Source of the DNA: Candidatus Methanoplasma cognatum
Lineage (GTDB): Archaea > Thermoplasmatota > Thermoplasmata > Methanomassiliicoccales > Methanomethylophilaceae
NCBI GenBank assembly: GCA_009777615.1
Contig: WRLM01000006.1
Location: forward strand, 1-64,000
Direction: 5' to 3'
DNA length: 64,000 bases
Shown piece after piece: positions 1 to 64,000 of the stretch; the first letter of the stretch is position 1, and the number at the start of each line of letters is the position of its first letter. Position numbers and translations under genes: made by a program. The notes beneath the pieces are model-generated. The model saw only the letters and a list, made by a program, of their open reading frames with translations, was not told the DNA's origin and ran no database searches.

Positions 1-3000
1 GTGAGATGATCGAGGACTATGTCGTCTTCCACGAAATACCAGCCATCGACCGTGTTGTAGCCTGTCAGATTGCCGTCCATGGTGGAGAAATAGCTCTGAT
101 TGATCCTTGTCACACTCGCGTGTGTTTTCAAGGTTCCGTCCACATCGACATAGGTGTAGCCTGATTCCGCGACCCGCATGGTGAAGTTGACGTCGGACGC
201 CGATGCAGTGTACGAAGCCGACGGCACCGTTCCCGACATCAGGATGTAGTCGGTCATGGAAACGCCGGTTATTACGACCGCCGATCCGGCATTCGCCGTT
301 ATGGTGTATGTGCCGTCCGCCGCCGTGGTGTATGAAGCCGCAAGGGCTCCGGTGCAGGTGATGGTCACTCCGCTGAGGCCGACGGAAGTTCCGTCTATGG
401 ACACCTTGCCGGATACCGTGAAGGCATCCTGGTTGACGGTGAAGGTCACGGTGAAGGTCACCGGGGAGACGGAGTTTGTGTTGCCGGCCGCCGGACCCAC
501 CGCGAACACAGCTGTGTATGTGCCTACGGGGAGACCGTCGTTCGGTTTGACGGTGAAGCCGCCGCTGCCGCCGTCCGGGATACTGCCTATCGAAGTCGAC
601 GACAGCGTGAAGGACGACGTGCTTCCGCTGACCGGGGTTATCGAAAGATCGCCGGTCGGCAGGTTGCCGACGTTATTTACCGACATCGCATTAGCGGATA
701 TGGAGCCGTAACCTACGTTCGCTGTTCCGAAGTCCCAGGAGCCTGGGACAACCTCTATTCCGTAGGCGGCGATCTGCGCGATGAACTGGTTGTTCTTTAT
801 CAGAATATTGTATGTGTGTGTTCCGCCCACATATGTATCGTTCTGCGACGCGCCGCTCACCGTTCCTCCGCCGATCAAGATTATGGTCTCGCCCGCGTAG
901 GTGCTTGGTAATGCGGTGTCATCGAAGGCGACCATTGTGTTCCCGTCGCCGACAAAGGCATTGCCGGTGACGGTGGAATAGGTAAACGACTGATCCAATG
1001 TGCCCGTGAATCCGAACGAGGATCTGCCCATGCCTATCGTAAAGTTGCCGATGATCTGGCTGCCGGCGCCGAATTGAACCGTATTGGTGGTATCGTCAAG
1101 GGTGACGTTGCCGGTGATCAGACCGTAGTTATTGAAGGTCGCGGATAAGGTGCCGGTGAGGATGCCGTTCCCGCCGCCCTTGATCTCTGCCCCTTCTTCG
1201 TTGGTGATGGTGACACGGCGTGTGGTGTAAATGCCGTCCGCGGCCTCGCCTTCGATAGTGCCGGAGTTGCTGACGGCGAATGAGGAAGATGAGGCTGCGC
1301 TGGCATAAATGCCGTATGTCTTCCCTTGGATCTCGCCGCCGGCGCCGTTAGTGATGGTTACCTCTCCATTACCGGCAAGGATGCCGGCGCCGTAACCGTT
1401 GGTCTGCGTACCGTTGGTCTGCGTGCCGGTGACCGTGCCGTTGTTGGTTATCGCACCGCTGGCGATGTTTATGCCGCCGCGGTATCCTTCGATCCCGCCT
1501 CCGGCGTAATTGGTTATGTTGCAGGGAACGGAGCTCGTATGAATGATGCCGTAATTGGCATACGACTGGTATGGAGAAGAGTATACTCGGATCATACCAT
1601 AGTTATGTATCGTGGCACTGCTGCTTTGTGCTACATACACGCCGTTGCCTGCACCGGAGATCGTGCCTTCGTTGGTAAGCTGAAGGCTGCCCCCTATGGC
1701 AGAGATACCATACGTAATATTGCCGACACCGATGTATCCGCCGCTCTTGTTTTCGATGGCGACGTTGCCGGAGTCAATAGCAATTGCGACGTTGCCGCTT
1801 ATTGTGCCCCAGTTCATTATTGTGCTGCTGCCGTTGCCTGTGAGGGATATGCCGTTGCTTCCCGTTATCGTTCCGTAGTTATTGATCTCTGCGCCGGCCC
1901 CGACAGACATTGCATCATATCCGCCGCTGGCAATATTGCCGTAGTTGGTGATCTTGCCGCCGCTGGTGGAGGTGAGGAAGATGACGGGGCCTCCCATACT
2001 TTGTAAGGTGCCGGTGACCCCATTGATTATCTCACCAGTATATTGTAAAATGATGCCGTTGCCAGCATTAGTGACGATGTGGGCGGTGTTGATGAGCTTA
2101 CTTCCGCTGCCGAGAACGGTCTGATTTCCGCTGCTGACCTTCCCTATGGAGGGGACGGGCGGCAGATGCTCGGAATACACCGCAAAGGTGCGGATTGAGC
2201 CTATGTTGACACTGCCGGTCACCGTCAGTGTGCAGCCGTCGGCTATGATGATGCTGACGTCGCCTGTGATGAACAGCGTACCGGCGATCAGAGCATCCTC
2301 GGCCAAGTAGTACCATCCTCCCGTAGCCGCCGCATCGGAACCATTCATTTCATAGCGCGATGATGAAAAGAACATGAGGTCAAAATAAGCCTGATCTACC
2401 ATCAGCGCGCCATGGGTGCCCGGACTTCCGTCCACGTTGACATAACCATAACTTGCCTGCTCAACTGTGAAGTTTACGTCGGACGCATTTGTTCTGTAAG
2501 ACGCCGACGGTACCGTTCCCGATACCAGGACATGGTAAGCCAAGGAAACGCTGGTTATAACAACCATTGACCCGGCATTCGCCGTTATGGTGTATGTGCC
2601 GTCGGCGGCGGTGGTGTATGAGGTCATCAAAGCTCCGGCGCAGGTTATGGTCGCTCCGCCGATACCGGCGGAAGTTCCGTTGATGGTCACCTTGCCGGAT
2701 ACCGTGAAGGTATTATGACTCATGGTGAAGTTGACGCCGGACGCATCTGTTGTGTACGACGCAGGTATCGTTCCAGTGACCATGGTGTAGTAGTTCTTTG
2801 AAACGCCTGTTATCACGACGGTCGAGCCGGCACTAGCCGTTATGGTGTATGTGCCGTCAGCGGCAGTGATATATGACCCAGCCAGGGCTCCTGTGCAGGA
2901 GATCGTCGCTTCGCTAACACCGGCGGAAGTTCCCTCAAGTGTCACCCTGCCGGATACCGTGTATGTGCCAAAGGGATAGACCGTTTCCGCGATCATGCCT

Positions 3001-6000
3001 TGGCTCAGATTATAGAAGCTTCCGCTTCCGGTCGTGGTGAGCTGGGAGGCGCGGACCATATAATACCGTGTGCTTCCGGGATCCGCATGGGTCCAATCTG
3101 TTCCCTGTACGATAGCAAGCCGCGTATAGGGCCCGTCCTTGTTCGTCGCGCCGTATATGTAGTAATCTGTGATCGCGCTGTCCGCAGAAGCGGTCCACTG
3201 CAGATGCGTTCCGTTCGTTGTGCCGCTTGCTTGCAGGTCTGTAGCGGGCAGTACGGGATACATATGCAGCGTTGGGTCCCCTATGAGATTTATGTGGGCA
3301 TTGCTAACATTACTAATATAGGGTGTGTTGGGGCTGCCGTATGGGGATGTTCCGGTGATTATTCCGTAATTGTTCTGCGTCAGCATGACGCTGTAACCGA
3401 TAGTTTCCCCCAGCGCCATATGATGGAAGTACCAATCCGGCCGTCCGACCCAGGCGCTGGCGAGTCCATAATCCGATGTGGCGATGAATGCGCGCAGAAG
3501 ATTGTCCTGTCTGTCAAAGTCCACAAAGTAACTGCCAAGGACCTGGGCGAAGATTATGCCGAAGTTCTGCGAGGATGCAATGGTGCTCGTTGTAAGCGTA
3601 CCGCCAATGGCGCCTACGCTCGTGTAAGTGCCGCCTCCGGCAATATGCGCCCATGTGTATGTGTTCTGCGAGAGGTGTTGCGACCACGATCCGGCGTCTA
3701 TTCTTGCACCCGGTCCCCATAATGTTGGGAAAAGCCTGTAGGCATTATCTGAGACGCTGTTCACGGTCCCCGCAAACCCATCCGAGATCAAAGCGTCCTT
3801 GGTCGTGGTCATCTGACCGATCCTGTACTGATGGTCTTTGTTCAGATACTGCCGCAACAGCTCCGTGGCATCCTTTGAGAAAGCGGGCATATTGTTGAAA
3901 TCCACCCTTCCGACTTGCAGCTGCACTTCCCGGATGGTCGAATTGGATGAATCCCAAGGCGCAGCTACAGCCCCATAATACAAGTCCGACGGTAACGGGC
4001 GGGGGTCATGTCCGTCGGGTGCGAAATTGGCGGTTCTGAGAACAGGTATATGACCCAATAAGAACACAGCTTTGACATTAGCTGGGTCCGCATTGTAATC
4101 CGCCTGCACCAAGGCCCGCGCCGATTCCGGCGTCGCGTTCCTTGATACATCATGGCGCAGTACTCCCCAGCCATCGCCGATCAGGTCATTCTTAAGGGTC
4201 TCGATCTCAGCGCTCAGCGCTGCCGCCTGTTCGGCCTCTACAAGCAGTACGACCTTGCCGCGGTATTCCACGGCCGGTATTTTTATGCCGGTACTGATGT
4301 AACCCGCATCGCTGAAGATGTTGCTGCCGTTGACACAGTATTCGTATATCTGGCCGACGGTTACGTTCGTATCCACATAAAAGGTTGCATCGCTGCTAAG
4401 AGTAGCGATCGGCGGTCCCCACTCCATTGCGTCCTTGTCTTTCCGGTAGACATCATAGCGGCCAAGATCATACGGCACCTTGCCGGGCCACTCCACCCGG
4501 ATCGTTGCAGGAGATTCACTTACCTGGGCGCTTAACGCCAATACAGAAATAGTATCATTCAAGGCGAAATTGATATTGGACACCGACGCTGTGTAAGGCG
4601 CCGAGGGTATTGATCCGGATACCACCAGATAATTCGCCCTGACGACACCGGTTATAATGACCGTTTGCCCGACATTCGCCGTTATGGTGTATGTTCCATC
4701 GGCGGCATTCATATATGATTCTGCCAGGGCTCCGGTGCAATATATGGTCACTCCGCTGAGACCGACGGAAGTTCCGCTGAGGGACACCCTGCCGGATACC
4801 GTGAATGTGTCATGTCTCATGGTGAAGTTGACGTCGGACGCATCTGTTGTGTACGACGCTGGTACCGTTCCTGAGATCCGGGTGTGGTAAAGCTTAGAAA
4901 CCCCTGTTATTGTTACGGTCGAGCCGGCATTCGCCGTTATGGTGTATGTGCCGTCCGCTGCCGTGACGTATGAGGCCTCCTGGGCTCCGGTGCAGTAGAT
5001 GGCTACGTCGCTTATGCCCGCGGAAGTTCCGTCAAGGGTCACCTTGCCGGACACTGTGTATGTGGAGGCCGCTTCCGCTATCACGCCTTGGCTCAGATTA
5101 TAGAAGCTTCCGCTTCCCGTTACGGTAAGTTCGGAAGCGCGGACCATATAATACTGCGTGCCTCCTGGATTTGTATGGGTCCAGTCGGTTCCCTGTACGA
5201 TGGCGAGCCGCGTGTAGGGTCCATCCTCGTTCGACGCGCCGTACACGTAGTAGTCGGCGACCCCGCTGTCAGCAGATGCTGTCCACTGCAGATACATTCC
5301 GTTCATCGTGCCGCTGGCCTGCAGATCTGTTGCCGGCAGTACCGGGTACATCCGCAGAGTGGGGTCCCCCATCAGGTTTATGTGAACGAAGTTACCGTTT
5401 ATGCCGGCGTAAGGATAACCTGTTATGGTAAAGGGGAAGACTCCTCCTGTGTTGTTCTGTGTCAGCCTGGCGCTGTAACCGATGGTCTCTCCCAATCCCA
5501 TGTGGTGGAAGTACCAGGACGGCCTTCCGACCCAGGCGTTGGTAAGCCCGTAATCAGGTGTGGCGAGGAATGCGCGCAGAAGGTTGTTCTGCGTGTCCCA
5601 CTCCACGAAGTAACTGCCGAAGGTCTGGGCAAAGATTATGCCAAAATTCTGTGAGTTGGCGATGGTACTCGTAGTAAGCGAACCGCCGGTGGCGCCGACG
5701 CTCGTGTAGCTGCCCCCTCCGGCGATGTGCGCCCATGTGTATGTGTTCTGAGACAGATACGACGACCACGATCCGTCATCTATCTGCGCGCCTGGCCCCC
5801 ATAATGCGGGGAAAAGCCTGTAGGCATTATTGGAGACGCTGTTCGTAGACCCAGCGAATCCGTTCGCGACAAGAGCATCCTTGGTCGTGGTCATCTGACC
5901 GATCCTGTACTGATGGTCTTTGTTCAGATACTGCCGCAGCAGTTCCGTGTCGCTCTTTGAGAAAGCGGGCATATTATCGAAATCTACCCTTCCCACCTGC

Positions 6001-9000
6001 AGCTGCACTGTCCCGGGGATCCTTGAGGGAGACAGGTCCCAGGATGCGGTCATGGTCCCGTAATACGTATCCGCCGGGAATGAGCGGAAGCTATGTCCGT
6101 CCGGTCCTAGACTGCCTGATTTGAAGATCGGTACATGGCCAAATAGGAACACCGCTTTGACATTGGCCGGGTCCGCATTATAATCCGCCAGCACCAAGGC
6201 CTTCGCCGATTCCGGCGTCGCGTTCCTCGACACATCGTGGCGCAGCACTGTCCAGCCGTCGCCGATCAGATCGTTCTTAAGAGTTTCAAGTTCAGCGCTC
6301 AGCGCCGCCGCCTGTTCGGCCTCCACCAGCAGAACGACCGCGCCGCGGTATTCCACAGCCGGTACATTTATGCCGGCGCAGACGTAGCCTGCGTCATAGA
6401 AACTGCCGCTGCCGGTGACACAGTATTCATAGATCTGGCCAACGGTCACGTTCGTATCCACATAATAGGTTGCGTCAATGCTAAGAGAAGCGATAGGTTC
6501 CCAGGCATTCGAGTCTTTGCTTTTTCGGTAGACATCATAGCGATCGAGGTTATACGGCACTTTGCTGGGCCATTCCAGCCGGATCGTTGCCGGCGATTCG
6601 CTCACTACGGCGCTCAGCATAACCACATTGTCGGCGTTGGGGGGATACACTTGTTCAGGCTTCATGGTGAAGTCAACATTGGATGCTACTGTCGTATATG
6701 ATGCCGAAGGTATTGTCCCAGATGCCCTGACGTATTCCGCCTTGGTGATGCCGGTTATCACAACTGTGGATCCTGCATTCGCTGTTATGGCATACGTGCC
6801 GTCGGCGGCTGTGATATATGACGCCTCCAGAGCTCCCGTGCAGGTAATCGTCACTCCGCTGAGGCCGTTTGTGGTTCCGTCAACGGACACCTTGCCGGAC
6901 ACTGTGTATGTGGAGGCCGCTTCCGCTATCACGCCTTGGCTAAGGTTATAGAAGCTTCCGCTTCCGGTTGTGGTGAGTTCGGAAGCGCGAACCATATAAT
7001 ACTGCGTGCCTCCTGGATTTGTATGGGTCCAGTCGGTTCCCTGTACGATGGCAAGCCGCGTATACGGCCCGTCCTTGTTTGACGCACCGTATACGTAGTA
7101 GTCTGTGACATCATTGTCCGCAGAAGCGGTCCATTGAAGATGCATTCCGTTCGGGGCGTAGTTAGTCTGGAGATCCGCCGCCGGCAGTACCGGGTACATC
7201 CGTAAGGTGGGGTCTCCCATCAGGTTTATGTGGGCATAGTTACCAGTTATGCCGACGTACGGATAACCGGACAGCGGCGAGGAGACTCCTCCTGTATTGT
7301 TCTGTGTCATCCTGGTGCTGTAGCCGATGGTCTCTCCCAATCCCATGTGGTGGAAGTACCAAGCCGGCCGGCCGACCCAGGAATTTGTGAGTCCGTAATC
7401 CGGCGTGGCGAGGAATGCGCGCAGAAGGTTGTTCTCTGTGTCAAAGTCCAAGAAATAACTGCCGAAGGACTGAGCAAAGATCATGCCGAAGTTCTGTGAG
7501 TTGGCGATGGTGCTCGTATAAAGCGTACCGCCAGCGGCGCCGACGTTAGTGTAGTTGCCGTATCCGGCGATGTGCCCCCATGTGTATGTGTTCTGAGACA
7601 GATACAACGACCATGATCCGTCATCTATCTGCGCATCCGGCCCCCATAACGTCGGGAAAAGCTTATAGGCGTTATCGGAGACGCTGTTCATGGTCCCCGC
7701 AAACCCGTTCGCGACCAAAGCGTCCTTGGTCGTGGTCATCTGACCGATCCTGTACTGATGGTCTTTGTTCAGATACTGCCGCAGCAGTTCCGTGGCGCTC
7801 TTTGAGAAGGCGGGCATATTGTCGAAATCCACCCGTCCCACCTGCAGCTGCACTGTCCCGGGGATCCTCCCAGGAGACAGGTCCCAGGATGCAGTCATGG
7901 TCCCATAATAAGAGTCCCCCGGCAATGCGCGGGCCGCATGTCCGTCCGGGGCGAAATTGCCTGTTCTGAACACAGGTATATGGCCAAATAAGAACACCGC
8001 TTTGACGTTGGCCTGGTCCGCATTATAATCCGCCAGCACCAAGGCCTTCGCCGATTCCGGCGTCGCGTTCCTCGACACATCGTGGCGCAACACTGTCCAG
8101 CCGTCGCCGATCAGATCGTTCTTAAGAGTTTCAAGTTCAGCGCTCAGCGCCGCCGCCTGTTCGGCCTCCACCAGCAGAACGACCTTGCCGCGGTATTCCA
8201 CGGCCGGTACTTTTATGCCGGCGGTGATGTAACCTGCGTCATAGAAGCTGGTGCTGCTGTTGACACAGTACTCATAGATCTGGCCGACGGTTACGTTCGT
8301 ATCCACATAATAGGTCGCACTGCTACTCAGAATAGCGATCGGCTGTCCCCAGGCTGCCGCATCTTTGCTCTTTCGGTAGACATCATAGCGGCTGAGATTA
8401 TACGGCCCTTTGCTGAGCCATTCCAGCCGGATCTCTGCCGGCGATTCGCTCACTATGGCGTTTAGCATGATCACGTCATCGGCGTTGGGGGGATACTCCG
8501 CGCCTCTTATTTCCTCCCAGACGGCATACAGCATGACCGGCACGGTGATGAGTTTAGTGTAGTCTCCGCCTTGCTGATAGGTCGGCGCTGCCGCATTGGG
8601 ATCTTCGGACCAGCCCAAGAATACGTGTCCTGAACGCGTCGGGATCTCCGACGGAAGTATGGTCGGCGCAGAAACATACGGCCTTGTTATGTAGTCGGGG
8701 GCGCCTTCGCCGCCGTTGGCATCAAAGCTGATCTTGGCATGCCACACCGCATAGAGGGTCCTGTTCCTGTTCTCGATAAATAGATCACCGGGCTGGTACA
8801 CAGCGGTCCCTCCGTCGTAGCCCCAGCCCATGAAGAGCAGACCGCTGCGGACAGGCTGCGTCTGGTCCAGAGTGATCTGTTCGTTGTAACCTTTCGTCTG
8901 GGAGGCGACAGGGGGCGTTCCGTAATACATTTCATAGTTGATAGTATAGGTGGCGGAGATCTCCTGCCCGCTCCTGAAGACATCCTGAATACGCTCCAGG

Positions 9001-10148
9001 AACTCAAAGCCGTTCTTTACGGTCGGCTCGATGATAGTCCCTTCTCCGAACTCGTTCCAGCAGTGCAGCATTCCGATGCCTTTCGTTTGGTCGTAGTTGT
9101 TGACTATTGCGGCGTATCCGTCGCGCAGGTGCGATTCAAACTCATCCGGCGTCGGCGTACAGATCTTAGCTGTTTCCGCACCTCCGAGTCCTCCCCAGGA
9201 CGGGATCCTCTCCCAGCCTGCTGTCATCGGTACAAAATAGGTCATGTTGGGGTAGGTCTTTAAGATCCATTCCCATTGAATGACGTAAGCTTCGCTGAGC
9301 TCCTCATAATTTTCCGCGCCGGGGTTGGCAACATTGGTGTAAGGGGTGCCTTCCACGCCGCGGTGGTTGAAATAAGCCGTAATGGCGTCGGCCCCTGCGG
9401 ATACGGTGAAGTCAAACCAATACGAATACGGCTCGACACACATCACAAAGTATATGCCGTCCAGCCCACGTTCCTTCGCCCTGTCCCGTGCATGATCAAG
9501 CATTTCGGCGGCCGTTATACCAATGGCTTGGGCCTGCTCTCTGAGGCCGGCTGGCTCAGCGGTCGTACCGCCCCCGTCCGAAAAGATGTACATTACAGGT
9601 TTGTTGTCTATCTGCAGATATTCTGGATTGCTAAAGTGTTCATCGATCCAATAATCGATCATTTCATTCCATTCGTCGATCGATGTCGGCGACGGGAAAC
9701 TTTCGTGGTTGCACCAAAGCAGAGAGTAAGAAACAAGGTCCCGATTTTCCGCTTCGAGGTAAGCGCGGACTGCGGGGTTGATTATGTCCGGATTGACGCC
9801 CGGTATCCAATACCAGGCCATTGACATGAAGTCTATTCCATAATCAGCCATCCATTCGATGTGCTGCTCCATCGCCCCCACATCGCGGGACTCATACCAG
9901 CCCGCTAACGGTTCTCTGTCCGGGCTGTACGGCTTGATCTTATCCCATGTGTGTAGTCCCAAGACATTCAGGGCTATGGGATCGGGTTCAGCGGTCCACT
10001 TCCCAAAATAGTACATGCCGAGCATGACATCGTCGTCAACGACCGCCGCATCATTCGTTTGAGACTGATGGACGATCCCTCCAATGAACAGCAGCGCTGA
10101 TATCAGCACTGTTGCCAGTATAAGCTTGGATCGAGTTATTTTTTTCAT
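1..10148 (-). CDS. Giant secreted multidomain protein with GH99/WbsX-like barrel, C25-like modules and beta-helix (partial, C-terminus beyond window)
   Basis: An open frame starts at ATG 10148, after the SD-like run AGGGGGG with a 5-nt spacer, and continues off the left edge (at least 3382 codons). I checked the frame at about 9.06, 7.98, 6.14, 4.06 and 1.95 kb. Residues 1-34 are a signal peptide (MKKITRSKLILATVLISALL). Residues about 42-390 resemble the GH99/WbsX-like glycan-processing barrel, ending in WNEFGEG near residue 363. Next come two InlB-type repeats (FDANGGEG near residue 475), then three copies of a fibronectin/C25-peptidase-like/fibronectin module (about 8480-2985) separated by carboxypeptidase-regulatory-like domains (SGKVSVDG). 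A beta-helix with NYGTI/NNGTV motifs lies at about 2330-800, then an ASH-like domain and one more regulatory-like domain. Likely an extracellular glycan-binding or adhesive protein; the substrate is unknown. Confidence 0.88.
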   Translation of the reverse strand, partial: MKKITRSKLILATVLISALLFIGGIVHQSQTNDAAVVDDDVMLGMYYFGKWTAEPDPIALNVLGLHTWDKIKPYSPDREPLAGWYESRDVGAMEQHIEWMADYGIDFMSMAWYWIPGVNPDIINPAVRAYLEAENRDLVSYSLLWCNHESFPSPTSIDEWNEMIDYWIDEHFSNPEYLQIDNKPVMYIFSDGGGTTAEPAGLREQAQAIGITAAEMLDHARDRAKERGLDGIYFVMCVEPYSYWFDFTVSAGADAITAYFNHRGVEGTPYTNVANPGAENYEELSEAYVIQWEWILKTYPNMTYFVPMTAGWERIPSWGGLGGAETAKICTPTPDEFESHLRDGYAAIVNNYDQTKGIGMLHCWNEFGEGTIIEPTVKNGFEFLERIQDVFRSGQEISATYTINYEMYYGTPPVASQTKGYNEQITLDQTQPVRSGLLFMGWGYDGGTAVYQPGDLFIENRNRTLYAVWHAKISFDANGGEGAPDYITRPYVSAPTILPSEIPTRSGHVFLGWSEDPNAAAPTYQQGGDYTKLITVPVMLYAVWEEIRGAEYPPNADDVIMLNAIVSESPAEIRLEWLSKGPYNLSRYDVYRKSKDAAAWGQPIAILSSSATYYVDTNVTVGQIYEYCVNSSTSFYDAGYITAGIKVPAVEYRGKVVLLVEAEQAAALSAELETLKNDLIGDGWTVLRHDVSRNATPESAKALVLADYNADQANVKAVFLFGHIPVFRTGNFAPDGHAARALPGDSYYGTMTASWDLSPGRIPGTVQLQVGRVDFDNMPAFSKSATELLRQYLNKDHQYRIGQMTTTKDALVANGFAGTMNSVSDNAYKLFPTLWGPDAQIDDGSWSLYLSQNTYTWGHIAGYGNYTNVGAAGGTLYTSTIANSQNFGMIFAQSFGSYFLDFDTENNLLRAFLATPDYGLTNSWVGRPAWYFHHMGLGETIGYSTRMTQNNTGGVSSPLSGYPYVGITGNYAHINLMGDPTLRMYPVLPAADLQTNYAPNGMHLQWTASADNDVTDYYVYGASNKDGPYTRLAIVQGTDWTHTNPGGTQYYMVRASELTTTGSGSFYNLSQGVIAEAASTYTVSGKVSVDGTTNGLSGVTITCTGALEASYITAADGTYAITANAGSTVVITGITKAEYVRASGTIPSASYTTVASNVDFTMKPEQVYPPNADNVVMLSAVVSESPATIRLEWPSKVPYNLDRYDVYRKSKDSNAWEPIASLSIDATYYVDTNVTVGQIYEYCVTGSGSFYDAGYVCAGINVPAVEYRGAVVLLVEAEQAAALSAELETLKNDLIGDGWTVLRHDVSRNATPESAKALVLADYNADPANVKAVFLFGHVPIFKSGSLGPDGHSFRSFPADTYYGTMTASWDLSPSRIPGTVQLQVGRVDFDNMPAFSKSDTELLRQYLNKDHQYRIGQMTTTKDALVANGFAGSTNSVSNNAYRLFPALWGPGAQIDDGSWSSYLSQNTYTWAHIAGGGSYTSVGATGGSLTTSTIANSQNFGIIFAQTFGSYFVEWDTQNNLLRAFLATPDYGLTNAWVGRPSWYFHHMGLGETIGYSARLTQNNTGGVFPFTITGYPYAGINGNFVHINLMGDPTLRMYPVLPATDLQASGTMNGMYLQWTASADSGVADYYVYGASNEDGPYTRLAIVQGTDWTHTNPGGTQYYMVRASELTVTGSGSFYNLSQGVIAEAASTYTVSGKVTLDGTSAGISDVAIYCTGAQEASYVTAADGTYTITANAGSTVTITGVSKLYHTRISGTVPASYTTDASDVNFTMRHDTFTVSGRVSLSGTSVGLSGVTIYCTGALAESYMNAADGTYTITANVGQTVIITGVVRANYLVVSGSIPSAPYTASVSNINFALNDTISVLALSAQVSESPATIRVEWPGKVPYDLGRYDVYRKDKDAMEWGPPIATLSSDATFYVDTNVTVGQIYEYCVNGSNIFSDAGYISTGIKIPAVEYRGKVVLLVEAEQAAALSAEIETLKNDLIGDGWGVLRHDVSRNATPESARALVQADYNADPANVKAVFLLGHIPVLRTANFAPDGHDPRPLPSDLYYGAVAAPWDSSNSTIREVQLQVGRVDFNNMPAFSKDATELLRQYLNKDHQYRIGQMTTTKDALISDGFAGTVNSVSDNAYRLFPTLWGPGARIDAGSWSQHLSQNTYTWAHIAGGGTYTSVGAIGGTLTTSTIASSQNFGIIFAQVLGSYFVDFDRQDNLLRAFIATSDYGLASAWVGRPDWYFHHMALGETIGYSVMLTQNNYGIITGTSPYGSPNTPYISNVSNAHINLIGDPTLHMYPVLPATDLQASGTTNGTHLQWTASADSAITDYYIYGATNKDGPYTRLAIVQGTDWTHADPGSTRYYMVRASQLTTTGSGSFYNLSQGMIAETVYPFGTYTVSGRVTLEGTSAGVSEATISCTGALAGSYITAADGTYTITASAGSTVVITGVSKNYYTMVTGTIPASYTTDASGVNFTMSHNTFTVSGKVTINGTSAGIGGATITCAGALMTSYTTAADGTYTITANAGSMVVITSVSLAYHVLVSGTVPSASYRTNASDVNFTVEQASYGYVNVDGSPGTHGALMVDQAYFDLMFFSSSRYEMNGSDAAATGGWYYLAEDALIAGTLFITGDVSIIIADGCTLTVTGSVNIGSIRTFAVYSEHLPPVPSIGKVSSGNQTVLGSGSKLINTAHIVTNAGNGIILQYTGEIINGVTGTLQSMGGPVIFLTSTSGGKITNYGNIASGGYDAMSVGAGAEINNYGTITGSNGISLTGNGSSTIMNWGTISGNVAIAIDSGNVAIENKSGGYIGVGNITYGISAIGGSLQLTNEGTISGAGNGVYVAQSSSATIHNYGMIRVYSSPYQSYANYGIIHTSSVPCNITNYAGGGIEGYRGGINIASGAITNNGTVTGTQTNGTQTNGYGAGILAGNGEVTITNGAGGEIQGKTYGIYASAASSSSFAVSNSGTIEGEAADGIYTTRRVTITNEEGAEIKGGGNGILTGTLSATFNNYGLITGNVTLDDTTNTVQFGAGSQIIGNFTIGMGRSSFGFTGTLDQSFTYSTVTGNAFVGDGNTMVAFDDTALPSTYAGETIILIGGGTVSGASQNDTYVGGTHTYNILIKNNQFIAQIAAYGIEVVPGSWDFGTANVGYGSISANAMSVNNVGNLPTGDLSITPVSGSTSSFTLSSTSIGSIPDGGSGGFTVKPNDGLPVGTYTAVFAVGPAAGNTNSVSPVTFTVTFTVNQDAFTVSGKVSIDGTSVGLSGVTITCTGALAASYTTAADGTYTITANAGSAVVITGVSMTDYILMSGTVPSASYTASASDVNFTMRVAESGYTYVDVDGTLKTHASVTRINQSYFSTMDGNLTGYNTVDGWYFVEDDIVLDHL
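2985..8480 (-). repeat. Three tandem copies of a C25-peptidase-like module
   Basis: Copies lie at about 8480-6925, 6665-5070 and 4565-2985. The same landmark recurs near 8074, 6231 and 4146, so the periods are about 1843 and 2085 bases. The extra roughly 240 bases between copies 2 and 3 match one additional carboxypeptidase-regulatory-like domain. Each copy encodes a VVLLVEAEQ strand, a GH[VI]P motif, PDGH, YYGTMTASWDL, VGRVDFDNMPAF, the segment SYFLDFDTENNLLRAF, FHHMGLGE and HINLMGDPTLRMYP. The order resembles C25-like domains coupled to fibronectin domains in giant secreted bacterial proteins. The position where C25 peptidases carry the catalytic cysteine reads AQSFGSY, so the modules look non-proteolytic. 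That last step is inference. Confidence 0.8.
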
Positions 10149-10215
10149 TTAAACCCCCCTGTATATCTCCGTTTTGTCACAAACGAGAACACGGATTTTT
10201 TCAGTACTCTATATC

Positions 10216-10234
10216 TAATTATATAATATATAAA
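10216..10234 (-). promoter_or_regulatory. TATA-rich archaeal promoter of the first giant gene
   Basis: On the minus strand this reads TTTATATATTATATAATTA, about 70-85 bases upstream of the ATG at 10148. It fits an archaeal box A followed by a leader with a Shine-Dalgarno run. An imperfect inverted repeat (TTCCATAC, 7 bases, GTATGAA) lies just upstream at 10253-10274 and could be an operator. Confidence 0.55.
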
Positions 10235-10792
10235 CGGCTCACTTTTAGTCAATTCCATACATATCCAGTATGAAAAATTTCAACACAATCAATAGAGAAA
10301 TTTTGACAGAATAATCATATCCTGTTGACATCTCGCCGCATAAAAAAACAAAGTCTTCCTTTATCGCCCTTTGCGCTCATTCATCCCCCGGTATACCTGC
10401 GGCATGCGCTCTGTTCCTTACTCTTCCGGTGACCTCTCCGGTCGCTTTTCGGCTCCGCTGCTCTCCGGAAAAGGAGTTCGCGATCGGTGGGAAACGCCCA
10501 ATTCATACTTCACCCCTGCACAATCAGATGGGGGTTCTGGAACAGCATGTCTGCGATGCGGACGGCGTTAGCATTATCTTTATTCCCTATTGATTTAGTA
10601 TGATAATCCAGTAGCTTTGAGAAGGTTCTCATTGAAGACGCTGTCTGGAATCGCATTTAAGAAAATGACTCAAAAGAACCCTGTGTCTGTTTACCCCGCC
10701 ATTAGCCATGCCCGCATTTGCTTCTGTTACCATTACGATCCAATGGCCTCTGTCCGTATTTTTAATCCTAAAAGAATGTCCTATACAAAATA
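10235..10792. other. Intergenic stretch between the giant gene and marR
   Basis: Apart from the giant gene's promoter and the inverted repeat at 10253-10274, I see nothing assignable here. The sequence turns GC-rich at about 10370-10570, then AT-rich towards marR. Short frames exist but none has a recognisable protein, a convincing ribosome site or family-like composition. I found no tRNA or known structured RNA. Confidence 0.5.
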
Positions 10793-10823
10793 ACTTATAT
10801 AGTAAATTGCTAATGCCGTTAGC
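10793..10823 (+). promoter_or_regulatory. marR promoter with possible operator
   Basis: A TATA-like ACTTATATA sits at 10793-10801. It is followed by the inverted repeat GCTAA (10809-10813), 5 bases, TTAGC (10819-10823), where the transcription start would fall. MarR proteins commonly repress their own promoter by binding such palindromes. Autoregulation is inferred, not shown. Confidence 0.45.
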
Positions 10824-10882
10824 TAAATAAGGGGGTGTGAGGGACGGACTATAGTGATCTTGCGAAAGAGTTCATACAGAAC

Positions 10883-11272
10883 ATGCGGACGGTTCAGATA
10901 GTGAGCAGACAGAAGCGTGTCCAGGAGGGCATCGGAAGCGAGGCTTTCATTCTCCACTGCATCAACGAAAATCAAGGCAGGACCGTTCCCAGTCAGATAA
11001 GCGACGAAATGGGCATCAGCTCGGCCCGCGTCGCCACTGCTCTGAACAGCCTTGAGGACAAAGGTCTCATCACACGCGAGATCGACGTCGGCGACAGGCG
11101 GAAGATAATCGTCAAACTGACGCCGAAGGGCAGAGACCATGTGGAAGAATGGCATAAGAAACTACTTGAAAAATTGACGAACGTCCTTATGCAGATCGGA
11201 GAAGAGGATGCGAAGGAACTGGTTCGTATCACCGGTAAGCTCACGGAGGTGCTTTCAAAGCCCCGGCCTTGA
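10883..11272 (+). CDS. MarR-family winged-helix transcriptional regulator
   Basis: 129 aa. It has a MarR winged helix: recognition-helix region SQISDEMGISSARVATALNS at about residues 37-56 and the wing motif DKGLITREIDVGDRRK, then a dimerisation helix. MarR proteins are dimeric, usually ligand-responsive repressors. The gene lies about 120 bases upstream of two ABC exporter genes on the same strand, a common arrangement for drug-efflux control, so it probably regulates them and itself. The start is uncertain: the frame stays open upstream and would encode a plausible DYSDLAKEFIQN extension back to a TGA, but that part has no ATG, GTG or TTG. ATG 10883 is therefore the first usable start. Confidence 0.9.
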   Translation: MRTVQIVSRQKRVQEGIGSEAFILHCINENQGRTVPSQISDEMGISSARVATALNSLEDKGLITREIDVGDRRKIIVKLTPKGRDHVEEWHKKLLEKLTNVLMQIGEEDAKELVRITGKLTEVLSKPRP

Positions 11273-11394
11273 GTGCCGCCGTTCGACCTGTGTTTAAGAT
11301 GCTGCGATATCACAACGAATTTTCTCCCATCGCTGAACATCGGACGAATCAATATAACAATAAATAGCAACACAGAACGACGCAAGGTAATAGC

Positions 11395-13158
11395 ATGACA
11401 AACATTCTCAGATATCTCAGGCCGAAAGAGTGGGCGCTGATCGGAGTCATCGTAGCTTTCATAGTGGTCCAGGTCTGGCTCGACCTGAAGCTGCCGGAGT
11501 ATATGAGAACAATAACCCAGCTCATAGGAAACCCAGGCAGCACAATGGACGACATATGGTTCAACGGGAAGTATATGCTCCTGTGCTCGCTGGGGAGCCT
11601 CGCGACCGCAATAGTGGTGGGCTTCATTGCCGCCAGGGTCGGCTCGTCGTTCGCACAACGGCTAAGGAGCCTGCAGTTCGATAAAGTGGGATCATTTTCC
11701 ATGTCGGAGATCAACAAGTTCTCTATCGGGAGCCTCATCACCCGCTCGACGAACGATGTGACACAGGTACAGATGATCTTCATAATGGGGCTGCAGATTA
11801 TAATTAAAGCACCTATACTCGCAGTGTGGACGCTTGTCAAGATCTCAGACAGAGGCTACGAATGGACCTCTGCAACAGGCGTCGCGATGGCCTTGATCGC
11901 TGTGATGTTTATCGTCGTCATAATAAAAGTAATCCCAAAATTCAGGATGATGCAGATATTCATCGACAATATCAACAAGGTGACGAGAGAGAACCTCACA
12001 GGCCTCCCTGTCGTCCGGGCGTACAATGCGGAGGATTACCAAAAGAGGAAGTTCGAGAAGGCTAATGAGGAACTGACCGCCACCCAGCTGTACACCACCC
12101 GCGCGATGGCGACGCTGATGCCGCTGATAGGCGTCATAATGAACACTCTGATGCTGTCTATCTACTGGATCGGTGCGATCCTGGTCAATAGCGCCGGAAG
12201 CATGGAAGAGACGCTGATTGTGTTCTCGGACATGATCGTCTTCACGACCTACGCAATGATGGTAATGATGGCGGTCATGATGATAATGATGCTATTCATA
12301 ATGTTGCCGCGTGCGCAGGTGTCCGCAAAACGTATCGCCGAGGTCCTCGACACAGAGCTGTCCATAAAAGACGGGACGGTGACCGGGTCCGGCAGCGGGC
12401 GGGCGGGCGAGGTAGAGTTCAGGAACGTGAGCTTCAAGTACCCAGGCGATTCCGATTACGTCCTGAAAGACATCAGTTTCTCTGCAGGGCAGGGCGAGAC
12501 GGTCGCATTCATAGGCTCCACCGGAAGCGGAAAAAGCACGCTCATAAACCTCATTCCAAGGTTCTATGACGCAACGGAGGGGTCTGTCCTGGTGGACGGA
12601 GTGAACGTGCGCGAATATAAGTTGGAATCGCTGTATAACAAGATAGGCTATGTGCCCCAGAAGAGCATCCTTTTCAGCGGGACAGTCTCGTCGAACGTAG
12701 CATTCGGCGAGGGCGAAGGCGGGCAGGCGACCAATGATGACATAAGGAAAGCGGTGAGGATCGCTCAGGGTGCGGATTTCGTCGAGAATATGAAAGGTGC
12801 ATACGAGGGGGAGATCGCCCGCGGCGGCGCGAACGTGTCAGGCGGCCAGAAGCAACGCCTTTCCATCGCGCGGGCAGTGTGTCGGAAACCAGAGATATAC
12901 ATCTTCGACGACAGCTTCTCCGCGCTTGACTACAAGACAGACAGGGCTCTGAGGACCGCCCTCAAGAAGGAGACGCAGGGGGTCACGAGCATGATCGTGG
13001 CCCAGCGCATCGGCACCATAATGGACGCTGACAAGATCGTGGTCCTGGACGAAGGAGAGATCGTGGGAATCGGGAAGCACAAGGAGCTCCTCAACACCTG
13101 CAGAGTATACAGGGAGATTGCTATGTCACAGCTGAGCGAGAAGGAGCTGGCGATATGA
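11395..13158 (+). CDS. ABC exporter half-transporter, degenerate-site subunit
   Basis: 587 aa with an N-terminal six-helix exporter domain (about residues 15-300) and a C-terminal nucleotide-binding domain (about 335-580). Walker A is GSTGSGKST, the Q-loop region VPQKSILFSG, the signature VSGGQKQRL and Walker B IYIFDDSFSALD. The catalytic glutamate after Walker B is Asp, and the switch histidine is Gln (VAQRIGT). This matches the degenerate subunit of heterodimeric exporters of the TM287/288, LmrCD and BmrCD type. The stop overlaps the next gene's start (ATGA), implying translational coupling to its partner. Substrates in this family are drugs, lipids or peptides; none can be named here. AGGT lies 6 bases before the ATG. 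Confidence 0.93.
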   Translation: MTNILRYLRPKEWALIGVIVAFIVVQVWLDLKLPEYMRTITQLIGNPGSTMDDIWFNGKYMLLCSLGSLATAIVVGFIAARVGSSFAQRLRSLQFDKVGSFSMSEINKFSIGSLITRSTNDVTQVQMIFIMGLQIIIKAPILAVWTLVKISDRGYEWTSATGVAMALIAVMFIVVIIKVIPKFRMMQIFIDNINKVTRENLTGLPVVRAYNAEDYQKRKFEKANEELTATQLYTTRAMATLMPLIGVIMNTLMLSIYWIGAILVNSAGSMEETLIVFSDMIVFTTYAMMVMMAVMMIMMLFIMLPRAQVSAKRIAEVLDTELSIKDGTVTGSGSGRAGEVEFRNVSFKYPGDSDYVLKDISFSAGQGETVAFIGSTGSGKSTLINLIPRFYDATEGSVLVDGVNVREYKLESLYNKIGYVPQKSILFSGTVSSNVAFGEGEGGQATNDDIRKAVRIAQGADFVENMKGAYEGEIARGGANVSGGQKQRLSIARAVCRKPEIYIFDDSFSALDYKTDRALRTALKKETQGVTSMIVAQRIGTIMDADKIVVLDEGEIVGIGKHKELLNTCRVYREIAMSQLSEKELAI

Positions 13159-14999
13159 GCGACTACGAACCGCGCAGACAACCTCCAAGAAGAGGTCCCA
13201 TGGGCGGCCCTATGGGCATGGGTCCCGGCGAGAAGCCGAAGGATTTCAAAAAGACCTGGGGGAAGCTTATCAGGTACAGCAGTGCATTCCTCCCTCTGGT
13301 CACGGTCGCTCTAGCGATGGCAGTAGCGGCGGCGGTCCTGCAGACGATTAGCCCCGACTGGATAAGGAGGCTTACGGACGAGATAACTAACGGCGTCCCG
13401 GGGCTGGGGGGAATGCTGAGTGGTATCAACATGGACCTCGTGGTCATGATCTGCATCACGCTAGTCAGCTTCTATGCCGTCGCCGCAGTGCTAAATTTCC
13501 TGTTGTATTGGATCATGGCGACCGTCACTCAGAAGATCTGCAAGAGCATGCGCTCGGACATATCGGGCAAGATCAACCGTCTGCCTTTCAGCTACTTCAA
13601 CAAAACAAGCTACGGCGATGTCCTGAGCCGCACAACTAACGATGTCGACACCATCGGACAGACACTTAACCAGAGCGTGCCCACACTCGTCTCTGCGGCA
13701 TCGACGCTGGTCGTCGCACTGATAATGATGTTCTGGACGAACTGGATGATGGCGCTTACCGCTGTTGGCGCCAGCTTGCTCGGTTTTGCGATGATGGCGG
13801 CCATCGTCAAGAAGTCCCAGAAGTTCTTCGTTGCGCAACAGGCCGGGCTAGGCGAGATCAACGGCCATGTGGAAGAAACATACACAGGACACAGCATCGT
13901 GAAAGTTTACAACGGCGGCAGAGAGTTCAAAGGGAAGTTTGAAGAGATAAACGGCAGACTGTACATAAGCGGGTGGAAATCTATGTTTTTCTCAGGGATA
14001 ATGATGCCGCTGATGCTCTTCGTCGGCAACTTCGGGTATGTAGCTGTCTGCATCGTCGGAGCCGTGCTGACAATGGACGGAGTCATCTCATTCGGCGTGA
14101 TAGCCGCATTCATGCTTTATGTGAGATTTTTCACGCAGCCGCTATCGCAGTTCGCGCAGGTCACCACCAATCTCCAGAGGACCGCCGCCGCGAGCGAGCG
14201 GGTCTTCGAGTTCCTGGAGGAAAAAGAAATGGAGGACGAAAGCAAGAAGCCGAAGCTCCTCGACCGGGCAAAGGGCAGCGTGGAATTCAGGAACGTCAGG
14301 TTCGGATATACTCAGGACAAGATCGTCATCAATGATTTCTCAGCAAAGGTAAAGCCGGGACAGAAGATCGCGATCGTCGGTCCGACCGGTGCGGGCAAGA
14401 CCACTTTGGTCAACCTGCTGATGAGGTTCTACGAACTTGACGGCGGCGAGATATTGCTTGACGGCGTGCCTATCAACGAGATCCCGCGCGAGAATGTGCA
14501 TGAGCAGTTCTGTATGGTGCTGCAGGACACTTGGTTGTATGAGGGCACCATAAAGGAGAACATAATCTACTCAAAGCCGGGCGTCTCAGACGACGACGTG
14601 ATCGCCGCCTGCAAGACCGTAGGGCTGCATCATTTCGTACAGACCCTGCCGGAAGGATATGACACTATGCTAAGCGACTCGGCGAACCTCTCCGAGGGCC
14701 AGAAACAGCTGCTTACTATAGCTCGCGCTATCATCAAGGACTCGCGGCTGCTGATACTGGATGAAGCGACCAGTTCGGTGGACACACGTACCGAGCGCAT
14801 CGTGCAGGATGCCATGGACATACTGATGAAGGACCGGACCTCATTCATCATCGCACACAGGCTGTCGACTATCAAGAACGCCGACTTGATCCTAGTGCTG
14901 AGGGACGGGGACATCGTAGAGAGCGGCGATCACAACGAGTTGCTGGCACAGCGCGGATTCTATGCCGAACTGTACAACAGTCAATTCGAAACTGCATGA
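13155..14999 (+). CDS. ABC exporter half-transporter, catalytically consensus subunit
   Basis: 614 aa. A Pro/Arg/Gly-rich cytoplasmic N-terminus (about 35 residues, with PMGGPMGMGPGE) precedes six transmembrane helices and a nucleotide-binding domain. Walker A is GPTGAGKTT, Q-loop LQDTWLYEG, Walker B LLILDEATSSVD with the catalytic Glu, and the switch His is present (IAHRLST). The signature is LSEGQKQLL rather than LSGGQ, so this subunit contributes the weak signature to the site paired with its partner's Walker motifs. It overlaps the upstream half-transporter by 4 bases; together they should form one heterodimeric exporter under MarR control. Confidence 0.93.
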   Translation: MSDYEPRRQPPRRGPMGGPMGMGPGEKPKDFKKTWGKLIRYSSAFLPLVTVALAMAVAAAVLQTISPDWIRRLTDEITNGVPGLGGMLSGINMDLVVMICITLVSFYAVAAVLNFLLYWIMATVTQKICKSMRSDISGKINRLPFSYFNKTSYGDVLSRTTNDVDTIGQTLNQSVPTLVSAASTLVVALIMMFWTNWMMALTAVGASLLGFAMMAAIVKKSQKFFVAQQAGLGEINGHVEETYTGHSIVKVYNGGREFKGKFEEINGRLYISGWKSMFFSGIMMPLMLFVGNFGYVAVCIVGAVLTMDGVISFGVIAAFMLYVRFFTQPLSQFAQVTTNLQRTAAASERVFEFLEEKEMEDESKKPKLLDRAKGSVEFRNVRFGYTQDKIVINDFSAKVKPGQKIAIVGPTGAGKTTLVNLLMRFYELDGGEILLDGVPINEIPRENVHEQFCMVLQDTWLYEGTIKENIIYSKPGVSDDDVIAACKTVGLHHFVQTLPEGYDTMLSDSANLSEGQKQLLTIARAIIKDSRLLILDEATSSVDTRTERIVQDAMDILMKDRTSFIIAHRLSTIKNADLILVLRDGDIVESGDHNELLAQRGFYAELYNSQFETA

Positions 15000-15159
15000 T
15001 CGGGCCTCCTGCATGATATTGCGCCGACGAAGATGGTCTTTACGTCCTCCTTAGCGGATGCAGTATTCTAGTAGTCATCCTTAACATTCCCAAACAAAGA
15101 CCGAGGTCACGTCTTTTAATCTATTTGCCATACCTATTATCAACATCCCGGAGCCCCTT

Positions 15160-16029
15160 ATGGAATATTGGATCATCTTCGCATTCGCTTCCGCTTTATT
15201 CGCCGGCCTGACGTCGATACTGGCAAAGATAGGTCTCAGGGGAGTGGATTCCAACCTGGCCACAGCTCTGAGGACCATAGTGGTCCTCGGATTCGCCTGG
15301 ATGGTCGTTCTCGTCGTGGGTTCCCAGAACACGATCTCGGACATCAGCACATACACCCTGACCTTCCTGATACTGTCCGGATTGGCCACCGGTGCGTCTT
15401 GGCTCTGTTATTTCCGTGCGGTGCAGATCGGGCAGGTGAGCAAGGTCTCCCCAGTTGATAAGAGCAGCACGGTCCTTACGATGGTCTTGGCGTTCATCTT
15501 CCTAGGGGAAGGGGTCTCCGCCGGTACGTTGTTAGGAATGGTCCTGATGATCCTTGGAACATTCCTCATGATACAGAGGACTGGAGAGGACAACGAATCA
15601 ACGGCGGACAGGAGGTCCTGGATCATCTTTGCATGCTTGGCCGCATTGTTCGCCGCCTTGACATCGATACTGGGAAAGGTAGGGATAGAGGGCGTCGAGT
15701 CGAACCTCGGGACAGCGATAAGGACCATCGTGGTCCTTCTGATGGCCTGGATCATCGTACTTATCCAGAAGAAACACAAAGATATCAGAAGCATTGGCAG
15801 GAAGAACTGGAACTTCATCATCCTTTCCGGCGTAGCGACGGGACTCTCCTGGCTTTGCTTTTATAATGCGTTACAGAACGGTCCCGCGAGCGTCGTGGTC
15901 CCCATCGACAAACTGAGTATTGTTATCACCGTCATATTCGCATTCCTGATACTGAGGGAACGGCTGTCTAAACGCGCCTTGTTCGGCCTGGTCCTGCTCA
16001 CCGCAGGCACGCTGGTTCTTCTTCTTTGA
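15160..16029 (+). CDS. EamA/DMT-family membrane transporter
   Basis: 289 aa, ten predicted helices in two clearly homologous halves. The motif FA..LTSIL.K[IV]G..GV[DE]SNL.TA[LI]RTIVVL occurs at about residues 10-45 and again at 162-197, and SGLATGASWLC is matched by SGVATGLSWLC. Such internal duplication defines EamA (drug/metabolite transporter) proteins, which move small metabolites by exchange or proton coupling. The substrate is unknown. An upstream AT stretch (TTTTAATCTATTT at 15114-15126) could be its promoter. It converges on hdrB with a hairpin between the two stops. Confidence 0.85.
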   Translation: MEYWIIFAFASALFAGLTSILAKIGLRGVDSNLATALRTIVVLGFAWMVVLVVGSQNTISDISTYTLTFLILSGLATGASWLCYFRAVQIGQVSKVSPVDKSSTVLTMVLAFIFLGEGVSAGTLLGMVLMILGTFLMIQRTGEDNESTADRRSWIIFACLAALFAALTSILGKVGIEGVESNLGTAIRTIVVLLMAWIIVLIQKKHKDIRSIGRKNWNFIILSGVATGLSWLCFYNALQNGPASVVVPIDKLSIVITVIFAFLILRERLSKRALFGLVLLTAGTLVLLL

Positions 16030-16045
16030 CAATTTAAAAGTGTTA

Positions 16046-16064
16046 AGGGGGGCTTACGCCCCCT
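16046..16064. terminator. Hairpin between convergent EamA and hdrB genes
   Basis: AGGGGGGC, loop TTAC, GCCCCCT forms a strong GC stem 17 bases after the EamA stop and 9 bases after the hdrB stop. Flanks are T-rich in the minus direction (AACACTTTTAAATTG) and GTTTAT in the plus direction. It is probably a bidirectional terminator. Confidence 0.55.
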
Positions 16065-16072
16065 GTTTATGA

Positions 16073-16918
16073 TCAGAGTTTAACGGGTACCATGTGCGCC
16101 GAGAGACCCAGTTCCTTCTCGTCCATTCCCATCGCTATGCCGAAAAGCTGCGAGAGGTGTATGACCGGGATGTTGAACCCGAGGTCCTTCTGGCTTGAAT
16201 CGAACTGGAGATGGCAGAACGGGCACACGTCGACGATGAACTGCGCGCCCGACTCCTTCATGTTCTCCAGGTTCGTTCTGGTGAATTCCTTTGCGACGTC
16301 CCCGAATGCCGCTCTGACGCCTCCGCCGGCGCCGCAGCAGAGGGTCTTCTGCTTTCTGGGGACGCTCGCTGCTCCCGTCGCCTCGACAAGGTCGTCGAGT
16401 ATGCGGGGGGCCTCCGAGTCCTCAAGCTGCTTTATGTCGCTGGGTTTCAGGAAGTGGCATCCGTAGAAAGTCGCTATCTTGTAGCTTACGGGGTTGGTCA
16501 CCTTTGCCTTTATCGCGTCGACGCCTATCTCTTTGTACAGCACCTCGGCGAAGTGGTAGACCTTTGTCGTTCCTTTGTACTCCATTCCGATCTCCTTAAG
16601 GAACTTGTTCGCTTTTGCGAGCACTTCCGGATGATTGTTGAGCTCGTGAGCCGCCTCGAAGAGCGATCCGTAACATCCGTTGCAGATCGTGATTATCGGC
16701 AGCCCCTGCTTCTCCGCCAGCGCGAGGTTCCTCGCCGCCGAGGCGATCCAGGTGTCCCTGCTGAACGATTTTATCACACCGGGCGCCGGACAGCAGCCGG
16801 CGTCCTCAAGATCGACGAGTTCGATGCCGAGCTTCTCACAGACGACCCTTGTGGACTTCTCCAGTCCGGGGTATCTCAGAGGCGCTATGCAGCCCAGGAA
16901 GAATGCGTATTTTGCCAT
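16073..16918 (-). CDS. hdrB: CoB-CoM heterodisulfide reductase subunit B
   Basis: 281 aa, the usual HdrB length. It has two CCG domains: GC near residue 9, CC in DAGCCPAPG, CNGCYG; then GCHF, TLCCGAGGG and CPFCHLQF. These cysteine sets bind the two unusual [4Fe-4S] clusters that reduce the CoM-S-S-CoB heterodisulfide formed by methyl-coenzyme M reductase. HdrB works with HdrC and flavin-bearing HdrA, and with Mvh hydrogenase in electron-bifurcating complexes; hdrA is not in this window. The gene lies 4 bases after hdrC in the same operon. Confidence 0.95.
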   Translation of the reverse strand: MAKYAFFLGCIAPLRYPGLEKSTRVVCEKLGIELVDLEDAGCCPAPGVIKSFSRDTWIASAARNLALAEKQGLPIITICNGCYGSLFEAAHELNNHPEVLAKANKFLKEIGMEYKGTTKVYHFAEVLYKEIGVDAIKAKVTNPVSYKIATFYGCHFLKPSDIKQLEDSEAPRILDDLVEATGAASVPRKQKTLCCGAGGGVRAAFGDVAKEFTRTNLENMKESGAQFIVDVCPFCHLQFDSSQKDLGFNIPVIHLSQLFGIAMGMDEKELGLSAHMVPVKL

Positions 16919-16922
16919 ACGA

Positions 16923-17429
16923 TCACTCCACTATCTTGTTGAACCCTGTTGCGTTCATTAGCGTCACAAGGTCTTCCATCGCTTTCTTGTTCGCCAGTAC
17001 GGTCGGGGGGGTCTTTGCGAGGCCCAGCTCCTCTCTCAGCTTCGCTATGTCGGCGTTGACCGAGACCGTGTGCCCTATTTTGTAGAGGTTCGCTGCGGTC
17101 TTTTTGTGGTTCTCGTAGATATGGCCTTCTGCTACCGCCATGTTCCTGAGCGCAACGACGACATCCACTATCGGAACGGCGCGGGGGCACCTCTCCACGC
17201 ATGTGTAGCATGTGGTGCAGTCCCAAAGCTCCTCGCTGCCGAGTATCTCATCTTTGAGGCTGAGCTGCGTCTGCCTCATGAGTTTCCTGACCCTGTAAGA
17301 AGTGCGCCTTCCGGAGGGGCAGCTTGCTGTGCAGGTTCCGCACTGGAAGCACATTTTTACGTCTGCGCCCCCCAGGTCTGCGACCCGCTTCTCAAATTCT
17401 GGGTTTGGTCTTATCTCCGTAATAATCAC
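16923..17429 (-). CDS. hdrC: CoB-CoM heterodisulfide reductase subunit C
   Basis: 168 aa ferredoxin-like subunit with two [4Fe-4S] motifs, CFQCGTCTASCP near residue 27 and CTTCYTCVERCP near residue 70. It passes electrons from HdrA to HdrB. The start is GTG 17429. A box A (TTTTATATAC, minus strand, at 17453-17462) lies about 25-33 bases upstream, so the transcript may begin at or almost at the GTG and be nearly leaderless. The hdrC-hdrB order matches other methanogens. A LysR-like regulator gene sits just upstream on the same strand. Confidence 0.94.
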   Translation of the reverse strand: MIITEIRPNPEFEKRVADLGGADVKMCFQCGTCTASCPSGRRTSYRVRKLMRQTQLSLKDEILGSEELWDCTTCYTCVERCPRAVPIVDVVVALRNMAVAEGHIYENHKKTAANLYKIGHTVSVNADIAKLREELGLAKTPPTVLANKKAMEDLVTLMNATGFNKIVE

Positions 17430-17452
17430 CTAAGACGCACACCTTCCTTATG

Positions 17453-17462
17453 GTATATAAAA
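17453..17462 (-). promoter_or_regulatory. hdrCB box A
   Basis: TTTTATATAC on the minus strand, placed so that transcription would start within a few bases of the hdrC GTG at 17429. This is consistent with a leaderless or near-leaderless transcript, as is common in archaea. Confidence 0.55.
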
Positions 17463-17507
17463 CAAAGAGACCTGTGCGCACAGTATTACCTCAAACAGCA
17501 ATAGTTA

Positions 17508-18311
17508 TTACCGGATATTTCTGGTCTGAAGCGCCTTTACAAGCTTGTTTATCATTTTATCTTCTTTCCGATAGATCGCGGTGATGGAATGTCTCAGGAC
17601 CTTCGGATCCACCGCGCTTTTCATTTTGATCCCTTTCCTCAGCAAAAGGAACTCGTCGACGAAGTAACTCTTCTTAGAACCCAGAAGCTCCGGGAGGGAG
17701 AATGTCTCCGATTCGATACTGTATTTCCTGTCCATTGTGTCAAGGAACATGAAAGCTACCCTCTGGGCGCCGTATCTGTATCTTATGAACGATGTCCCGT
17801 TATCGACGAACACCATCCCCATGTAGCCTATCTCCGTGCCGTCGAACTCGTCCGCGTCGAACAGATACAAGGGATCGTCTATGACGGCGAAATCCGCGAG
17901 GTTCTCCTTCATCATCCTGATGTTATGCTTGTCGTCAGATATGACGAGTTCGACGTCCGTCATCTTCAAAGCGGAAAGGACGGACATCATCAGGTCCTCC
18001 GTGACCGGACTGCAGCAGATAGTGAAATTATGATCGTCCGAACATCTGAGCTCGGTGGTGACATAGGTCTCCAGTATCAGCCTGCCGTCGTCATTCAGCT
18101 TTGTCCCGGCCGGCGTGGAGATCGTTATAGGCGAGCCTGCCGCTTCCTCGATCGCCGAAATGTATCTGTGAACGACCGGGACCGATATGCCCAGCGCCTT
18201 GGCGGCGGCCGTCTTGCTCCCTGTCCTGGCAACGGCAGCCAAGGTCTCCAGCTGGCGGTTGGTCACCAGACGGCCGTTGATCATCTGCTCTGTCCTTACG
18301 GATATCTCCAC
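17508..18311 (-). CDS. LysR/ModE-like transcriptional regulator with ligand-binding domain
   Basis: 267 aa from GTG 18311. An internal ATG at 18284 preceded by AAGGA is an alternative start (258 aa). Residues about 15-75 form a LysR/ModE-type winged helix: RQLETLAAVARTGSKTAAAK, then LGISVPVVHRYISAIEEAAG. The rest (about 95-267) looks like a degenerate substrate-binding domain (FTICCSPVTEDLMMSVLSAL, FAVIDDPLYLF) that would sense a small molecule. Such archaeal regulators are poorly characterised. It lies 79 bases upstream of hdrC on the same strand, so it could respond to energy-metabolism status. That is inference from position only. Confidence 0.75.
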   Translation of the reverse strand: MEISVRTEQMINGRLVTNRQLETLAAVARTGSKTAAAKALGISVPVVHRYISAIEEAAGSPITISTPAGTKLNDDGRLILETYVTTELRCSDDHNFTICCSPVTEDLMMSVLSALKMTDVELVISDDKHNIRMMKENLADFAVIDDPLYLFDADEFDGTEIGYMGMVFVDNGTSFIRYRYGAQRVAFMFLDTMDRKYSIESETFSLPELLGSKKSYFVDEFLLLRKGIKMKSAVDPKVLRHSITAIYRKEDKMINKLVKALQTRNIR

Positions 18312-18829
18312 GCAACGTTATCTCAGACCATGCGGATAAGTTTTATTCTTCGGGCCATATTCAGGAATCCCATAAAACTTCATCCACAACACCATGGGAC
18401 TCTCTCTTTGCATGATCTCACTCATCTATCGTCCAGAAACATGCCAAAGCCCTAATGCCAAGTCATTCAAAGCCATTGTCCTGGATATAAACGCAAAGGA
18501 CACCTCCACGGTGCGAACAAAACGATATTTTGGGACACCAGAATTAAGAAACATAATTTTTATGAGCAAGAGTTAAAATAGTATTAAAACCATGTGTGGC
18601 CATGCGGTTGATTTTTGGTCCAGACTACTTGAAGTGGGGCGCGAATACCAACGATCCACTATGTGAGCCTTTTGCACCAAACACATGCACCTCTTTCAGA
18701 CCTGAAAGGAGAGAGTCTAACTGCAGTCAAGGTTTTGCACCAAACACATGTACATCGTTGCAATAAAAAATTCCAGGCGATAATACGTTGCACACTATCC
18801 AATAGTGATGCGCGGTGTTGATATAATAA
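18312..18829. other. Intergenic region with an 18-bp direct repeat at the edge of the AT-rich island
   Basis: The sequence TTTTGCACCAAACACATG occurs identically at 18670-18687 and 18733-18750 (period 63 bases). Several tiny frames exist, including a 24-codon plus-strand frame at 18592-18666 and minus-strand frames that begin inside each repeat copy, but none is recognisable. From about 18540 the base composition becomes AT-rich. The repeat pair could be a regulatory site, a duplication scar at the island edge, or a remnant of a mobile element. Confidence 0.5.
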
Positions 18830-19420
18830 TTATTTAGTCCACATGTTCAACTCATAACGCGGCAGAGTATCATAATAATCATTTAATAATTTTTTTTGTT
18901 TTCCTTTATGGCTATAAATATCTATGACCACATGGGGCCTCTCTTCTATTTTTGTAATTGTAACTTTTGCTCTCCACAAAGAGGTGTTCTCGGCGGATAT
19001 TCTTAAAAAATACAGAGCGATGTCCGTTTCATTACAACATGTAGCAAATTCTGCAGTGAAGTTGTTATGCATGCCTCCCAAATTATAGTTCAGCACCCCC
19101 CCGGGGTTGATTCTTTCTATTAGGCTTTTTTCTGTTTCCCTCGGAGGGAGACCGACTTTCATTTTCTCTGCTGTGACATCGCCATAATTAAAATATAGTC
19201 CTTGTATGGCACTATTGACAGTGAGTTTGCCTATGACCTCTATGCCCACTAATAAATTTTCCTTTTCCTCATCATTCACATCGGGGCATCTAAAAAATCT
19301 TGTTTTATATCTGGGGGATCTGGAATTTTTCCACGATATCCACATTCCAAATAACATTACAATTAAAGCAATATATCCTGATGAACCAATCGCATCATTG
19401 ATAAAAGATAGAATGTCCAC
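18830..19420 (-). CDS. Membrane-anchored protein of unknown function in the radical SAM island
   Basis: 196 aa. One N-terminal transmembrane helix (about residues 14-31, YIALIVMLFGMWIS) is followed by a soluble, probably beta-rich domain with paired cysteines (FATCCNE near residue 127). I do not recognise the family. The composition is strongly AT-rich like its two upstream neighbours, and it follows the second radical SAM gene by 82 bases on the same strand, so it probably belongs to the same transferred unit. Possible roles are an anchor for, exporter of, or protection against a modified peptide; no motif decides between these. Confidence 0.7.
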   Translation of the reverse strand: MDILSFINDAIGSSGYIALIVMLFGMWISWKNSRSPRYKTRFFRCPDVNDEEKENLLVGIEVIGKLTVNSAIQGLYFNYGDVTAEKMKVGLPPRETEKSLIERINPGGVLNYNLGGMHNNFTAEFATCCNETDIALYFLRISAENTSLWRAKVTITKIEERPHVVIDIYSHKGKQKKLLNDYYDTLPRYELNMWTK

Positions 19421-19502
19421 GCTTCATTACTTCACTATATATTAATAAAATTATTTATTTTTTTGAACTGTTTTGGGTAAACTTGTAGATAGAAAAAATT
19501 CT

Positions 19503-20762
19503 TTAACGTGTCTTTAAATCTTGCTCTTTGATTTTATTTTTTGCAATAATTTTCAAAATATCTTGTATTATGTCCTTGTAAGTGTGACATCTTGCTGACT
19601 CGTGCTCTCTATCATATTTGGCCTTGCATCCCCCTCCACAAATCGGTAACAGTGAGCATGAATTACACCTCAAATCAATGATTGGTTCTGACCAATCCAT
19701 AATCATTTTACTGTTTATTTCAAGGGGATCTATACTGCCAACCACCTTTTCCTTTATACCAACGAGGATTGGACATTTTGTAATAGTTCCATCTGTATAA
19801 AAAATAAAACTGTTTTTATCACACATAAACCTACAATATGCGGGCTTTGGAGTTAGATTAAAGTATTCTTTATCTCCACTAAACCCTGTTTCGTCAATTT
19901 TTTTTACTACTTCCAAAAGGTTGTGTGAGTTATCTATTTCCGGGCCTTGTTCATAACATTCTGTGCTAAATAACAAGGCGGGCCGAATCGACACATCTTC
20001 TTTTGAAAAATTACGCCCGATATAATCTATTAGGTCTAAAATGGAGTTGACATTACTCTTCCCTATATTTAGCCTAAAAGTCACTTTTAAACCGGAATCT
20101 ATTACACTTTTAGCATTTTTTATTATGCTTTCAAAACTTATTTCTGGCGAGTCGAATTTTTTTATTTTTGTGTGAAGGGCACCATAACCATCCAACGGAA
20201 CTTGAACACTTTTCACACTCCATTTACTAAACTTATCTATTATCTCTTTTGTAAGTAAGGAGCCATTGGTGACTATTGCTGAGTCATATTCCATTTTTTC
20301 GTCCGAAATTGATTTGCATATTTTGCTTATGATATCTGGTCGAAGAAGCGGCTCGCCACCAGAAAATGTTAGATGAGTGTTGTCCTTACGGTGAGATATT
20401 ATAAAGTTTATTATTTTATCAACGGTTGCTCCTGACATTTCTGCCATGCCAACAGTGTTGGCGGCATAACAATAGTCACAATTCGCATTACAAGAATTAG
20501 TTATGTGTATCCAATAGCTTGTGTCAGAATAACGAACGTCTCTTAGGTCTTGTTGATCAATCCATGATTCGTATTTGTCTGTCGTAAAAAACCCCATTTT
20601 TACAATGTCAGACTCTTCGTCTAGAACCACACTTTCTTTACTTAGAAGTAAAGTCTCCACAGGATCAAATATCGCCATTGCCCCTGTTTTCGAGTTAAAA
20701 ATAATCGTGCCAACTTCATCCTTTGACAAGATATTATATTTTGATGGGTGGTACACTCTCAT
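19503..20762 (-). CDS. Radical SAM/SPASM peptide-modifying enzyme (PqqE/MoaA-like)
   Basis: About 420 aa. The ATG at 20762 has GGA 9 bases upstream; a TTG two codons earlier (20768) is an alternative. Residues 1-90 form a lead-in domain (YHPSKYNILSKDE) like the peptide-recognition regions of RiPP maturases. The radical SAM cluster motif is CNANCDYC near residue 94, with TFSGGEPLLRP in the S-adenosylmethionine site. The C-terminal SPASM region has CRFMC, CPIL, CNSCSLLPICGGGC and CH, enough for two auxiliary [4Fe-4S] clusters. SPASM enzymes typically crosslink or otherwise modify residues of ribosomal peptides. The substrate is not identified. A second SPASM enzyme lies just upstream. Confidence 0.88.
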   Translation of the reverse strand: MRVYHPSKYNILSKDEVGTIIFNSKTGAMAIFDPVETLLLSKESVVLDEESDIVKMGFFTTDKYESWIDQQDLRDVRYSDTSYWIHITNSCNANCDYCYAANTVGMAEMSGATVDKIINFIISHRKDNTHLTFSGGEPLLRPDIISKICKSISDEKMEYDSAIVTNGSLLTKEIIDKFSKWSVKSVQVPLDGYGALHTKIKKFDSPEISFESIIKNAKSVIDSGLKVTFRLNIGKSNVNSILDLIDYIGRNFSKEDVSIRPALLFSTECYEQGPEIDNSHNLLEVVKKIDETGFSGDKEYFNLTPKPAYCRFMCDKNSFIFYTDGTITKCPILVGIKEKVVGSIDPLEINSKMIMDWSEPIIDLRCNSCSLLPICGGGCKAKYDREHESARCHTYKDIIQDILKIIAKNKIKEQDLKTR

Positions 20763-20828
20763 TAACAATCCAATAATAGTTATTAAATAAAATCTTAACT
20801 CTGAGTCTTTTTGTAAATTTCGCCTTCT

Positions 20829-20903
20829 TTAACAAAAAAATTTGATGCCCGATAGCCTGAGCAAAAGGGAGAAAGAGCGTGCAGCGCTTTTGTTTCTGGT
20901 CAT
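20829..20903 (-). CDS. 24-codon mini-ORF between the two radical SAM genes (candidate precursor, speculative)
   Basis: The frame starts at ATG 20903, which overlaps the TGA of the upstream radical SAM gene (ATGA), so translational coupling is possible. It encodes a 24-residue peptide beginning MTRNKSAARSF and ending GIKFFC: basic, serine-rich, with a single terminal Cys. It ends 66 bases before the second radical SAM start. Its DNA is locally more GC-rich than the flanking island, so it could also be an RNA element or chance. No leader-core pattern is evident. Confidence 0.25.
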   Translation of the reverse strand: MTRNKSAARSFSLLLRLSGIKFFC

Positions 20904-22078
20904 TTTGTTAATCCCATTGCTTGTTTAAAAAAAGGGTTAAGGTCCATATGATCATCCATAGCATAGTAAAAGTCATTTACTTTTCTAATAATGTGGCCCA
21001 ATAGTTTTTTGTTTATATAACATGTAAAGGAGACGCCATCATCGGTCTTCCTATTCCGTAACTCTCCATTGATACGCCCACCTTGACAATATTTATACAA
21101 CTCACAACTTCCAATACATTTTTCTCCTTGACACTTGGAATAAACTAACATTTTCTTGAAGCCGTCTGAGTTAAACACTTCATCGATTGTGCTAAAATTA
21201 TGGATATTTCCATAGTAAAAAGAATCCTCATAACACATATTGCACAGTTCTAACTCTCCAGAGGGATCCACACACATCCATTTACCATGACATGATGTGT
21301 TTGAACATGATGTGTCTTTATTTTCTTTTATCGTTCGGATATTGCTAAAAAACGGTTCCACAGATATGCCATCTTTATCACTTATCCAATATTCAAAGAA
21401 ATCAATCATTTTTTCAGTATACTTTTTTATATCAAGCTTTAGAACCTCATTTTTTTTCGCAAACCCTTCTTCGACAAGGGGATTTAGCTGTAAGTTCTGT
21501 ATTCCTTCTTCTTTGAATGATTCATAAGTTTCGATAAGTCTATCAACATTGACTCCAGAAACAACTGAAATTGCGCCAACAGACATCCCGTGTGATAACA
21601 GTTCTCGGTAACCTTTCAAAAAATCGTCTTTGTTTCCTCTTAAGTAGTCATGGTTGCGACCATCGAACGAGGTCCCGCATCCGAAATTGTTTTCATGGAG
21701 AAATTTTGCAAATTCTGGCGTAACGAGTGTACAATTTGTTTGCACGTTGTTTCTCACTTCTGTATTATTAATGGTAGCGTATTGTTTTTGTAAACTTATC
21801 GCCTTTTTATAAAAATCAAGGCCAACAATCAATGGCTCACCCCCGTGCCATAAAAACTGAACCTTGGAATACTCTGGAATGACCATTCTGAAAACCTTTT
21901 CCAGCGTATCGTCGCTCATAATTTTTTTATCAAATCCTGTCTCAGAGCGATAACAATATTTACACCTCATGTTACAGAAATACGTTGGTATAAGCGTGAC
22001 ACTCATAACGGCATTTTTCTCAGCAACCATATGTGTATATATTAATACTATTCTATTATTCTTTTCAGTTATTGACAA
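20900..22078 (-). CDS. Radical SAM/SPASM enzyme (anSME-like)
   Basis: 392 aa from TTG 22078, or 376 aa from ATG 22030. The radical SAM motif is CNMRCKYCY near residue 34, followed by QFLWHGGEPL and NNVQTNCTL, close to the anSME/SPASM group of peptide and sulfatase maturases. The C-terminus has cysteine clusters CSNTSCHGKWMCVDPSG, CNMCYE and CQGEKCIGSCELYKYCQGG, with a final Cys in SFTCYI, consistent with two auxiliary clusters. There is no sulfatase gene in the window, so peptide modification is more likely than sulfatase maturation. It is the first gene of an AT-rich minus-strand group and diverges from the hydrogenase maturation protease gene. Confidence 0.87.
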   Translation of the reverse strand: MSITEKNNRIVLIYTHMVAEKNAVMSVTLIPTYFCNMRCKYCYRSETGFDKKIMSDDTLEKVFRMVIPEYSKVQFLWHGGEPLIVGLDFYKKAISLQKQYATINNTEVRNNVQTNCTLVTPEFAKFLHENNFGCGTSFDGRNHDYLRGNKDDFLKGYRELLSHGMSVGAISVVSGVNVDRLIETYESFKEEGIQNLQLNPLVEEGFAKKNEVLKLDIKKYTEKMIDFFEYWISDKDGISVEPFFSNIRTIKENKDTSCSNTSCHGKWMCVDPSGELELCNMCYEDSFYYGNIHNFSTIDEVFNSDGFKKMLVYSKCQGEKCIGSCELYKYCQGGRINGELRNRKTDDGVSFTCYINKKLLGHIIRKVNDFYYAMDDHMDLNPFFKQAMGLTK

Positions 22079-22095
22079 TTTTTGCCTAATATGCT

Positions 22096-22123
22096 CCCTT
22101 AATAAAATTTTGTTTTTTAAGGG
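22096..22123. promoter_or_regulatory. Inverted repeat between divergent radical SAM and maturation protease genes
   Basis: CCCTTAA (22096-22102) and TTAAGGG (22117-22123) are separated by 14 AT-rich bases. The element sits between two divergent starts (22078 minus, 22168 plus), so it could be an operator or a structured leader. Confidence 0.35.
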
Positions 22124-22167
22124 GCCTCATTCACATAGCAACCAATAATAAAGAAGACAGATTTAAG

Positions 22168-22668
22168 GTGGATGTGGCGAAGCTTGCAGATAGGATAGTT
22201 GTTATCGGCCTTGGAAGTCCGATCATGTGCGATGACGCCGTCGGGCTCAAGGTATCGGAGGCCGTCGAAGCGCTGGGACTGCCTGATGTGGATACGCTGC
22301 AGGAGGCCGTTGGCGGACTGGATATAATCCCTATGGTCTCCGGATACAGGTACGCGGTGATCGTGGACGCCATACAGACCGGGGAATATGAACCGGGCAC
22401 CGTGCTCATCTTCGACCCGGAAAGCTTTGACTGCACCGTGGCGGACGTTCCGGCGCATGATGTCAACCTAGCTACCGCGATAAAGATGGGGAGACAGATG
22501 GACAACAGCGTTATGCCTGCGGTGATCAAATTCGTCGCGATAGAGGTTGCGGACCTCCGGACGGTCAGCGAAGAGATGACCCCTAAGGTTGCGGCGGCCG
22601 TAGATCCGGCAAAGAACGCCGTCCTCCACCTGCTTGCCGGATTCAGAGATCCAGATCCGAGTTATTGA
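22168..22668 (+). CDS. Hydrogenase maturation protease (HycI/HyaD family)
   Basis: 166 aa from GTG 22168. The family hallmark is at the N-terminus: VVIGLGSPIMCDDAVGLKV, where the Asp binds nickel of the hydrogenase large subunit. Further conserved positions include VDAIQTG near residue 72 and HDVNLATA near residue 93. The enzyme clips the C-terminal tail of the [NiFe] hydrogenase large subunit after nickel insertion. Here its client would be an Mvh-type or similar hydrogenase that feeds heterodisulfide reductase; no hydrogenase gene is in the window. Its 3' end overlaps the convergent M16 peptidase gene by 26 bases. Confidence 0.88.
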   Translation: MDVAKLADRIVVIGLGSPIMCDDAVGLKVSEAVEALGLPDVDTLQEAVGGLDIIPMVSGYRYAVIVDAIQTGEYEPGTVLIFDPESFDCTVADVPAHDVNLATAIKMGRQMDNSVMPAVIKFVAIEVADLRTVSEEMTPKVAAAVDPAKNAVLHLLAGFRDPDPSY

Positions 22669-23950
22669 ACTTCTCGATCTCCTTATTCTTCCTTCCCAGC
22701 ACGGAGACGTTCAGAGTTGAGCCTCTGATGACGTCCGAAGCGACCCTCATCACGTCCTCCTCCGTTACACCGGATATAGCTTTCAGACGGTCGCTGAGGG
22801 AAAGGTACTTACCGTTGAGCAGGAAATCCCTTCCAAGCATATACATACGGTGTTCGGTCGATTCCATGGACCTCACCAGCGCGCCTTTGATCAGGTTCTT
22901 CGTTCTCTCCAGCTCCCCTTTCCCGAATCCATTGTCCCTCACATCCCTGTAGACCTTCGCGGTCGTCTCCATGCTCTCGATCACATTTCCGTCGGTGGAT
23001 GACATGCATGTGCACAGCGCTCCGGCGTCGGAACGCTGTTCCACCATGTTGTATATGGAGTAAACGAGCGCCTTCTTCTCTCTGACCTCCTGGAACAGCC
23101 TTGAGCTCATCCCGGAGCCCAGGACCGCGCTAAGCAGCGTAAGCGGCGCCCTGTCCTTATGGTCTGGGTCATAGGCGGGGAACCCCATCGCAACATGATA
23201 GTGCTCAGAATTGTTCTTCCTGAAACTGTATCCCGTCTTCGGGGCGGCCGGCCTTTCTCTTTCTATCTTCTTTTTGCCGGAAAGACCGTCGAACTTCTCC
23301 TCCGCCCACGAGAGGACCTCCTTCATCTCGACTGCGCCGGCGGCGAATACCGAGATGTTCGGTATGCCGTACCTTTCTTCATAATACTCCCTGAGGTCCT
23401 CGGAAGATAACCCTTTCACTATCTCGACGGTACCTCCTTCGTCCTGAGACAGGGGGTGGCCCCTCCATATGTTCGCCGAGAAGACGTCGTGGATATACGT
23501 TTCCGGTTCGTTCTCGATCATGCTCAGTTCCTGGATGACGATCTTCTTCTCGAGTTCGACGTCATTTTCGTTGATGAGGGGATTGACCACCACATCGGAG
23601 ACCGTATCCTTGGCGACATCCTTCGTCTCCTTTATCGTCACTCCGTAGAAGGCGGTCATCTCTTTTCCCGTGAACGCGTTCATCTCGCCGCCGGCGCCTT
23701 CCATCTCCTTCGCCATTTGATAGGACGACCTGTTCTTTGTCTCTCTGAACACAACATGCTCCAAAAGGTGCGATATGCCCATCACATTTTCGGACTCGTC
23801 CCTGGAACCGGTGCGCACTCCCACCATATATCCCGCGCTCTCGCACCCGGGGATCTTCTCAATAAGCACAGGTATCCCACCTGAGGTCTTCTCAAAAAAA
23901 ATGTTCTTCCCGCTCATGCCCGCGGGATGATTGTGCGAGTAATTATACAT
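22643..23950 (-). CDS. M16-family zinc metallopeptidase
   Basis: 435 aa, the length of single-chain M16B peptidases that carry an active N-terminal and an inactive C-terminal half. The inverted zinc motif HLLEH is present in GISHLLEHVVF near residue 64, with the third ligand in EKKIVIQELSMIENEP about 75 residues later. The C-terminal half shows the typical SSRLFQEVREKKALVYSI segment. These enzymes degrade or process peptides inside a clam-shell chamber. No signal peptide is seen, so it is probably cytoplasmic. It diverges from the PAC2-family gene. Confidence 0.92.
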   Translation of the reverse strand: MYNYSHNHPAGMSGKNIFFEKTSGGIPVLIEKIPGCESAGYMVGVRTGSRDESENVMGISHLLEHVVFRETKNRSSYQMAKEMEGAGGEMNAFTGKEMTAFYGVTIKETKDVAKDTVSDVVVNPLINENDVELEKKIVIQELSMIENEPETYIHDVFSANIWRGHPLSQDEGGTVEIVKGLSSEDLREYYEERYGIPNISVFAAGAVEMKEVLSWAEEKFDGLSGKKKIERERPAAPKTGYSFRKNNSEHYHVAMGFPAYDPDHKDRAPLTLLSAVLGSGMSSRLFQEVREKKALVYSIYNMVEQRSDAGALCTCMSSTDGNVIESMETTAKVYRDVRDNGFGKGELERTKNLIKGALVRSMESTEHRMYMLGRDFLLNGKYLSLSDRLKAISGVTEEDVMRVASDVIRGSTLNVSVLGRKNKEIEKFNNSDLDL

Positions 23951-23973
23951 TCACAATCACTACGGCAGGTATC

Positions 23974-24717
23974 ATGACGGAGATGAAGATAATAAGGTAC
24001 TCCGAACAAAAGTACGATAACCCCACCGCGATAGTGGGTCTGCCGGGGATAGGTCTTGTCGGTTCGATACTCACAAGCTTTGCGATCAGGGAGCTGGACA
24101 TGGAGGTTGTGGCGGCGATCACATCCCCGGATTTCCCTCCGTACACACTGATCCAGAACGGGAATCCGTATCCGCCGGTAAGAGTGTACGGGTGCAGGAG
24201 GGAGAATACTTCGGCCGACTGCGGAGACCTGGTCATCGTGACCTCCGAGATCACGCTCAGGCCGGAACAGTACTACGACCTTAACGCGACCCTTATGGGT
24301 CTGTTCAAAGAGATGGGCATAACCAGCGTGATAGCGCTTGAGGGGATACCGCAGTTCGAAGAGAATATGAACATATTCGCCTGCGGGTCGTCGGCGGCCT
24401 CCAAAGAAAGGATAGAAGGGCTCGGGCTGAAGATGCTGAACGATGGATTAGTGAGAGGATTGACCGGAGTCATGCTCTACGAGGCGTTCTATTCGAACAT
24501 GGACGTCATCGCCATGCTGTGTCCCGCCAATCCCGCGTTGCCGGACCCCAGATCGGCGGCGAGGATACTTGAGCCCCTTTCCAAGATCATGCCGGAGCTA
24601 GCGATAGATGCGGAACCGCTGTACAAAGAGGCGGAAGAGATCGAGAGCAAGATCAAACAGCAGCAGGAATACGGGTATGACGTTGCGCCCAAGGATATCC
24701 AGCAACTTTACGGGTGA
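23974..24717 (+). CDS. PAC2-family protein (proteasome assembly chaperone-like)
   Basis: 247 aa. It has the PAC2 fold signature: AIVGLPGIGLVGSILTSFAI near residue 19, SPDFPPYTLIQNG, then LVIVTSEI and GLVRGLTGVMLYEA. Archaeal PAC2 proteins (PbaA/PbaB group) are homologues of eukaryotic 20S proteasome assembly chaperones, though their exact role here is uncertain. The C-terminal helix (EAEEIESKIKQQQ) is a short coiled coil. It lies 6 bases upstream of pdaD on the same strand, so the three genes 23974-25622 are probably co-transcribed. Confidence 0.88.
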   Translation: MTEMKIIRYSEQKYDNPTAIVGLPGIGLVGSILTSFAIRELDMEVVAAITSPDFPPYTLIQNGNPYPPVRVYGCRRENTSADCGDLVIVTSEITLRPEQYYDLNATLMGLFKEMGITSVIALEGIPQFEENMNIFACGSSAASKERIEGLGLKMLNDGLVRGLTGVMLYEAFYSNMDVIAMLCPANPALPDPRSAARILEPLSKIMPELAIDAEPLYKEAEEIESKIKQQQEYGYDVAPKDIQQLYG

Positions 24718-24723
24718 TCCTCT

Positions 24724-25197
24724 TTGCAACTTATCCCGACCAAATATTTCGTCACGTCCGGAAAGGCGGCGAGCGGTATATCCGGCCTCAACGCATTCGA
24801 CCGGGCGCTAATGTCCGCCGGTATCTGCGAGCAGAATCTGGTCGCCGTATCGTCGGTGATACCGGATGGTGCGGTGATGATCGATCGTGTTGAGATACCG
24901 ATGGGTGCGGTCACCCACTGCGTAATGTCCCAGATGAGGGGAAGGGGCGAAGAGGTCATTTCGGCGGGCATCGCCTACGCCCGCAGGAAGGACGGAAAGG
25001 GAGGATACGTCGCGGAAGGGCACCTGCACGGATCCGGGAAGAGCCTGAGGATAGAACTGGAAAAGAGGGTCGAAGAGATGTCGAAGGTCCGTGAAGCGGC
25101 TTTTGAAGAGACCCATTTTTTAATAGAAGAGATGGAGGTCCCGGAAGGCATGTACGGATGCTGTCTGGCGGCGCTTGTCTTCACAGAGTACAGATGA
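24724..25197 (+). CDS. pdaD: Pyruvoyl-dependent arginine decarboxylase
   Basis: 157 aa from TTG 24724, the usual family length. The self-cleavage site is VAVSSVIP near residue 42: cleavage between the two serines makes the beta chain and the pyruvoyl-bearing alpha chain. FVTSGKAASGISGLNAFDRA at the N-terminus is typical. The enzyme converts arginine to agmatine, which archaea use for polyamines and for agmatidine in tRNA-Ile. The stop overlaps the next gene's start (ATGA). Confidence 0.95.
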   Translation: MQLIPTKYFVTSGKAASGISGLNAFDRALMSAGICEQNLVAVSSVIPDGAVMIDRVEIPMGAVTHCVMSQMRGRGEEVISAGIAYARRKDGKGGYVAEGHLHGSGKSLRIELEKRVEEMSKVREAAFEETHFLIEEMEVPEGMYGCCLAALVFTEYR

Positions 25198-25622
25198 CAT
25201 ACGCCATAATCTCCTGCAGCAAATGCCGGCGCCGGCGGATCATCGACCGTTCGTCGTCGTCCTCGATATGCCCGTACTGTAGCGGAACGGAAGAGCACAA
25301 AGGCCTCAGAGTGATCTTCGAGAACAAAGACCAGAGTGTCGTCAGGGACGCGCTTATGCGGACGCATCATATCGGCATTCCCGAAAAGAAAAGAACGGGG
25401 GCAGACCCCGATCCGCTCTCCACGATCATCTACAGATATGAGGCCTGCAAAGACCTGCAGGAGAAGATGACATTGGTCTCAAAGGGCCTGACGGACCTGT
25501 ACGGCACATTCACGCTGGAGGACATTGAGAAGATCGATGAAAAGAACGCGGAGAAGCTGTTGAGCGCCATGCTGGAACTCTGTCTTGTGCGGGAAGTGAG
25601 GTACGGAAGGTACAGCGCCTGA
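25194..25622 (+). CDS. Small zinc-ribbon protein (DUF1922/DUF5817-like)
   Basis: 142 aa. ATG 25194 overlaps the pdaD stop by 4 bases, which favours it over an in-frame start 36 bases further upstream. The N-terminus is a zinc ribbon (ISCSKC near residue 8, CPYC near residue 28), like archaeal single-ribbon proteins of unknown function. The C-terminal half is helical and charged, with a winged-helix-like end (FTLEDIEKIDEKNAEKLLSA). It may bind nucleic acid; that is inference from the fold types only. Coupling to pdaD suggests co-expression, not necessarily a shared function. Confidence 0.75.
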   Translation: MTYAIISCSKCRRRRIIDRSSSSSICPYCSGTEEHKGLRVIFENKDQSVVRDALMRTHHIGIPEKKRTGADPDPLSTIIYRYEACKDLQEKMTLVSKGLTDLYGTFTLEDIEKIDEKNAEKLLSAMLELCLVREVRYGRYSA

Positions 25623-25624
25623 CG

Positions 25625-26356
25625 TCACTTAGGGACATCCTTCCTTGTTTTGCCTTCCATCCTTAGGACGTCCCTTACGACGCGGGACAGCTTCACATAC
25701 ATTGTGTAATAGAAATAAACCGCCGCCACGATCAATGCCAGAATGAAGCATGCGTAAAGCATTATCTCACTTTCGGACGTATAGGCCGCATACAGGACCA
25801 TAATGAACACCACATTGACGAACATGCTCTGCAGAGCGAACTCCATGGGCTTCCGTCTGGCGATACCTTCTCCGACCGTGGTGCCTATTCCGGACAGGAT
25901 CAGTATGTAGGATAATGCCATCAGAAATAACCACAGGTAATCTCCGACGCTTATGGACGCACCCTCTCCCGTGAGCACGGTCCCGAGGGTTCCGAAATAG
26001 TATATCGTGCCGAAGGCCATCGTGCACCCCATCCCCAGACCCAGACCGTAGCCGTAAAAGACCGAATCGGATTTGCCGTGGAACCTTTTAAGATTCATGA
26101 CTGCGACCATCGCGAGACATTGTACGGCGGCGAACAGTATCATATAGATCATGCTCGGAGGACTCATCAGATATGTGTAGAAGGCGAAAAGCAACGTACC
26201 CGCTATCAACCCCACTACGAAAAGCGAAAAGAACGCCGGATCGCTGAAGAACGGCTGCTCGACCGCCGGGTAGGTGTACTTTCTAAGCACAGCATACATC
26301 AGTATCAGGGTCGGAGCGAAGGCCATTATTCCCGCCGCATACAGTATGACATCCAT
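25625..26356 (-). CDS. Polytopic membrane protein of unknown function
   Basis: 243 aa from ATG 26356, which places the first helix (VILYAAGIMAFAPTLILM) at the N-terminus; a TTG 60 bases upstream is less likely. Seven or eight hydrophobic segments follow, with glycine-rich helices (GYGLGLGMGCTMAFG) and a short basic C-terminal tail (LRMEGKTRKDVPK). I do not recognise the family. It converges on the zinc-ribbon gene with 2 bases between stops, and follows the PAPS-reductase-like gene on the same strand. Confidence 0.7.
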   Translation of the reverse strand: MDVILYAAGIMAFAPTLILMYAVLRKYTYPAVEQPFFSDPAFFSLFVVGLIAGTLLFAFYTYLMSPPSMIYMILFAAVQCLAMVAVMNLKRFHGKSDSVFYGYGLGLGMGCTMAFGTIYYFGTLGTVLTGEGASISVGDYLWLFLMALSYILILSGIGTTVGEGIARRKPMEFALQSMFVNVVFIMVLYAAYTSESEIMLYACFILALIVAAVYFYYTMYVKLSRVVRDVLRMEGKTRKDVPK

Positions 26357-26443
26357 CCGTTGTACATACGCAGGCTGAATAATAACCTTTGTTGCGCTCA
26401 GAACTGCGTTGAACAAAGAGGGCGTCCGGCCCTAGCCCTTCCT

Positions 26444-28339
26444 TTACCTTTGCTCCGCCCGGATGCGGTCGTAGTAATGCACCACCATACAGGACCTCTC
26501 ACACTTCCCGCATCTGATGCATCTCTTCCGGTCGACCTTGAAGCCCCCTTTTATCGTCACGGCGTTCTTAGGACATCCTTTCGCGCATATCCCGCACTCG
26601 GTGCACATCTCCGCCCGTATCAGCGCCTTTGCCGTCCTCTCGAACAAGGCCTCGGCATCCTTCTTCGTGCCGGCGGTGACGGATATCTGTCCTCCGCCGA
26701 ATAGCTTCGATCTTCCGCTGTTCGTTTTCAGGAGAGCTATCTCAAACTCGGGGGAATACTTGACGTCCCCTATGACGCCTAAAGCATCCTCCACGTACGC
26801 GAAGTCCCTTTTCGACGGGACGTCGATCACCGCTTCCATAGAGTATCCGCCGGCGGCGCATGGGGATGCCCCCTTCATCATCTTCACGGAGGGTCCGGCG
26901 CTCTTCTTCGGCCTCATATCCAGATCCATTTCCTTTGCTATCTGGATCATCTTTGGAGGGAGGACCTTCCATCTCCAGAATCCCATGTCCGCGAACTCTT
27001 TCGGGAGACCTTTCGACTCGGCATATCTGCGGAGGTACCCCTCCCATTTGGCGTACATATCGGGGTGCGTCCTCTCCGTATTCTTCCACTCGCTTGCAAG
27101 GGAGGAGGCGCACAGGTAGCACCCTATCCTCTCAAGGTCCCTGTCATAAAGAGGATTGTAGCTCAGGCCTCTCATCCAGATATATCCCCATATCTCCGCC
27201 GCTGACCATTCCCTTACCGGGTTCAGGTTGGTCTGGTTCGGAACAAAGGGATTCTTGGACACGAACCCGATGTCTGATCTGGAGAAGGATTCCAGCATAC
27301 GGTTGCCCTCAATGGTGACGGTTCCTTTCGGGAACTCCTTCGATATCAGCTCCGTAACGGGGCCGAGCTTGCAGGCTTTGCAGCACCATCTGAAATCTTT
27401 TGCCGGAGGTCCGAATGTATCCACATTGTCCCAGAACGCATTTCCAGCCGACGCTTTGAGGAGTTTCAGGTCGTTATCTTCCACGAACCTGTCTACATAC
27501 TCTGCCGTTTCCGGGAACTCCAATCCCGTGTCAATGAAAATAAGGGTCAGATCGTCCAGCGCTTTGGACGCCACGCCGTATGCGGCAAGGGAGTCCTTTC
27601 CTCCCGAAAAAGAGACCGTCACCGGAACATCCTTCTTCGATACGAACGACCTGATGTCGCTGACCCCTTTACTCTCTATGCTTTCCAGGTGTTCCTTGTT
27701 GGACCTTATGAGCTCTTCCCTGCCCGACGGCGGGGACATGGGTCTGCCCCATGACGGATCCAGATCCTTTATCTTGACCGCCCTTTCCGCCGTTGCGATA
27801 CTGTCGCTGTCTGCCAGTGCTGTCCCCGGACCCGCCTTTTTCCCTTTTCTGACTATGAGGGGGTCGCCTGCGGAGAACTCGCCCGCCGATCCGGTGATAT
27901 CCTCTCCGGCCACCGTCTTTCCCTTCAGATGCCCGGATATGTTGCCTATGCTTACCAGGTTCTTCGTCGCCGCCCCGGCAAAGATGTCCGCCCCCGCCTG
28001 CCTGAGATCCAGACGGAGGACGCTCTCCTTCAGATCGAACCTTACGGTCCCGATTACCTCTCCGTGAGCGATGATCTCATCGGACCTGTCCTCGCCGGGG
28101 ATCTTGTTGAAGAACATCATTCTGCCGGATATCGGCTCGTCCGTTCCGAAAGAGTCTTTGAACAGGCGGCTTATGACGCCGATGCTGTCGCCCATACAGG
28201 GCCTTATGTCCCCGGGGCTGTTTATCTCGAAGCTCCTTCCTTCAGAACCGCAGAATGAGCATCCCTTTCCGAAGATCAGCGTTCCGCATCCGTCGCACCA
28301 TCTTTTCTCGACCTTCCCGTGTGCGATGTTCTGTGCCAT
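26444..28339 (-). CDS. PAPS reductase-family protein with N-terminal zinc ribbon/PUA-like part and C-terminal ferredoxin domain
   Basis: 631 aa. ATG 28339 is chosen because AGAGG lies just upstream and the zinc ribbon starts soon after (WCDGCGTL, CSFCGSEG). A PUA-like segment follows, then the PP-loop SFSGGKDSLAAYG near residue 245 that binds the adenylyl nucleotide, with WCCKACKLGP and GCYLCASSLASEW cysteines downstream. The C-terminus has two [4Fe-4S] motifs, CTECGICAKGCPKNA and CIRCGKCERSC. This architecture is known in methanogens (MJ0066-like), where its physiological role is unclear. It could serve sulfur assimilation or a sulfur-insertion step. It diverges from the S2P gene with 58 bases between starts. 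Confidence 0.87.
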   Translation of the reverse strand: MAQNIAHGKVEKRWCDGCGTLIFGKGCSFCGSEGRSFEINSPGDIRPCMGDSIGVISRLFKDSFGTDEPISGRMMFFNKIPGEDRSDEIIAHGEVIGTVRFDLKESVLRLDLRQAGADIFAGAATKNLVSIGNISGHLKGKTVAGEDITGSAGEFSAGDPLIVRKGKKAGPGTALADSDSIATAERAVKIKDLDPSWGRPMSPPSGREELIRSNKEHLESIESKGVSDIRSFVSKKDVPVTVSFSGGKDSLAAYGVASKALDDLTLIFIDTGLEFPETAEYVDRFVEDNDLKLLKASAGNAFWDNVDTFGPPAKDFRWCCKACKLGPVTELISKEFPKGTVTIEGNRMLESFSRSDIGFVSKNPFVPNQTNLNPVREWSAAEIWGYIWMRGLSYNPLYDRDLERIGCYLCASSLASEWKNTERTHPDMYAKWEGYLRRYAESKGLPKEFADMGFWRWKVLPPKMIQIAKEMDLDMRPKKSAGPSVKMMKGASPCAAGGYSMEAVIDVPSKRDFAYVEDALGVIGDVKYSPEFEIALLKTNSGRSKLFGGGQISVTAGTKKDAEALFERTAKALIRAEMCTECGICAKGCPKNAVTIKGGFKVDRKRCIRCGKCERSCMVVHYYDRIRAEQR

Positions 28340-28397
28340 TTTCCTCTGATTCTCAATCCTATGCACATTTATAAACAATGACACTAATGCGGAAATC

Positions 28398-29072
28398 ATG
28401 AGGGATGCCGCTGACGGCCTGAGAAGAGTAGACCCGGGCTATCGGCCCGTAAGGGGTAAGATCAGTTTCAGTAAGACAGAGATCATTCACATTGCCGCTG
28501 CAATAGCCGTTCTTTCAATCGCATACTCTTTTGTTATGATGAGAAGAGAGGGGCTGGATTTTGATTCGGACCAGACAACGAATACCCTCATCATCATAGG
28601 AATATCTGCGATATTGGTCATCTGCAGTTTCCTTTTCCACGAGCTCGGACACAAATTCGTCGCCCAGAGATACAACGCATGGTCCGAGTTCAGGGCATAC
28701 CCCTACGGTTTGGTGATGGCGCTGATAATCTCATCCGTCTTTGGATTCCTGTTCGCCGCGCCGGGTGCAGTTTACATAAGAGGGCACATAGATAGGAGAA
28801 TGAACGGAAAGATCAGCCTCGCAGGGCCTGCGGTCAACTTCGTTATCGCGGCTGTTGCGATCGTGGTCTTCCTTGCGTTAGAGCCCGGACCTCTGGCATA
28901 TGTCATATTCATGCTCGCCAACCTCAACGCATTCCTGGGTCTGTTCAATATGATCCCCGTTCCTCCCTTCGACGGATCTAAGATCGTTGCCTGGAACGTA
29001 CCGATATATGTAGCTGCTGCCTTGGTCGGCGCTGCGGAACTTGCGGTCGTGTGGCTCTACCTCTTATTATAA
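28398..29072 (+). CDS. Site-2 protease-family (M50) membrane metallopeptidase
   Basis: 224 aa, about six transmembrane helices. The zinc motif HELGH lies in SFLFHELGHKFV near residue 84, and the second M50 motif NMIPVPPFDG near residue 190 supplies the third ligand Asp. This is the short archaeal form with no PDZ or CBS domain. It cleaves substrates within the membrane, often releasing regulators. The cytoplasmic N-terminus is about 27 residues. Confidence 0.9.
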   Translation: MRDAADGLRRVDPGYRPVRGKISFSKTEIIHIAAAIAVLSIAYSFVMMRREGLDFDSDQTTNTLIIIGISAILVICSFLFHELGHKFVAQRYNAWSEFRAYPYGLVMALIISSVFGFLFAAPGAVYIRGHIDRRMNGKISLAGPAVNFVIAAVAIVVFLALEPGPLAYVIFMLANLNAFLGLFNMIPVPPFDGSKIVAWNVPIYVAAALVGAAELAVVWLYLLL

Positions 29073-29200
29073 GGGGATAAGTCAGAGACCCCCCTTTGAA
29101 CATTCTGTCAGGAGTCGGGATTACCGATCATAATAACGATTAGATAAATCACGATTAGAGAATGGCGCTGAAAGACGAAGCATAGTCTGAAAAACATAAG

Positions 29201-29229
29201 CGGCCTCCGTGCAGACTGCACAGAGGCCG
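29201..29229 (-). terminator. Hairpin downstream of the FAD-linked oxidase gene
   Basis: CGGCCTCCGTGC, loop AGACT, GCACAGAGGCCG forms a 12-base-pair stem with one mismatch. It starts 22 bases beyond the oxidase stop (29252), and in the minus direction is followed by CTTATGTTTTTC. Confidence 0.5.
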
Positions 29230-29251
29230 GAATGAAAGGTTTGCAAGGAGT

Positions 29252-30685
29252 TTACATATACTCTTCGCAGGGGTACCTCAGGTTCGTCAGTATCGATCCT
29301 TCCCACTGTTCCAGCTTTCCCGGGTTCAGGATGTTGTTGGGATCCATCGCCTTCTTTATCGCAATGATCGACGAGAGTTCAGAAGCCCTCTCCCTCATGT
29401 ACTTAGGCGCTTTCGCTATCCCCACGCCGTGCTCGCCGGTGACCGTCCCTCCAAGATCGATGCAGACATCGAATATCTCGTCGGTGGCCTTCACCGCTCT
29501 TTCCCACTCGTCTGTGTCAGTGGGGTCTATGAGTATCTTCGTATGCAGGTTGCCGTCGCCCGCGTGACCGTAGGTTGCGATGGTCACCCTATACTTATCC
29601 GCGATCTCCTGGAACGCCTTCACGGCTTCAGGCACATTCGAGATGGGGACGCCCATGTCGTCCGCCAGCGACACCGATGAGTGTCCCGGCTTAAGCGCCG
29701 ATAACGCCGCCATGATCGATTTCCTGGCGTCGGTCCAGGCGTCTATCTGCTTCTGGTCATAGGAGGGGGTGATCGTTACCGCGCCTGTCTCTTTGGCGAC
29801 CTCCTCGATGATCTTCAGATCCCTGCTCACTACCTCGTCGGTCTCCCCGTCGGCTTCAAAGATGCACAGCGCCTCACAATCAGGCACCGGGTTGCCCCTT
29901 GCTTTGTTCACCGCTTTTATGCTTATGCTGTCCATGAGTTCGCAGGATGCGGGGATCATCGGCCTTGCAATAAGTTTCGCTATGCAGTTACCTGCGTCAT
30001 GTATGCTGTTGAAGGTACACAGGCAGTAAGCAGACTTCTTTGGTTTGGTGGTCAGTTTCAATGTTATCTCAGTGATTATACCCAGCGTCCCTTCGGAGCC
30101 GCACATCAGCCTCGCCAGCTGGTACCCTGAGGCGTCTTTGATCGTCCTGGTTCCGGCGCGCACTATCTCTCCGTCGGCTTTGACGTATGTGAGGCCAAGA
30201 ACATAATCCCTCGTCGCGCCGTATTTCACCGCTCTCATACCCGATGCGTTGAGAGCGACCATCCCTCCGATCTGACATGCCTCGGCAGATCCGGGGGCGG
30301 GGGGGAAGAAGAATCCGTATTTCGCCAGTTCGTCGTTAAGGTCATTGTAGTTTATCCCGGGTTCGACATCGACCCAGAGGTCCGCCACGCTTACCTTCTT
30401 CACTTTGTTCATCCTCTGCATGGCCATTACTATGCCGCCTTTTATCGGCACGGCGGACCCGCACAATCCTGTTCCGGCGCCTCTCGGCACGACCGGGATC
30501 TTCTCTCTGTTGGCGATCTTCATTATCTCCGAGACCTGTTCGGTGGTCCTCGGCTGAATTACGATATCGGGACTGTTGCGGAAAATCGACGCATCAAAGC
30601 CGTAAGTGTACAGGTCCGCGGACCTAGTCGAGTACCCCTCCTTGCCTACGATCTTCTCGATGCTGTCTATTATTCTCTGTTCCAT
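29252..30685 (-). CDS. FAD-linked oxidase, GlcD/D-lactate dehydrogenase family
   Basis: 477 aa. The FAD-binding domain (about residues 35-215) has VPRGAGTGLCGSAVPIKGG and the region SAEACQIGGMVALNASG. The C-terminal oxidase domain (about 220-465) carries the family motifs GHAGDGNLH near residue 374 and GTVTGEHGVGIAK near residue 415. Members oxidise 2-hydroxy acids such as D-lactate or glycolate. The protein stands alone: no Fe-S partner or lactate permease is adjacent, so both substrate and electron acceptor are open. Confidence 0.92.
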   Translation of the reverse strand: MEQRIIDSIEKIVGKEGYSTRSADLYTYGFDASIFRNSPDIVIQPRTTEQVSEIMKIANREKIPVVPRGAGTGLCGSAVPIKGGIVMAMQRMNKVKKVSVADLWVDVEPGINYNDLNDELAKYGFFFPPAPGSAEACQIGGMVALNASGMRAVKYGATRDYVLGLTYVKADGEIVRAGTRTIKDASGYQLARLMCGSEGTLGIITEITLKLTTKPKKSAYCLCTFNSIHDAGNCIAKLIARPMIPASCELMDSISIKAVNKARGNPVPDCEALCIFEADGETDEVVSRDLKIIEEVAKETGAVTITPSYDQKQIDAWTDARKSIMAALSALKPGHSSVSLADDMGVPISNVPEAVKAFQEIADKYRVTIATYGHAGDGNLHTKILIDPTDTDEWERAVKATDEIFDVCIDLGGTVTGEHGVGIAKAPKYMRERASELSSIIAIKKAMDPNNILNPGKLEQWEGSILTNLRYPCEEYM

Positions 30686-30761
30686 TTAAACACCGACAAC
30701 CCACATCCATCTGATGGGTTATAAAACATTCATATTGAATACGATACGGTGAGGAAATAGC

Positions 30762-30770
30762 CTTTTAAAG
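30762..30770 (+). promoter_or_regulatory. adk box A
   Basis: CTTTTAAAG lies about 21-29 bases upstream of the ATG at 30791. The position predicts a transcription start at or very near that ATG, supporting it over the in-frame ATG at 30776. Confidence 0.45.
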
Positions 30771-30790
30771 ATTGAATGAATCGCTTGGAT

Positions 30791-31423
30791 ATGAAAACAA
30801 AGATCATCCTCTTAGGCCCCCCCGGATCGGGCAAAGGCACTCAGGGCGAGATGCTCGGCGGGGAATTTGGGTTCGTAAGACTTTCCACAGGGGACATGCT
30901 CAGAGAGGCCGCAAGGAACGGAACGCCGCTCGGGATCAAAGCGAAAGGATACATGGACAGCGGCGCGCTTGTCCCGAACGATCTGATAATCAACCTCATG
31001 ATGGAGAAGATCGCATCCCTAGGCGACGGAACGGGAGTGATATTCGACGGTTTCCCAAGGACAGTGGAACAGGCCGATGCTCTCGGCGAGCGGATAGACG
31101 TGGACCTTGCTCTGAACCTTGACGTCGATGATGCGGAATTGGTCAACAGACTCACGAAAAGGCGCTCGTGCCCGAAATGCAATGCCGTATACCACCTAGA
31201 CTACAACCCGCCGGCGGAATCGGGGATATGCGATAAATGCGGCTCGGAACTCTACCACAGAGATGATGATAAAGAGGAGACTGTCGTCAACAGGCTGAAC
31301 GTATACCGCAGGAACACGATGCCCCTCATCGAATACTACGAAAAAAGGGGAAAGCTCCGGACCGTCAGAGGCACCGGGGACATTGACGGGATATTCGAGA
31401 AGGTTAAGGAAACAGTCCTCTGA
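30791..31423 (+). CDS. adk: Adenylate kinase, zinc-lid type
   Basis: 210 aa from ATG 30791, which puts the P-loop (LLGPPGSGKGTQ) at residue 7 as usual; ATG 30776 would add five residues. Core motifs are LSTGDMLRE and FDGFPRT, with the LID between about residues 120 and 160. The LID carries four cysteines (CPKC, CDKC) for a structural zinc. This is the bacterial-type enzyme, also used by several archaea, converting ATP plus AMP to two ADP. It converges on the second giant gene with a hairpin in between. Confidence 0.95.
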   Translation: MKTKIILLGPPGSGKGTQGEMLGGEFGFVRLSTGDMLREAARNGTPLGIKAKGYMDSGALVPNDLIINLMMEKIASLGDGTGVIFDGFPRTVEQADALGERIDVDLALNLDVDDAELVNRLTKRRSCPKCNAVYHLDYNPPAESGICDKCGSELYHRDDDKEETVVNRLNVYRRNTMPLIEYYEKRGKLRTVRGTGDIDGIFEKVKETVL

Positions 31424-31533
31424 TGCGTGCTGTGGCGAGCCCCTTATTGAAATGAGGAGTCTGTATCCGTAAGCCTACTGATGTCTAGTTTGGGCAATAT
31501 TGCGATAGTACATCCCTGTTCGACGACCTTTTA

Positions 31534-31560
31534 GGGTGTGTTGATTATCATCAACGCCCC
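31534..31560. terminator. Hairpin between convergent adk and second giant gene
   Basis: GGGTGTGTTGAT, loop TATC, ATCAACGCCCC forms a stem with one bulge and one G-U pair, midway between the adk stop (31423) and the giant gene's stop (31580). There is no T-run on either side, so its terminator role is tentative. Confidence 0.35.
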
Positions 31561-31579
31561 AATAGAGTGTGCCATTAAC

Positions 31580-34500
31580 TTAACTCACCTCCATAGAGTA
31601 CTCCGCATGGAGAAAGCTGTTTAACTCAAAAACATATCTTGTACCATCGTCTGACGTGAGCGACGCATGGCGTGTTACGTTTATCGCCGATACTTTATAG
31701 ACTGTTCCGCCTGAAACCACTCCTTCATATGTCGTACCGTTTAATACCGCAGATATCACATAATCTGCCCTTATCCACACAGTTCTGTCATCAAATTCCA
31801 CAAACACGAGTTGTCTACCTTCTACATCTACCACTTCACACGGTTTGCCGCTTAATCCCGCATAATAGAGTTTGCCATTTAACTCCACAACAGGTACATG
31901 AGTCCAATATCCTTCATACCCTACAACATGCCAGCCGTTATTCCCCCAAGTTCTAACAATTGTACTATTTTCGGGCTGTTCTCCTAGTTCCCAGCGATTC
32001 CATGTTGCTTCACAATAATAGTAATCAGTCCCATCGTAATTCGTGGGGAGTCTGCCAGCTACATTGGGGTTTAGCGCAACGCCAGCCGTAAGATGAATAC
32101 CAACTGAACCATCATTATGCAAAACCTCTACCCAATGTATCACATATCTGTAATTCATTGCTCCAATCAAAGATACGAAAAGGAGTACGTGGTCCTCGCA
32201 GTCGCCTATATTTTCTGTGAGGGTCTCTGCTGGCAACCTCCAATAATCTGGCGTTATGTGGTCGCCTTCTTCGTTGTCATAAGGGATATTTTGAACAAAC
32301 CTTAGTACGAAATTAATGCGATCAACGTCCCTCCAGCCATCGGTGATTTCATTAAACGCTCTTGCTATGTCTCTTATTATTTGATCATCGGATCTTATAT
32401 AGGTGTTCAAATCATCATAATGGGGCGATCTTTTTATTTCTGTATTTAACGCTTCTTCATACCACCTTAAAGACATCTGAGGAACATCCATTCGTGCAGT
32501 ACCATTGTTTATTAATAATCGAACATTATTAATTTCCACTTCTCTATTAGGAGTAAGTAAGCTATTTGCATAAGTCCATGTAAAGGTTGGGTTGGCCCAA
32601 TAATAAGTTTCGTATGACAGCTCATAATATCCATTTAGGTTGATGAGAGTTATAGTATGTCTGATTATAAAAGCACCTATTGAGCCATAATCATAACTGG
32701 CGCCCCAATCAGATGTGCTATTGTACAGTATATTTCCATTAGTGTCGCTAATCGTCCAAATCCTTTGGCTGATTTCGTCATTACTATTGGTTGGTGTCAT
32801 TGTAATGACTGTAGGCGTTGAATTTTGCGTTGTGACCGTGAAATACGCCGGATGTGAAAATCTCCCCTCGATTATCATATCCCTGTTGACATTGAAAGTG
32901 GGGAGCCATGGAGTTGTAGCCCACTGTTCACCCCCCATATCAATCCGATACCATCCTTCAAAGACCCATCCTGCATTTAATGTGTTATTCGAAACTACGC
33001 AATCGAACTCGTAATACCCTGAGTTTCCGTCATTGACCCAGCCACCTATAATCCGTAAACCTCCCGCATCACCAACCTCACTGGGAGTGGTATAAACCTT
33101 TATTGTATAGCATTGGATGGTGAAATCCTGTGTGAAGTCACCTGTCGCGCTACCGTTCTCTATGGTGGCTGTGACGATCACTTTGCCGGATCCACTCGTC
33201 CAAAGGGTGTTGCCGATGATGGTTGCCCCCGTAGTTCCCTTGTCCTTGACATACCAGTTTATGGTCTTGTATGTGGTGTTGGAGGGGGCCACCGTTCCGG
33301 TCAGACGCAGCGATATTCCCGCCACCGTCACTTGCGGAACTCCGGTGATGCCCGTCACATATACAGGCGTCATGACGATGTCAAAGTCCTGTGTATATGG
33401 TTCACCGATTGCAGCACCGTCGGTTATAGTGGCCGTAACGGTCACCGTACCGACTCCGGTCGTATTGAGTCTGTTGGTGTTAGTGATCGTCGCCCCAGTA
33501 GTTCCCGGATACTTGACCTCCCAAGCGATGGTCTTGTTCGTTGCGTTGGTGGGTTCCACTGTTCCAATCAGGGTCAGCTGTGTTCCCGCTGTTGCCGTTG
33601 TCGGAATTCCTGTGATATTCGTCACTGGCACCGGTTCCACTCTGATTGTGAACTCTTGTGCATATGGCATACCGCCGCCGGCGCCATATGCGATCGTGGC
33701 CGTCACTATGGCTATGCCCGATGTGGTTGTGGATAATGTGTTTCCGCTTATGGTCGCTCCGGTAAGTCCTCGTACAGACCATGATATGGTCTGGAACGTG
33801 GCGTCTGACGGGTCCACCGTTCCAGTAAGAGTCAGAGGCGTTCTGACGACAGCCGCCGAAGGCACTTCCGATATGCTCGTTACAGGTACAACTACGCCGT
33901 ACTTCACGATAATAGCATCCTGGTTGCCTTTTGTCGTTATGCCCGCCCAGTCGCCGGAATTGAATGTGGCTGAATACCCAACGGCGACAACACCACCAGG
34001 TATGGCCATCACTGAGTAATAATAATCAACGCCGGAACCACCGAAGTTCTTCTTCCACACCGCATTGCCATCGTTATTGTACTTCACGATGATTGCATCG
34101 TAGTTTCCTTTTCCGGTGACACCTGTCCAATCTCCATTGCCGAATGCATTGGAATACCCAACAGCGATAACGCCGCCCGGTACCGCTGTCACTGAATTAT
34201 ATGCATCTATGCCGTTCCCGCCAAAGTTCTTCTTCCATACCACATTGCCGTCGTTGTCGTACTTCACGATGATCGCGTCTTGGCTGCCTTTTGTCGTTAT
34301 GCCCGCCCAGTCGCCGGAATTGAATGTGGCTGAATATCCAACAGCGATAACACCGTCATGTACCGCCGTTACCGACTGATAAGTGTCGATGCCCGAACCA
34401 CCGAAGTTCTTCTTCCACACCACGTTGCCGTCGTTGTCGTACTTCACGATGATCGCGTCTTGGCTGCCTTTTGTCGTTATGCCCGCCCAGTCGCCGGAAT

Positions 34501-37500
34501 TGAATGTGGCTGAATACCCGACGGCGACAACGCCGTCAGGTACCGCCGTTACCGACTGATAAGTGTCGATGCCCGAACCACCGAAGTTCTTCTTCCACAC
34601 CACATTGCCGTCGTTATCATACTTAACAATAATCGCATCTTGGTTGCCCTTACCTGTTACGCCCGCCCAATCGCCGTTACCAATCGTGGCTGAATACCCG
34701 ACAGCGATAACGCCGCCCGGTACCGCTGTAACTGAATTATATGCATCTATGCCGTTCCCGCCAAAGTTCTTCTTCCATACCACATTGCCGTCGTTATCGT
34801 ACTTCACGATGATCGCGTCTTGGCTGCCTTTTGTCGTTATGCCCGCCCAGTCGCCGGAGTTGAATGTGGCCGAATATCCAACGGCGATAACACCATCATG
34901 TATCGCCGTTACCGACTGATAAATATCATTACCTGAACTTCCGAAATTCTTTCTATAAATTTCATCCAATGGGGCAAGGTTGTCCCTTGATTCTATAATG
35001 AAATCCTGCACATATGACGTACCGTCCGCATTGCCTTTTTCAATCGTGGCCGTCACGGTCAACGTTCCCGATCCGGTCGTCGAGAGGATGTTACCATTAA
35101 TCGTCGCTCCGGTTGTACCATAGTTCTTAATGGACCATGATATGGTCTGGAACGTGGCGTTTGACGGGGCCACCGTTCCGGTCAGGGTCAGAGGCGTCCC
35201 GGCGACAGACTCTGTGGGAACGCCTGTGATGTCCATGACAGGAATCACTGGTGCCGCCACTGTGATCGTGAAGTCCTTTGTGTATGGTGTGCCAACGGCT
35301 ACGCCGTCGGCAATGGTGGCCGTCACGACGACTGTGCCTGCCGCTGTTGTGGATAATACGTTTACGCTGATGGATGCTCCCGTTGTTGAACTGGGACTCT
35401 TAACTGACCATGATATGGCCTTGTTTGTCGCATCGGCGGGGACCACCGTTCCGGTCAGGGTGAGAGGCGTCCCGGCGACAGCCGCTGTGGGAACGCCGGC
35501 GATATCTGTAACTGGAACAGTGTTTGCTGTCGCTACCGATAACCTTGCCTCGATCGTGATATCTCCATTGACCATAATACTACCAGTATTTTGTACGGGC
35601 CATCCGCCTTGGAACATATTGGCCCCTTCGCAATACCATCCATCAAAGACCCATCCCTCGTCCGGCGTAACTACAAAGTCAATTCTCGTTCCGGCGGTGG
35701 CCCAGCCAACGATCGCTGACTCGGTGGTCGCTACTTGATTTGCGCCACTGAAAACAGCCGACAGTATTCCCGCATTGACCGGGGAGACATAAATCTCTAC
35801 CCGGTACCCGCCTAAAGTGAGGGTGAAATCCTTCACGTAGTCTACACCTGGTGCGGTGCCGTTTGCGACGGTAGCTGTAATGACTGCCGTGCCGGTTCCC
35901 GTGGTGGATAGAGTACTGCCGCTGATGGTCGCTCCCGTTGTCCCTGCATTCTTGACAGACCACATTATGGTCTTATTCGTGGCGTTATTCGGAGACACTG
36001 TTCCGGCCAGGGTCAGAGGTATCCCTGCGACAGCCGTTGCGGGGACGCCGGCAATGTCCATGACGGGAATCACTGGTGCCGCCACTGTGATCGTGAAGTC
36101 CTTTGTGTATGGTGTGCCTACGGCTACGCCATTGGCTATGGTTGCCGTAACGGTAACCGTGCCGCCGGCGGTCGCGGATAGGATGTTCCCTGAAATCGCT
36201 GCTCCCGTTGTTCCAGCGCTCTTGATTGTCCATACAATATCCTTGTGCGTGGCGTTGGAGGGGACCGCTGCTCCTGTCAGAGTCAGAGGTATCCCTGCGG
36301 CTGCCGCAGAAGGCACCTCAATTATATCCGTGACGGGGATCAACGTCGGTAACGCCGATAATCTTCCCTCGATCGCGATATCTCCGTTGACTGTGAAAGT
36401 ATGCCAAGTGCTTACAGACCACTGGAAATCGGTGCCTCCCATATACCATCCATCAAAGGTCCATCCGTTACCCGGCGCAACTGCGCAATCGATCTCAGTT
36501 CCGGCGGCGACCCATCCGCTGTTCTCCTGGTTTTCGTTATTGTAATAAACGTTCAAGGTCCCGGCATCGCCTGGAGTGATGTAGATCTCTACCCAGTACC
36601 CGGAGAAAGAGATGGTGAAATCTTTCACGAAGTCTACGCCGGGCGCGGTGCCGTTTGCGATGGTCGCAGTAATGACCGCCGTGCCGGTTCCCGTAGTGGA
36701 AAGAGTACTGCCGCTGATGGCCGCTCCCGTTGTCCCAGCGCTCTTGACAGACCATGTTATGATCTTGTTTGTTGCGTTATTCGGAGATGCCGTCCCTGCC
36801 AGAGTCAGAGGTGTTCCGGCGACAGCCGTTGCTGGGACCCCGGTTATATCTGTGACTGGAACATTTTGTGTTGTTGCCGATAATCTTCCTTCTATTGTGA
36901 TATCTTTACTGACTGTGAAAGAGTACAGCTGGGACGCGGACAGTAAGGTGTTCCCCTCATACCATCCGATAAAGGTATATCCTTCAAAGGATCTGGCTTC
37001 GCATTCAAAGCTCGTTCCCTGATCGACCAGTGTGCTGGTCCTCCACAGCACTCCGGTGCCGCCCAGGGTCATAGAGGCCTCTACCCTGTATTTGTCGGAG
37101 GAGCAAGAGATGCTGAAATCCTTCACGAAGTCTACGCCGGGCGAGATGCCGTTTGCGATGGTGGCAGTCACGACTGCTGTGCCTGCCGCTGTTGTAGATA
37201 ATACATTTCCGCTGATCGTAGCTCCCGTTGTTCCGGCATTCTTAACAGACCATACTATGGCCTGGTTCGCTGCATCGGATGGTACTACCATTCCGGTTAG
37301 TGTCAGAGGTGTTCCGGCGGCAGCTATCGAAGACACTCCTGTTATGTCCACGACGGAAGCCAGAACCGTTACGCCATACTTTACGATAATCGCATCGGAG
37401 CCTCCTTTCCCTGCGGTGCCTGCCCAGTCGCCGTTACCGAATGTTTCTGAATATCCTCCTGCGACAATGCCGCCCGGTACTGCCGTCACTGATTGATAAT

Positions 37501-40500
37501 AATCATGGCCTGACCCGCCGAAGTTCTCCTTCAACACAACATTGCCGTTGTTGTCATACTTCACAATGATCGCGTCGGCGCCGCCTTTCCCAGTGACGCC
37601 GACCCAATCTCCATTCCCAAATGAGCTAGAATGCCCAGCGATGACAATACCATCCGACACTGCCGTCACTGACCGATAATAATCATCGCCGATTCCGCCG
37701 AAGTTCTTCTTCAGCAAAACATTACCGTTGTTGTCATATTTCACGATGATAGCATCAATGCCGCCTTTACCGCCGACGCCGATCCAATCTCCATTCCCAA
37801 ATAAATACGAGTACCCAACTGCAACTATGCCGTCGGACACTGCCGTCACCGATTGATAAACATCGCCGGCCGACCCGCCGAAGTTCTTTTTCCATACAAC
37901 ATTGCCGTTGTTGTCATACTTCACGATGATCGCGTCGTTGCCGCCTTTACCGCCGACGCCCGCCCAATCTCCGCTACCGAATGCGCTAGAATACCCCGCG
38001 GCGACAAAACCATCGGACACTGCCGTCACCGATTGATAATAATCGCCGCCTGACCCGCCGAAGTTCTTTTTCCATACAACATTGCCGTTGTTGTCATACT
38101 TCACAATGATCGCGTCGGCGCCGCCTTTCCCGGCGACGCCCGCCCAATCTCCATTGCCAAATGTATCTGAATATCCCGCGGCGACAACGCCATCGGATAC
38201 GGTAATCACTGAAAGATAGTATTCACTGCCAGATCCGCCGAAGTTCTTTTTCCATACAACATTGCCGTTGTTGTCATACTTCACAATGATCGCGTCGGCG
38301 CCGCCTTTCCCGGCGACACCCGCCCAATCCCCGTTACCGAACGAACCTGCGTATGAATATCCCACAGCGATAACGCCGTCGAATACGGCCGTCACTGAGT
38401 AATAATAATCAGTACTTGACCCGCCGAAGTTATTCTTCCACACCACATTGCCGTTGTTATCATACTTTACAATGATCGCATCATAGTTACCCTTTCCCTG
38501 GACCCCTGCCCAATCACCGTCGCCGACATTATTAGAATATCCCACAGCGACAACACCATCGGGTGTTGCCGCCACAGATCGGTATTCATCCTGGACGGGT
38601 CCGCCAAAGTTCTTTTTGTATATTTCTTCCCATGGAGCAACTGCGCTCTCCGCCTCTATGATGAAATCCTTCACGAAGTCTATGCCAGGCGCGATACCGT
38701 TTGCAATGGTCGCTGTGATGACCGCCTTGCCAGCTCCAGTTGTCAAGAGGATATTGCCGCTGATGGTCGCTCCTGTTGTCCCAGCGCTCTTAACGGACCA
38801 TATTATGGTCTTGTACGCAGCATCGGACGGTACCGCCGTTCCGGTCAGTGTCAGAGGCGTTCCGGCGGTAGCTGCCGAAGACACTCCTATTATGTCCATG
38901 ACAGGAACCAGAACCGATACGCCATACTTCACGATGATCGCGTCGCTGTTACCTTTCCATGCAACGCCTGTCCAATCCCCGTTATCTAATACGTCTGAAT
39001 ACCCAACGGCGACGATGCCGCCAGATATAGCTGTTACTGAATAATAACAATCGCCGCTTGACCCGCCGACATTATCTTTCCACACTATGTCGCCATTGTT
39101 GTCATACTTCACGATGATCGCATCGGCGTCACCTTTCCCCATGACGCCGGTCCAGTCGCCATTGCCGAACAGGCTCGAGTACCCTACAGCGACAACACCG
39201 TCTGGTACCGTCGTTACTGATCGATAATAATCGCTGCCTGACCCGCCAAAGTTCTTCTTCCACACCACATTGCCATTGTTGTCATATTTCACGATGATCG
39301 CATCGGAACCGCCTTTCCCTGCGACGCCCCCCCAATCGCCATTACTGAAAGAAGTCGAATGCCCCGCTACCACAATGCCGTCTGGTACCGCCGTCACTGA
39401 CTGATAAATATCGCCGCCTGATGTACCGAAGTTTTTCTTCCATACAACATCGCCGTTGTTGTCATATTTCACGATGATTGCGTCATAGCTACCTTTTCCT
39501 ACGGTGCTTGCCCAGTCGCCATTACCAAATGCTTCCGAATATCCCGCGGCGACAACACCATCGGATACGGTCGTCACTGATTGATAATAATCGCCGCTTG
39601 ACCCGCCAAAGTTCTTCTTCCACACTACATTGCCATTATTGTCATACTTCACGATGATCGCATCGTAGCCGCCTTTCCCTGTGACGCCCGCCCAATCACC
39701 GTTGCCAAAAGAAGTCGAATACCCCACTACCACAACGCCATCGGGTACTGCCGTCACTGAATTATAATAATCCTGGCCGGATCCGCCGAAGTTCTTCTTC
39801 CATACAACGTTGCCATTGTTGTCATACTTCACGATTATCGCATCAGTGCCGTCTTTCCCTGCGACGCCCGCCCAATCACCATTGCCAAATTTGCTCGAAT
39901 ATCCAACGGCAATAAGGCCGTCAGATACTACTGCCACCGATCGATAATGATCCTGGCCGGACCCGCCAAAGCTCTTCTTCCATACAATGTTGCCGTTGTT
40001 GTCATACTTCACGATTATCGCATCGGTGCCGCCTTTCCCTCCGATGCTCGCCCAATCGCCATTGCCAAATGCACCAGAATATCCCACAGCGACAATGCCG
40101 TCGGGTGTAGCCGCTACAGATAGGTATTCATCCTGGCCGGACCCGCCGAAGCTCTTTTTATATATTTCTTCCAAAAGAACAGAGGCGCACTCCGCCTCTA
40201 TGATGAAGTCCTTCACGAAGTCTACGCCGGGCGAGATGCCGTTTGCGACAATGGCTGTCACAACAACTGTACCTGTCGCTGCTACGGATAACACATTTCC
40301 GCTGATGATCGCCCCCGTTGTCCCAGCACTCTTAACAGACCATGTTATGGTCTTGTATGCAACTTCGGAAGGGACCACGGTTCCGGTCAGCGTCAGAGGA
40401 ATTCCAGCAGTAGCCGTCAAAGGCACCCCCGTTATGTTCGTGACAGGAGCCGGAGCCGTTACGAAATACTTCACGATAATTGCATCATTGTTACCTTTCC

Positions 40501-41821
40501 CTACGATGCCTGTCCAATCCCCATTATCAAATGCGTTAGAACATCCCGCAGCGACAACGCCGTCGGGTACCGCTGTCACTGAGAAACAAGCATCGTTACC
40601 TGACCCGCCGAAGTTCCTCTTCCATACTACATTGCCATTGTTGTCATATTTCACGAGGATCATGTCGGCGCCGCCTTTTCCCGCAACGCCGGTCCAATCA
40701 CCATCACCTAGTGTGCCTGAATGCCCCGCGAGGATTATGCCATCGGGTACTGCCGCCGCTGAACGATACATATCGTTATCCGGCCCGCCGAAGTTCTTCT
40801 TCCATACTACATTGCCGTTGTTGTCATATTTCACGACTGTCGCATCGTTGTTACCTTTCCCTGCGAAACCGATCCAGTCGCCGTCACCGAAAGCATTGGA
40901 GTATCCGGCGGCGACAATGCCGTCGGGCACTGCTGTTACCGAGTAATAGTAGTCATAGCCTGACCCACCGAAGTTTTTCTTCCACACCACATTGCCATTG
41001 TTGTCATACTTCACGATGATTGCATCCCATCCGCCCTTCCCAGTAGCACCGGCCCAATCACCGATACCGAATGCGCCCGAGTATCCCACGACGACAATGC
41101 CGTCTGGCACTGCCGTTACTGATTGATAATAATCGCTGCCTGACCCGCCAAAGTTCTTCTTCCACACCACATTGCCGTTGTTGTCATACTTCACGATGAT
41201 TGCATCATAGCCGCCTTTCCCTTTGATGTCGGTCCAATCGCCGTTACCCATTGAATTAGAATTACCTACGGCGACAACGCCGTCTGGTACTGCCGCCACC
41301 GAGTAATAATAATCAACGTTGGTTCCGCCGATATTCTTCTTCCATAATACATTGCCATTGTTGTCATATTTTACAATGATGGCATCGTTGTAACCTTTTC
41401 CTGCGACACCGATCCAATCACCATTGCCGAATGAGTCCTGGTATGAAATACCCACAGCGACAATGCCGTCGGGCACTGCCGTCACTGAATAATAATAATC
41501 ATCATCTGACCCACCAAAATTCTTCTTCCATATTACATTGCCATTGTTATCATACTTCACGATGATCGCATCGATTTTACCTTTACCTTCGACGCCCGTC
41601 CAATCTCCGTCGCCAAATGCGCCTGAATACCCAACGGCGACAATACCGCCTGGTACTGCCGTTACTGATTGATAATAATCCTGGCCGGACCCGCCGAAGT
41701 TCTTTCCGTACATTTCGCCGCTACCGTCTCCTCCCGACATGGAAGTAACAGCGACCGATACTAGCGCAAGCGATACTGTCAGCAACGCAAGCACTACTAA
41801 AACACTCTTTTTGCCTTTCAT
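31580..41821 (-). CDS. Giant secreted beta-propeller/Ig-like protein with C-terminal transglutaminase-like domain
   Basis: 3413 aa. The start ATG 41821 follows GAGGTATCACG. Residues 1-27 are a signal peptide (LALLTVSLALVSVAV). Three arrays of seven 60-residue blades (KNFGGSG.DYY.SVTAVPDG, GNGDW.GV.GKG, DAIIVKYDNNGNVVWK) alternate with single group-2 Ig-like domains (TWSVKSAGTTGATISGN). A long Ig-like section with InlB-type repeats (WTFDGWYMGG) follows, then a six-blade array near residues 2285-2640, more Ig-like domains, and a transglutaminase-like domain. That domain keeps Cys (IGDCEDH, about 3205), His (VGIHLTAGV, about 3242) and an acidic residue (YYYCEATW, about 3270). A beta-rich tail of about 140 residues ends the protein. 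No C-terminal membrane anchor is visible. Likely a cell-surface or secreted adhesin with an enzymatic tip. Confidence 0.93.
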   Translation of the reverse strand: MKGKKSVLVVLALLTVSLALVSVAVTSMSGGDGSGEMYGKNFGGSGQDYYQSVTAVPGGIVAVGYSGAFGDGDWTGVEGKGKIDAIIVKYDNNGNVIWKKNFGGSDDDYYYSVTAVPDGIVAVGISYQDSFGNGDWIGVAGKGYNDAIIVKYDNNGNVLWKKNIGGTNVDYYYSVAAVPDGVVAVGNSNSMGNGDWTDIKGKGGYDAIIVKYDNNGNVVWKKNFGGSGSDYYQSVTAVPDGIVVVGYSGAFGIGDWAGATGKGGWDAIIVKYDNNGNVVWKKNFGGSGYDYYYSVTAVPDGIVAAGYSNAFGDGDWIGFAGKGNNDATVVKYDNNGNVVWKKNFGGPDNDMYRSAAAVPDGIILAGHSGTLGDGDWTGVAGKGGADMILVKYDNNGNVVWKRNFGGSGNDACFSVTAVPDGVVAAGCSNAFDNGDWTGIVGKGNNDAIIVKYFVTAPAPVTNITGVPLTATAGIPLTLTGTVVPSEVAYKTITWSVKSAGTTGAIISGNVLSVAATGTVVVTAIVANGISPGVDFVKDFIIEAECASVLLEEIYKKSFGGSGQDEYLSVAATPDGIVAVGYSGAFGNGDWASIGGKGGTDAIIVKYDNNGNIVWKKSFGGSGQDHYRSVAVVSDGLIAVGYSSKFGNGDWAGVAGKDGTDAIIVKYDNNGNVVWKKNFGGSGQDYYNSVTAVPDGVVVVGYSTSFGNGDWAGVTGKGGYDAIIVKYDNNGNVVWKKNFGGSSGDYYQSVTTVSDGVVAAGYSEAFGNGDWASTVGKGSYDAIIVKYDNNGDVVWKKNFGTSGGDIYQSVTAVPDGIVVAGHSTSFSNGDWGGVAGKGGSDAIIVKYDNNGNVVWKKNFGGSGSDYYRSVTTVPDGVVAVGYSSLFGNGDWTGVMGKGDADAIIVKYDNNGDIVWKDNVGGSSGDCYYSVTAISGGIVAVGYSDVLDNGDWTGVAWKGNSDAIIVKYGVSVLVPVMDIIGVSSAATAGTPLTLTGTAVPSDAAYKTIIWSVKSAGTTGATISGNILLTTGAGKAVITATIANGIAPGIDFVKDFIIEAESAVAPWEEIYKKNFGGPVQDEYRSVAATPDGVVAVGYSNNVGDGDWAGVQGKGNYDAIIVKYDNNGNVVWKNNFGGSSTDYYYSVTAVFDGVIAVGYSYAGSFGNGDWAGVAGKGGADAIIVKYDNNGNVVWKKNFGGSGSEYYLSVITVSDGVVAAGYSDTFGNGDWAGVAGKGGADAIIVKYDNNGNVVWKKNFGGSGGDYYQSVTAVSDGFVAAGYSSAFGSGDWAGVGGKGGNDAIIVKYDNNGNVVWKKNFGGSAGDVYQSVTAVSDGIVAVGYSYLFGNGDWIGVGGKGGIDAIIVKYDNNGNVLLKKNFGGIGDDYYRSVTAVSDGIVIAGHSSSFGNGDWVGVTGKGGADAIIVKYDNNGNVVLKENFGGSGHDYYQSVTAVPGGIVAGGYSETFGNGDWAGTAGKGGSDAIIVKYGVTVLASVVDITGVSSIAAAGTPLTLTGMVVPSDAANQAIVWSVKNAGTTGATISGNVLSTTAAGTAVVTATIANGISPGVDFVKDFSISCSSDKYRVEASMTLGGTGVLWRTSTLVDQGTSFECEARSFEGYTFIGWYEGNTLLSASQLYSFTVSKDITIEGRLSATTQNVPVTDITGVPATAVAGTPLTLAGTASPNNATNKIITWSVKSAGTTGAAISGSTLSTTGTGTAVITATIANGTAPGVDFVKDFTISFSGYWVEIYITPGDAGTLNVYYNNENQENSGWVAAGTEIDCAVAPGNGWTFDGWYMGGTDFQWSVSTWHTFTVNGDIAIEGRLSALPTLIPVTDIIEVPSAAAAGIPLTLTGAAVPSNATHKDIVWTIKSAGTTGAAISGNILSATAGGTVTVTATIANGVAVGTPYTKDFTITVAAPVIPVMDIAGVPATAVAGIPLTLAGTVSPNNATNKTIMWSVKNAGTTGATISGSTLSTTGTGTAVITATVANGTAPGVDYVKDFTLTLGGYRVEIYVSPVNAGILSAVFSGANQVATTESAIVGWATAGTRIDFVVTPDEGWVFDGWYCEGANMFQGGWPVQNTGSIMVNGDITIEARLSVATANTVPVTDIAGVPTAAVAGTPLTLTGTVVPADATNKAISWSVKSPSSTTGASISVNVLSTTAAGTVVVTATIADGVAVGTPYTKDFTITVAAPVIPVMDITGVPTESVAGTPLTLTGTVAPSNATFQTISWSIKNYGTTGATINGNILSTTGSGTLTVTATIEKGNADGTSYVQDFIIESRDNLAPLDEIYRKNFGSSGNDIYQSVTAIHDGVIAVGYSATFNSGDWAGITTKGSQDAIIVKYDNDGNVVWKKNFGGNGIDAYNSVTAVPGGVIAVGYSATIGNGDWAGVTGKGNQDAIIVKYDNDGNVVWKKNFGGSGIDTYQSVTAVPDGVVAVGYSATFNSGDWAGITTKGSQDAIIVKYDNDGNVVWKKNFGGSGIDTYQSVTAVHDGVIAVGYSATFNSGDWAGITTKGSQDAIIVKYDNDGNVVWKKNFGGNGIDAYNSVTAVPGGVIAVGYSNAFGNGDWTGVTGKGNYDAIIVKYNNDGNAVWKKNFGGSGVDYYYSVMAIPGGVVAVGYSATFNSGDWAGITTKGNQDAIIVKYGVVVPVTSISEVPSAAVVRTPLTLTGTVDPSDATFQTISWSVRGLTGATISGNTLSTTTSGIAIVTATIAYGAGGGMPYAQEFTIRVEPVPVTNITGIPTTATAGTQLTLIGTVEPTNATNKTIAWEVKYPGTTGATITNTNRLNTTGVGTVTVTATITDGAAIGEPYTQDFDIVMTPVYVTGITGVPQVTVAGISLRLTGTVAPSNTTYKTINWYVKDKGTTGATIIGNTLWTSGSGKVIVTATIENGSATGDFTQDFTIQCYTIKVYTTPSEVGDAGGLRIIGGWVNDGNSGYYEFDCVVSNNTLNAGWVFEGWYRIDMGGEQWATTPWLPTFNVNRDMIIEGRFSHPAYFTVTTQNSTPTVITMTPTNSNDEISQRIWTISDTNGNILYNSTSDWGASYDYGSIGAFIIRHTITLINLNGYYELSYETYYWANPTFTWTYANSLLTPNREVEINNVRLLINNGTARMDVPQMSLRWYEEALNTEIKRSPHYDDLNTYIRSDDQIIRDIARAFNEITDGWRDVDRINFVLRFVQNIPYDNEEGDHITPDYWRLPAETLTENIGDCEDHVLLFVSLIGAMNYRYVIHWVEVLHNDGSVGIHLTAGVALNPNVAGRLPTNYDGTDYYYCEATWNRWELGEQPENSTIVRTWGNNGWHVVGYEGYWTHVPVVELNGKLYYAGLSGKPCEVVDVEGRQLVFVEFDDRTVWIRADYVISAVLNGTTYEGVVSGGTVYKVSAINVTRHASLTSDDGTRYVFELNSFLHAEYSMEVS
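33892..34968 (-). repeat. Propeller array 4: six 60-residue blades, nearly identical at DNA level
   Basis: Six units of about 180 bases. Units carrying NSGDWAGITTKG occur four times and share long identical DNA stretches (for example around 34261, 34441 and 34801), indicating very recent duplication or gene conversion. The other arrays are more diverged and have seven units. Confidence 0.85.
37367..38630 (-). repeat. Propeller array 3: seven 60-residue blades
   Basis: Seven GDW-containing units (GDGDWAGVQGKG through GNGDWAGTAGKG), opened by EEIYKKNFGG and closed by AIIVKYGV. This count is the usual one for a closed seven-bladed propeller. Confidence 0.85.
38918..40172 (-). repeat. Propeller array 2: seven 60-residue blades
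   Basis: Seven GDW-containing units from GNGDWASIGGKG to DNGDWTGVAWKG, opened by EEIYKKSFGG and closed by AIIVKYGV, with one Ig-like domain on each side. Confidence 0.85.
40465..41717 (-). repeat. Propeller array 1: seven 60-residue blades
   Basis: Seven GDW-containing units directly after the signal peptide, from GDGDWTGVEGKG to DNGDWTGIVGKG. The array opens with EMYGKNFGG and closes with AIIVKYFV, then the first Ig-like domain begins. Confidence 0.85.
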
Positions 41822-41917
41822 CGTGATACCTCTTTTTTAATAAAGGCCTGCCTGAATCTAAATTACGGCCTGCCCCCATACTACTTGAATAATTGTAGGA
41901 GTTAACAGTATAAATAA
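41822..41917 (-). promoter_or_regulatory. Promoter and leader of the second giant gene
   Basis: Box A TTATTTATAC lies at 41908-41917, 87 bases upstream of the ATG. A GC-rich leader (GGCAGGCC type) and the ribosome site GAGGTATCACG (41822-41832) follow. The identical 10-base box at the same distance and a near-identical ribosome site precede the third giant gene. Confidence 0.6.
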
Positions 41918-42438
41918 CAGAATCATTAAGTTCGACATTGGTCGAACGATGGCATCCTTATTGGGGAAGAAGGCATCATTATCCAGCTTATATGAAGCTA
42001 TAGAACTGGCACCCAACTCCATATCGGGATAAGAACCGGTCGCTTTCGCCGTACAGTGCGGTTCATGAACAGCGCGCTATATCTGCATGAGGGAGTGAGG
42101 AGCTTTGCGGCGGCGCGCCTCGTTCGATCTCCTAAAAGAGAATGGCGGACCGTTAAGCACGCGGCGCGGTCGGAGCGGCCGGTCATCGCCGCAGCGTGTG
42201 CGGAAACCGCCTTTTTCTTATAAAATAAAAATCAGCTGCATATGATAAATATGACCACTCGACAGAGGGCCGCTGAACACTGCGGCAGAGCAGATGATAT
42301 TCGAATCATCTTCTCAGACCGGTGTTTTGAATTCAGCCTGCCTCCCTGTCTTGTGATCTGGTCGCCTGTGTGGATGATGACCTCCGCAGTACGGTCAATC
42401 ATCCTTTTAGAGACCTTTCATTAAGTACACGACACCTT
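41918..42438. other. Intergenic region between the second and third giant genes
   Basis: An inverted repeat GTTCGAC, ATTG, GTCGAAC (41930-41947) lies just upstream of the second giant gene's box A and may be an operator. The rest includes a GC-rich patch (about 42010-42215) open in more than one frame, but none matches a family I recognise. I see no RNA gene and no convincing CDS. Confidence 0.45.
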
Positions 42439-45400
42439 TTACGCATAGACAACCACTGGGTCATTGTTCCACACTGCATCATTGCCAACCCATGCCCATT
42501 CCCAGCCTAAATTCTCCTCCCATGTGTTGAGGATCATACATCCGCCAAGCATCCCCAGCTTATAGCCTTCCCAGGTTGCGTCGCAGTAATAGTATGTTTT
42601 CCCCCCATATTCTACATGAGTTCCGGTTCCGTCTGTTACAAGAACGCCGGCAGTGATGTGGTCTCCCATCCGGCCTCCCCCTATCCCCTTTGTGTCCACG
42701 TCATGTATCACGAATTCGTAATCCATTGCTTTGATCAAGTATACAAAGAGTAGAGCATGGTCCTCGCAGTCGCCTCCTCGGTTCAGAAGGGGTTCTCCTT
42801 TCTGTTTGGCTTCTTCTTCAGAGGCAGAGAGGGCTTTTCCTTCCCAGAACGTCTCGGTAGGCAGCTTCCAATACTCTCCCACCCCCATACTCTGATTGTC
42901 GGTCACAAACGGAATATTCTGAACGAACCTCAGTACGAAATTGATGCGGCTGGAATCGCTCCAGCCGGCGGTGACCACTGTGAAGGCATCCGCTATGCTC
43001 TTCAGCACCGGATCCTCATATGACAGATAGTCACCTAGTGTGTCTGTGTATCCCCATTGCTGCCTGTCCAGATCCCTGCCCAACGCCTCCAGCGCATTTC
43101 CCACTATCTCGTTGTACAGTTCTTCGGACATCTGAACGTTCATTGTTGCGGTGCCTCTGTCTATTACCAGCTGGACATAGTCATTTTCCGCTTCAGCAAA
43201 AGGGGTCATTGAGACACTTGCATACGTCCATGTATAGGCCGGAGCTCCCCTGCCTGTATCGGATTCTAGGAAATACGCAGTGTATTCCATGTCAACGAGG
43301 TTCATGCCCAAATACCTGGATGGATTCGTGGAGTTATCATCCCAGTACAGGAAAACATACCCTGCGTTCTCTGAGACCTCGATCGTCAGAAGGTCCATCT
43401 TGTTGACCTCAAACTGCCCCCCATATGGGATGGACGCGGTCATTCCCGGCAGAGACCAGGCGAACGTTCCCGCTCCCGGCGGGTCGGCGGTCAGAGTTAT
43501 CACGGACTTGCTTCCGGCTGTATTGTAAAGGAAGTATGCCGTCAGCGAGGCGTCGTCGGACAAGGTGAGTTCCTTAATCGCGTCCGTGGAGGCATCCTCC
43601 CAGAACCGGAAGTCGGATCCGAGGACCGGACTTATCTCCACGATCTCATCGAGGTTGAAGGTCACCGGCAGGCCGAGGTATGGAGTCCATGCCGTATCTC
43701 CCAGGAGCCTGTACTGGAGGGCGCCTGATCCCAGTGGGTATGCGCTCAGGGTCAGGGTCACTGTGCTGGGTTGGAAGTATGCGGTCAGCGCGGCATCCGC
43801 AGACATTGTGTATACCCTGTCTGTGCCGGTGCTTGAGTCCTCCCAGTACCGGAAGACGTATTCGGGTTCCACAGTTGTTCTGATCTCTATGCTGTCATTT
43901 TCGTTGAACACCACCAGCCCTTCGTAGGCAAACCATGTTTCCGTTCCTGTGAGCTTGTACTCAAAGGCACCTGCCCCTTCGGGGTATGACTCCAGGGTCA
44001 GAGTCACTGTGTCTGGCCCAAGGAAGTATGCCCTGTATGACGCGTCGCCGCTTTGAGGCGCGCTCACGAACCTTGACGTGCTTACGGAGTTGTCCTCCCA
44101 GTACAGGAAGGTGTATCCGTACGCCTCTGTCGTAATAATTGTCAGGTCATCGGTGTTGTTGACGTAGAATGATCCGTTGTACCCAAGGAACACGGACATT
44201 CCCGGCAGGGTCCACTCAAATGTTCCCGCTCCTCCCGGGAAGGCGTCCAGAGTTATCTGGACACGCTCATTGGATATCTCCGAGAGGAAATAGGCCATCA
44301 GAGTGTTGCCTGTAGGCAGTATTGTGTATTCCATCACGGGGTCGTCGTCGGCATTCTCCCAGAACCTGAATGCATATGTGGGTTCAGCGATTGCTCTGAT
44401 CTCTACGGTGTCGCCGATATCGAATGTCGCCGGCATGCCGCCGTAAGGGATCCATACCGTCGCTCCCTTAAGCCTGTACTCAAAGGTACCGGCCCCTGCG
44501 GGGTATGTATCCAGAATCAGAGGGGCCGTGACGTCAAAGTATGCGGTGTATCCCGTGTCGTCGGTAACCATGCTCAAATGTCGGGATGGGTCCGTGGAGT
44601 TATCCTCCCAGTACTGGAAGCCATATCCCGCGCCCCCTACAGCTTCGATCGTCAGAGAGTCCATCTTGTTTACCTCAAACGGCCCTTCATATGGGATGGA
44701 CACGGTCATTCCGTCCAGCTGCCAATAGAACGTTCCCGTTCCCGGCGGGCTGGCGGTCAGAGTTATCGTGGACTTGCCTCCGGCTATATTGAAAAGGAAG
44801 TATGCGTTCAGCGAGGTGTCGGCGGACAATGTGAGTTCCTTCGGTGTGTCCGTGGAGGTGTCCTCCCAGAACCAGAAGTCGACTGTGGGCTGGGAGGGGA
44901 CCGGGTTTACTTCCACGATATCGCCGACGTTGAACGTAATCGGCAAGCCAACGCCAGTGTGGGGGGTCCATGCCGTATCTCCCTGAAGCCTGTACTGGAA
45001 GGAAGCCATTCCCAACGGGTATGCGGTCAGGGTCAGAGTCACTGTGCTGGATTGGAAGTATGCGGTCAGCATTGCATCGGAGGATATGGTGTATACTCTA
45101 TATTCGCCGGTGCTTAAGTCCTCCCAGTTCTGGAAGGTGTATCCGGGTTCCGCAATCGCTCTGATCACTACGACATCGCCTGCGTAGAATGCCGCCGAAG
45201 TAGTGTAGGTGTTCCATACCGCTTCTCCTTGGAGTCTGTATTCAAAGGTACCTGCCCCAACGGAGTATGATTCCAGGGTCAGATAGACCGTCGTGGGGGG
45301 GTCATCAGAGAGGAAGGATGCTGTCAGCGCGGCACCGCCGGCGGACATTGTGACGGTCCTAACGGGGTTGGTGCCGGCATCCTCCCAGGACTGGAAGGTG

Positions 45401-48400
45401 TAGTCGGGCGCCGCAGTTGCTATGATCTCTATGACATCGCCGATGTTGAACCACTCCGGCGAGCCGAGGTATGCGACCCAGTCTGTCATTCCCTGGAGCC
45501 TGTAATCGAAGGTACCGGCCGTCGCCGGGTCTGCGTTCAGGGTCAGGCTGACCGCGTTGAGGTCATCGAGGAAGTACGCAGTGTATTCCGCAGTGGCTAC
45601 AATATGCGTGCCAACATTCCTCGACTGGCTTGCCGAGACGTTGTCCAACCAGTACTGGAAGGTGTAGTCCTGCGCCTCATCGACTGCGATGGTCAGGTCG
45701 TCGTCCTTGTTGATCGCGAACGACGCGCCGCTAGCGCACGGGAAGGATCCGGTCATTCCGCCCAGCCGCAATGTGAATGTTCCTCCTGCCGACGGGTCGG
45801 CGGTCAGGGTTATCGTTACCCAATCGCCGGGGTTGTCGGAGAGGAAGTATGCTGTCAGTGTCTCATTGGTGTAAGGAACTGAAGACATAGTGTATGTCCT
45901 CGGGTTGCTGTTAGTGTTGTCCTCCCAGAACCGGAAGGTGTATCCGTTTGTCGCATATGTTCTAATCTCTACGATGTCGCCTGGGTTGAGTTGTACCGGC
46001 ATGGTGTAAGTGGTCCATGACGACACTCCATTAACCCTGTACTCAAAGACGACATCCGCGGCGGCGGGGGACGACTCAAGGGTCAGGGTGACCATGTCAA
46101 CTCCAGAGAAATATGCAGTGTAGCTCTTTGTGTCGGTGACGTGGGTGCCCACGGCCCTTGACATGCTTGTAGACGAATCCTCCCAATACATGAAGGTGCC
46201 CGTATCCTCTATGGTCTCGATCATCAGGTAGTCGGTCTTGTTGATCACGAACGGCACGCCGTCCACATACGGAACGAATGCGGTCATTCCGCCCAGCTGC
46301 CATTCGAACGTTCCCGCTCCCGAGGGGCTGGCGATCAGGGTTATCTCGACAGTGTCAGTTCCGAGGAAGTATGCTGTATCCGACTGGTCGCCGGCGGACA
46401 TGTTAAATGTCCTTTCAGGGTCAGTATCCGCATCCTCCCAGAACAGGAAGGTGCACACGGGTTGCGCGTCTGCCCTAACATTTACGACATCCACATCGTT
46501 GAACGCCATCGTCGTTCCTCCTACGAATTCACGCCAATACGTCATTCCGACGTTAGCGATCTGGTACTTGAAGTCGCCGTACCCTGCGGGGAGGTCATAC
46601 AGCGTCAGGTCGGCCTGCTCGCTGAGGTTGTCAGTGAGGAAGTACGCAATGAAGTTCTTCTCGTCTTCGCCCAGCTGCCAGGAGTCTATGGTCCTGGATA
46701 CGTTATCATCATGCTCATCCATCCAGAACTGGAAGGTGTAGCCGAGTTCCGCTATGGCCCCGATAACCAGGTCATCGATATGTTTGTTGACGTAGAACGG
46801 TCCGGTGTATTCGAACACGTTGGGCATTCCGTATACCTGCCAAGTGAACGTTCCCGTTCCCGACGGTACGTCGGTCATGGTTACCAGGACCCTGCTGTTG
46901 GGATCGTCCGCGAGGAAGTATGCGACACCGGTGTTATTGATGCTGTCGAATGACCTGACGGGATTGGTGTTTGTGATTACCTCCCAGTACTGGAAGGTAT
47001 ACCCTTGTACACCGACCGCTCTGACCTGTACGGTATCGCCGACGTTGAACATCTCCGAGCCTGTGTATGCGGCCCAGCCTGTCATTCCGGAGAGCATGTA
47101 CTCAAAGGTGCCCAGCCACGATGGTACCGCCTGGAGGTCCAGGGCGAACCTCTCGGCGGGGTTGTCAGAGGTGAAGAACGCAGTGTACGTCTCTGTACCG
47201 GCGTTTAGGGGGTGGTTGCCCACATTCCTGGTGGGGCTTGTGGAAGCATCCTCCCAGACCAGGAAGGTATGTGTGAGTTCCGCTTCGGCCCTGATGGTCA
47301 GGTCGTCGATCTTGTTAATCTCAAACGGCGTGCCGCTTATATACGGAACAAAGTCGGTCATTCCGTCCAGCTGCCAGGAGAACGTTCCTCCTACCGACGG
47401 CACGGCGATCAGGGTTATCTCGACCGTGTCAGCTCCGAGGAAGTATGCCGTAAGCGTGGTGTCGCCGACCGGCATTGTGTATGCCCGCTCGGCGTTGTCG
47501 TCGGCATTCTCCCAGAACAGGAAGCTGTATCCGGATTCCGCAGTTGCTCTGACCTCTATGGCATCACCAACATTGAATTGCACCGGCGCAGCGTAGGCGA
47601 GCCAAGCCGTCATCCCCATTAGCCTATACTCAAAGGTACCGGCTGCGGGGTTGACGTCGGGTAACGCCTCGAGGGTCAGATACGGCGCGGCGGCGTCAAG
47701 GAAGTACGCAGTGTATCCCTCTGTGCCGGTGGTGTTGAGGAGGTGGTCGCCCACAATCCAGGTTGGGGTTGTGTAAACATTCTCCCATGAGACGAATGTG
47801 TATAATGCCGCTTGCTCGGCATGAACGGTCAGGTCATCGCTTTTGTTGATCACGAACGGCGTGCCGCTAACGTACGGAATGAACGCGGTCATTCCGTCCA
47901 GCTGCCAAGAGAATGTTCCCGCTCCAGGCGGGCTGGCGGTCAGGGTTATCTCTACCCAATCGCCGGAGTTGTCGGAGAGGAAGTATGCCGTCAGTGTCTC
48001 ATTGGTGTAAGGAACTAAAGACATAGTGTATGTCCTCGGGTTGCTGGTAGTGTTGTCTTCCCAGAACCGGAAGGTGTATCCGTTTGTCGCGGATGTTCTG
48101 ATCTCTACTGTTTCGCCGGGGTTGAATTGTACCGGCATGGTGTAAGTGATCCATGACGGCGTTCCCTGAACCCTGTACTCGAAGACGACATCCGCAGCGG
48201 CGGGGGACGACTCAAGGGTCAGGACGACCATGTCTACTCCGGAGAAGTATGCAGTGTAGCTCTTGGTGTCGGTGACATGGGTGCCCACGAGCCTTATCAT
48301 GCTTGTAGACATGTCCTCCCAATACAGGAAGGTGCCCGTATCCTCTATGATCTCGATCATCAGGTAGTCGGCCTTGTTGACCACGAACGGCGTGCCGCTC

Positions 48401-51400
48401 ACGTACTGGACCCACGCGGTCATTCCGAAAAACTGCCATCTAAACGTTCCAGCTCCCAACGGGCTGGCGGTCAGGGTTATCTCTACCCAATCGCTGGGAT
48501 CATCGGAGAGGAAGTATGCATACACAGTTGTGCCTATTTGGTCGATTAAGGTTATAAAAATCTCATCCTCTGAAGCATCTTGCCAGAACAGGAAGTCATA
48601 TCCACTTTCCGGGACTGCTCTGAGCTCTACGACGTCGCCGATGTTGAATAGCTCGCCATAAGTATACGTGGTCCATCCTTCCATTCCTGGATACCTGTAC
48701 TCAAAGGTGCTGGCTCCAGCGGGCATTGATCCAATGAACAATGGAGCCGTGTCGGTTCCGAGGAAGTATGCGGTATATTCCTCAGTGCCGACGATGTTGC
48801 TGAGATGGTCGCCCACATTCCTGTAGAGAATTGTAGAAGTATCATCCCAGAACATGAATGTATGTGTAAGTTCCGCTTCGGCTTCAATGAACAGATTGTC
48901 GCTCTTGTTGATCACGAACGGCGTGCCGCTAACGTACGGAATGAACGCGGTCATTCCGTCCAGCTGCCAAGAGAATGTTCCCGCTCCCGGCGGGCTGGCG
49001 GTCAGAGTTATCGTTACCCAATCGCCGGGGTTGTCGGAGAGGAAGTATGCCGTCAGTGTCTCATTGGTGTAAGGAACTGAAGACATAGTGTATGTCCTCG
49101 GGTTGCTGTTAGTGTTGTTCTCCCAGAACCGGAAGGTGTATCCGTTTGTCGCATACGTATTGATCTCTACGACATCGCTGGGGTTGAGTTGTACCGGCAT
49201 GGTGTAAGTGGTCCATGACGGCGTTCCATTAACCCTGTACTCGAAGACGACATCCGCAGCGGCGGGGGACGACTCGAGGATCAGGACGACCATGTCAACT
49301 CCGGAGAAGTATGCAGTGTATTCCGCAGTGCCTGTGATGTTGCTGAGATGGTCGCCCACATTCCTGTAGGGGCTTGTGGAAAAATCTTCCCAATACATGA
49401 AGGTGCCCATATCTTCTGTGGTCTCGATCGTCAGGTAGTCGGCCTTGTTGATCATGAACGGCGTGCCGCTCACGTACGAAAAGGATGCGGTCATTCCTGG
49501 CAGCGACCAAGAGAATGTTCCCGCTCCCGAGGGGCTGGCGGTCAGGGTTATCTCTACCCAATCGCTGGGATCATCGGAGAGGAAGTATGCATACACAGTT
49601 GTGCCTAATTGGTCGATGGAGGTTGTAAATATCTTATCCTCTGAAGCATCTTCCCAGAATTGGAATTCATAGTCACCTATCGGGACTGCTCTGAGCTCTA
49701 CGATGTCGCCGACGTTGAATGACTCGCCGTAAGTATATGCGGTCCATCCTTCCATCCCGAGATACCTGTACTCAAAGGTGCCGGCTCCTGTGGGCGTTGG
49801 AATAACGAACAATGGGGCCGTGTCATTTCCGAGGAAGTACGCAGTGTACGTATGGGCGTTGCCGTTGCCGCTATGGTCAGCTACATCCAAGGTTGGGTTT
49901 GCAGTACCGTTACTCCAGACCTTGAAGGCGTATCCGGGTTCCGCTGTGGCCTCGACGAACAGTCTGTCGCTCTTGTTGATCCTGAACGGTACGCCGTCCA
50001 CGTACGGAACGGATGCAGTCATTCCGTCCAGCCACCATGTGAACGTTCCCGCTCCCGAGGGGCTGGCGGTCAGGGTTATCTCTACCCAGTCGCCAAAGAC
50101 GTCTGAGACGAAGTACGCTGTATCCGACTGGTCACCGAGGGACATATCAAATTGCCTTAAGGGATTAGTGTCCATATCCTCCCAGAACATGAAGGTGCAC
50201 GAGGGTTGCGCATCTGCCCTAACATATACGATGTCCCCCTTATTGAACGCCATCGTCGTTCCTACGAAGTTGTGCCAAGACGTCATTCCAACACCAGCGA
50301 TCTGGTACTTGAAGTCGCCATACCCTACGGGGAGGTCATACAGCGTCAGGTCGGCCCGCTCGCTGAGGTCGTCAGTGAGGAAGTACGCAATGTATTCTTT
50401 CTCATCGTCATCCAGATAGAAGGAGTATATGTCCCTGAGTGCAGTCGTAATTGGTTCATCTATCCATTGCTTGAAGGTGTAGTCGGGTTCCGCTATGGCC
50501 ACGATCGTCAGGTCATCGATATACCTGTTGACGTAGAACGGTCCGGTGTATTCTAAAGCATAGGGCATTCCATATAATTGCCAAGTGAACGTTCCCGCTC
50601 CCGACGGGAGGTTGGTCAGGGTTATTCTTACCCTGCCGCCGGAGTCGTCCGCGAGGAAGTATGCGAAACCGGAGTTATTGATACTGTCGAATGACCTGAC
50701 GGGATTGGTGTTTGTGATTACCTCCCAGTACTGGAAGGCATACCCTTGTACACCGACCGCTCTGACCTGTACGGTATCGCCAACGTTGAACATCTCCGAG
50801 CCTGTGTATGCGGCCCAGGCTGTCATTCCGGGGAGCATGTATTCAAAGGTGCCCAGCCATGATGGTACCGCCTGGAGGTCCAGGGCGAACCTCTCGGCGG
50901 GGTTGTTAGGGGTGAAGAACGCAGTGTACGTCTCTGTGCCGGTGGTGTTGAGGAGGTGGTCGCCCACATGCCTGGTGGGGGTTGTGGTAGCGTCCTCCCA
51001 AATCAGGAGGGTGTATCCGGGTTCCCCTGCGGCCTCAACGGTCAGATCGTCGCTCTTATTGATGAAGAATGGCGTGCCGCTCACATACGGAACGGACGCG
51101 GTCATCCCGTCCAGCTGCCAGGAGAACATTCCTCCTACCGACGGCACAGCGACCAGGGTTATCTCGACAGTGTCAGTTCCGAGGAAGTATGCGGTATGCG
51201 AGACACCGCCGACGGGTATTGTGAATATCCTCGGGTTGGTGTCGATGGCATCTTCCCAGAACATGAATGTGTATGGAGATGCTGCGGCCGCTCTTACCTC
51301 TATGTTGTCGCCGACATTGAATTGCACCGGCGTGGTGTAGGGGAGCCAAGTTGTCGTCCCTAGGAGCCTGTACTCAAAGATACCGGCTTCGGGAGTGACG

Positions 51401-54400
51401 TCGGGTGACACCTCAAGGGTCAGGGTGGCTGTGTTGGAACCGAGGAAGTACGCAGTGTATTCCGCAGTGTCTGCAGTGTGCGTGCCCACATACCTTACGA
51501 GGTTTGTGGAATTATTCTCCCAAATCAGGAAGGTGTATCCGGGTTCCCCTAAGGCCTCAACGATCAGATCGTCGCTCTTGTTAATCGCGAACGGCGTGCC
51601 GCTCACATACGGAATGAACGCGGTCATTCCGTCCAGCTGCCAGGAGAACGTTCCCGCTCCCGGCGGGCTGGCGGTCAGGGTTATCTCTACCTGATCGCTG
51701 ACGTTGGCTGAGAGGAAGTATGCGGTATGCGAGACACCGCCGGCGGGTATTGTGAATGTCCTCTGATAGGTGTAGATGGCATCCTCCCAGAACATGAATG
51801 TATATCCGGGTGCCGCAACCGCTCCGACCTCTATGTTATCGCCGACATTGAATTGCACCGGTATAGAGTAGGCGAGCCAAGTTGTCGTCCCTAGGAGCCT
51901 GTACTCGAAGGTACCGGCTTCGGGAGTGACGCCGGGTGACGCCTCAAGGGTCAGGGTGACCGCGTTGAGGTCATCGAGGAAGTACGCAGTATATACCGCA
52001 GTGTCTGCAGTGTGCGTGCCCACATGCCTTACGGGGTTTGTGGAATTATCCTCCCAGAACCGGAAGGTGTATCCAAGTTCATCTTCGGTCTCAACGAACA
52101 GGTCATCGCTCTTGTTGATCACGAATGGCGTGCCGCTCACATACGGAATGAACGCGGTCATTCCGTCCAGCTGCCAGGAGAATATTCCCGCTCCCGGCGG
52201 GCTGGCGGCCAGGGTTATATATGCCTGATCGTTGGGGTCTTCGGAAAGGAAGTATGCCGTCAGCACATTGTCGCCTGGCACCGCTGACATCGTATGTGTC
52301 CTCGACGGGTTGATGCTGGCATCCTCCCAGAACCGGAAGGTGTATCCGTTTGTCGCAACTATTCTGACCTCTACGACATCGCCGGCATTGAGTGTCATCG
52401 GCGTGCCGGAGTAAGCAATCCATGACACCATTCCCAGGAGCCTGTACTCAAAGGTATCCGCTATGGCTGGGTACGTGTTCAGGGTCAGGGTTGCTGCTTC
52501 GGCGGTCAGGAAGTATGCTATGTATTCCGTATCGTAAGAGTTCGTGCCCACGACCCTCGATGGGCCAGTGGAATTATCCTCCCAGTGTTGGAAGGTCTCT
52601 CCCGGTTCTTCTGTCACATAGATGGTCAGGTAGTCGGTCGTGTTGACCCGGAACGGCCCAATGTATTCAACAGGTGCGGCCATTCCCGGCAAGGACCAGG
52701 CAAACGTTCCCGCTCCGGCGGGTGACGCGGTCAGGGTTATCTGGGCTCCGCTCCCAGGTGTACCGGTGAAGAAATATGCGGTCAGCACGGTGTCGGAGGA
52801 TGGCATGGTGAACATCCTCTGATCGGCATCGTCGCCGTCCTCCCAGAACCGGAAGGTGTATCCCGATAACGCCGTTACCCTTATCTCCACCACATCATCG
52901 ACGTTGAGTGTCATCGGCGTGCCGGGGTAAGAGGCCCATAACGTCATTCCCTGGAGCCTGTACTCAAAGATACCCGCCATGACAGGGTATGTGTTCAGGG
53001 TCAGGGTTGCTGTTACGGCGGTCAGGAAATACGCGGTGTATTCCGTATCGTAAGAGTTCGTGCCCACTATCCTTGAGGCGTCGGTTGAATAATCCTCCCA
53101 GAACAGGAAGGTGCATCCGGGCTCTTCTGCCGCATAGATGGTCAGGTAGTCGGTCGTGTTGACATGGAACGGCTCGACGTACTGAACGGGTGCGGCCATT
53201 CCTGGGAGGAACCAAGCGAACGTTCCCGCTCCGGCGGGTGACGCGGTCAGGGTTATCTGAGCAGTATCTGATCCGAGGAAGTATGCGGTGAGTACGGCGC
53301 CGCCGGAGGGTATAGTGAACTCCCTCATATAGTCATAGCTACTGTCCTCCCAGAACCTGAAGGTGTATTGGGGCAACGCAGTTGCTCTTATCTCTACGAT
53401 ATCGCCGACAGTGAATTCTATAGGCGTACCGTAGTAAATATCCCATGCCGTCGATCCCTGGAGCCTGTACTCAAAGGTGCCTGTAATGGCGGGGTAAGCG
53501 TTCAGAGTCAGGGTCGCTTTTTCGATTATTAGGAAGTATGCTGTGTATTCCGTATCGTAAGAGTTCGTGCCCACTATCCTTGAAAGATCGGTTGAATTGT
53601 CCTCCCAGAACTGGAAGATCTCTCCGGGCTCTTCTGCCACGGAGATCGCCAGGTAGTCGATCGTGTTGACCTGGAACGGCCCGACGTACGGAATTGATAC
53701 GGTCATTCCCGGCAGGGACCAGGTGAAGGTTCCCGCTCCGACGGGCGACACTGTCAGGGTTATCAGGGCAGTGTCTGGTCCGAGGAAGTATGCGGTCAAT
53801 ACGTTATCGCTAGGCGTTGATTCGGGTAGAATTGTGTACATCCTCGTAGCAACGACGCCGGCATCCTCCCAGAACCGGAAGGTATATCCCGGTAACGCTG
53901 CCGCCTTTATCTCCACCTCGTCGCCGATGTTGAACAGTACCGGCATGCCCAAGTAGGTGATCCAAGCCGCCGTTCCCTGGAGTCTGTACTCAAAGGTGCC
54001 TGTAATGGCGGGGTAAGTGTTCAGAGTCAGGGCCACCGCATCGTCTCCGAGGAAGTATGCGGTGTATATTGTGTCGGCGGGATGTGCGCCTACATGCTTA
54101 GATAGATTTGTGGAGTTGTCGTTCCAATATCTGAAAGTGTAATCCGCTTCGGCTGACGTTGATATCGTCAGGTCGTCGCTCTTCTTGACATAGAATGGAT
54201 CATCGTATACAACGGATGCGGTCATTCCGGGCAGGGACCAAGTGAACATTCCCGCCCCCGCCGGTATGGAATTCAGAGTGATCAGAGATCTGTCGCTAAG
54301 CGTGTCCGTCAGGAAGTATGCGATCAGCGTAGCGTCGGATGATATTGTGTATGTCCTAACGGCGCTGGTGCTTGCGTCCTCCCAGAATCGGAAGTCGAAG

Positions 54401-54780
54401 CCGATGGCCGCTGCGGTCGTGATCTCAATTATATCGCCGGCATAGAGTGTCACCGGCAAACCGAAGTAGTTTTGCCATGTTGTCGTTCCCTGGATCCTGT
54501 ACTGGAACGTACTGGTCCCTGCAGGGTACGCATTTAGGGTCAGGGTCACCGTTTCACTGACGGGTGTGACTTGGCCGCCTTCTACTGCGGCGCTGATCAG
54601 ACTGCCTTCAGATACTGCCGTCACCAACTGATAATCGTCGGCGTCTAGCTCGCCGAAGTTCTTTCCATATATTTCGCTGTCGTTTTTCTCTCCCACCATA
54701 GAAACGATAGCGACCGATACAAGTGCAAGCGATACTGTAAGCAACGCTAGTCCTATTAGAATACTCCTTTTATTCTTCAT
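42439..54780 (-). CDS. Giant secreted InlB-like repeat protein with C-terminal transglutaminase-like domain
   Basis: 4113 aa. The frame is open to 55272, but ATG 54780 is the start: it follows GAAGGTATCATT and gives a signal peptide (LALLTVSLALVSVAI) matching the previous giant. The first 60 residues include a blade remnant (EIYGKNFGE, DDYQLVTAVSEG). Forty-three repeats of about 80-90 residues follow, alternating type A (FEYRLQG...W) and type B (FTWSLPGM, FSWQLDGM), each with GYTFRFWEDNST and ending in AYFL; these resemble divergent InlB B-repeats. The C-terminal 300 residues contain a transglutaminase-like domain with Cys (GGDCEDH, about 4004), His (MGDHITAGV, about 4041) and Asp (YYYCDATW, about 4065). 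Probably a long fibrous surface protein carrying an enzyme domain. Confidence 0.92.
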   Translation of the reverse strand: MKNKRSILIGLALLTVSLALVSVAIVSMVGEKNDSEIYGKNFGELDADDYQLVTAVSEGSLISAAVEGGQVTPVSETVTLTLNAYPAGTSTFQYRIQGTTTWQNYFGLPVTLYAGDIIEITTAAAIGFDFRFWEDASTSAVRTYTISSDATLIAYFLTDTLSDRSLITLNSIPAGAGMFTWSLPGMTASVVYDDPFYVKKSDDLTISTSAEADYTFRYWNDNSTNLSKHVGAHPADTIYTAYFLGDDAVALTLNTYPAITGTFEYRLQGTAAWITYLGMPVLFNIGDEVEIKAAALPGYTFRFWEDAGVVATRMYTILPESTPSDNVLTAYFLGPDTALITLTVSPVGAGTFTWSLPGMTVSIPYVGPFQVNTIDYLAISVAEEPGEIFQFWEDNSTDLSRIVGTNSYDTEYTAYFLIIEKATLTLNAYPAITGTFEYRLQGSTAWDIYYGTPIEFTVGDIVEIRATALPQYTFRFWEDSSYDYMREFTIPSGGAVLTAYFLGSDTAQITLTASPAGAGTFAWFLPGMAAPVQYVEPFHVNTTDYLTIYAAEEPGCTFLFWEDYSTDASRIVGTNSYDTEYTAYFLTAVTATLTLNTYPVMAGIFEYRLQGMTLWASYPGTPMTLNVDDVVEIRVTALSGYTFRFWEDGDDADQRMFTMPSSDTVLTAYFFTGTPGSGAQITLTASPAGAGTFAWSLPGMAAPVEYIGPFRVNTTDYLTIYVTEEPGETFQHWEDNSTGPSRVVGTNSYDTEYIAYFLTAEAATLTLNTYPAIADTFEYRLLGMVSWIAYSGTPMTLNAGDVVEVRIVATNGYTFRFWEDASINPSRTHTMSAVPGDNVLTAYFLSEDPNDQAYITLAASPPGAGIFSWQLDGMTAFIPYVSGTPFVINKSDDLFVETEDELGYTFRFWEDNSTNPVRHVGTHTADTAVYTAYFLDDLNAVTLTLEASPGVTPEAGTFEYRLLGTTTWLAYSIPVQFNVGDNIEVGAVAAPGYTFMFWEDAIYTYQRTFTIPAGGVSHTAYFLSANVSDQVEITLTASPPGAGTFSWQLDGMTAFIPYVSGTPFAINKSDDLIVEALGEPGYTFLIWENNSTNLVRYVGTHTADTAEYTAYFLGSNTATLTLEVSPDVTPEAGIFEYRLLGTTTWLPYTTPVQFNVGDNIEVRAAAASPYTFMFWEDAIDTNPRIFTIPVGGVSHTAYFLGTDTVEITLVAVPSVGGMFSWQLDGMTASVPYVSGTPFFINKSDDLTVEAAGEPGYTLLIWEDATTTPTRHVGDHLLNTTGTETYTAFFTPNNPAERFALDLQAVPSWLGTFEYMLPGMTAWAAYTGSEMFNVGDTVQVRAVGVQGYAFQYWEVITNTNPVRSFDSINNSGFAYFLADDSGGRVRITLTNLPSGAGTFTWQLYGMPYALEYTGPFYVNRYIDDLTIVAIAEPDYTFKQWIDEPITTALRDIYSFYLDDDEKEYIAYFLTDDLSERADLTLYDLPVGYGDFKYQIAGVGMTSWHNFVGTTMAFNKGDIVYVRADAQPSCTFMFWEDMDTNPLRQFDMSLGDQSDTAYFVSDVFGDWVEITLTASPSGAGTFTWWLDGMTASVPYVDGVPFRINKSDRLFVEATAEPGYAFKVWSNGTANPTLDVADHSGNGNAHTYTAYFLGNDTAPLFVIPTPTGAGTFEYRYLGMEGWTAYTYGESFNVGDIVELRAVPIGDYEFQFWEDASEDKIFTTSIDQLGTTVYAYFLSDDPSDWVEITLTASPSGAGTFSWSLPGMTASFSYVSGTPFMINKADYLTIETTEDMGTFMYWEDFSTSPYRNVGDHLSNITGTAEYTAYFSGVDMVVLILESSPAAADVVFEYRVNGTPSWTTYTMPVQLNPSDVVEINTYATNGYTFRFWENNTNSNPRTYTMSSVPYTNETLTAYFLSDNPGDWVTITLTASPPGAGTFSWQLDGMTAFIPYVSGTPFVINKSDNLFIEAEAELTHTFMFWDDTSTILYRNVGDHLSNIVGTEEYTAYFLGTDTAPLFIGSMPAGASTFEYRYPGMEGWTTYTYGELFNIGDVVELRAVPESGYDFLFWQDASEDEIFITLIDQIGTTVYAYFLSDDPSDWVEITLTASPLGAGTFRWQFFGMTAWVQYVSGTPFVVNKADYLMIEIIEDTGTFLYWEDMSTSMIRLVGTHVTDTKSYTAYFSGVDMVVLTLESSPAAADVVFEYRVQGTPSWITYTMPVQFNPGETVEIRTSATNGYTFRFWEDNTTSNPRTYTMSLVPYTNETLTAYFLSDNSGDWVEITLTASPPGAGTFSWQLDGMTAFIPYVSGTPFVINKSDDLTVHAEQAALYTFVSWENVYTTPTWIVGDHLLNTTGTEGYTAYFLDAAAPYLTLEALPDVNPAAGTFEYRLMGMTAWLAYAAPVQFNVGDAIEVRATAESGYSFLFWENADDNAERAYTMPVGDTTLTAYFLGADTVEITLIAVPSVGGTFSWQLDGMTDFVPYISGTPFEINKIDDLTIRAEAELTHTFLVWEDASTSPTRNVGNHPLNAGTETYTAFFTSDNPAERFALDLQAVPSWLGTFEYMLSGMTGWAAYTGSEMFNVGDTVQVRAVGVQGYTFQYWEVITNTNPVRSFDSINNTGVAYFLADDPNSRVLVTMTDVPSGTGTFTWQVYGMPNVFEYTGPFYVNKHIDDLVIGAIAELGYTFQFWMDEHDDNVSRTIDSWQLGEDEKNFIAYFLTDNLSEQADLTLYDLPAGYGDFKYQIANVGMTYWREFVGGTTMAFNDVDVVNVRADAQPVCTFLFWEDADTDPERTFNMSAGDQSDTAYFLGTDTVEITLIASPSGAGTFEWQLGGMTAFVPYVDGVPFVINKTDYLMIETIEDTGTFMYWEDSSTSMSRAVGTHVTDTKSYTAYFSGVDMVTLTLESSPAAADVVFEYRVNGVSSWTTYTMPVQLNPGDIVEIRTYATNGYTFRFWEDNTNSNPRTYTMSSVPYTNETLTAYFLSDNPGDWVTITLTADPSAGGTFTLRLGGMTGSFPCASGASFAINKDDDLTIAVDEAQDYTFQYWLDNVSASQSRNVGTHIVATAEYTAYFLDDLNAVSLTLNADPATAGTFDYRLQGMTDWVAYLGSPEWFNIGDVIEIIATAAPDYTFQSWEDAGTNPVRTVTMSAGGAALTASFLSDDPPTTVYLTLESYSVGAGTFEYRLQGEAVWNTYTTSAAFYAGDVVVIRAIAEPGYTFQNWEDLSTGEYRVYTISSDAMLTAYFQSSTVTLTLTAYPLGMASFQYRLQGDTAWTPHTGVGLPITFNVGDIVEVNPVPSQPTVDFWFWEDTSTDTPKELTLSADTSLNAYFLFNIAGGKSTITLTASPPGTGTFYWQLDGMTVSIPYEGPFEVNKMDSLTIEAVGGAGYGFQYWEDNSTDPSRHLSMVTDDTGYTAYFDVTAPLILDTYPAGAGTFEYRLKGATVWIPYGGMPATFDIGDTVEIRAIAEPTYAFRFWENADDDPVMEYTILPTGNTLMAYFLSEISNERVQITLDAFPGGAGTFEWTLPGMSVFLGYNGSFYVNNTDDLTIITTEAYGYTFLYWEDNSVSTSRFVSAPQSGDASYRAYFLGPDTVTLTLESYPEGAGAFEYKLTGTETWFAYEGLVVFNENDSIEIRTTVEPEYVFRYWEDSSTGTDRVYTMSADAALTAYFQPSTVTLTLSAYPLGSGALQYRLLGDTAWTPYLGLPVTFNLDEIVEISPVLGSDFRFWEDASTDAIKELTLSDDASLTAYFLYNTAGSKSVITLTADPPGAGTFAWSLPGMTASIPYGGQFEVNKMDLLTIEVSENAGYVFLYWDDNSTNPSRYLGMNLVDMEYTAYFLESDTGRGAPAYTWTYASVSMTPFAEAENDYVQLVIDRGTATMNVQMSEELYNEIVGNALEALGRDLDRQQWGYTDTLGDYLSYEDPVLKSIADAFTVVTAGWSDSSRINFVLRFVQNIPFVTDNQSMGVGEYWKLPTETFWEGKALSASEEEAKQKGEPLLNRGGDCEDHALLFVYLIKAMDYEFVIHDVDTKGIGGGRMGDHITAGVLVTDGTGTHVEYGGKTYYYCDATWEGYKLGMLGGCMILNTWEENLGWEWAWVGNDAVWNNDPVVVYA
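43240..54580 (-). repeat. Array of 43 alternating InlB-like repeats
   Basis: I count 23 type A and 20 type B units. They alternate strictly from unit 1 to 35; A units then run consecutively at 35-37 and 41-42. Higher-order copies are visible: units 12-18 match 26-32, about 3.7 kb apart (for example the same text near 47030 and 50760), and units 19-22 match 23-26. Confidence 0.85.
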
Positions 54781-54870
54781 AATGATACCTTCGTTTAATT
54801 TGATTGGGGCCGCCTGTATAGTTGCGGCCCGTTTCCCCCGTATTATTATGTAAATAGAGTGTATAAATAA
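54781..54870 (-). promoter_or_regulatory. Promoter and leader of the third giant gene
   Basis: Box A TTATTTATAC (54861-54870) lies 81 bases upstream of the ATG, with the ribosome site GAAGGTATCATT (54781-54792). It is paralogous to the second giant gene's leader, including the GC-rich GGCCGC/GGCGGCC segment between them. Confidence 0.6.
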
Positions 54871-55312
54871 TATGTAGTTGAAGCCGCCGCATGATATAAT
54901 CCGAAAAGGCGGAAACCACACTATTTTTTGCATCCGAGGGGTGTGAGGCCAATAATATCTCGATAAAGGCGGCGGTATCTGTTCGGACGGAACTGCGGCC
55001 TCCTTCGGAGTGTCTCGCGCCGGCCTTCTCAGAAGAATTCCCGGAAACAAGCACGCTTTGATATAATTCATACTAAAACAGTATGAAATAGAATACCTAG
55101 TAACGGCACCGTTCATCATGGCATCTTTCGCCTTTTGACGGATTCGCATCTGTCCGTTCATTCCATCCTTTTCCGCAGAACGGGACCGGCAGCAGAGCTT
55201 ACTTCCGGCACCATACAAGCTGACGACGACACCGCAGAGGACCTCCGGACCAAAATGCAACCAATAAAACATAGAAAAATATTAAAGGGGCGCTGTGTTG
55301 AGGAGGTTTAAC
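54871..55312. other. Intergenic region upstream of the third giant gene
   Basis: The minus-strand frame of the giant gene stays open here but has no family-like sequence and lies upstream of the signal peptide, so it is not coding. A perfect inverted repeat TTCATACT, AAAAC, AGTATGAA occurs at 55067-55087, with half-sites like those upstream of the first giant gene. The AT-rich ATATTAAA at about 55280 may be the tRNA promoter. Confidence 0.45.
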
Positions 55313-55388
55313 AGCCTCGTAGTGTAGCGGTCAATCATGCGGGACTCTGGATCCTGCGACCACAGTTCGAATCTGTGCGAGGCTACCA
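55313..55388 (+). tRNA. tRNA-Gln (anticodon CUG), 3' CCA encoded
   Basis: The acceptor stem AGCCTCG (55313-55319) pairs with CGAGGCT (55378-55384), the discriminator is A55385, and CCA follows at 55386-55388. The anticodon stem CGGGA/TCCTG encloses the loop CTCTGGA, giving anticodon CUG with U33. The T arm is CACAG-TTCGAAT-CTGTG. The D-loop segment (GTGTAGCGGTCAATCATG) matches archaeal glutamine tRNAs. Confidence 0.95.
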
Positions 55389-55491
55389 TTCATATCTGGC
55401 TTGCCCGTTTTTTCACTCTTTACCATTGCTTTAGCGCTTTCGTTCATCACTACTCCGCTTCTTTCATGAAAAGAGAAAGAAGAGCTTTACC

Positions 55492-55647
55492 TCATTCATA
55501 GAAGGTTACCTTTCCCATGGGCGGCCTTCCGGATATATCTCCCGTTGCCTCCCCTTTGGAGATAACGTACACCCTGATCCCATCAGGGGACGGTGTCTTC
55601 AGCTGTCCTTCCGTGCCCGTGCAGTAAGATGCGCCGCCGCACCGCCA
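55492..55647 (-). CDS. Candidate small cysteine-containing protein without a standard start
   Basis: A minus-strand frame ending in TGA 55492-55494 encodes WRCGGASYCTGTEG, then LKTPSPDGIRVYVISKGEAT and ends PPMGKVTFYE. Codon choice resembles real genes here. The frame is open about 65 bases further upstream but holds no ATG, GTG or TTG, so either an ATT start, a sequence error or a decayed gene must be assumed. The end given is simply the Trp codon where the protein-like sequence begins. The Cys pair suggests metal binding. Not recognised. Confidence 0.3.
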   Translation of the reverse strand, partial: WRCGGASYCTGTEGQLKTPSPDGIRVYVISKGEATGDISGRPPMGKVTFYE

Positions 55648-55709
55648 TTTATCATAAATATAGCCTACTCGTTGCCTGATATGATAAGCATGGGCTGAGG
55701 TGGCGTTTC

Positions 55710-56954
55710 ATGGGTTCCAGCAAAGTTGTCAGCGGATTCTTCGGCCGTAACAAAGCCGTGTTCGTTATGGGGCTCACCGCGCTTACCATCGCCGCGACGG
55801 CGGACCTTATTGCCGGAATATTCCTGGGTTCGATGGAGACATACATTCTGGCCATCCCGGGAATGATGGTCCTCGTTTATTCGGCCATAGGGATGAGGGG
55901 GAACATCTTCGGCGCCATGGGTTCCAGACTCGGGACGTCCATGCACATGGGTACTTTCAAGATGTCCTTCAAAAAAGGCTCCATCCTTCGTGCCAATATC
56001 GAATCGTCCATAGGGCTCAGTTTCTTAGTGTCTCTCGCTATGGGCGTTATCGGGTGGGCGGTCGTCGCCATCTTCGGCTTCGGCGAGATACATATCGCCA
56101 GCTTCGTATTCATATCAATGCTCGGCGGCCTGCTGGCCGGGATCGTCCTTCTGGGCATCAATTTATTGATAGCATGGAGCGGTTTCAAAAAGAACTGGGA
56201 TGTGGATAACATCACCGCTCCGCTGATCGCCGCTGCCGGGGACATCGTTACGATGCCTATGCTCTTCATCTGCGCCTGGTTCGTGATACACTGCCCCGAT
56301 CAGAATATAATAACCCTTCTTACCCTTCTCCTGATACTTGCCACCGTTGTATTCCTCGTGTTCATATTTGCCAGGAAGATCGTGCTCGGAAGGAAGGATG
56401 AGGCGAAGAGGATAATATCTCAGTCCACACCCATACTGCTGATGTGCTTGGTGCTGGATATCGCGGCGGGGGTCATCATCGAGAACAAGACGGAAGTGCT
56501 GATCATTCTTCCCGTCCTCATAATACTGATGCCGGCTTTCCTGAACGAAGGGAACGCCCTGTCCGGAATGCTTACGTCCAGGCTCTCTTCCATGCTGCAT
56601 CTGGGTACTCTTCGTGTAAGCAGATTCCCCGGCAAGAATGCGTCGGAGAACTTCTTCATCACTTACGTCCTTGCGGCGGTGACCTACAGCTATATCGGAG
56701 TGATGGCGTTCCTAGCCGCGATGATGATGGGCGGTCCGGGAGACATAGGTTTCATAAAAGTAATGGGCATAGTCCTGATATCTGGTATGATCACGACAAC
56801 GATCCTTAACTTCCTTTCATACTATGTTGCGGTGACCGCCGTCAGATTTGATCTTGACCCTGACGACCACAGCATACCTATGACATCCTCCTCCATGGAC
56901 CTCATCAGCGCAGGGGTGCTGATAGGCGTGATCGTACTGCTGACCTTATCCTAA
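55710..56954 (+). CDS. MgtE-like (SLC41-type) divalent cation transporter, membrane domain only
   Basis: 414 aa with ten or so helices in two homologous halves. The first half has PGMMVLVYSAIGMRGNIFGA and GTSMHMGT, the second PVLIILMPAFLNEGNALSGM and SSMLHLGT. Acidic pore segments follow in each half: NITAPLIAAAGDIVTMP and DDHSIPMTSSSMDLI. This is the MgtE/SLC41 membrane domain without the cytoplasmic N and CBS sensor domains of bacterial MgtE. It should move Mg2+ or another divalent cation. It converges on two PhoU/TrkA-C genes, which may replace the missing sensor. The ribosome site GAGGTG precedes the ATG. Confidence 0.85.
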   Translation: MGSSKVVSGFFGRNKAVFVMGLTALTIAATADLIAGIFLGSMETYILAIPGMMVLVYSAIGMRGNIFGAMGSRLGTSMHMGTFKMSFKKGSILRANIESSIGLSFLVSLAMGVIGWAVVAIFGFGEIHIASFVFISMLGGLLAGIVLLGINLLIAWSGFKKNWDVDNITAPLIAAAGDIVTMPMLFICAWFVIHCPDQNIITLLTLLLILATVVFLVFIFARKIVLGRKDEAKRIISQSTPILLMCLVLDIAAGVIIENKTEVLIILPVLIILMPAFLNEGNALSGMLTSRLSSMLHLGTLRVSRFPGKNASENFFITYVLAAVTYSYIGVMAFLAAMMMGGPGDIGFIKVMGIVLISGMITTTILNFLSYYVAVTAVRFDLDPDDHSIPMTSSSMDLISAGVLIGVIVLLTLS

Positions 56955-57075
56955 GAAGGGTTCGGCTTGCGGTGTTTTCGATAATGATCCGCAGATCCGT
57001 TACCTCATCTGCAGATATGAACAAAAAAACAAAACGATGACCTGCTGAACGATATCTGCGCCTGTAAGTCTTCAG
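56955..57075. other. Short spacer with inverted repeat
   Basis: GCAGATAT (57011-57018) and ATATCTGC (57052-57059) form an inverted repeat around a segment that, on the minus strand, reads GTTTTGTTTTTTTG. The T-run is a plausible archaeal terminator for the small minus-strand ORF upstream of it. Confidence 0.35.
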
Positions 57076-57195
57076 TTATCCGATTATGACCGTACCTCTT
57101 GTTACATCTTGCCCTTCTTCCGTGACCGACTTGGTCGTCATGACCGTCATCCCGCAGACGTCAATGTGCAATTCGGATTCTATTATCTCATTCAT
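57076..57195 (-). CDS. Candidate 39-aa small protein
   Basis: ATG 57195 follows GGGGATGAAA and the frame ends with TAA. The peptide begins MNEIIESELHIDVCGMTVM and ends GTVIIG. Codon use is like neighbouring genes, and a T-rich stretch follows the stop. It lies in the gap between the MgtE-like gene and the PhoU/TrkA-C genes, downstream of and on the same strand as the latter. Single Cys, no membrane segment. Function unknown. Confidence 0.45.
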   Translation of the reverse strand: MNEIIESELHIDVCGMTVMTTKSVTEEGQDVTRGTVIIG

Positions 57196-57279
57196 TTTTC
57201 ATCCCCGCACACCATACGGGCGGGGGGTATTTTAATCTTCAAGAGAAAAAGAGGTGTTTCTAGTGATCGGACATGATCC

Positions 57280-57861
57280 TCATGACGATAATTCCTTATC
57301 CGTACCGTCGGCAAAGGCCTTGAAATAAGGAACGCCGTCCGACGGACCCTTGGCGATTAGTATGTCCCCTTCTTCCATTACGGTGCCCTTCCCGGGACCA
57401 AAGATGTATTCTTTATCTCTTTTTATGGCGATGATGAACATCCCGCAGTTGGTGCTGAGGCGCGTTTCCGCAAACGACTTCCCGTTCAGCACAGAGTCCT
57501 TCACGACCTTCGCAAGACTTATGGTGGTCTCAGATTCTTTTATGGACATTGCGAGGACGGGGTGTTTCCCGAGCCCTCTCAGAACGACATCCGCTATGGA
57601 TTTGGCGGCGTTCGCGATGGACATTATCGAGGTCTGAAGCCTGACCGCCACGACTATCCTGGCTATTTCCGCCGGATTGCTGGTCCCGATATCGACGGCC
57701 TGTTCCTGGATCTTCGCGGAAAGGTTCTCCATTGTTCCGGCCAGGAAGATGACCTCTTCCGCTATCTCCTCATTGTCATAGATAAGGGAAGAATACGCCA
57801 GATCCACCATGAACTCGGAAGTGTTCTTCAGTTCCAAGATCATCTCCTGCAGCCTGTTCAA
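57280..57861 (-). CDS. PhoU-like/TrkA-C domain regulator (second of pair)
   Basis: 193 aa from TTG 57861, which overlaps the stop of the upstream paralogue (57858); an ATG six codons later is the other option. The N-terminal half (about 1-100) is a PhoU-like helical bundle (LQEMILELKNTSEFMVDLAY). The C-terminal half is a TrkA-C/RCK_C ligand domain (GMFIIAIKRDKEYIFGPGKG, EEGDILIAKGP). Such pairs accompany cation transporters and are thought to gate them in response to ligand. The neighbouring MgtE-like protein is the likely target. Confidence 0.85.
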   Translation of the reverse strand: MNRLQEMILELKNTSEFMVDLAYSSLIYDNEEIAEEVIFLAGTMENLSAKIQEQAVDIGTSNPAEIARIVVAVRLQTSIMSIANAAKSIADVVLRGLGKHPVLAMSIKESETTISLAKVVKDSVLNGKSFAETRLSTNCGMFIIAIKRDKEYIFGPGKGTVMEEGDILIAKGPSDGVPYFKAFADGTDKELSS

Positions 57862-58532
57862 TCTTCCTCCTCCTCTTCGTCGTTTATGCTGGCCGCCTCT
57901 TCCTGCGTGGTGGTCTCTTCCTCGTCCTCGGATATTTCGGGGAACTCCCACGGCTTGTTCCCTGTTGCGAATTCCACAAGCCGGTTGTATCCGTCCTCGG
58001 TCCCTCTTATTATTATGTCGTCGCCCGCACGGATCTTGACGTCATCCTCCGGGTCATATATCCACCCGCGGCGGTTCTTCAAAGCGATTATCCTGCATCC
58101 GGTGGACGCTTCGACACCCAATCTGCCTATCGTATACCCCACCATAGATGACTCCGGCCTCAGCCTTGTAGCGCGGATCTTTTCGCCTGATTCGTGCAGC
58201 ATCGCCGAAACGAAGGGGCGCCTCTCGATAGGCAGTTTCAGAAGGTCCACGATCTCTGCCGCCGCGTCGGAGATCTTGTCTGCCGCGGAGGCGACCTGCA
58301 GCAGCCCGGAGAGCTGTTTCGCATCCTCTTTCGTCCTTGAGGACATCAGCACTTTGAATCGTATGACGAACTTAAGATCGTCCATCTCTTCTTCGAGCTC
58401 ATTGACCTTCTGCGCCATGTCCTCGCTGTTGTACAGAAGGGATGCGTACGCCAGATCGACTATCACTTCGGATGTGTCCTTCATCTCCGTCAAAAGTTCG
58501 CGGACCGTCATCTCTATGTGGTCCAGATTCAT
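57858..58532 (-). CDS. PhoU-like/TrkA-C domain regulator (first of pair)
   Basis: 224 aa. The PhoU-like bundle (VRELLTEMKDTSEVIVDLAY, then YASLLYNSEDMAQKV) is followed by a TrkA-C domain (GCRIIALKNRRGWIYDPEDD, IRAGDDIIIRGTEDG). It ends with an acidic tail of about 25 residues rich in Glu and Asp. It is a paralogue of the following gene, which it overlaps, so both are probably made together and form a heteromeric sensor for the MgtE-like transporter. Confidence 0.85.
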   Translation of the reverse strand: MNLDHIEMTVRELLTEMKDTSEVIVDLAYASLLYNSEDMAQKVNELEEEMDDLKFVIRFKVLMSSRTKEDAKQLSGLLQVASAADKISDAAAEIVDLLKLPIERRPFVSAMLHESGEKIRATRLRPESSMVGYTIGRLGVEASTGCRIIALKNRRGWIYDPEDDVKIRAGDDIIIRGTEDGYNRLVEFATGNKPWEFPEISEDEEETTTQEEAASINDEEEEED

Positions 58533-58719
58533 ATAGCCCTCGGAATCGCCCGTTATAACCCCTCCCCCGCCGGCTCTGGACAGCTACTGCTGCCGTCCGG
58601 TTCATCTGAGCTGATCAACAATTTCGGCCACCTTTATCGGAACTTATCCGAATGCAACGAACGTTCTACATATATTTAAGATTTAGATTCGACCGCTTCG
58701 GCGTTCGCCGACCGTTCAC

Positions 58720-58762
58720 TTATAAAAGATTATATTATGGCGAAAACTATTGCGGATGAGGT
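58720..58762 (+). promoter_or_regulatory. purP box A and ribosome site
   Basis: Box A TTATAAAAG at 58720-58728 predicts a start near 58750. GATGAGGT at 58755-58762 lies 5 bases before ATG 58768 and decides that start over the upstream in-frame TTG 58750 and ATG 58756. Confidence 0.55.
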
Positions 58763-58767
58763 TGACG

Positions 58768-59925
58768 ATGATAAGCAGAGACGAGGTTCTGGCAAATCTT
58801 GACGATTATGATCTCAAAAAGGCCAAAGTGGGGGTCGTTGCGTCGCATTCCGCGCTGGACACCTGCGACGGAGCGGTATCCGAGGGCCTAAGGACCGTGG
58901 CGGTCTGCCAGAAGGGAAGGGAGAAGACCTTCGCCGATTACTTCAGGACTCAGCGCGACAGCTCCGGGAATGCTGTGCGGGGGGTCGTGGACGAGGTCGT
59001 CCTTGTGGACAAATTCAAGGACGTCATGCTTCCTGACGTACAGGACTCCCTGATGAAGAACAACGTGCTTTTCATCCCGAACAGATCGTTCGTCTCTTAC
59101 GGCGGGATAGACGCTGTCGAAGACCGGTTCAAGGTCCCGCTTGTCGGAAGCAGGAACCTCCTCAGATCGGAAGAGAGAGGCGGCGAAAGGGATTACTACT
59201 GGATCCTGGAGAAGGCCGGTCTCCCATTCCCGAAGAAGATCGAGAAGCCCGAGGACATAGATTCCCTTACGATAATCAAGGTCCACCACAAAGTGAAGAA
59301 ATTGGAAAGGGGATTCTTCACCGTTAAGGATTACGACCAATTCGTTGAGAAGTCAACAGAGCTGGTCAAACAAGGCGTCATAGAGAAGGATTTCCTAAAA
59401 GAGGCGAGGATGGAACAGTACATCATCGGGCCGGTGTTCAACCTGGACTTCTTCCGCTCTCCTCTGGAAGAGAAAGGGGAGCAGCTTGAGCTCCTGGGAG
59501 TGGACTGGAGGTTCGAGACCTCCCTTGACGGATACTGCCGGCTCCCCGGCAAGCAGCAGGTGGAGCTTGAAGATGACGGAATCATGCCGGAATACACAGT
59601 ATGCGGCCATAATTCCGCAACTTTGAGGGAATCCCTTCTGGAGAGTGCATTCGAGATGGCCGAGAAGTATATCAAGGCCGCAAAGAGATACTATGACCCG
59701 GGGATAATCGGCCCGTTCTGTCTGCAGACGTGCGTAGACAAGGACCTGAACTTCTACATCTATGATGTAGCTCCGCGCATAGGAGGGGGCACCAACGTCC
59801 ATATGTCGGTGGGGCACCCTTACGGCAACGCCCTTTGGAGGAAAGAGATGAGCACAGGAAGGAGGCTTTCCATGGAGATAAGAAGAGCCGTCGAACAAGA
59901 GCGCGTCGATGAGATAATTACCTGA
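58768..59925 (+). CDS. purP: Formate-dependent AICAR ligase (FAICAR synthetase)
   Basis: 385 aa. It has the archaeal PurP arrangement: an N-terminal AICAR-binding region (VGVVASHSALDTCDGA, then GLRTVAVCQKGREKTF) and an ATP-grasp domain with TIIKVHHKVKKLERGFF and AREMEQYIIGP-like text (ARMEQYIIGPVFNLDFF). It ends with IYDVAPRIGGGTNVHM, a family hallmark. The enzyme makes FAICAR from AICAR, formate and ATP in IMP synthesis, replacing the folate-dependent PurH step. The next gene starts 9 bases after its stop. Confidence 0.95.
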   Translation: MISRDEVLANLDDYDLKKAKVGVVASHSALDTCDGAVSEGLRTVAVCQKGREKTFADYFRTQRDSSGNAVRGVVDEVVLVDKFKDVMLPDVQDSLMKNNVLFIPNRSFVSYGGIDAVEDRFKVPLVGSRNLLRSEERGGERDYYWILEKAGLPFPKKIEKPEDIDSLTIIKVHHKVKKLERGFFTVKDYDQFVEKSTELVKQGVIEKDFLKEARMEQYIIGPVFNLDFFRSPLEEKGEQLELLGVDWRFETSLDGYCRLPGKQQVELEDDGIMPEYTVCGHNSATLRESLLESAFEMAEKYIKAAKRYYDPGIIGPFCLQTCVDKDLNFYIYDVAPRIGGGTNVHMSVGHPYGNALWRKEMSTGRRLSMEIRRAVEQERVDEIIT

Positions 59926-59934
59926 GGTGAAGAG

Positions 59935-60759
59935 ATGAACCACAAAAGAACAATGATCGCCCTTGCGGTCATCATGATGGCCGTCATACCGATGAGCATG
60001 ATCACGTCTGACGAGTCGGACGCAAGTATGAATTTTGGTGATGTGAGGGGTGAAGGATTCACCAACACCGGCGACGGTACGCTCTTCATTCCCCTGATAA
60101 GCACCGAGGCCGTTCCCCACGACATAACGATAACCGTCACGGAGACGGAGGGCGGGAGGGTACTCGCAACCGCCACTGTGACGGTGCCCGCGGAAACCAC
60201 ATACGTGGCTGAGCTGAGATTCAGGCTTGGCGCGGGTGAGCATAACCTAACGGTCACCTGCACACCCGCCGACCCGTTCCCGACTCCTCCCGGCGGCAAT
60301 CCGATAAATTATATTCCGGTACAGGTAACGGTCACCGAATCCATATGGAGCAAACCGACGACCTTTGCCGCGATCGCGGTCATCGCCATCCTGATCGTCA
60401 TCGCCGCCTATATGCGGATGCGCAGCGCACCGACAACCAAGCCCGAAATGACATTCACCGAACTGGAGAAAAGGCAGAAGGGCTCCAAGGCCGACGAAGA
60501 GAAACCAAAGGCGTCTGCGACAGAAAGAAGAAGATACAGAGAATCCGACGGCTCCGCCAAGGGCGCTGAGAAATCTTCTGCGCCGCCGCCGGAGAAGAAG
60601 GCGGAGACCTTCACCGAGCTTGACAGACAGAAGAAGGCGGAGACCGCATCTAAGAAGGAATCATCAGAAGAACCGAAGAAGGCGGAGACCGCATCCAAAA
60701 AAGAATCGTCCTCGGAAGAGCCGAAGAAACTCAAATACGTCAGTTCCAGAAGGAAATGA
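59935..60759 (+). CDS. Surface protein with single membrane helix and charged repetitive cytoplasmic tail
   Basis: 274 aa. A signal peptide (MIALAVIMMAVIPMS) precedes an extracellular beta-rich domain of about 105 residues (Ig-like, with ITITVTETEGGRVLATATV). A transmembrane helix lies at about residues 141-160 (FAAIAVIAILIVIAAYM). The tail of about 110 residues is Lys/Glu/Ser-rich and holds two copies of TFTEL[ED] (TFTELEKRQKG, TFTELDRQKK) and two of KAETASKKESS. The tail looks disordered and could bind partners inside the cell. Family not recognised. It follows purP by 9 bases and ends at a strong terminator. Confidence 0.75.
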   Translation: MNHKRTMIALAVIMMAVIPMSMITSDESDASMNFGDVRGEGFTNTGDGTLFIPLISTEAVPHDITITVTETEGGRVLATATVTVPAETTYVAELRFRLGAGEHNLTVTCTPADPFPTPPGGNPINYIPVQVTVTESIWSKPTTFAAIAVIAILIVIAAYMRMRSAPTTKPEMTFTELEKRQKGSKADEEKPKASATERRRYRESDGSAKGAEKSSAPPPEKKAETFTELDRQKKAETASKKESSEEPKKAETASKKESSSEEPKKLKYVSSRRK

Positions 60760-60768
60760 ACATTTGAA

Positions 60769-60799
60769 GCGGGACATGCCTCATCGGGGTGTGTCCCGC
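60769..60799 (+). terminator. Terminator hairpin after the surface protein gene
   Basis: GCGGGACA and TGTCCCGC form a perfect 8-base-pair stem, followed on the plus strand by ATATTTTT. It sits between convergent stops at 60759 and 60807. Confidence 0.65.
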
Positions 60800-60806
60800 A
60801 TATTTT

Positions 60807-61304
60807 TCATAATTTCAGTTTCGGGTCTTTAAGGTCTATGAGGGCAACTTCCCTTCTGTCCATGAAGAACCCGATCTTCTTGTGGAGCATTATTGAGGGC
60901 GCGTTCCCTGTCTGGAGCATGCTGTGCGCCGCTTCGGCGCCCATGGACTGACCTTTTCTGAGCACTTCCCTCAGAAGTCTGTATCCGATCGCGTTCCTCC
61001 GAACATACTGATGGACGCCCATGTTCTCGATCCACACCAATCTATTGACGTCGAAAACATGCTCCAGCATCTTTGCGAATATGAAGCCGTATATCTCGCC
61101 GTCCTCCTCCGCGACAAAGCTGAGGCCGCTTTCCATGTATGAGGCAAAGTGGTTCTTGCTGCTCGCTCCGAGATTGTCCTTCCACTCTTTGGGAAGCTCT
61201 TCCCACTTGTTCTCGATCGTTTCCGCAAAATATTCCTTTATACACGATATCTCAAGCGCCCGGACCTTCTCGATATCCTTGAGCTTCATCTGCCGGATCT
61301 CCAT
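60807..61304 (-). CDS. GNAT-family N-acetyltransferase
   Basis: 165 aa. ATG 61304 overlaps the argS stop (TGATG), with GGAGGAG just upstream in the end of argS. It has the GNAT fold: MEIRQMKLKDIEKVRALE at the start, VAEEDGEIYGFIFA in the central strands, the acetyl-CoA site VRRNAIGYRLLREVLRKGQ (a variant Q/RxxGxG/A), and the C-terminal NAPSIMLHKKIGF. The layout is RimI-like, so a protein or peptide amino terminus is a possible substrate. It is the last gene of the aRF1-argS operon. Confidence 0.85.
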   Translation of the reverse strand: MEIRQMKLKDIEKVRALEISCIKEYFAETIENKWEELPKEWKDNLGASSKNHFASYMESGLSFVAEEDGEIYGFIFAKMLEHVFDVNRLVWIENMGVHQYVRRNAIGYRLLREVLRKGQSMGAEAAHSMLQTGNAPSIMLHKKIGFFMDRREVALIDLKDPKLKL

Positions 61305-63025
61305 CACATCTCCTCCGGACAATCTATACCCAGACAGTCAAGGACGTTCCTCAGTACCGTCCTGGTGCACTCCACGAGCGTCAGCCTTGCGTTCCTGTTC
61401 TCTCCGGATTCGAGGACGGGCACCGCCGCATAGAACTGGTTGAACGCAGATGCCACCTCGTGGCCGTATGCTGGCAGCACGTGCACGCGCTTCTCTTCTC
61501 CAGCCTCCCTTATGACCCTGCCGAACTTGGACAGCGCTTTTATCAGCGCCTTTTCATATTCGTCGCGGAACATGCCCGGATCCGTGCAGTGCCCGTATTC
61601 CCCCGCCTTCCTGATCATGCTGCAGGCCCTCGCGTGAACGTATTGGATATACGGCCCGCTGTTCCCGTCGAAATTGAGCGCCTCATCCCATTTGAAGACA
61701 AACTGCTTTTCCGGATGGACCCTGATTATATTGTAGCGGATGGCACCTATGCCCACCTTTTTCGCGATGCACAGCATCTCATCTTCGGACAGATCCTTCC
61801 GTCTGGATCTTATCTCTTCCGTCGCGCGGCTCACAGCCTCGTCGATAAGATCGTCCAAATAGACGACGACCCCTTTCCTTGTGGACATCTTCCCTTCGGG
61901 AAGGGATACGAAGGCATAGAACATGGCCTCCGGGACCTTTTCGCTGCCGAGGATCCCCAGCGCGGAGCATAGCTGCTTTGAGCCGAGCTTCTGATCCTCC
62001 CCCAGGACGTCGATCGCCCTGTCCGCTCTTTTGAATTTATCCAGATGATACGCCAGATCGCGGGTTGTGTAGAGGGTGGTCCCGTCGGACCTCATGAATG
62101 TGAACTTTGTATTTTTGCCCTGTATCCCGAAATCCTTAAGGTCAAGGTACCATGAGCCGTCGTCGGTCTGCCCCGCATACTCGGACCCTTTGAGCTTCTC
62201 CACCACCTCCCTTGCCGAACCGTCGGCGATGAAATCCGATTCCCATGTATATCTGTCAAGTTCTACATTGATGCCCGACAGTGTCTCCCTGAGCCCGCCG
62301 ATCATCGCCTCCGCCGTTTCTCTGACGCTGCCTATGACCGTTTCATCCCCGTCCTCGAACTTTCTGAGCATCTGGGATATCTGATCTTTGACATCGTCCT
62401 TCTCTTCCATCAGCCTGTTCGCTTCGCGGTAATATGAGACGAGCTTATGATCCGTTTTGTCCCTCTCCTCCTCATCTGCGGAACCCTTCGGGACATTGTT
62501 GACCCCCCATGTGAGGATTACCACCTGCTTCCCCACATCGTTCACGTAGTATTCTGTCTGCACATCATATCCGCATCTCTTCAGGGACCTGGCCAGCGTA
62601 TCCCCTATTATGGGGTTCCTGGCTCTTCCCACATGTATCGGTCCGGTGGGGTTCGTTGACGTATGTTCGACATTGATTCTGATGCCGTTAGGAGACGCCG
62701 AGCCGTAAGCTTCACCTTCCGCAAGTATACTGTCCAAGGTCTCTTCTGTCAGAGCGGCCGCATCCATCATGAAATTCAGATAGCCGTTGAGTGTGCTCAC
62801 CGATGATATCATTCCGGACGGTTCGATGTGAGCTGCCAATCTTTTGGCTATTTCTTCCGGGGCGGACCTCAGCTCTTTTGAGAGGCTGAAGCACGGCACC
62901 GCAAGGTCCGCCTTCTCCGAGACCTCTTTCACAAATCTTAGTTTGGGGTGACCTATCTTTTCCAGGGCCGCATTGACCGCCGAATCGACCTCTTCCTCAA
63001 ACCTCACTATGCATTCCACGCTCAT
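61304..63025 (-). CDS. argS: Arginyl-tRNA synthetase
   Basis: 573 aa class I synthetase. The N-terminal tRNA-recognition domain precedes the HIGH-type motif in GPIHVGRARNPIIGD near residue 130. The KMSKS counterpart is EGKMSTRKGVV near residue 376, and the C-terminal DALR-type anticodon domain has FNQFYAAVPVLE. It charges tRNA-Arg. Its start overlaps the aRF1 stop by 4 bases and its stop overlaps the GNAT start, so the three genes form a coupled translation-related operon. Confidence 0.96.
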   Translation of the reverse strand: MSVECIVRFEEEVDSAVNAALEKIGHPKLRFVKEVSEKADLAVPCFSLSKELRSAPEEIAKRLAAHIEPSGMISSVSTLNGYLNFMMDAAALTEETLDSILAEGEAYGSASPNGIRINVEHTSTNPTGPIHVGRARNPIIGDTLARSLKRCGYDVQTEYYVNDVGKQVVILTWGVNNVPKGSADEEERDKTDHKLVSYYREANRLMEEKDDVKDQISQMLRKFEDGDETVIGSVRETAEAMIGGLRETLSGINVELDRYTWESDFIADGSAREVVEKLKGSEYAGQTDDGSWYLDLKDFGIQGKNTKFTFMRSDGTTLYTTRDLAYHLDKFKRADRAIDVLGEDQKLGSKQLCSALGILGSEKVPEAMFYAFVSLPEGKMSTRKGVVVYLDDLIDEAVSRATEEIRSRRKDLSEDEMLCIAKKVGIGAIRYNIIRVHPEKQFVFKWDEALNFDGNSGPYIQYVHARACSMIRKAGEYGHCTDPGMFRDEYEKALIKALSKFGRVIREAGEEKRVHVLPAYGHEVASAFNQFYAAVPVLESGENRNARLTLVECTRTVLRNVLDCLGIDCPEEM

Positions 63026-64000
63026 CCCGCCCTGTATCTCAATATGGCCGCCATCCCTCCGAACGCCCTCATCAGCATATCGCCTTCCTCCGAATCTCCG
63101 GAGATAAGCTGCACCTTTGTATTGAATCCGTCGGCGGTCTCGAAGAACTCATCTATGATGTCCTCCTGCTTGAGCACTTTTGCGGCCAGTCCGCATTCGG
63201 GACAAGTTATCTTCTCTTCGGGATCGTCGACGGTGACCTTCATGTTGTGTCCCGATGCGCACTCGATCTCCGTCCTGTATTTGTTGAGGGACTCCGACAG
63301 AAGCAGCACCTCTACCGCGCCTGACTCCGTCGCCGTCCTCACGTCGTCCTCGCCGTACGCCGCCAGTCCTCCGTCGGGTTTCCTTATCTCTCTGAAGAGT
63401 CTCTGCATATACTCCTTCTCGATGGTCAGCTGCATATCCGACAGGGCCTCCTTGGCCGCATCCACCAGCTCCCTGAGGCCGGATTCGTCGGTGTAGCCGG
63501 TATCGAAGAGGGGGCTTACGACCTTTTTCCTTAGTTCATGGTGCAGGTACTCCTCTTTCACGAAGAAGTCCTTCGTCGAGCCGGGGCCGCCTACCAATAT
63601 CCCCTGAAGCTCCTGCCTGTTGAGGAAAACCTCCGTAGCATGGTCCGCCACCTTTCTGTAGAACTCATGGGCGGCTATCTCTATCAGCCTTTCGAAACGG
63701 ACCGAGGACTGCCCGCCCTGGTGATGCTTGCTTGGAACCAGAGAGTCGAAGTGTTTCAGAACGGTTATCCTGCTTCCCGACAGGAGCCCGAGGGTCGCCT
63801 CTTTTCTGTCTATGGTGATAAGGCCGTATGATTTCTTGTCCAGGAGCATCTCCTCAAGCGGCTCCGTAAAGAACTCAGAGTCGCATCGGTATAGGAACGC
63901 GGCCACCTCTTCCGGGGGTTCCAGCGTGTACTGGACCATCCTGGTCTGGTCTCCCGCGCGGGGCACCTCCCCGCAGAATATCACCACGCCGTTCGGCGGC
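63022..64000 (-). CDS. prf1: Archaeal peptide chain release factor aRF1 (N-terminus beyond window)
   Basis: The frame runs off the right edge; about 326 residues are visible, so roughly 90 N-terminal residues (including the NIKS codon-recognition motif) are missing. The catalytic GGQ is in SKHHQGGQSSVRFERL, which triggers peptidyl-tRNA hydrolysis. Also typical are GILVGGPGSTKDFF and the C-terminal domain with CPECGLAAKVL. It decodes all three stop codons in archaea. It overlaps argS by 4 bases. The in-frame GTG at 63987 is internal (PPNGVVIFCGE precedes and continues it). Confidence 0.94.
   Translation of the reverse strand, partial: PPNGVVIFCGEVPRAGDQTRMVQYTLEPPEEVAAFLYRCDSEFFTEPLEEMLLDKKSYGLITIDRKEATLGLLSGSRITVLKHFDSLVPSKHHQGGQSSVRFERLIEIAAHEFYRKVADHATEVFLNRQELQGILVGGPGSTKDFFVKEEYLHHELRKKVVSPLFDTGYTDESGLRELVDAAKEALSDMQLTIEKEYMQRLFREIRKPDGGLAAYGEDDVRTATESGAVEVLLLSESLNKYRTEIECASGHNMKVTVDDPEEKITCPECGLAAKVLKQEDIIDEFFETADGFNTKVQLISGDSEEGDMLMRAFGGMAAILRYRAG

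Follow-up and report, generated by a model that had tools for sequence, protein, structure and literature searches.

An AT-rich insertion with two SPASM radical SAM enzymes in Candidatus Methanoplasma cognatum, a possible peptide- or small-protein-maturation cassette

The window, by which we mean the whole 64,000-nucleotide stretch of Candidatus Methanoplasma cognatum DNA that was analysed, harbors an AT-rich block between a regulator gene and a protease gene (Table 1). GC content within the block (18500-22000) is 0.35-0.37, compared with 0.53-0.57 across most of the window (~0.55 around the block). GC3 follows the same pattern, with values of 0.32-0.37 for the three block genes and 0.66-0.77 for four neighbouring genes. 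On the minus strand the genes follow in the order rSAM1, rSAM2, P3; the two radical SAM genes bear the CNMRCKYCY and CNANCDYC motifs. A preliminary description, in which composition had been judged by eye, listed an AT-rich island, two adjacent SPASM radical SAM genes, a 196-aa membrane-anchored protein and an overlapping 24-codon mini-ORF, and all of these are borne out by the computed values and reading frames. The limits proposed there were 18600-22123; alignment with congeners places the edges slightly further out, at ~18350-22130. Elsewhere in the window, GC falls to 0.44 at 10000-11000, and genes for a MarR-type regulator and an ABC transporter lie downstream of this stretch. A second AT-rich dip (GC 0.40) holds the 3' end of the gene for a 3413-aa putative secreted repeat protein (31580-41821, minus strand), with GGSGxDYYxSVTAVPDGIVAVGYS repeats, Ig-like repeats and, by eye, a transglutaminase-like C-terminal region.

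Table 1. Features of the inserted block, its flanks and the comparable bacterial locus L083 (positions are those of the window; L083 rows carry that locus's own numbering)
Feature	Position	Strand	Remarks
ModE/LysR-like regulator gene	17508-18311		flanks block; 76-92% identity to congener copies
AT-rich inserted segment, ~3.8 kb	18350..22130	.	between ModE/LysR-like regulator gene and HycI-type protease gene
54-aa candidate precursor ORF, MRLIFGPDYLKWGANTNDPLCEPFAPNTCTSFRPERRESNCSQGFAPNTCTSLQ	18602..18766	+	FAPNTCTS twice
Alternative candidate, 47 aa	18659..18802	-	TTG start; CVWCK repeated; ends TAG; from ORF listing
P3, 196-aa orphan	18830..19420	-	GTG start; single N-terminal TM segment; C-terminal domain predicted to be cytosolic
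rSAM2, SPASM radical SAM peptide-maturase-like protein, 419 aa	19503..20762	-	complete seven-Cys SPASM motif
24-codon ORF, MTRNKSAARSFSLLLRLSGIKFFC	20829..20903	-	ATGA overlap with rSAM1 stop; from ORF listing
rSAM1, anSME-like SPASM radical SAM protein	20900..22006	-	ATG 22006 gives 368 aa, TTG 22078 up to 392 aa
HycI-type protease gene	22168-22668		other flank of block
L083 precursor-like CCCC peptide, MEIIDVKAMWEEMNEADEVKFKKQDALDWDDDWDDDCCCCSGGYSK	776-916		
L083 rSAM2-like gene	985-2217		26% identity to rSAM2
L083 rSAM1-like gene	2207-3325		28% identity to rSAM1

Alignment with congeners breaks off at ~18348 and picks up again at ~22137. In nine of the 16 sampled congeners (L057, L058, L060-L064, L070 and L072) the regulator and protease genes lie next to each other at an uninterrupted site, spaced by ~70-600 bp, and the same adjacency is found in a member of a different genus (L071). 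In the remaining sampled congeners, either the contig stops after the regulator or different genes come next, and a copy of the block is found in none of the 16. A 12-bp near-direct repeat, GGGCC(A/T)(T/C)ATTCA, marks both junctions (18352-18363 and 22122-22133; P ~0.02); no integrase, transposase or tRNA is seen within the block. Its composition, the empty site in nine congeners and the absence of a copy from sampled relatives together identify the block as a lineage-specific, horizontally acquired insertion, a well-supported conclusion that agrees with the acquisition by transfer suggested earlier. The block has so far been found in one species. Contamination is unlikely, since native genes flank the block on a single 103-kb contig; a chimeric assembly could still account for it. 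The host genome (1.62 Mb) is archaeal, carries a methyl-coenzyme M reductase gene and yields a PylS match above cut-off, as suits a methanogen of the Methanomassiliicoccales type.

The rSAM2 protein matches the Pfam Radical_SAM model (4.5e-19) and keeps the CX3CX2C, GGEP and seven-Cys SPASM motifs. Its top NCBIfam models, the TIGR04463, CefB, geopeptide and Clo7bot (CtpM) maturases, score 133-140 bits against cut-offs of 400-600. These enzymes share with rSAM2 a near-full-length alignment, an N-terminal KxSxYNI-like region and the seven-Cys motif, but they are only 26-30% identical to it and their types of precursor are absent from its surroundings. In a maximum-likelihood tree, rSAM2 sits on a long branch together with G050, L165 and L166 (support 93/85), nested in a group with L079, L083 and L097 (97/95). 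Short Cys-rich ORFs adjoin the rSAM2 relatives at all six of these loci; the one beside the archaeal G050 relative is MFDFFDDIDTELSACNCDSQCGQFAHCYGCDN. Judged by its best profiles and its placement in the tree, rSAM2 is a SPASM enzyme that resembles peptide maturases. A reading of rSAM2 as viperin or a defence protein was rejected, with the pVip model NF038283 scoring 68 bits against a cut-off of 180 and the PADLOC viperin match (72 bits) spanning only the common radical SAM core.

Relatives of rSAM2 are sparse. At E 1e-25, a search of 151 genomes returns, its own genome aside, only G050 (30% identity); a profile search over 400 genomes of the class finds matches in eight, the host included; and identity does not exceed 31% over the best segment at the 80 best rSAM2 loci in the genome collection. 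A single-protein scan of the genome contigs with rSAM2 yields no relatives. The G050 copy lies between a group II intron-type reverse transcriptase gene and a transposase-like gene. Several AT-rich stretches, namely L165 and L167 (a 467-kb IMG/VR contig), L166 and L039 (G050), combine maturases of the rSAM2 type with precursor-like ORFs that are short and Cys-rich and begin MKFFDE or MKTIKEA, and several of the source contigs are called viral.

The second enzyme, rSAM1, also matches Pfam Radical_SAM (4e-17). Its top solved relative is the anSME structure 4k37 (1.7e-27, 99.7 bits), and it aligns over nearly full length with both anSME and TIGR04083. Scores for TIGR03942, the anaerobic sulfatase-maturating enzyme model, and for TIGR04083, a methanogen peptide-modifying radical SAM model, reach 163 and 149 bits, below the respective cut-offs of 349 and 300. 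The CX3CX2C cysteines are present and seven of the eight auxiliary-cluster cysteines are kept. Two positions set rSAM1 apart from anSME in the alignment to 4k37. Asn280 takes the place of Asp277, the catalytic Asp of sulfatase maturases such as anSME, and Arg335 (codon CGT, 21074-21076) stands where anSME (Cys330) and the family-wide archaeal relatives described below have Cys. Cys255, Cys276 and Cys330 of anSME ligate auxiliary cluster I (PMC5715301), so the Arg in rSAM1 would imply either an open site in this cluster or its loss.

The replacement could also be a sign of decay, and as such it speaks against a working cassette. The block would then be what is left of a transferred cassette whose precursor has disappeared and whose rSAM1 has been damaged at an auxiliary-cluster ligand. 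Arg335 is a single base change away from Cys, the residue that all five aligned relatives carry at this position; a standard precursor is missing; and the failure to find the block in congeners hints at a possibly transient element. However, the three frames are long and intact, the other motif residues are kept, and certain SPASM clusters naturally do without one Cys ligand (PMC5715301). We regard decay as an unlikely explanation.

P3 has a hydropathy (KD) peak of 1.84 at residue 10, and positive residues after the N-terminal TM segment make a cytosolic location of its domain probable. Single-sequence AlphaFold models made in the analysis reach pLDDT values of 37 and 44, too poor for use. P3 has no Pfam, NCBIfam, PHROG or PADLOC match, and searches of IMG/VR, of plasmid and phage sequences and of 390 genomes from the phylum bring up no homologue; lacking known kin, it is assigned to the unit by position and composition. 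P3 contains Cys residues, which raises the alternative that a larger protein, either co-inherited P3 or a host protein elsewhere, is the substrate of both enzymes, with rSAM1 acting as an anSME-like protein maturase. Both the kinship of rSAM1 to anSME and the lack of a convincing precursor beside rSAM2 are compatible with this. Yet rSAM1 has kept neither the catalytic Asp of anSME nor one of the cluster cysteines, its TIGR03942 score falls well below the cut-off, and the kin of rSAM2 are peptide maturases, all of which makes a larger substrate improbable in our estimate.

Family-wide archaeal relatives of rSAM1 share 28-35% identity with it (~32%) and occur in 66 of 151 genomes, nearly always as a single gene per genome; the host itself carries one at C1:598673. 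A Cys-rich membrane-type peptide adjoins this gene in 29 of 30 loci, 26 by a strict C-terminal pattern and three with a CYWPF ending. These peptides (L002:1188-1484 on host C1, immediately upstream of the 598673 gene, and those of L004-L032) are ~86-190 aa long, end in WTYWPF, CYWPF or similar, and have no Pfam or NCBIfam match. As a RiPP finding, this pairing of a Cys-rich peptide with a widespread anSME-like gene may be better than the block itself. In viral contigs, a single-protein scan with rSAM1 gives no relatives, while a scan with the rSAM1 alignment gives five weak ones, the better of which have no rSAM2-type neighbour.

Across the sampled related archaeal genomes, the rSAM1 and rSAM2 types occur apart, and no sampled relative holds the pair. 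Likewise, no rSAM1-type gene appears in the stretches read around four further archaeal rSAM2 relatives found by profile (L255-L258). Together with P3, for which no homologue turned up wherever it was sought, this lends no support to the conserved archaeal cassette envisaged earlier. Among the 80 best rSAM2 loci, a relative of rSAM1 stands beside the relative of rSAM2 at L083 only, an operon of an uncultured Selenomonadaceae from red deer gut that joins a 46-aa CCCC peptide to both enzyme relatives. As in the block, the two enzymes lie in tandem; unlike the block, the locus has the order precursor-like ORF, rSAM2 type, rSAM1 type, lacks P3 and offers a clear CCCC peptide. This operon provides the strongest support for a single pathway involving both enzymes, albeit as one case at 26% and 28% identity. 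At E 1e-55, the 249 relatives searched of the L083 genome yield no further copy of the operon's rSAM1-like gene. We found no description of the operon in the literature searched, where the two-maturase pairing and its archaeal setting likewise appear undescribed; the kinds of enzyme themselves are known.

The preliminary description had named independent occurrence of the two enzymes as evidence against a common system, and apart is indeed how they are mostly seen, with the bacterial L083 as the one other pair. Their separation in related archaea, and the AT-rich TATA-like stretch that by eye lies upstream of each gene, would suit unrelated cargo, that is, two radical SAM genes and P3 brought together by chance in mobile DNA and serving no common pathway. 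Against this, an independent bacterial operon joins both types behind a precursor-like ORF, and the block genes share a strand and a tight order. Chance assembly is very unlikely in our judgement.

The short Cys-rich neighbours of the relatives predict a short Cys-rich ORF as substrate. Within the block, rSAM2 has beside it no Cys-rich precursor like those at the related loci, and none of three candidate precursor ORFs has a detected homologue. The 24-codon ORF, the kind of tiny neighbour that had been suggested as substrate, has a single Cys, whereas the peptides next to the enzyme relatives are Cys-rich. It has no family match, we found nothing that distinguishes it from chance, and little speaks for it in this role.

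A direct repeat of 27 nt lies in the plus-strand 54-codon ORF, with copies at 18670 and 18733 (24 of 27 positions identical, in-frame spacing 63). All three differences between the copies are synonymous third positions in this frame; by our own calculation, chance alone would place all three on third positions ~1 time in 27. The FAPNTCTS-repeat coding pattern is found in one of 151 genomes, that of the host. A 14-mer upstream of the ORF matches the region upstream of rSAM1 at 13 of 14 positions (pairwise P 0.003, with 15 pairs tested). The minus-strand 47-aa candidate in turn shares a 14-mer with rSAM2, which renders the promoter comparison ambiguous. The length of the 54-codon ORF is not significant for the region (P 0.41), and its base composition by codon position is unlike that of rSAM1, rSAM2 and P3. 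FAPNTC occurs in 13 stretches of viral contigs, below a rough chance expectation and in unrelated contexts. Read in the minus-strand CVWCK frame, the three differences are at first codon positions and two of them alter residues. The terminal TAG of this candidate may be read through, given the PylS match in the genome; allowing for pyrrolysine read-through reveals no better precursor. We rank the 54-codon ORF first as candidate substrate, with a likelihood well short of one half.

Overall, we consider it probable, with considerable reserve, that the two SPASM radical SAM enzymes of the block belong to a peptide- or small-protein-maturation cassette that arrived by horizontal transfer. The Cys-rich peptides beside relatives of both enzymes and the pairing in L083 make a modified-peptide cassette with two maturases the best reading. 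Peptide maturation, as in the modified-peptide system of the preliminary description, is in this way supported by association. Weighing against the cassette are the lack of a relatives'-type precursor beside rSAM2, the low identity of both enzymes to any relative (~26-35%), the orphan state of P3 and the occurrence of the pair at just one other locus, a bacterial one. Under the cassette reading, rSAM2 would be the principal peptide maturase; its N-terminal region would probably bind a leader, and its radical chemistry would install cross-links on a short Cys-containing core. The diverged anSME-like rSAM1 might add a second modification or be an indispensable partner, in the manner of TrnC and TrnD in thuricin CD, and P3 could serve as membrane anchor, in export or in self-protection.

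Radical SAM RiPP systems in which two enzymes cooperate on short precursors are known (PMC12093266). Thuricin CD resembles the block in its two adjoining SPASM-type radical SAM genes, at least one of them peptide-maturase-like. It differs in that both of its enzymes perform thioether cross-linking of known precursors, whereas the block has one anSME-like enzyme and candidate precursors. A more specific proposal, to which we give little credence, is an archaeal two-maturase peptide system. Here a peptide maturase and an anSME-like enzyme whose auxiliary cluster has an open site would together modify the repeated FAPNTCTS core, which the strand opposite to the enzyme genes encodes, and P3 would be their partner at the membrane. 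This would amount to a new RiPP class whose outline is common to rumen bacteria.

Characterised archaeal modified peptides are few (PMC12144867). If real, the block would be a methanogen's peptide-modifying cassette of two enzymes, as yet uncharacterised, to which a deer-gut member of the Selenomonadaceae has a counterpart. It would then open a route into methanogen peptide chemistry and provide a natural test of a SPASM enzyme that is missing one auxiliary-cluster ligand.
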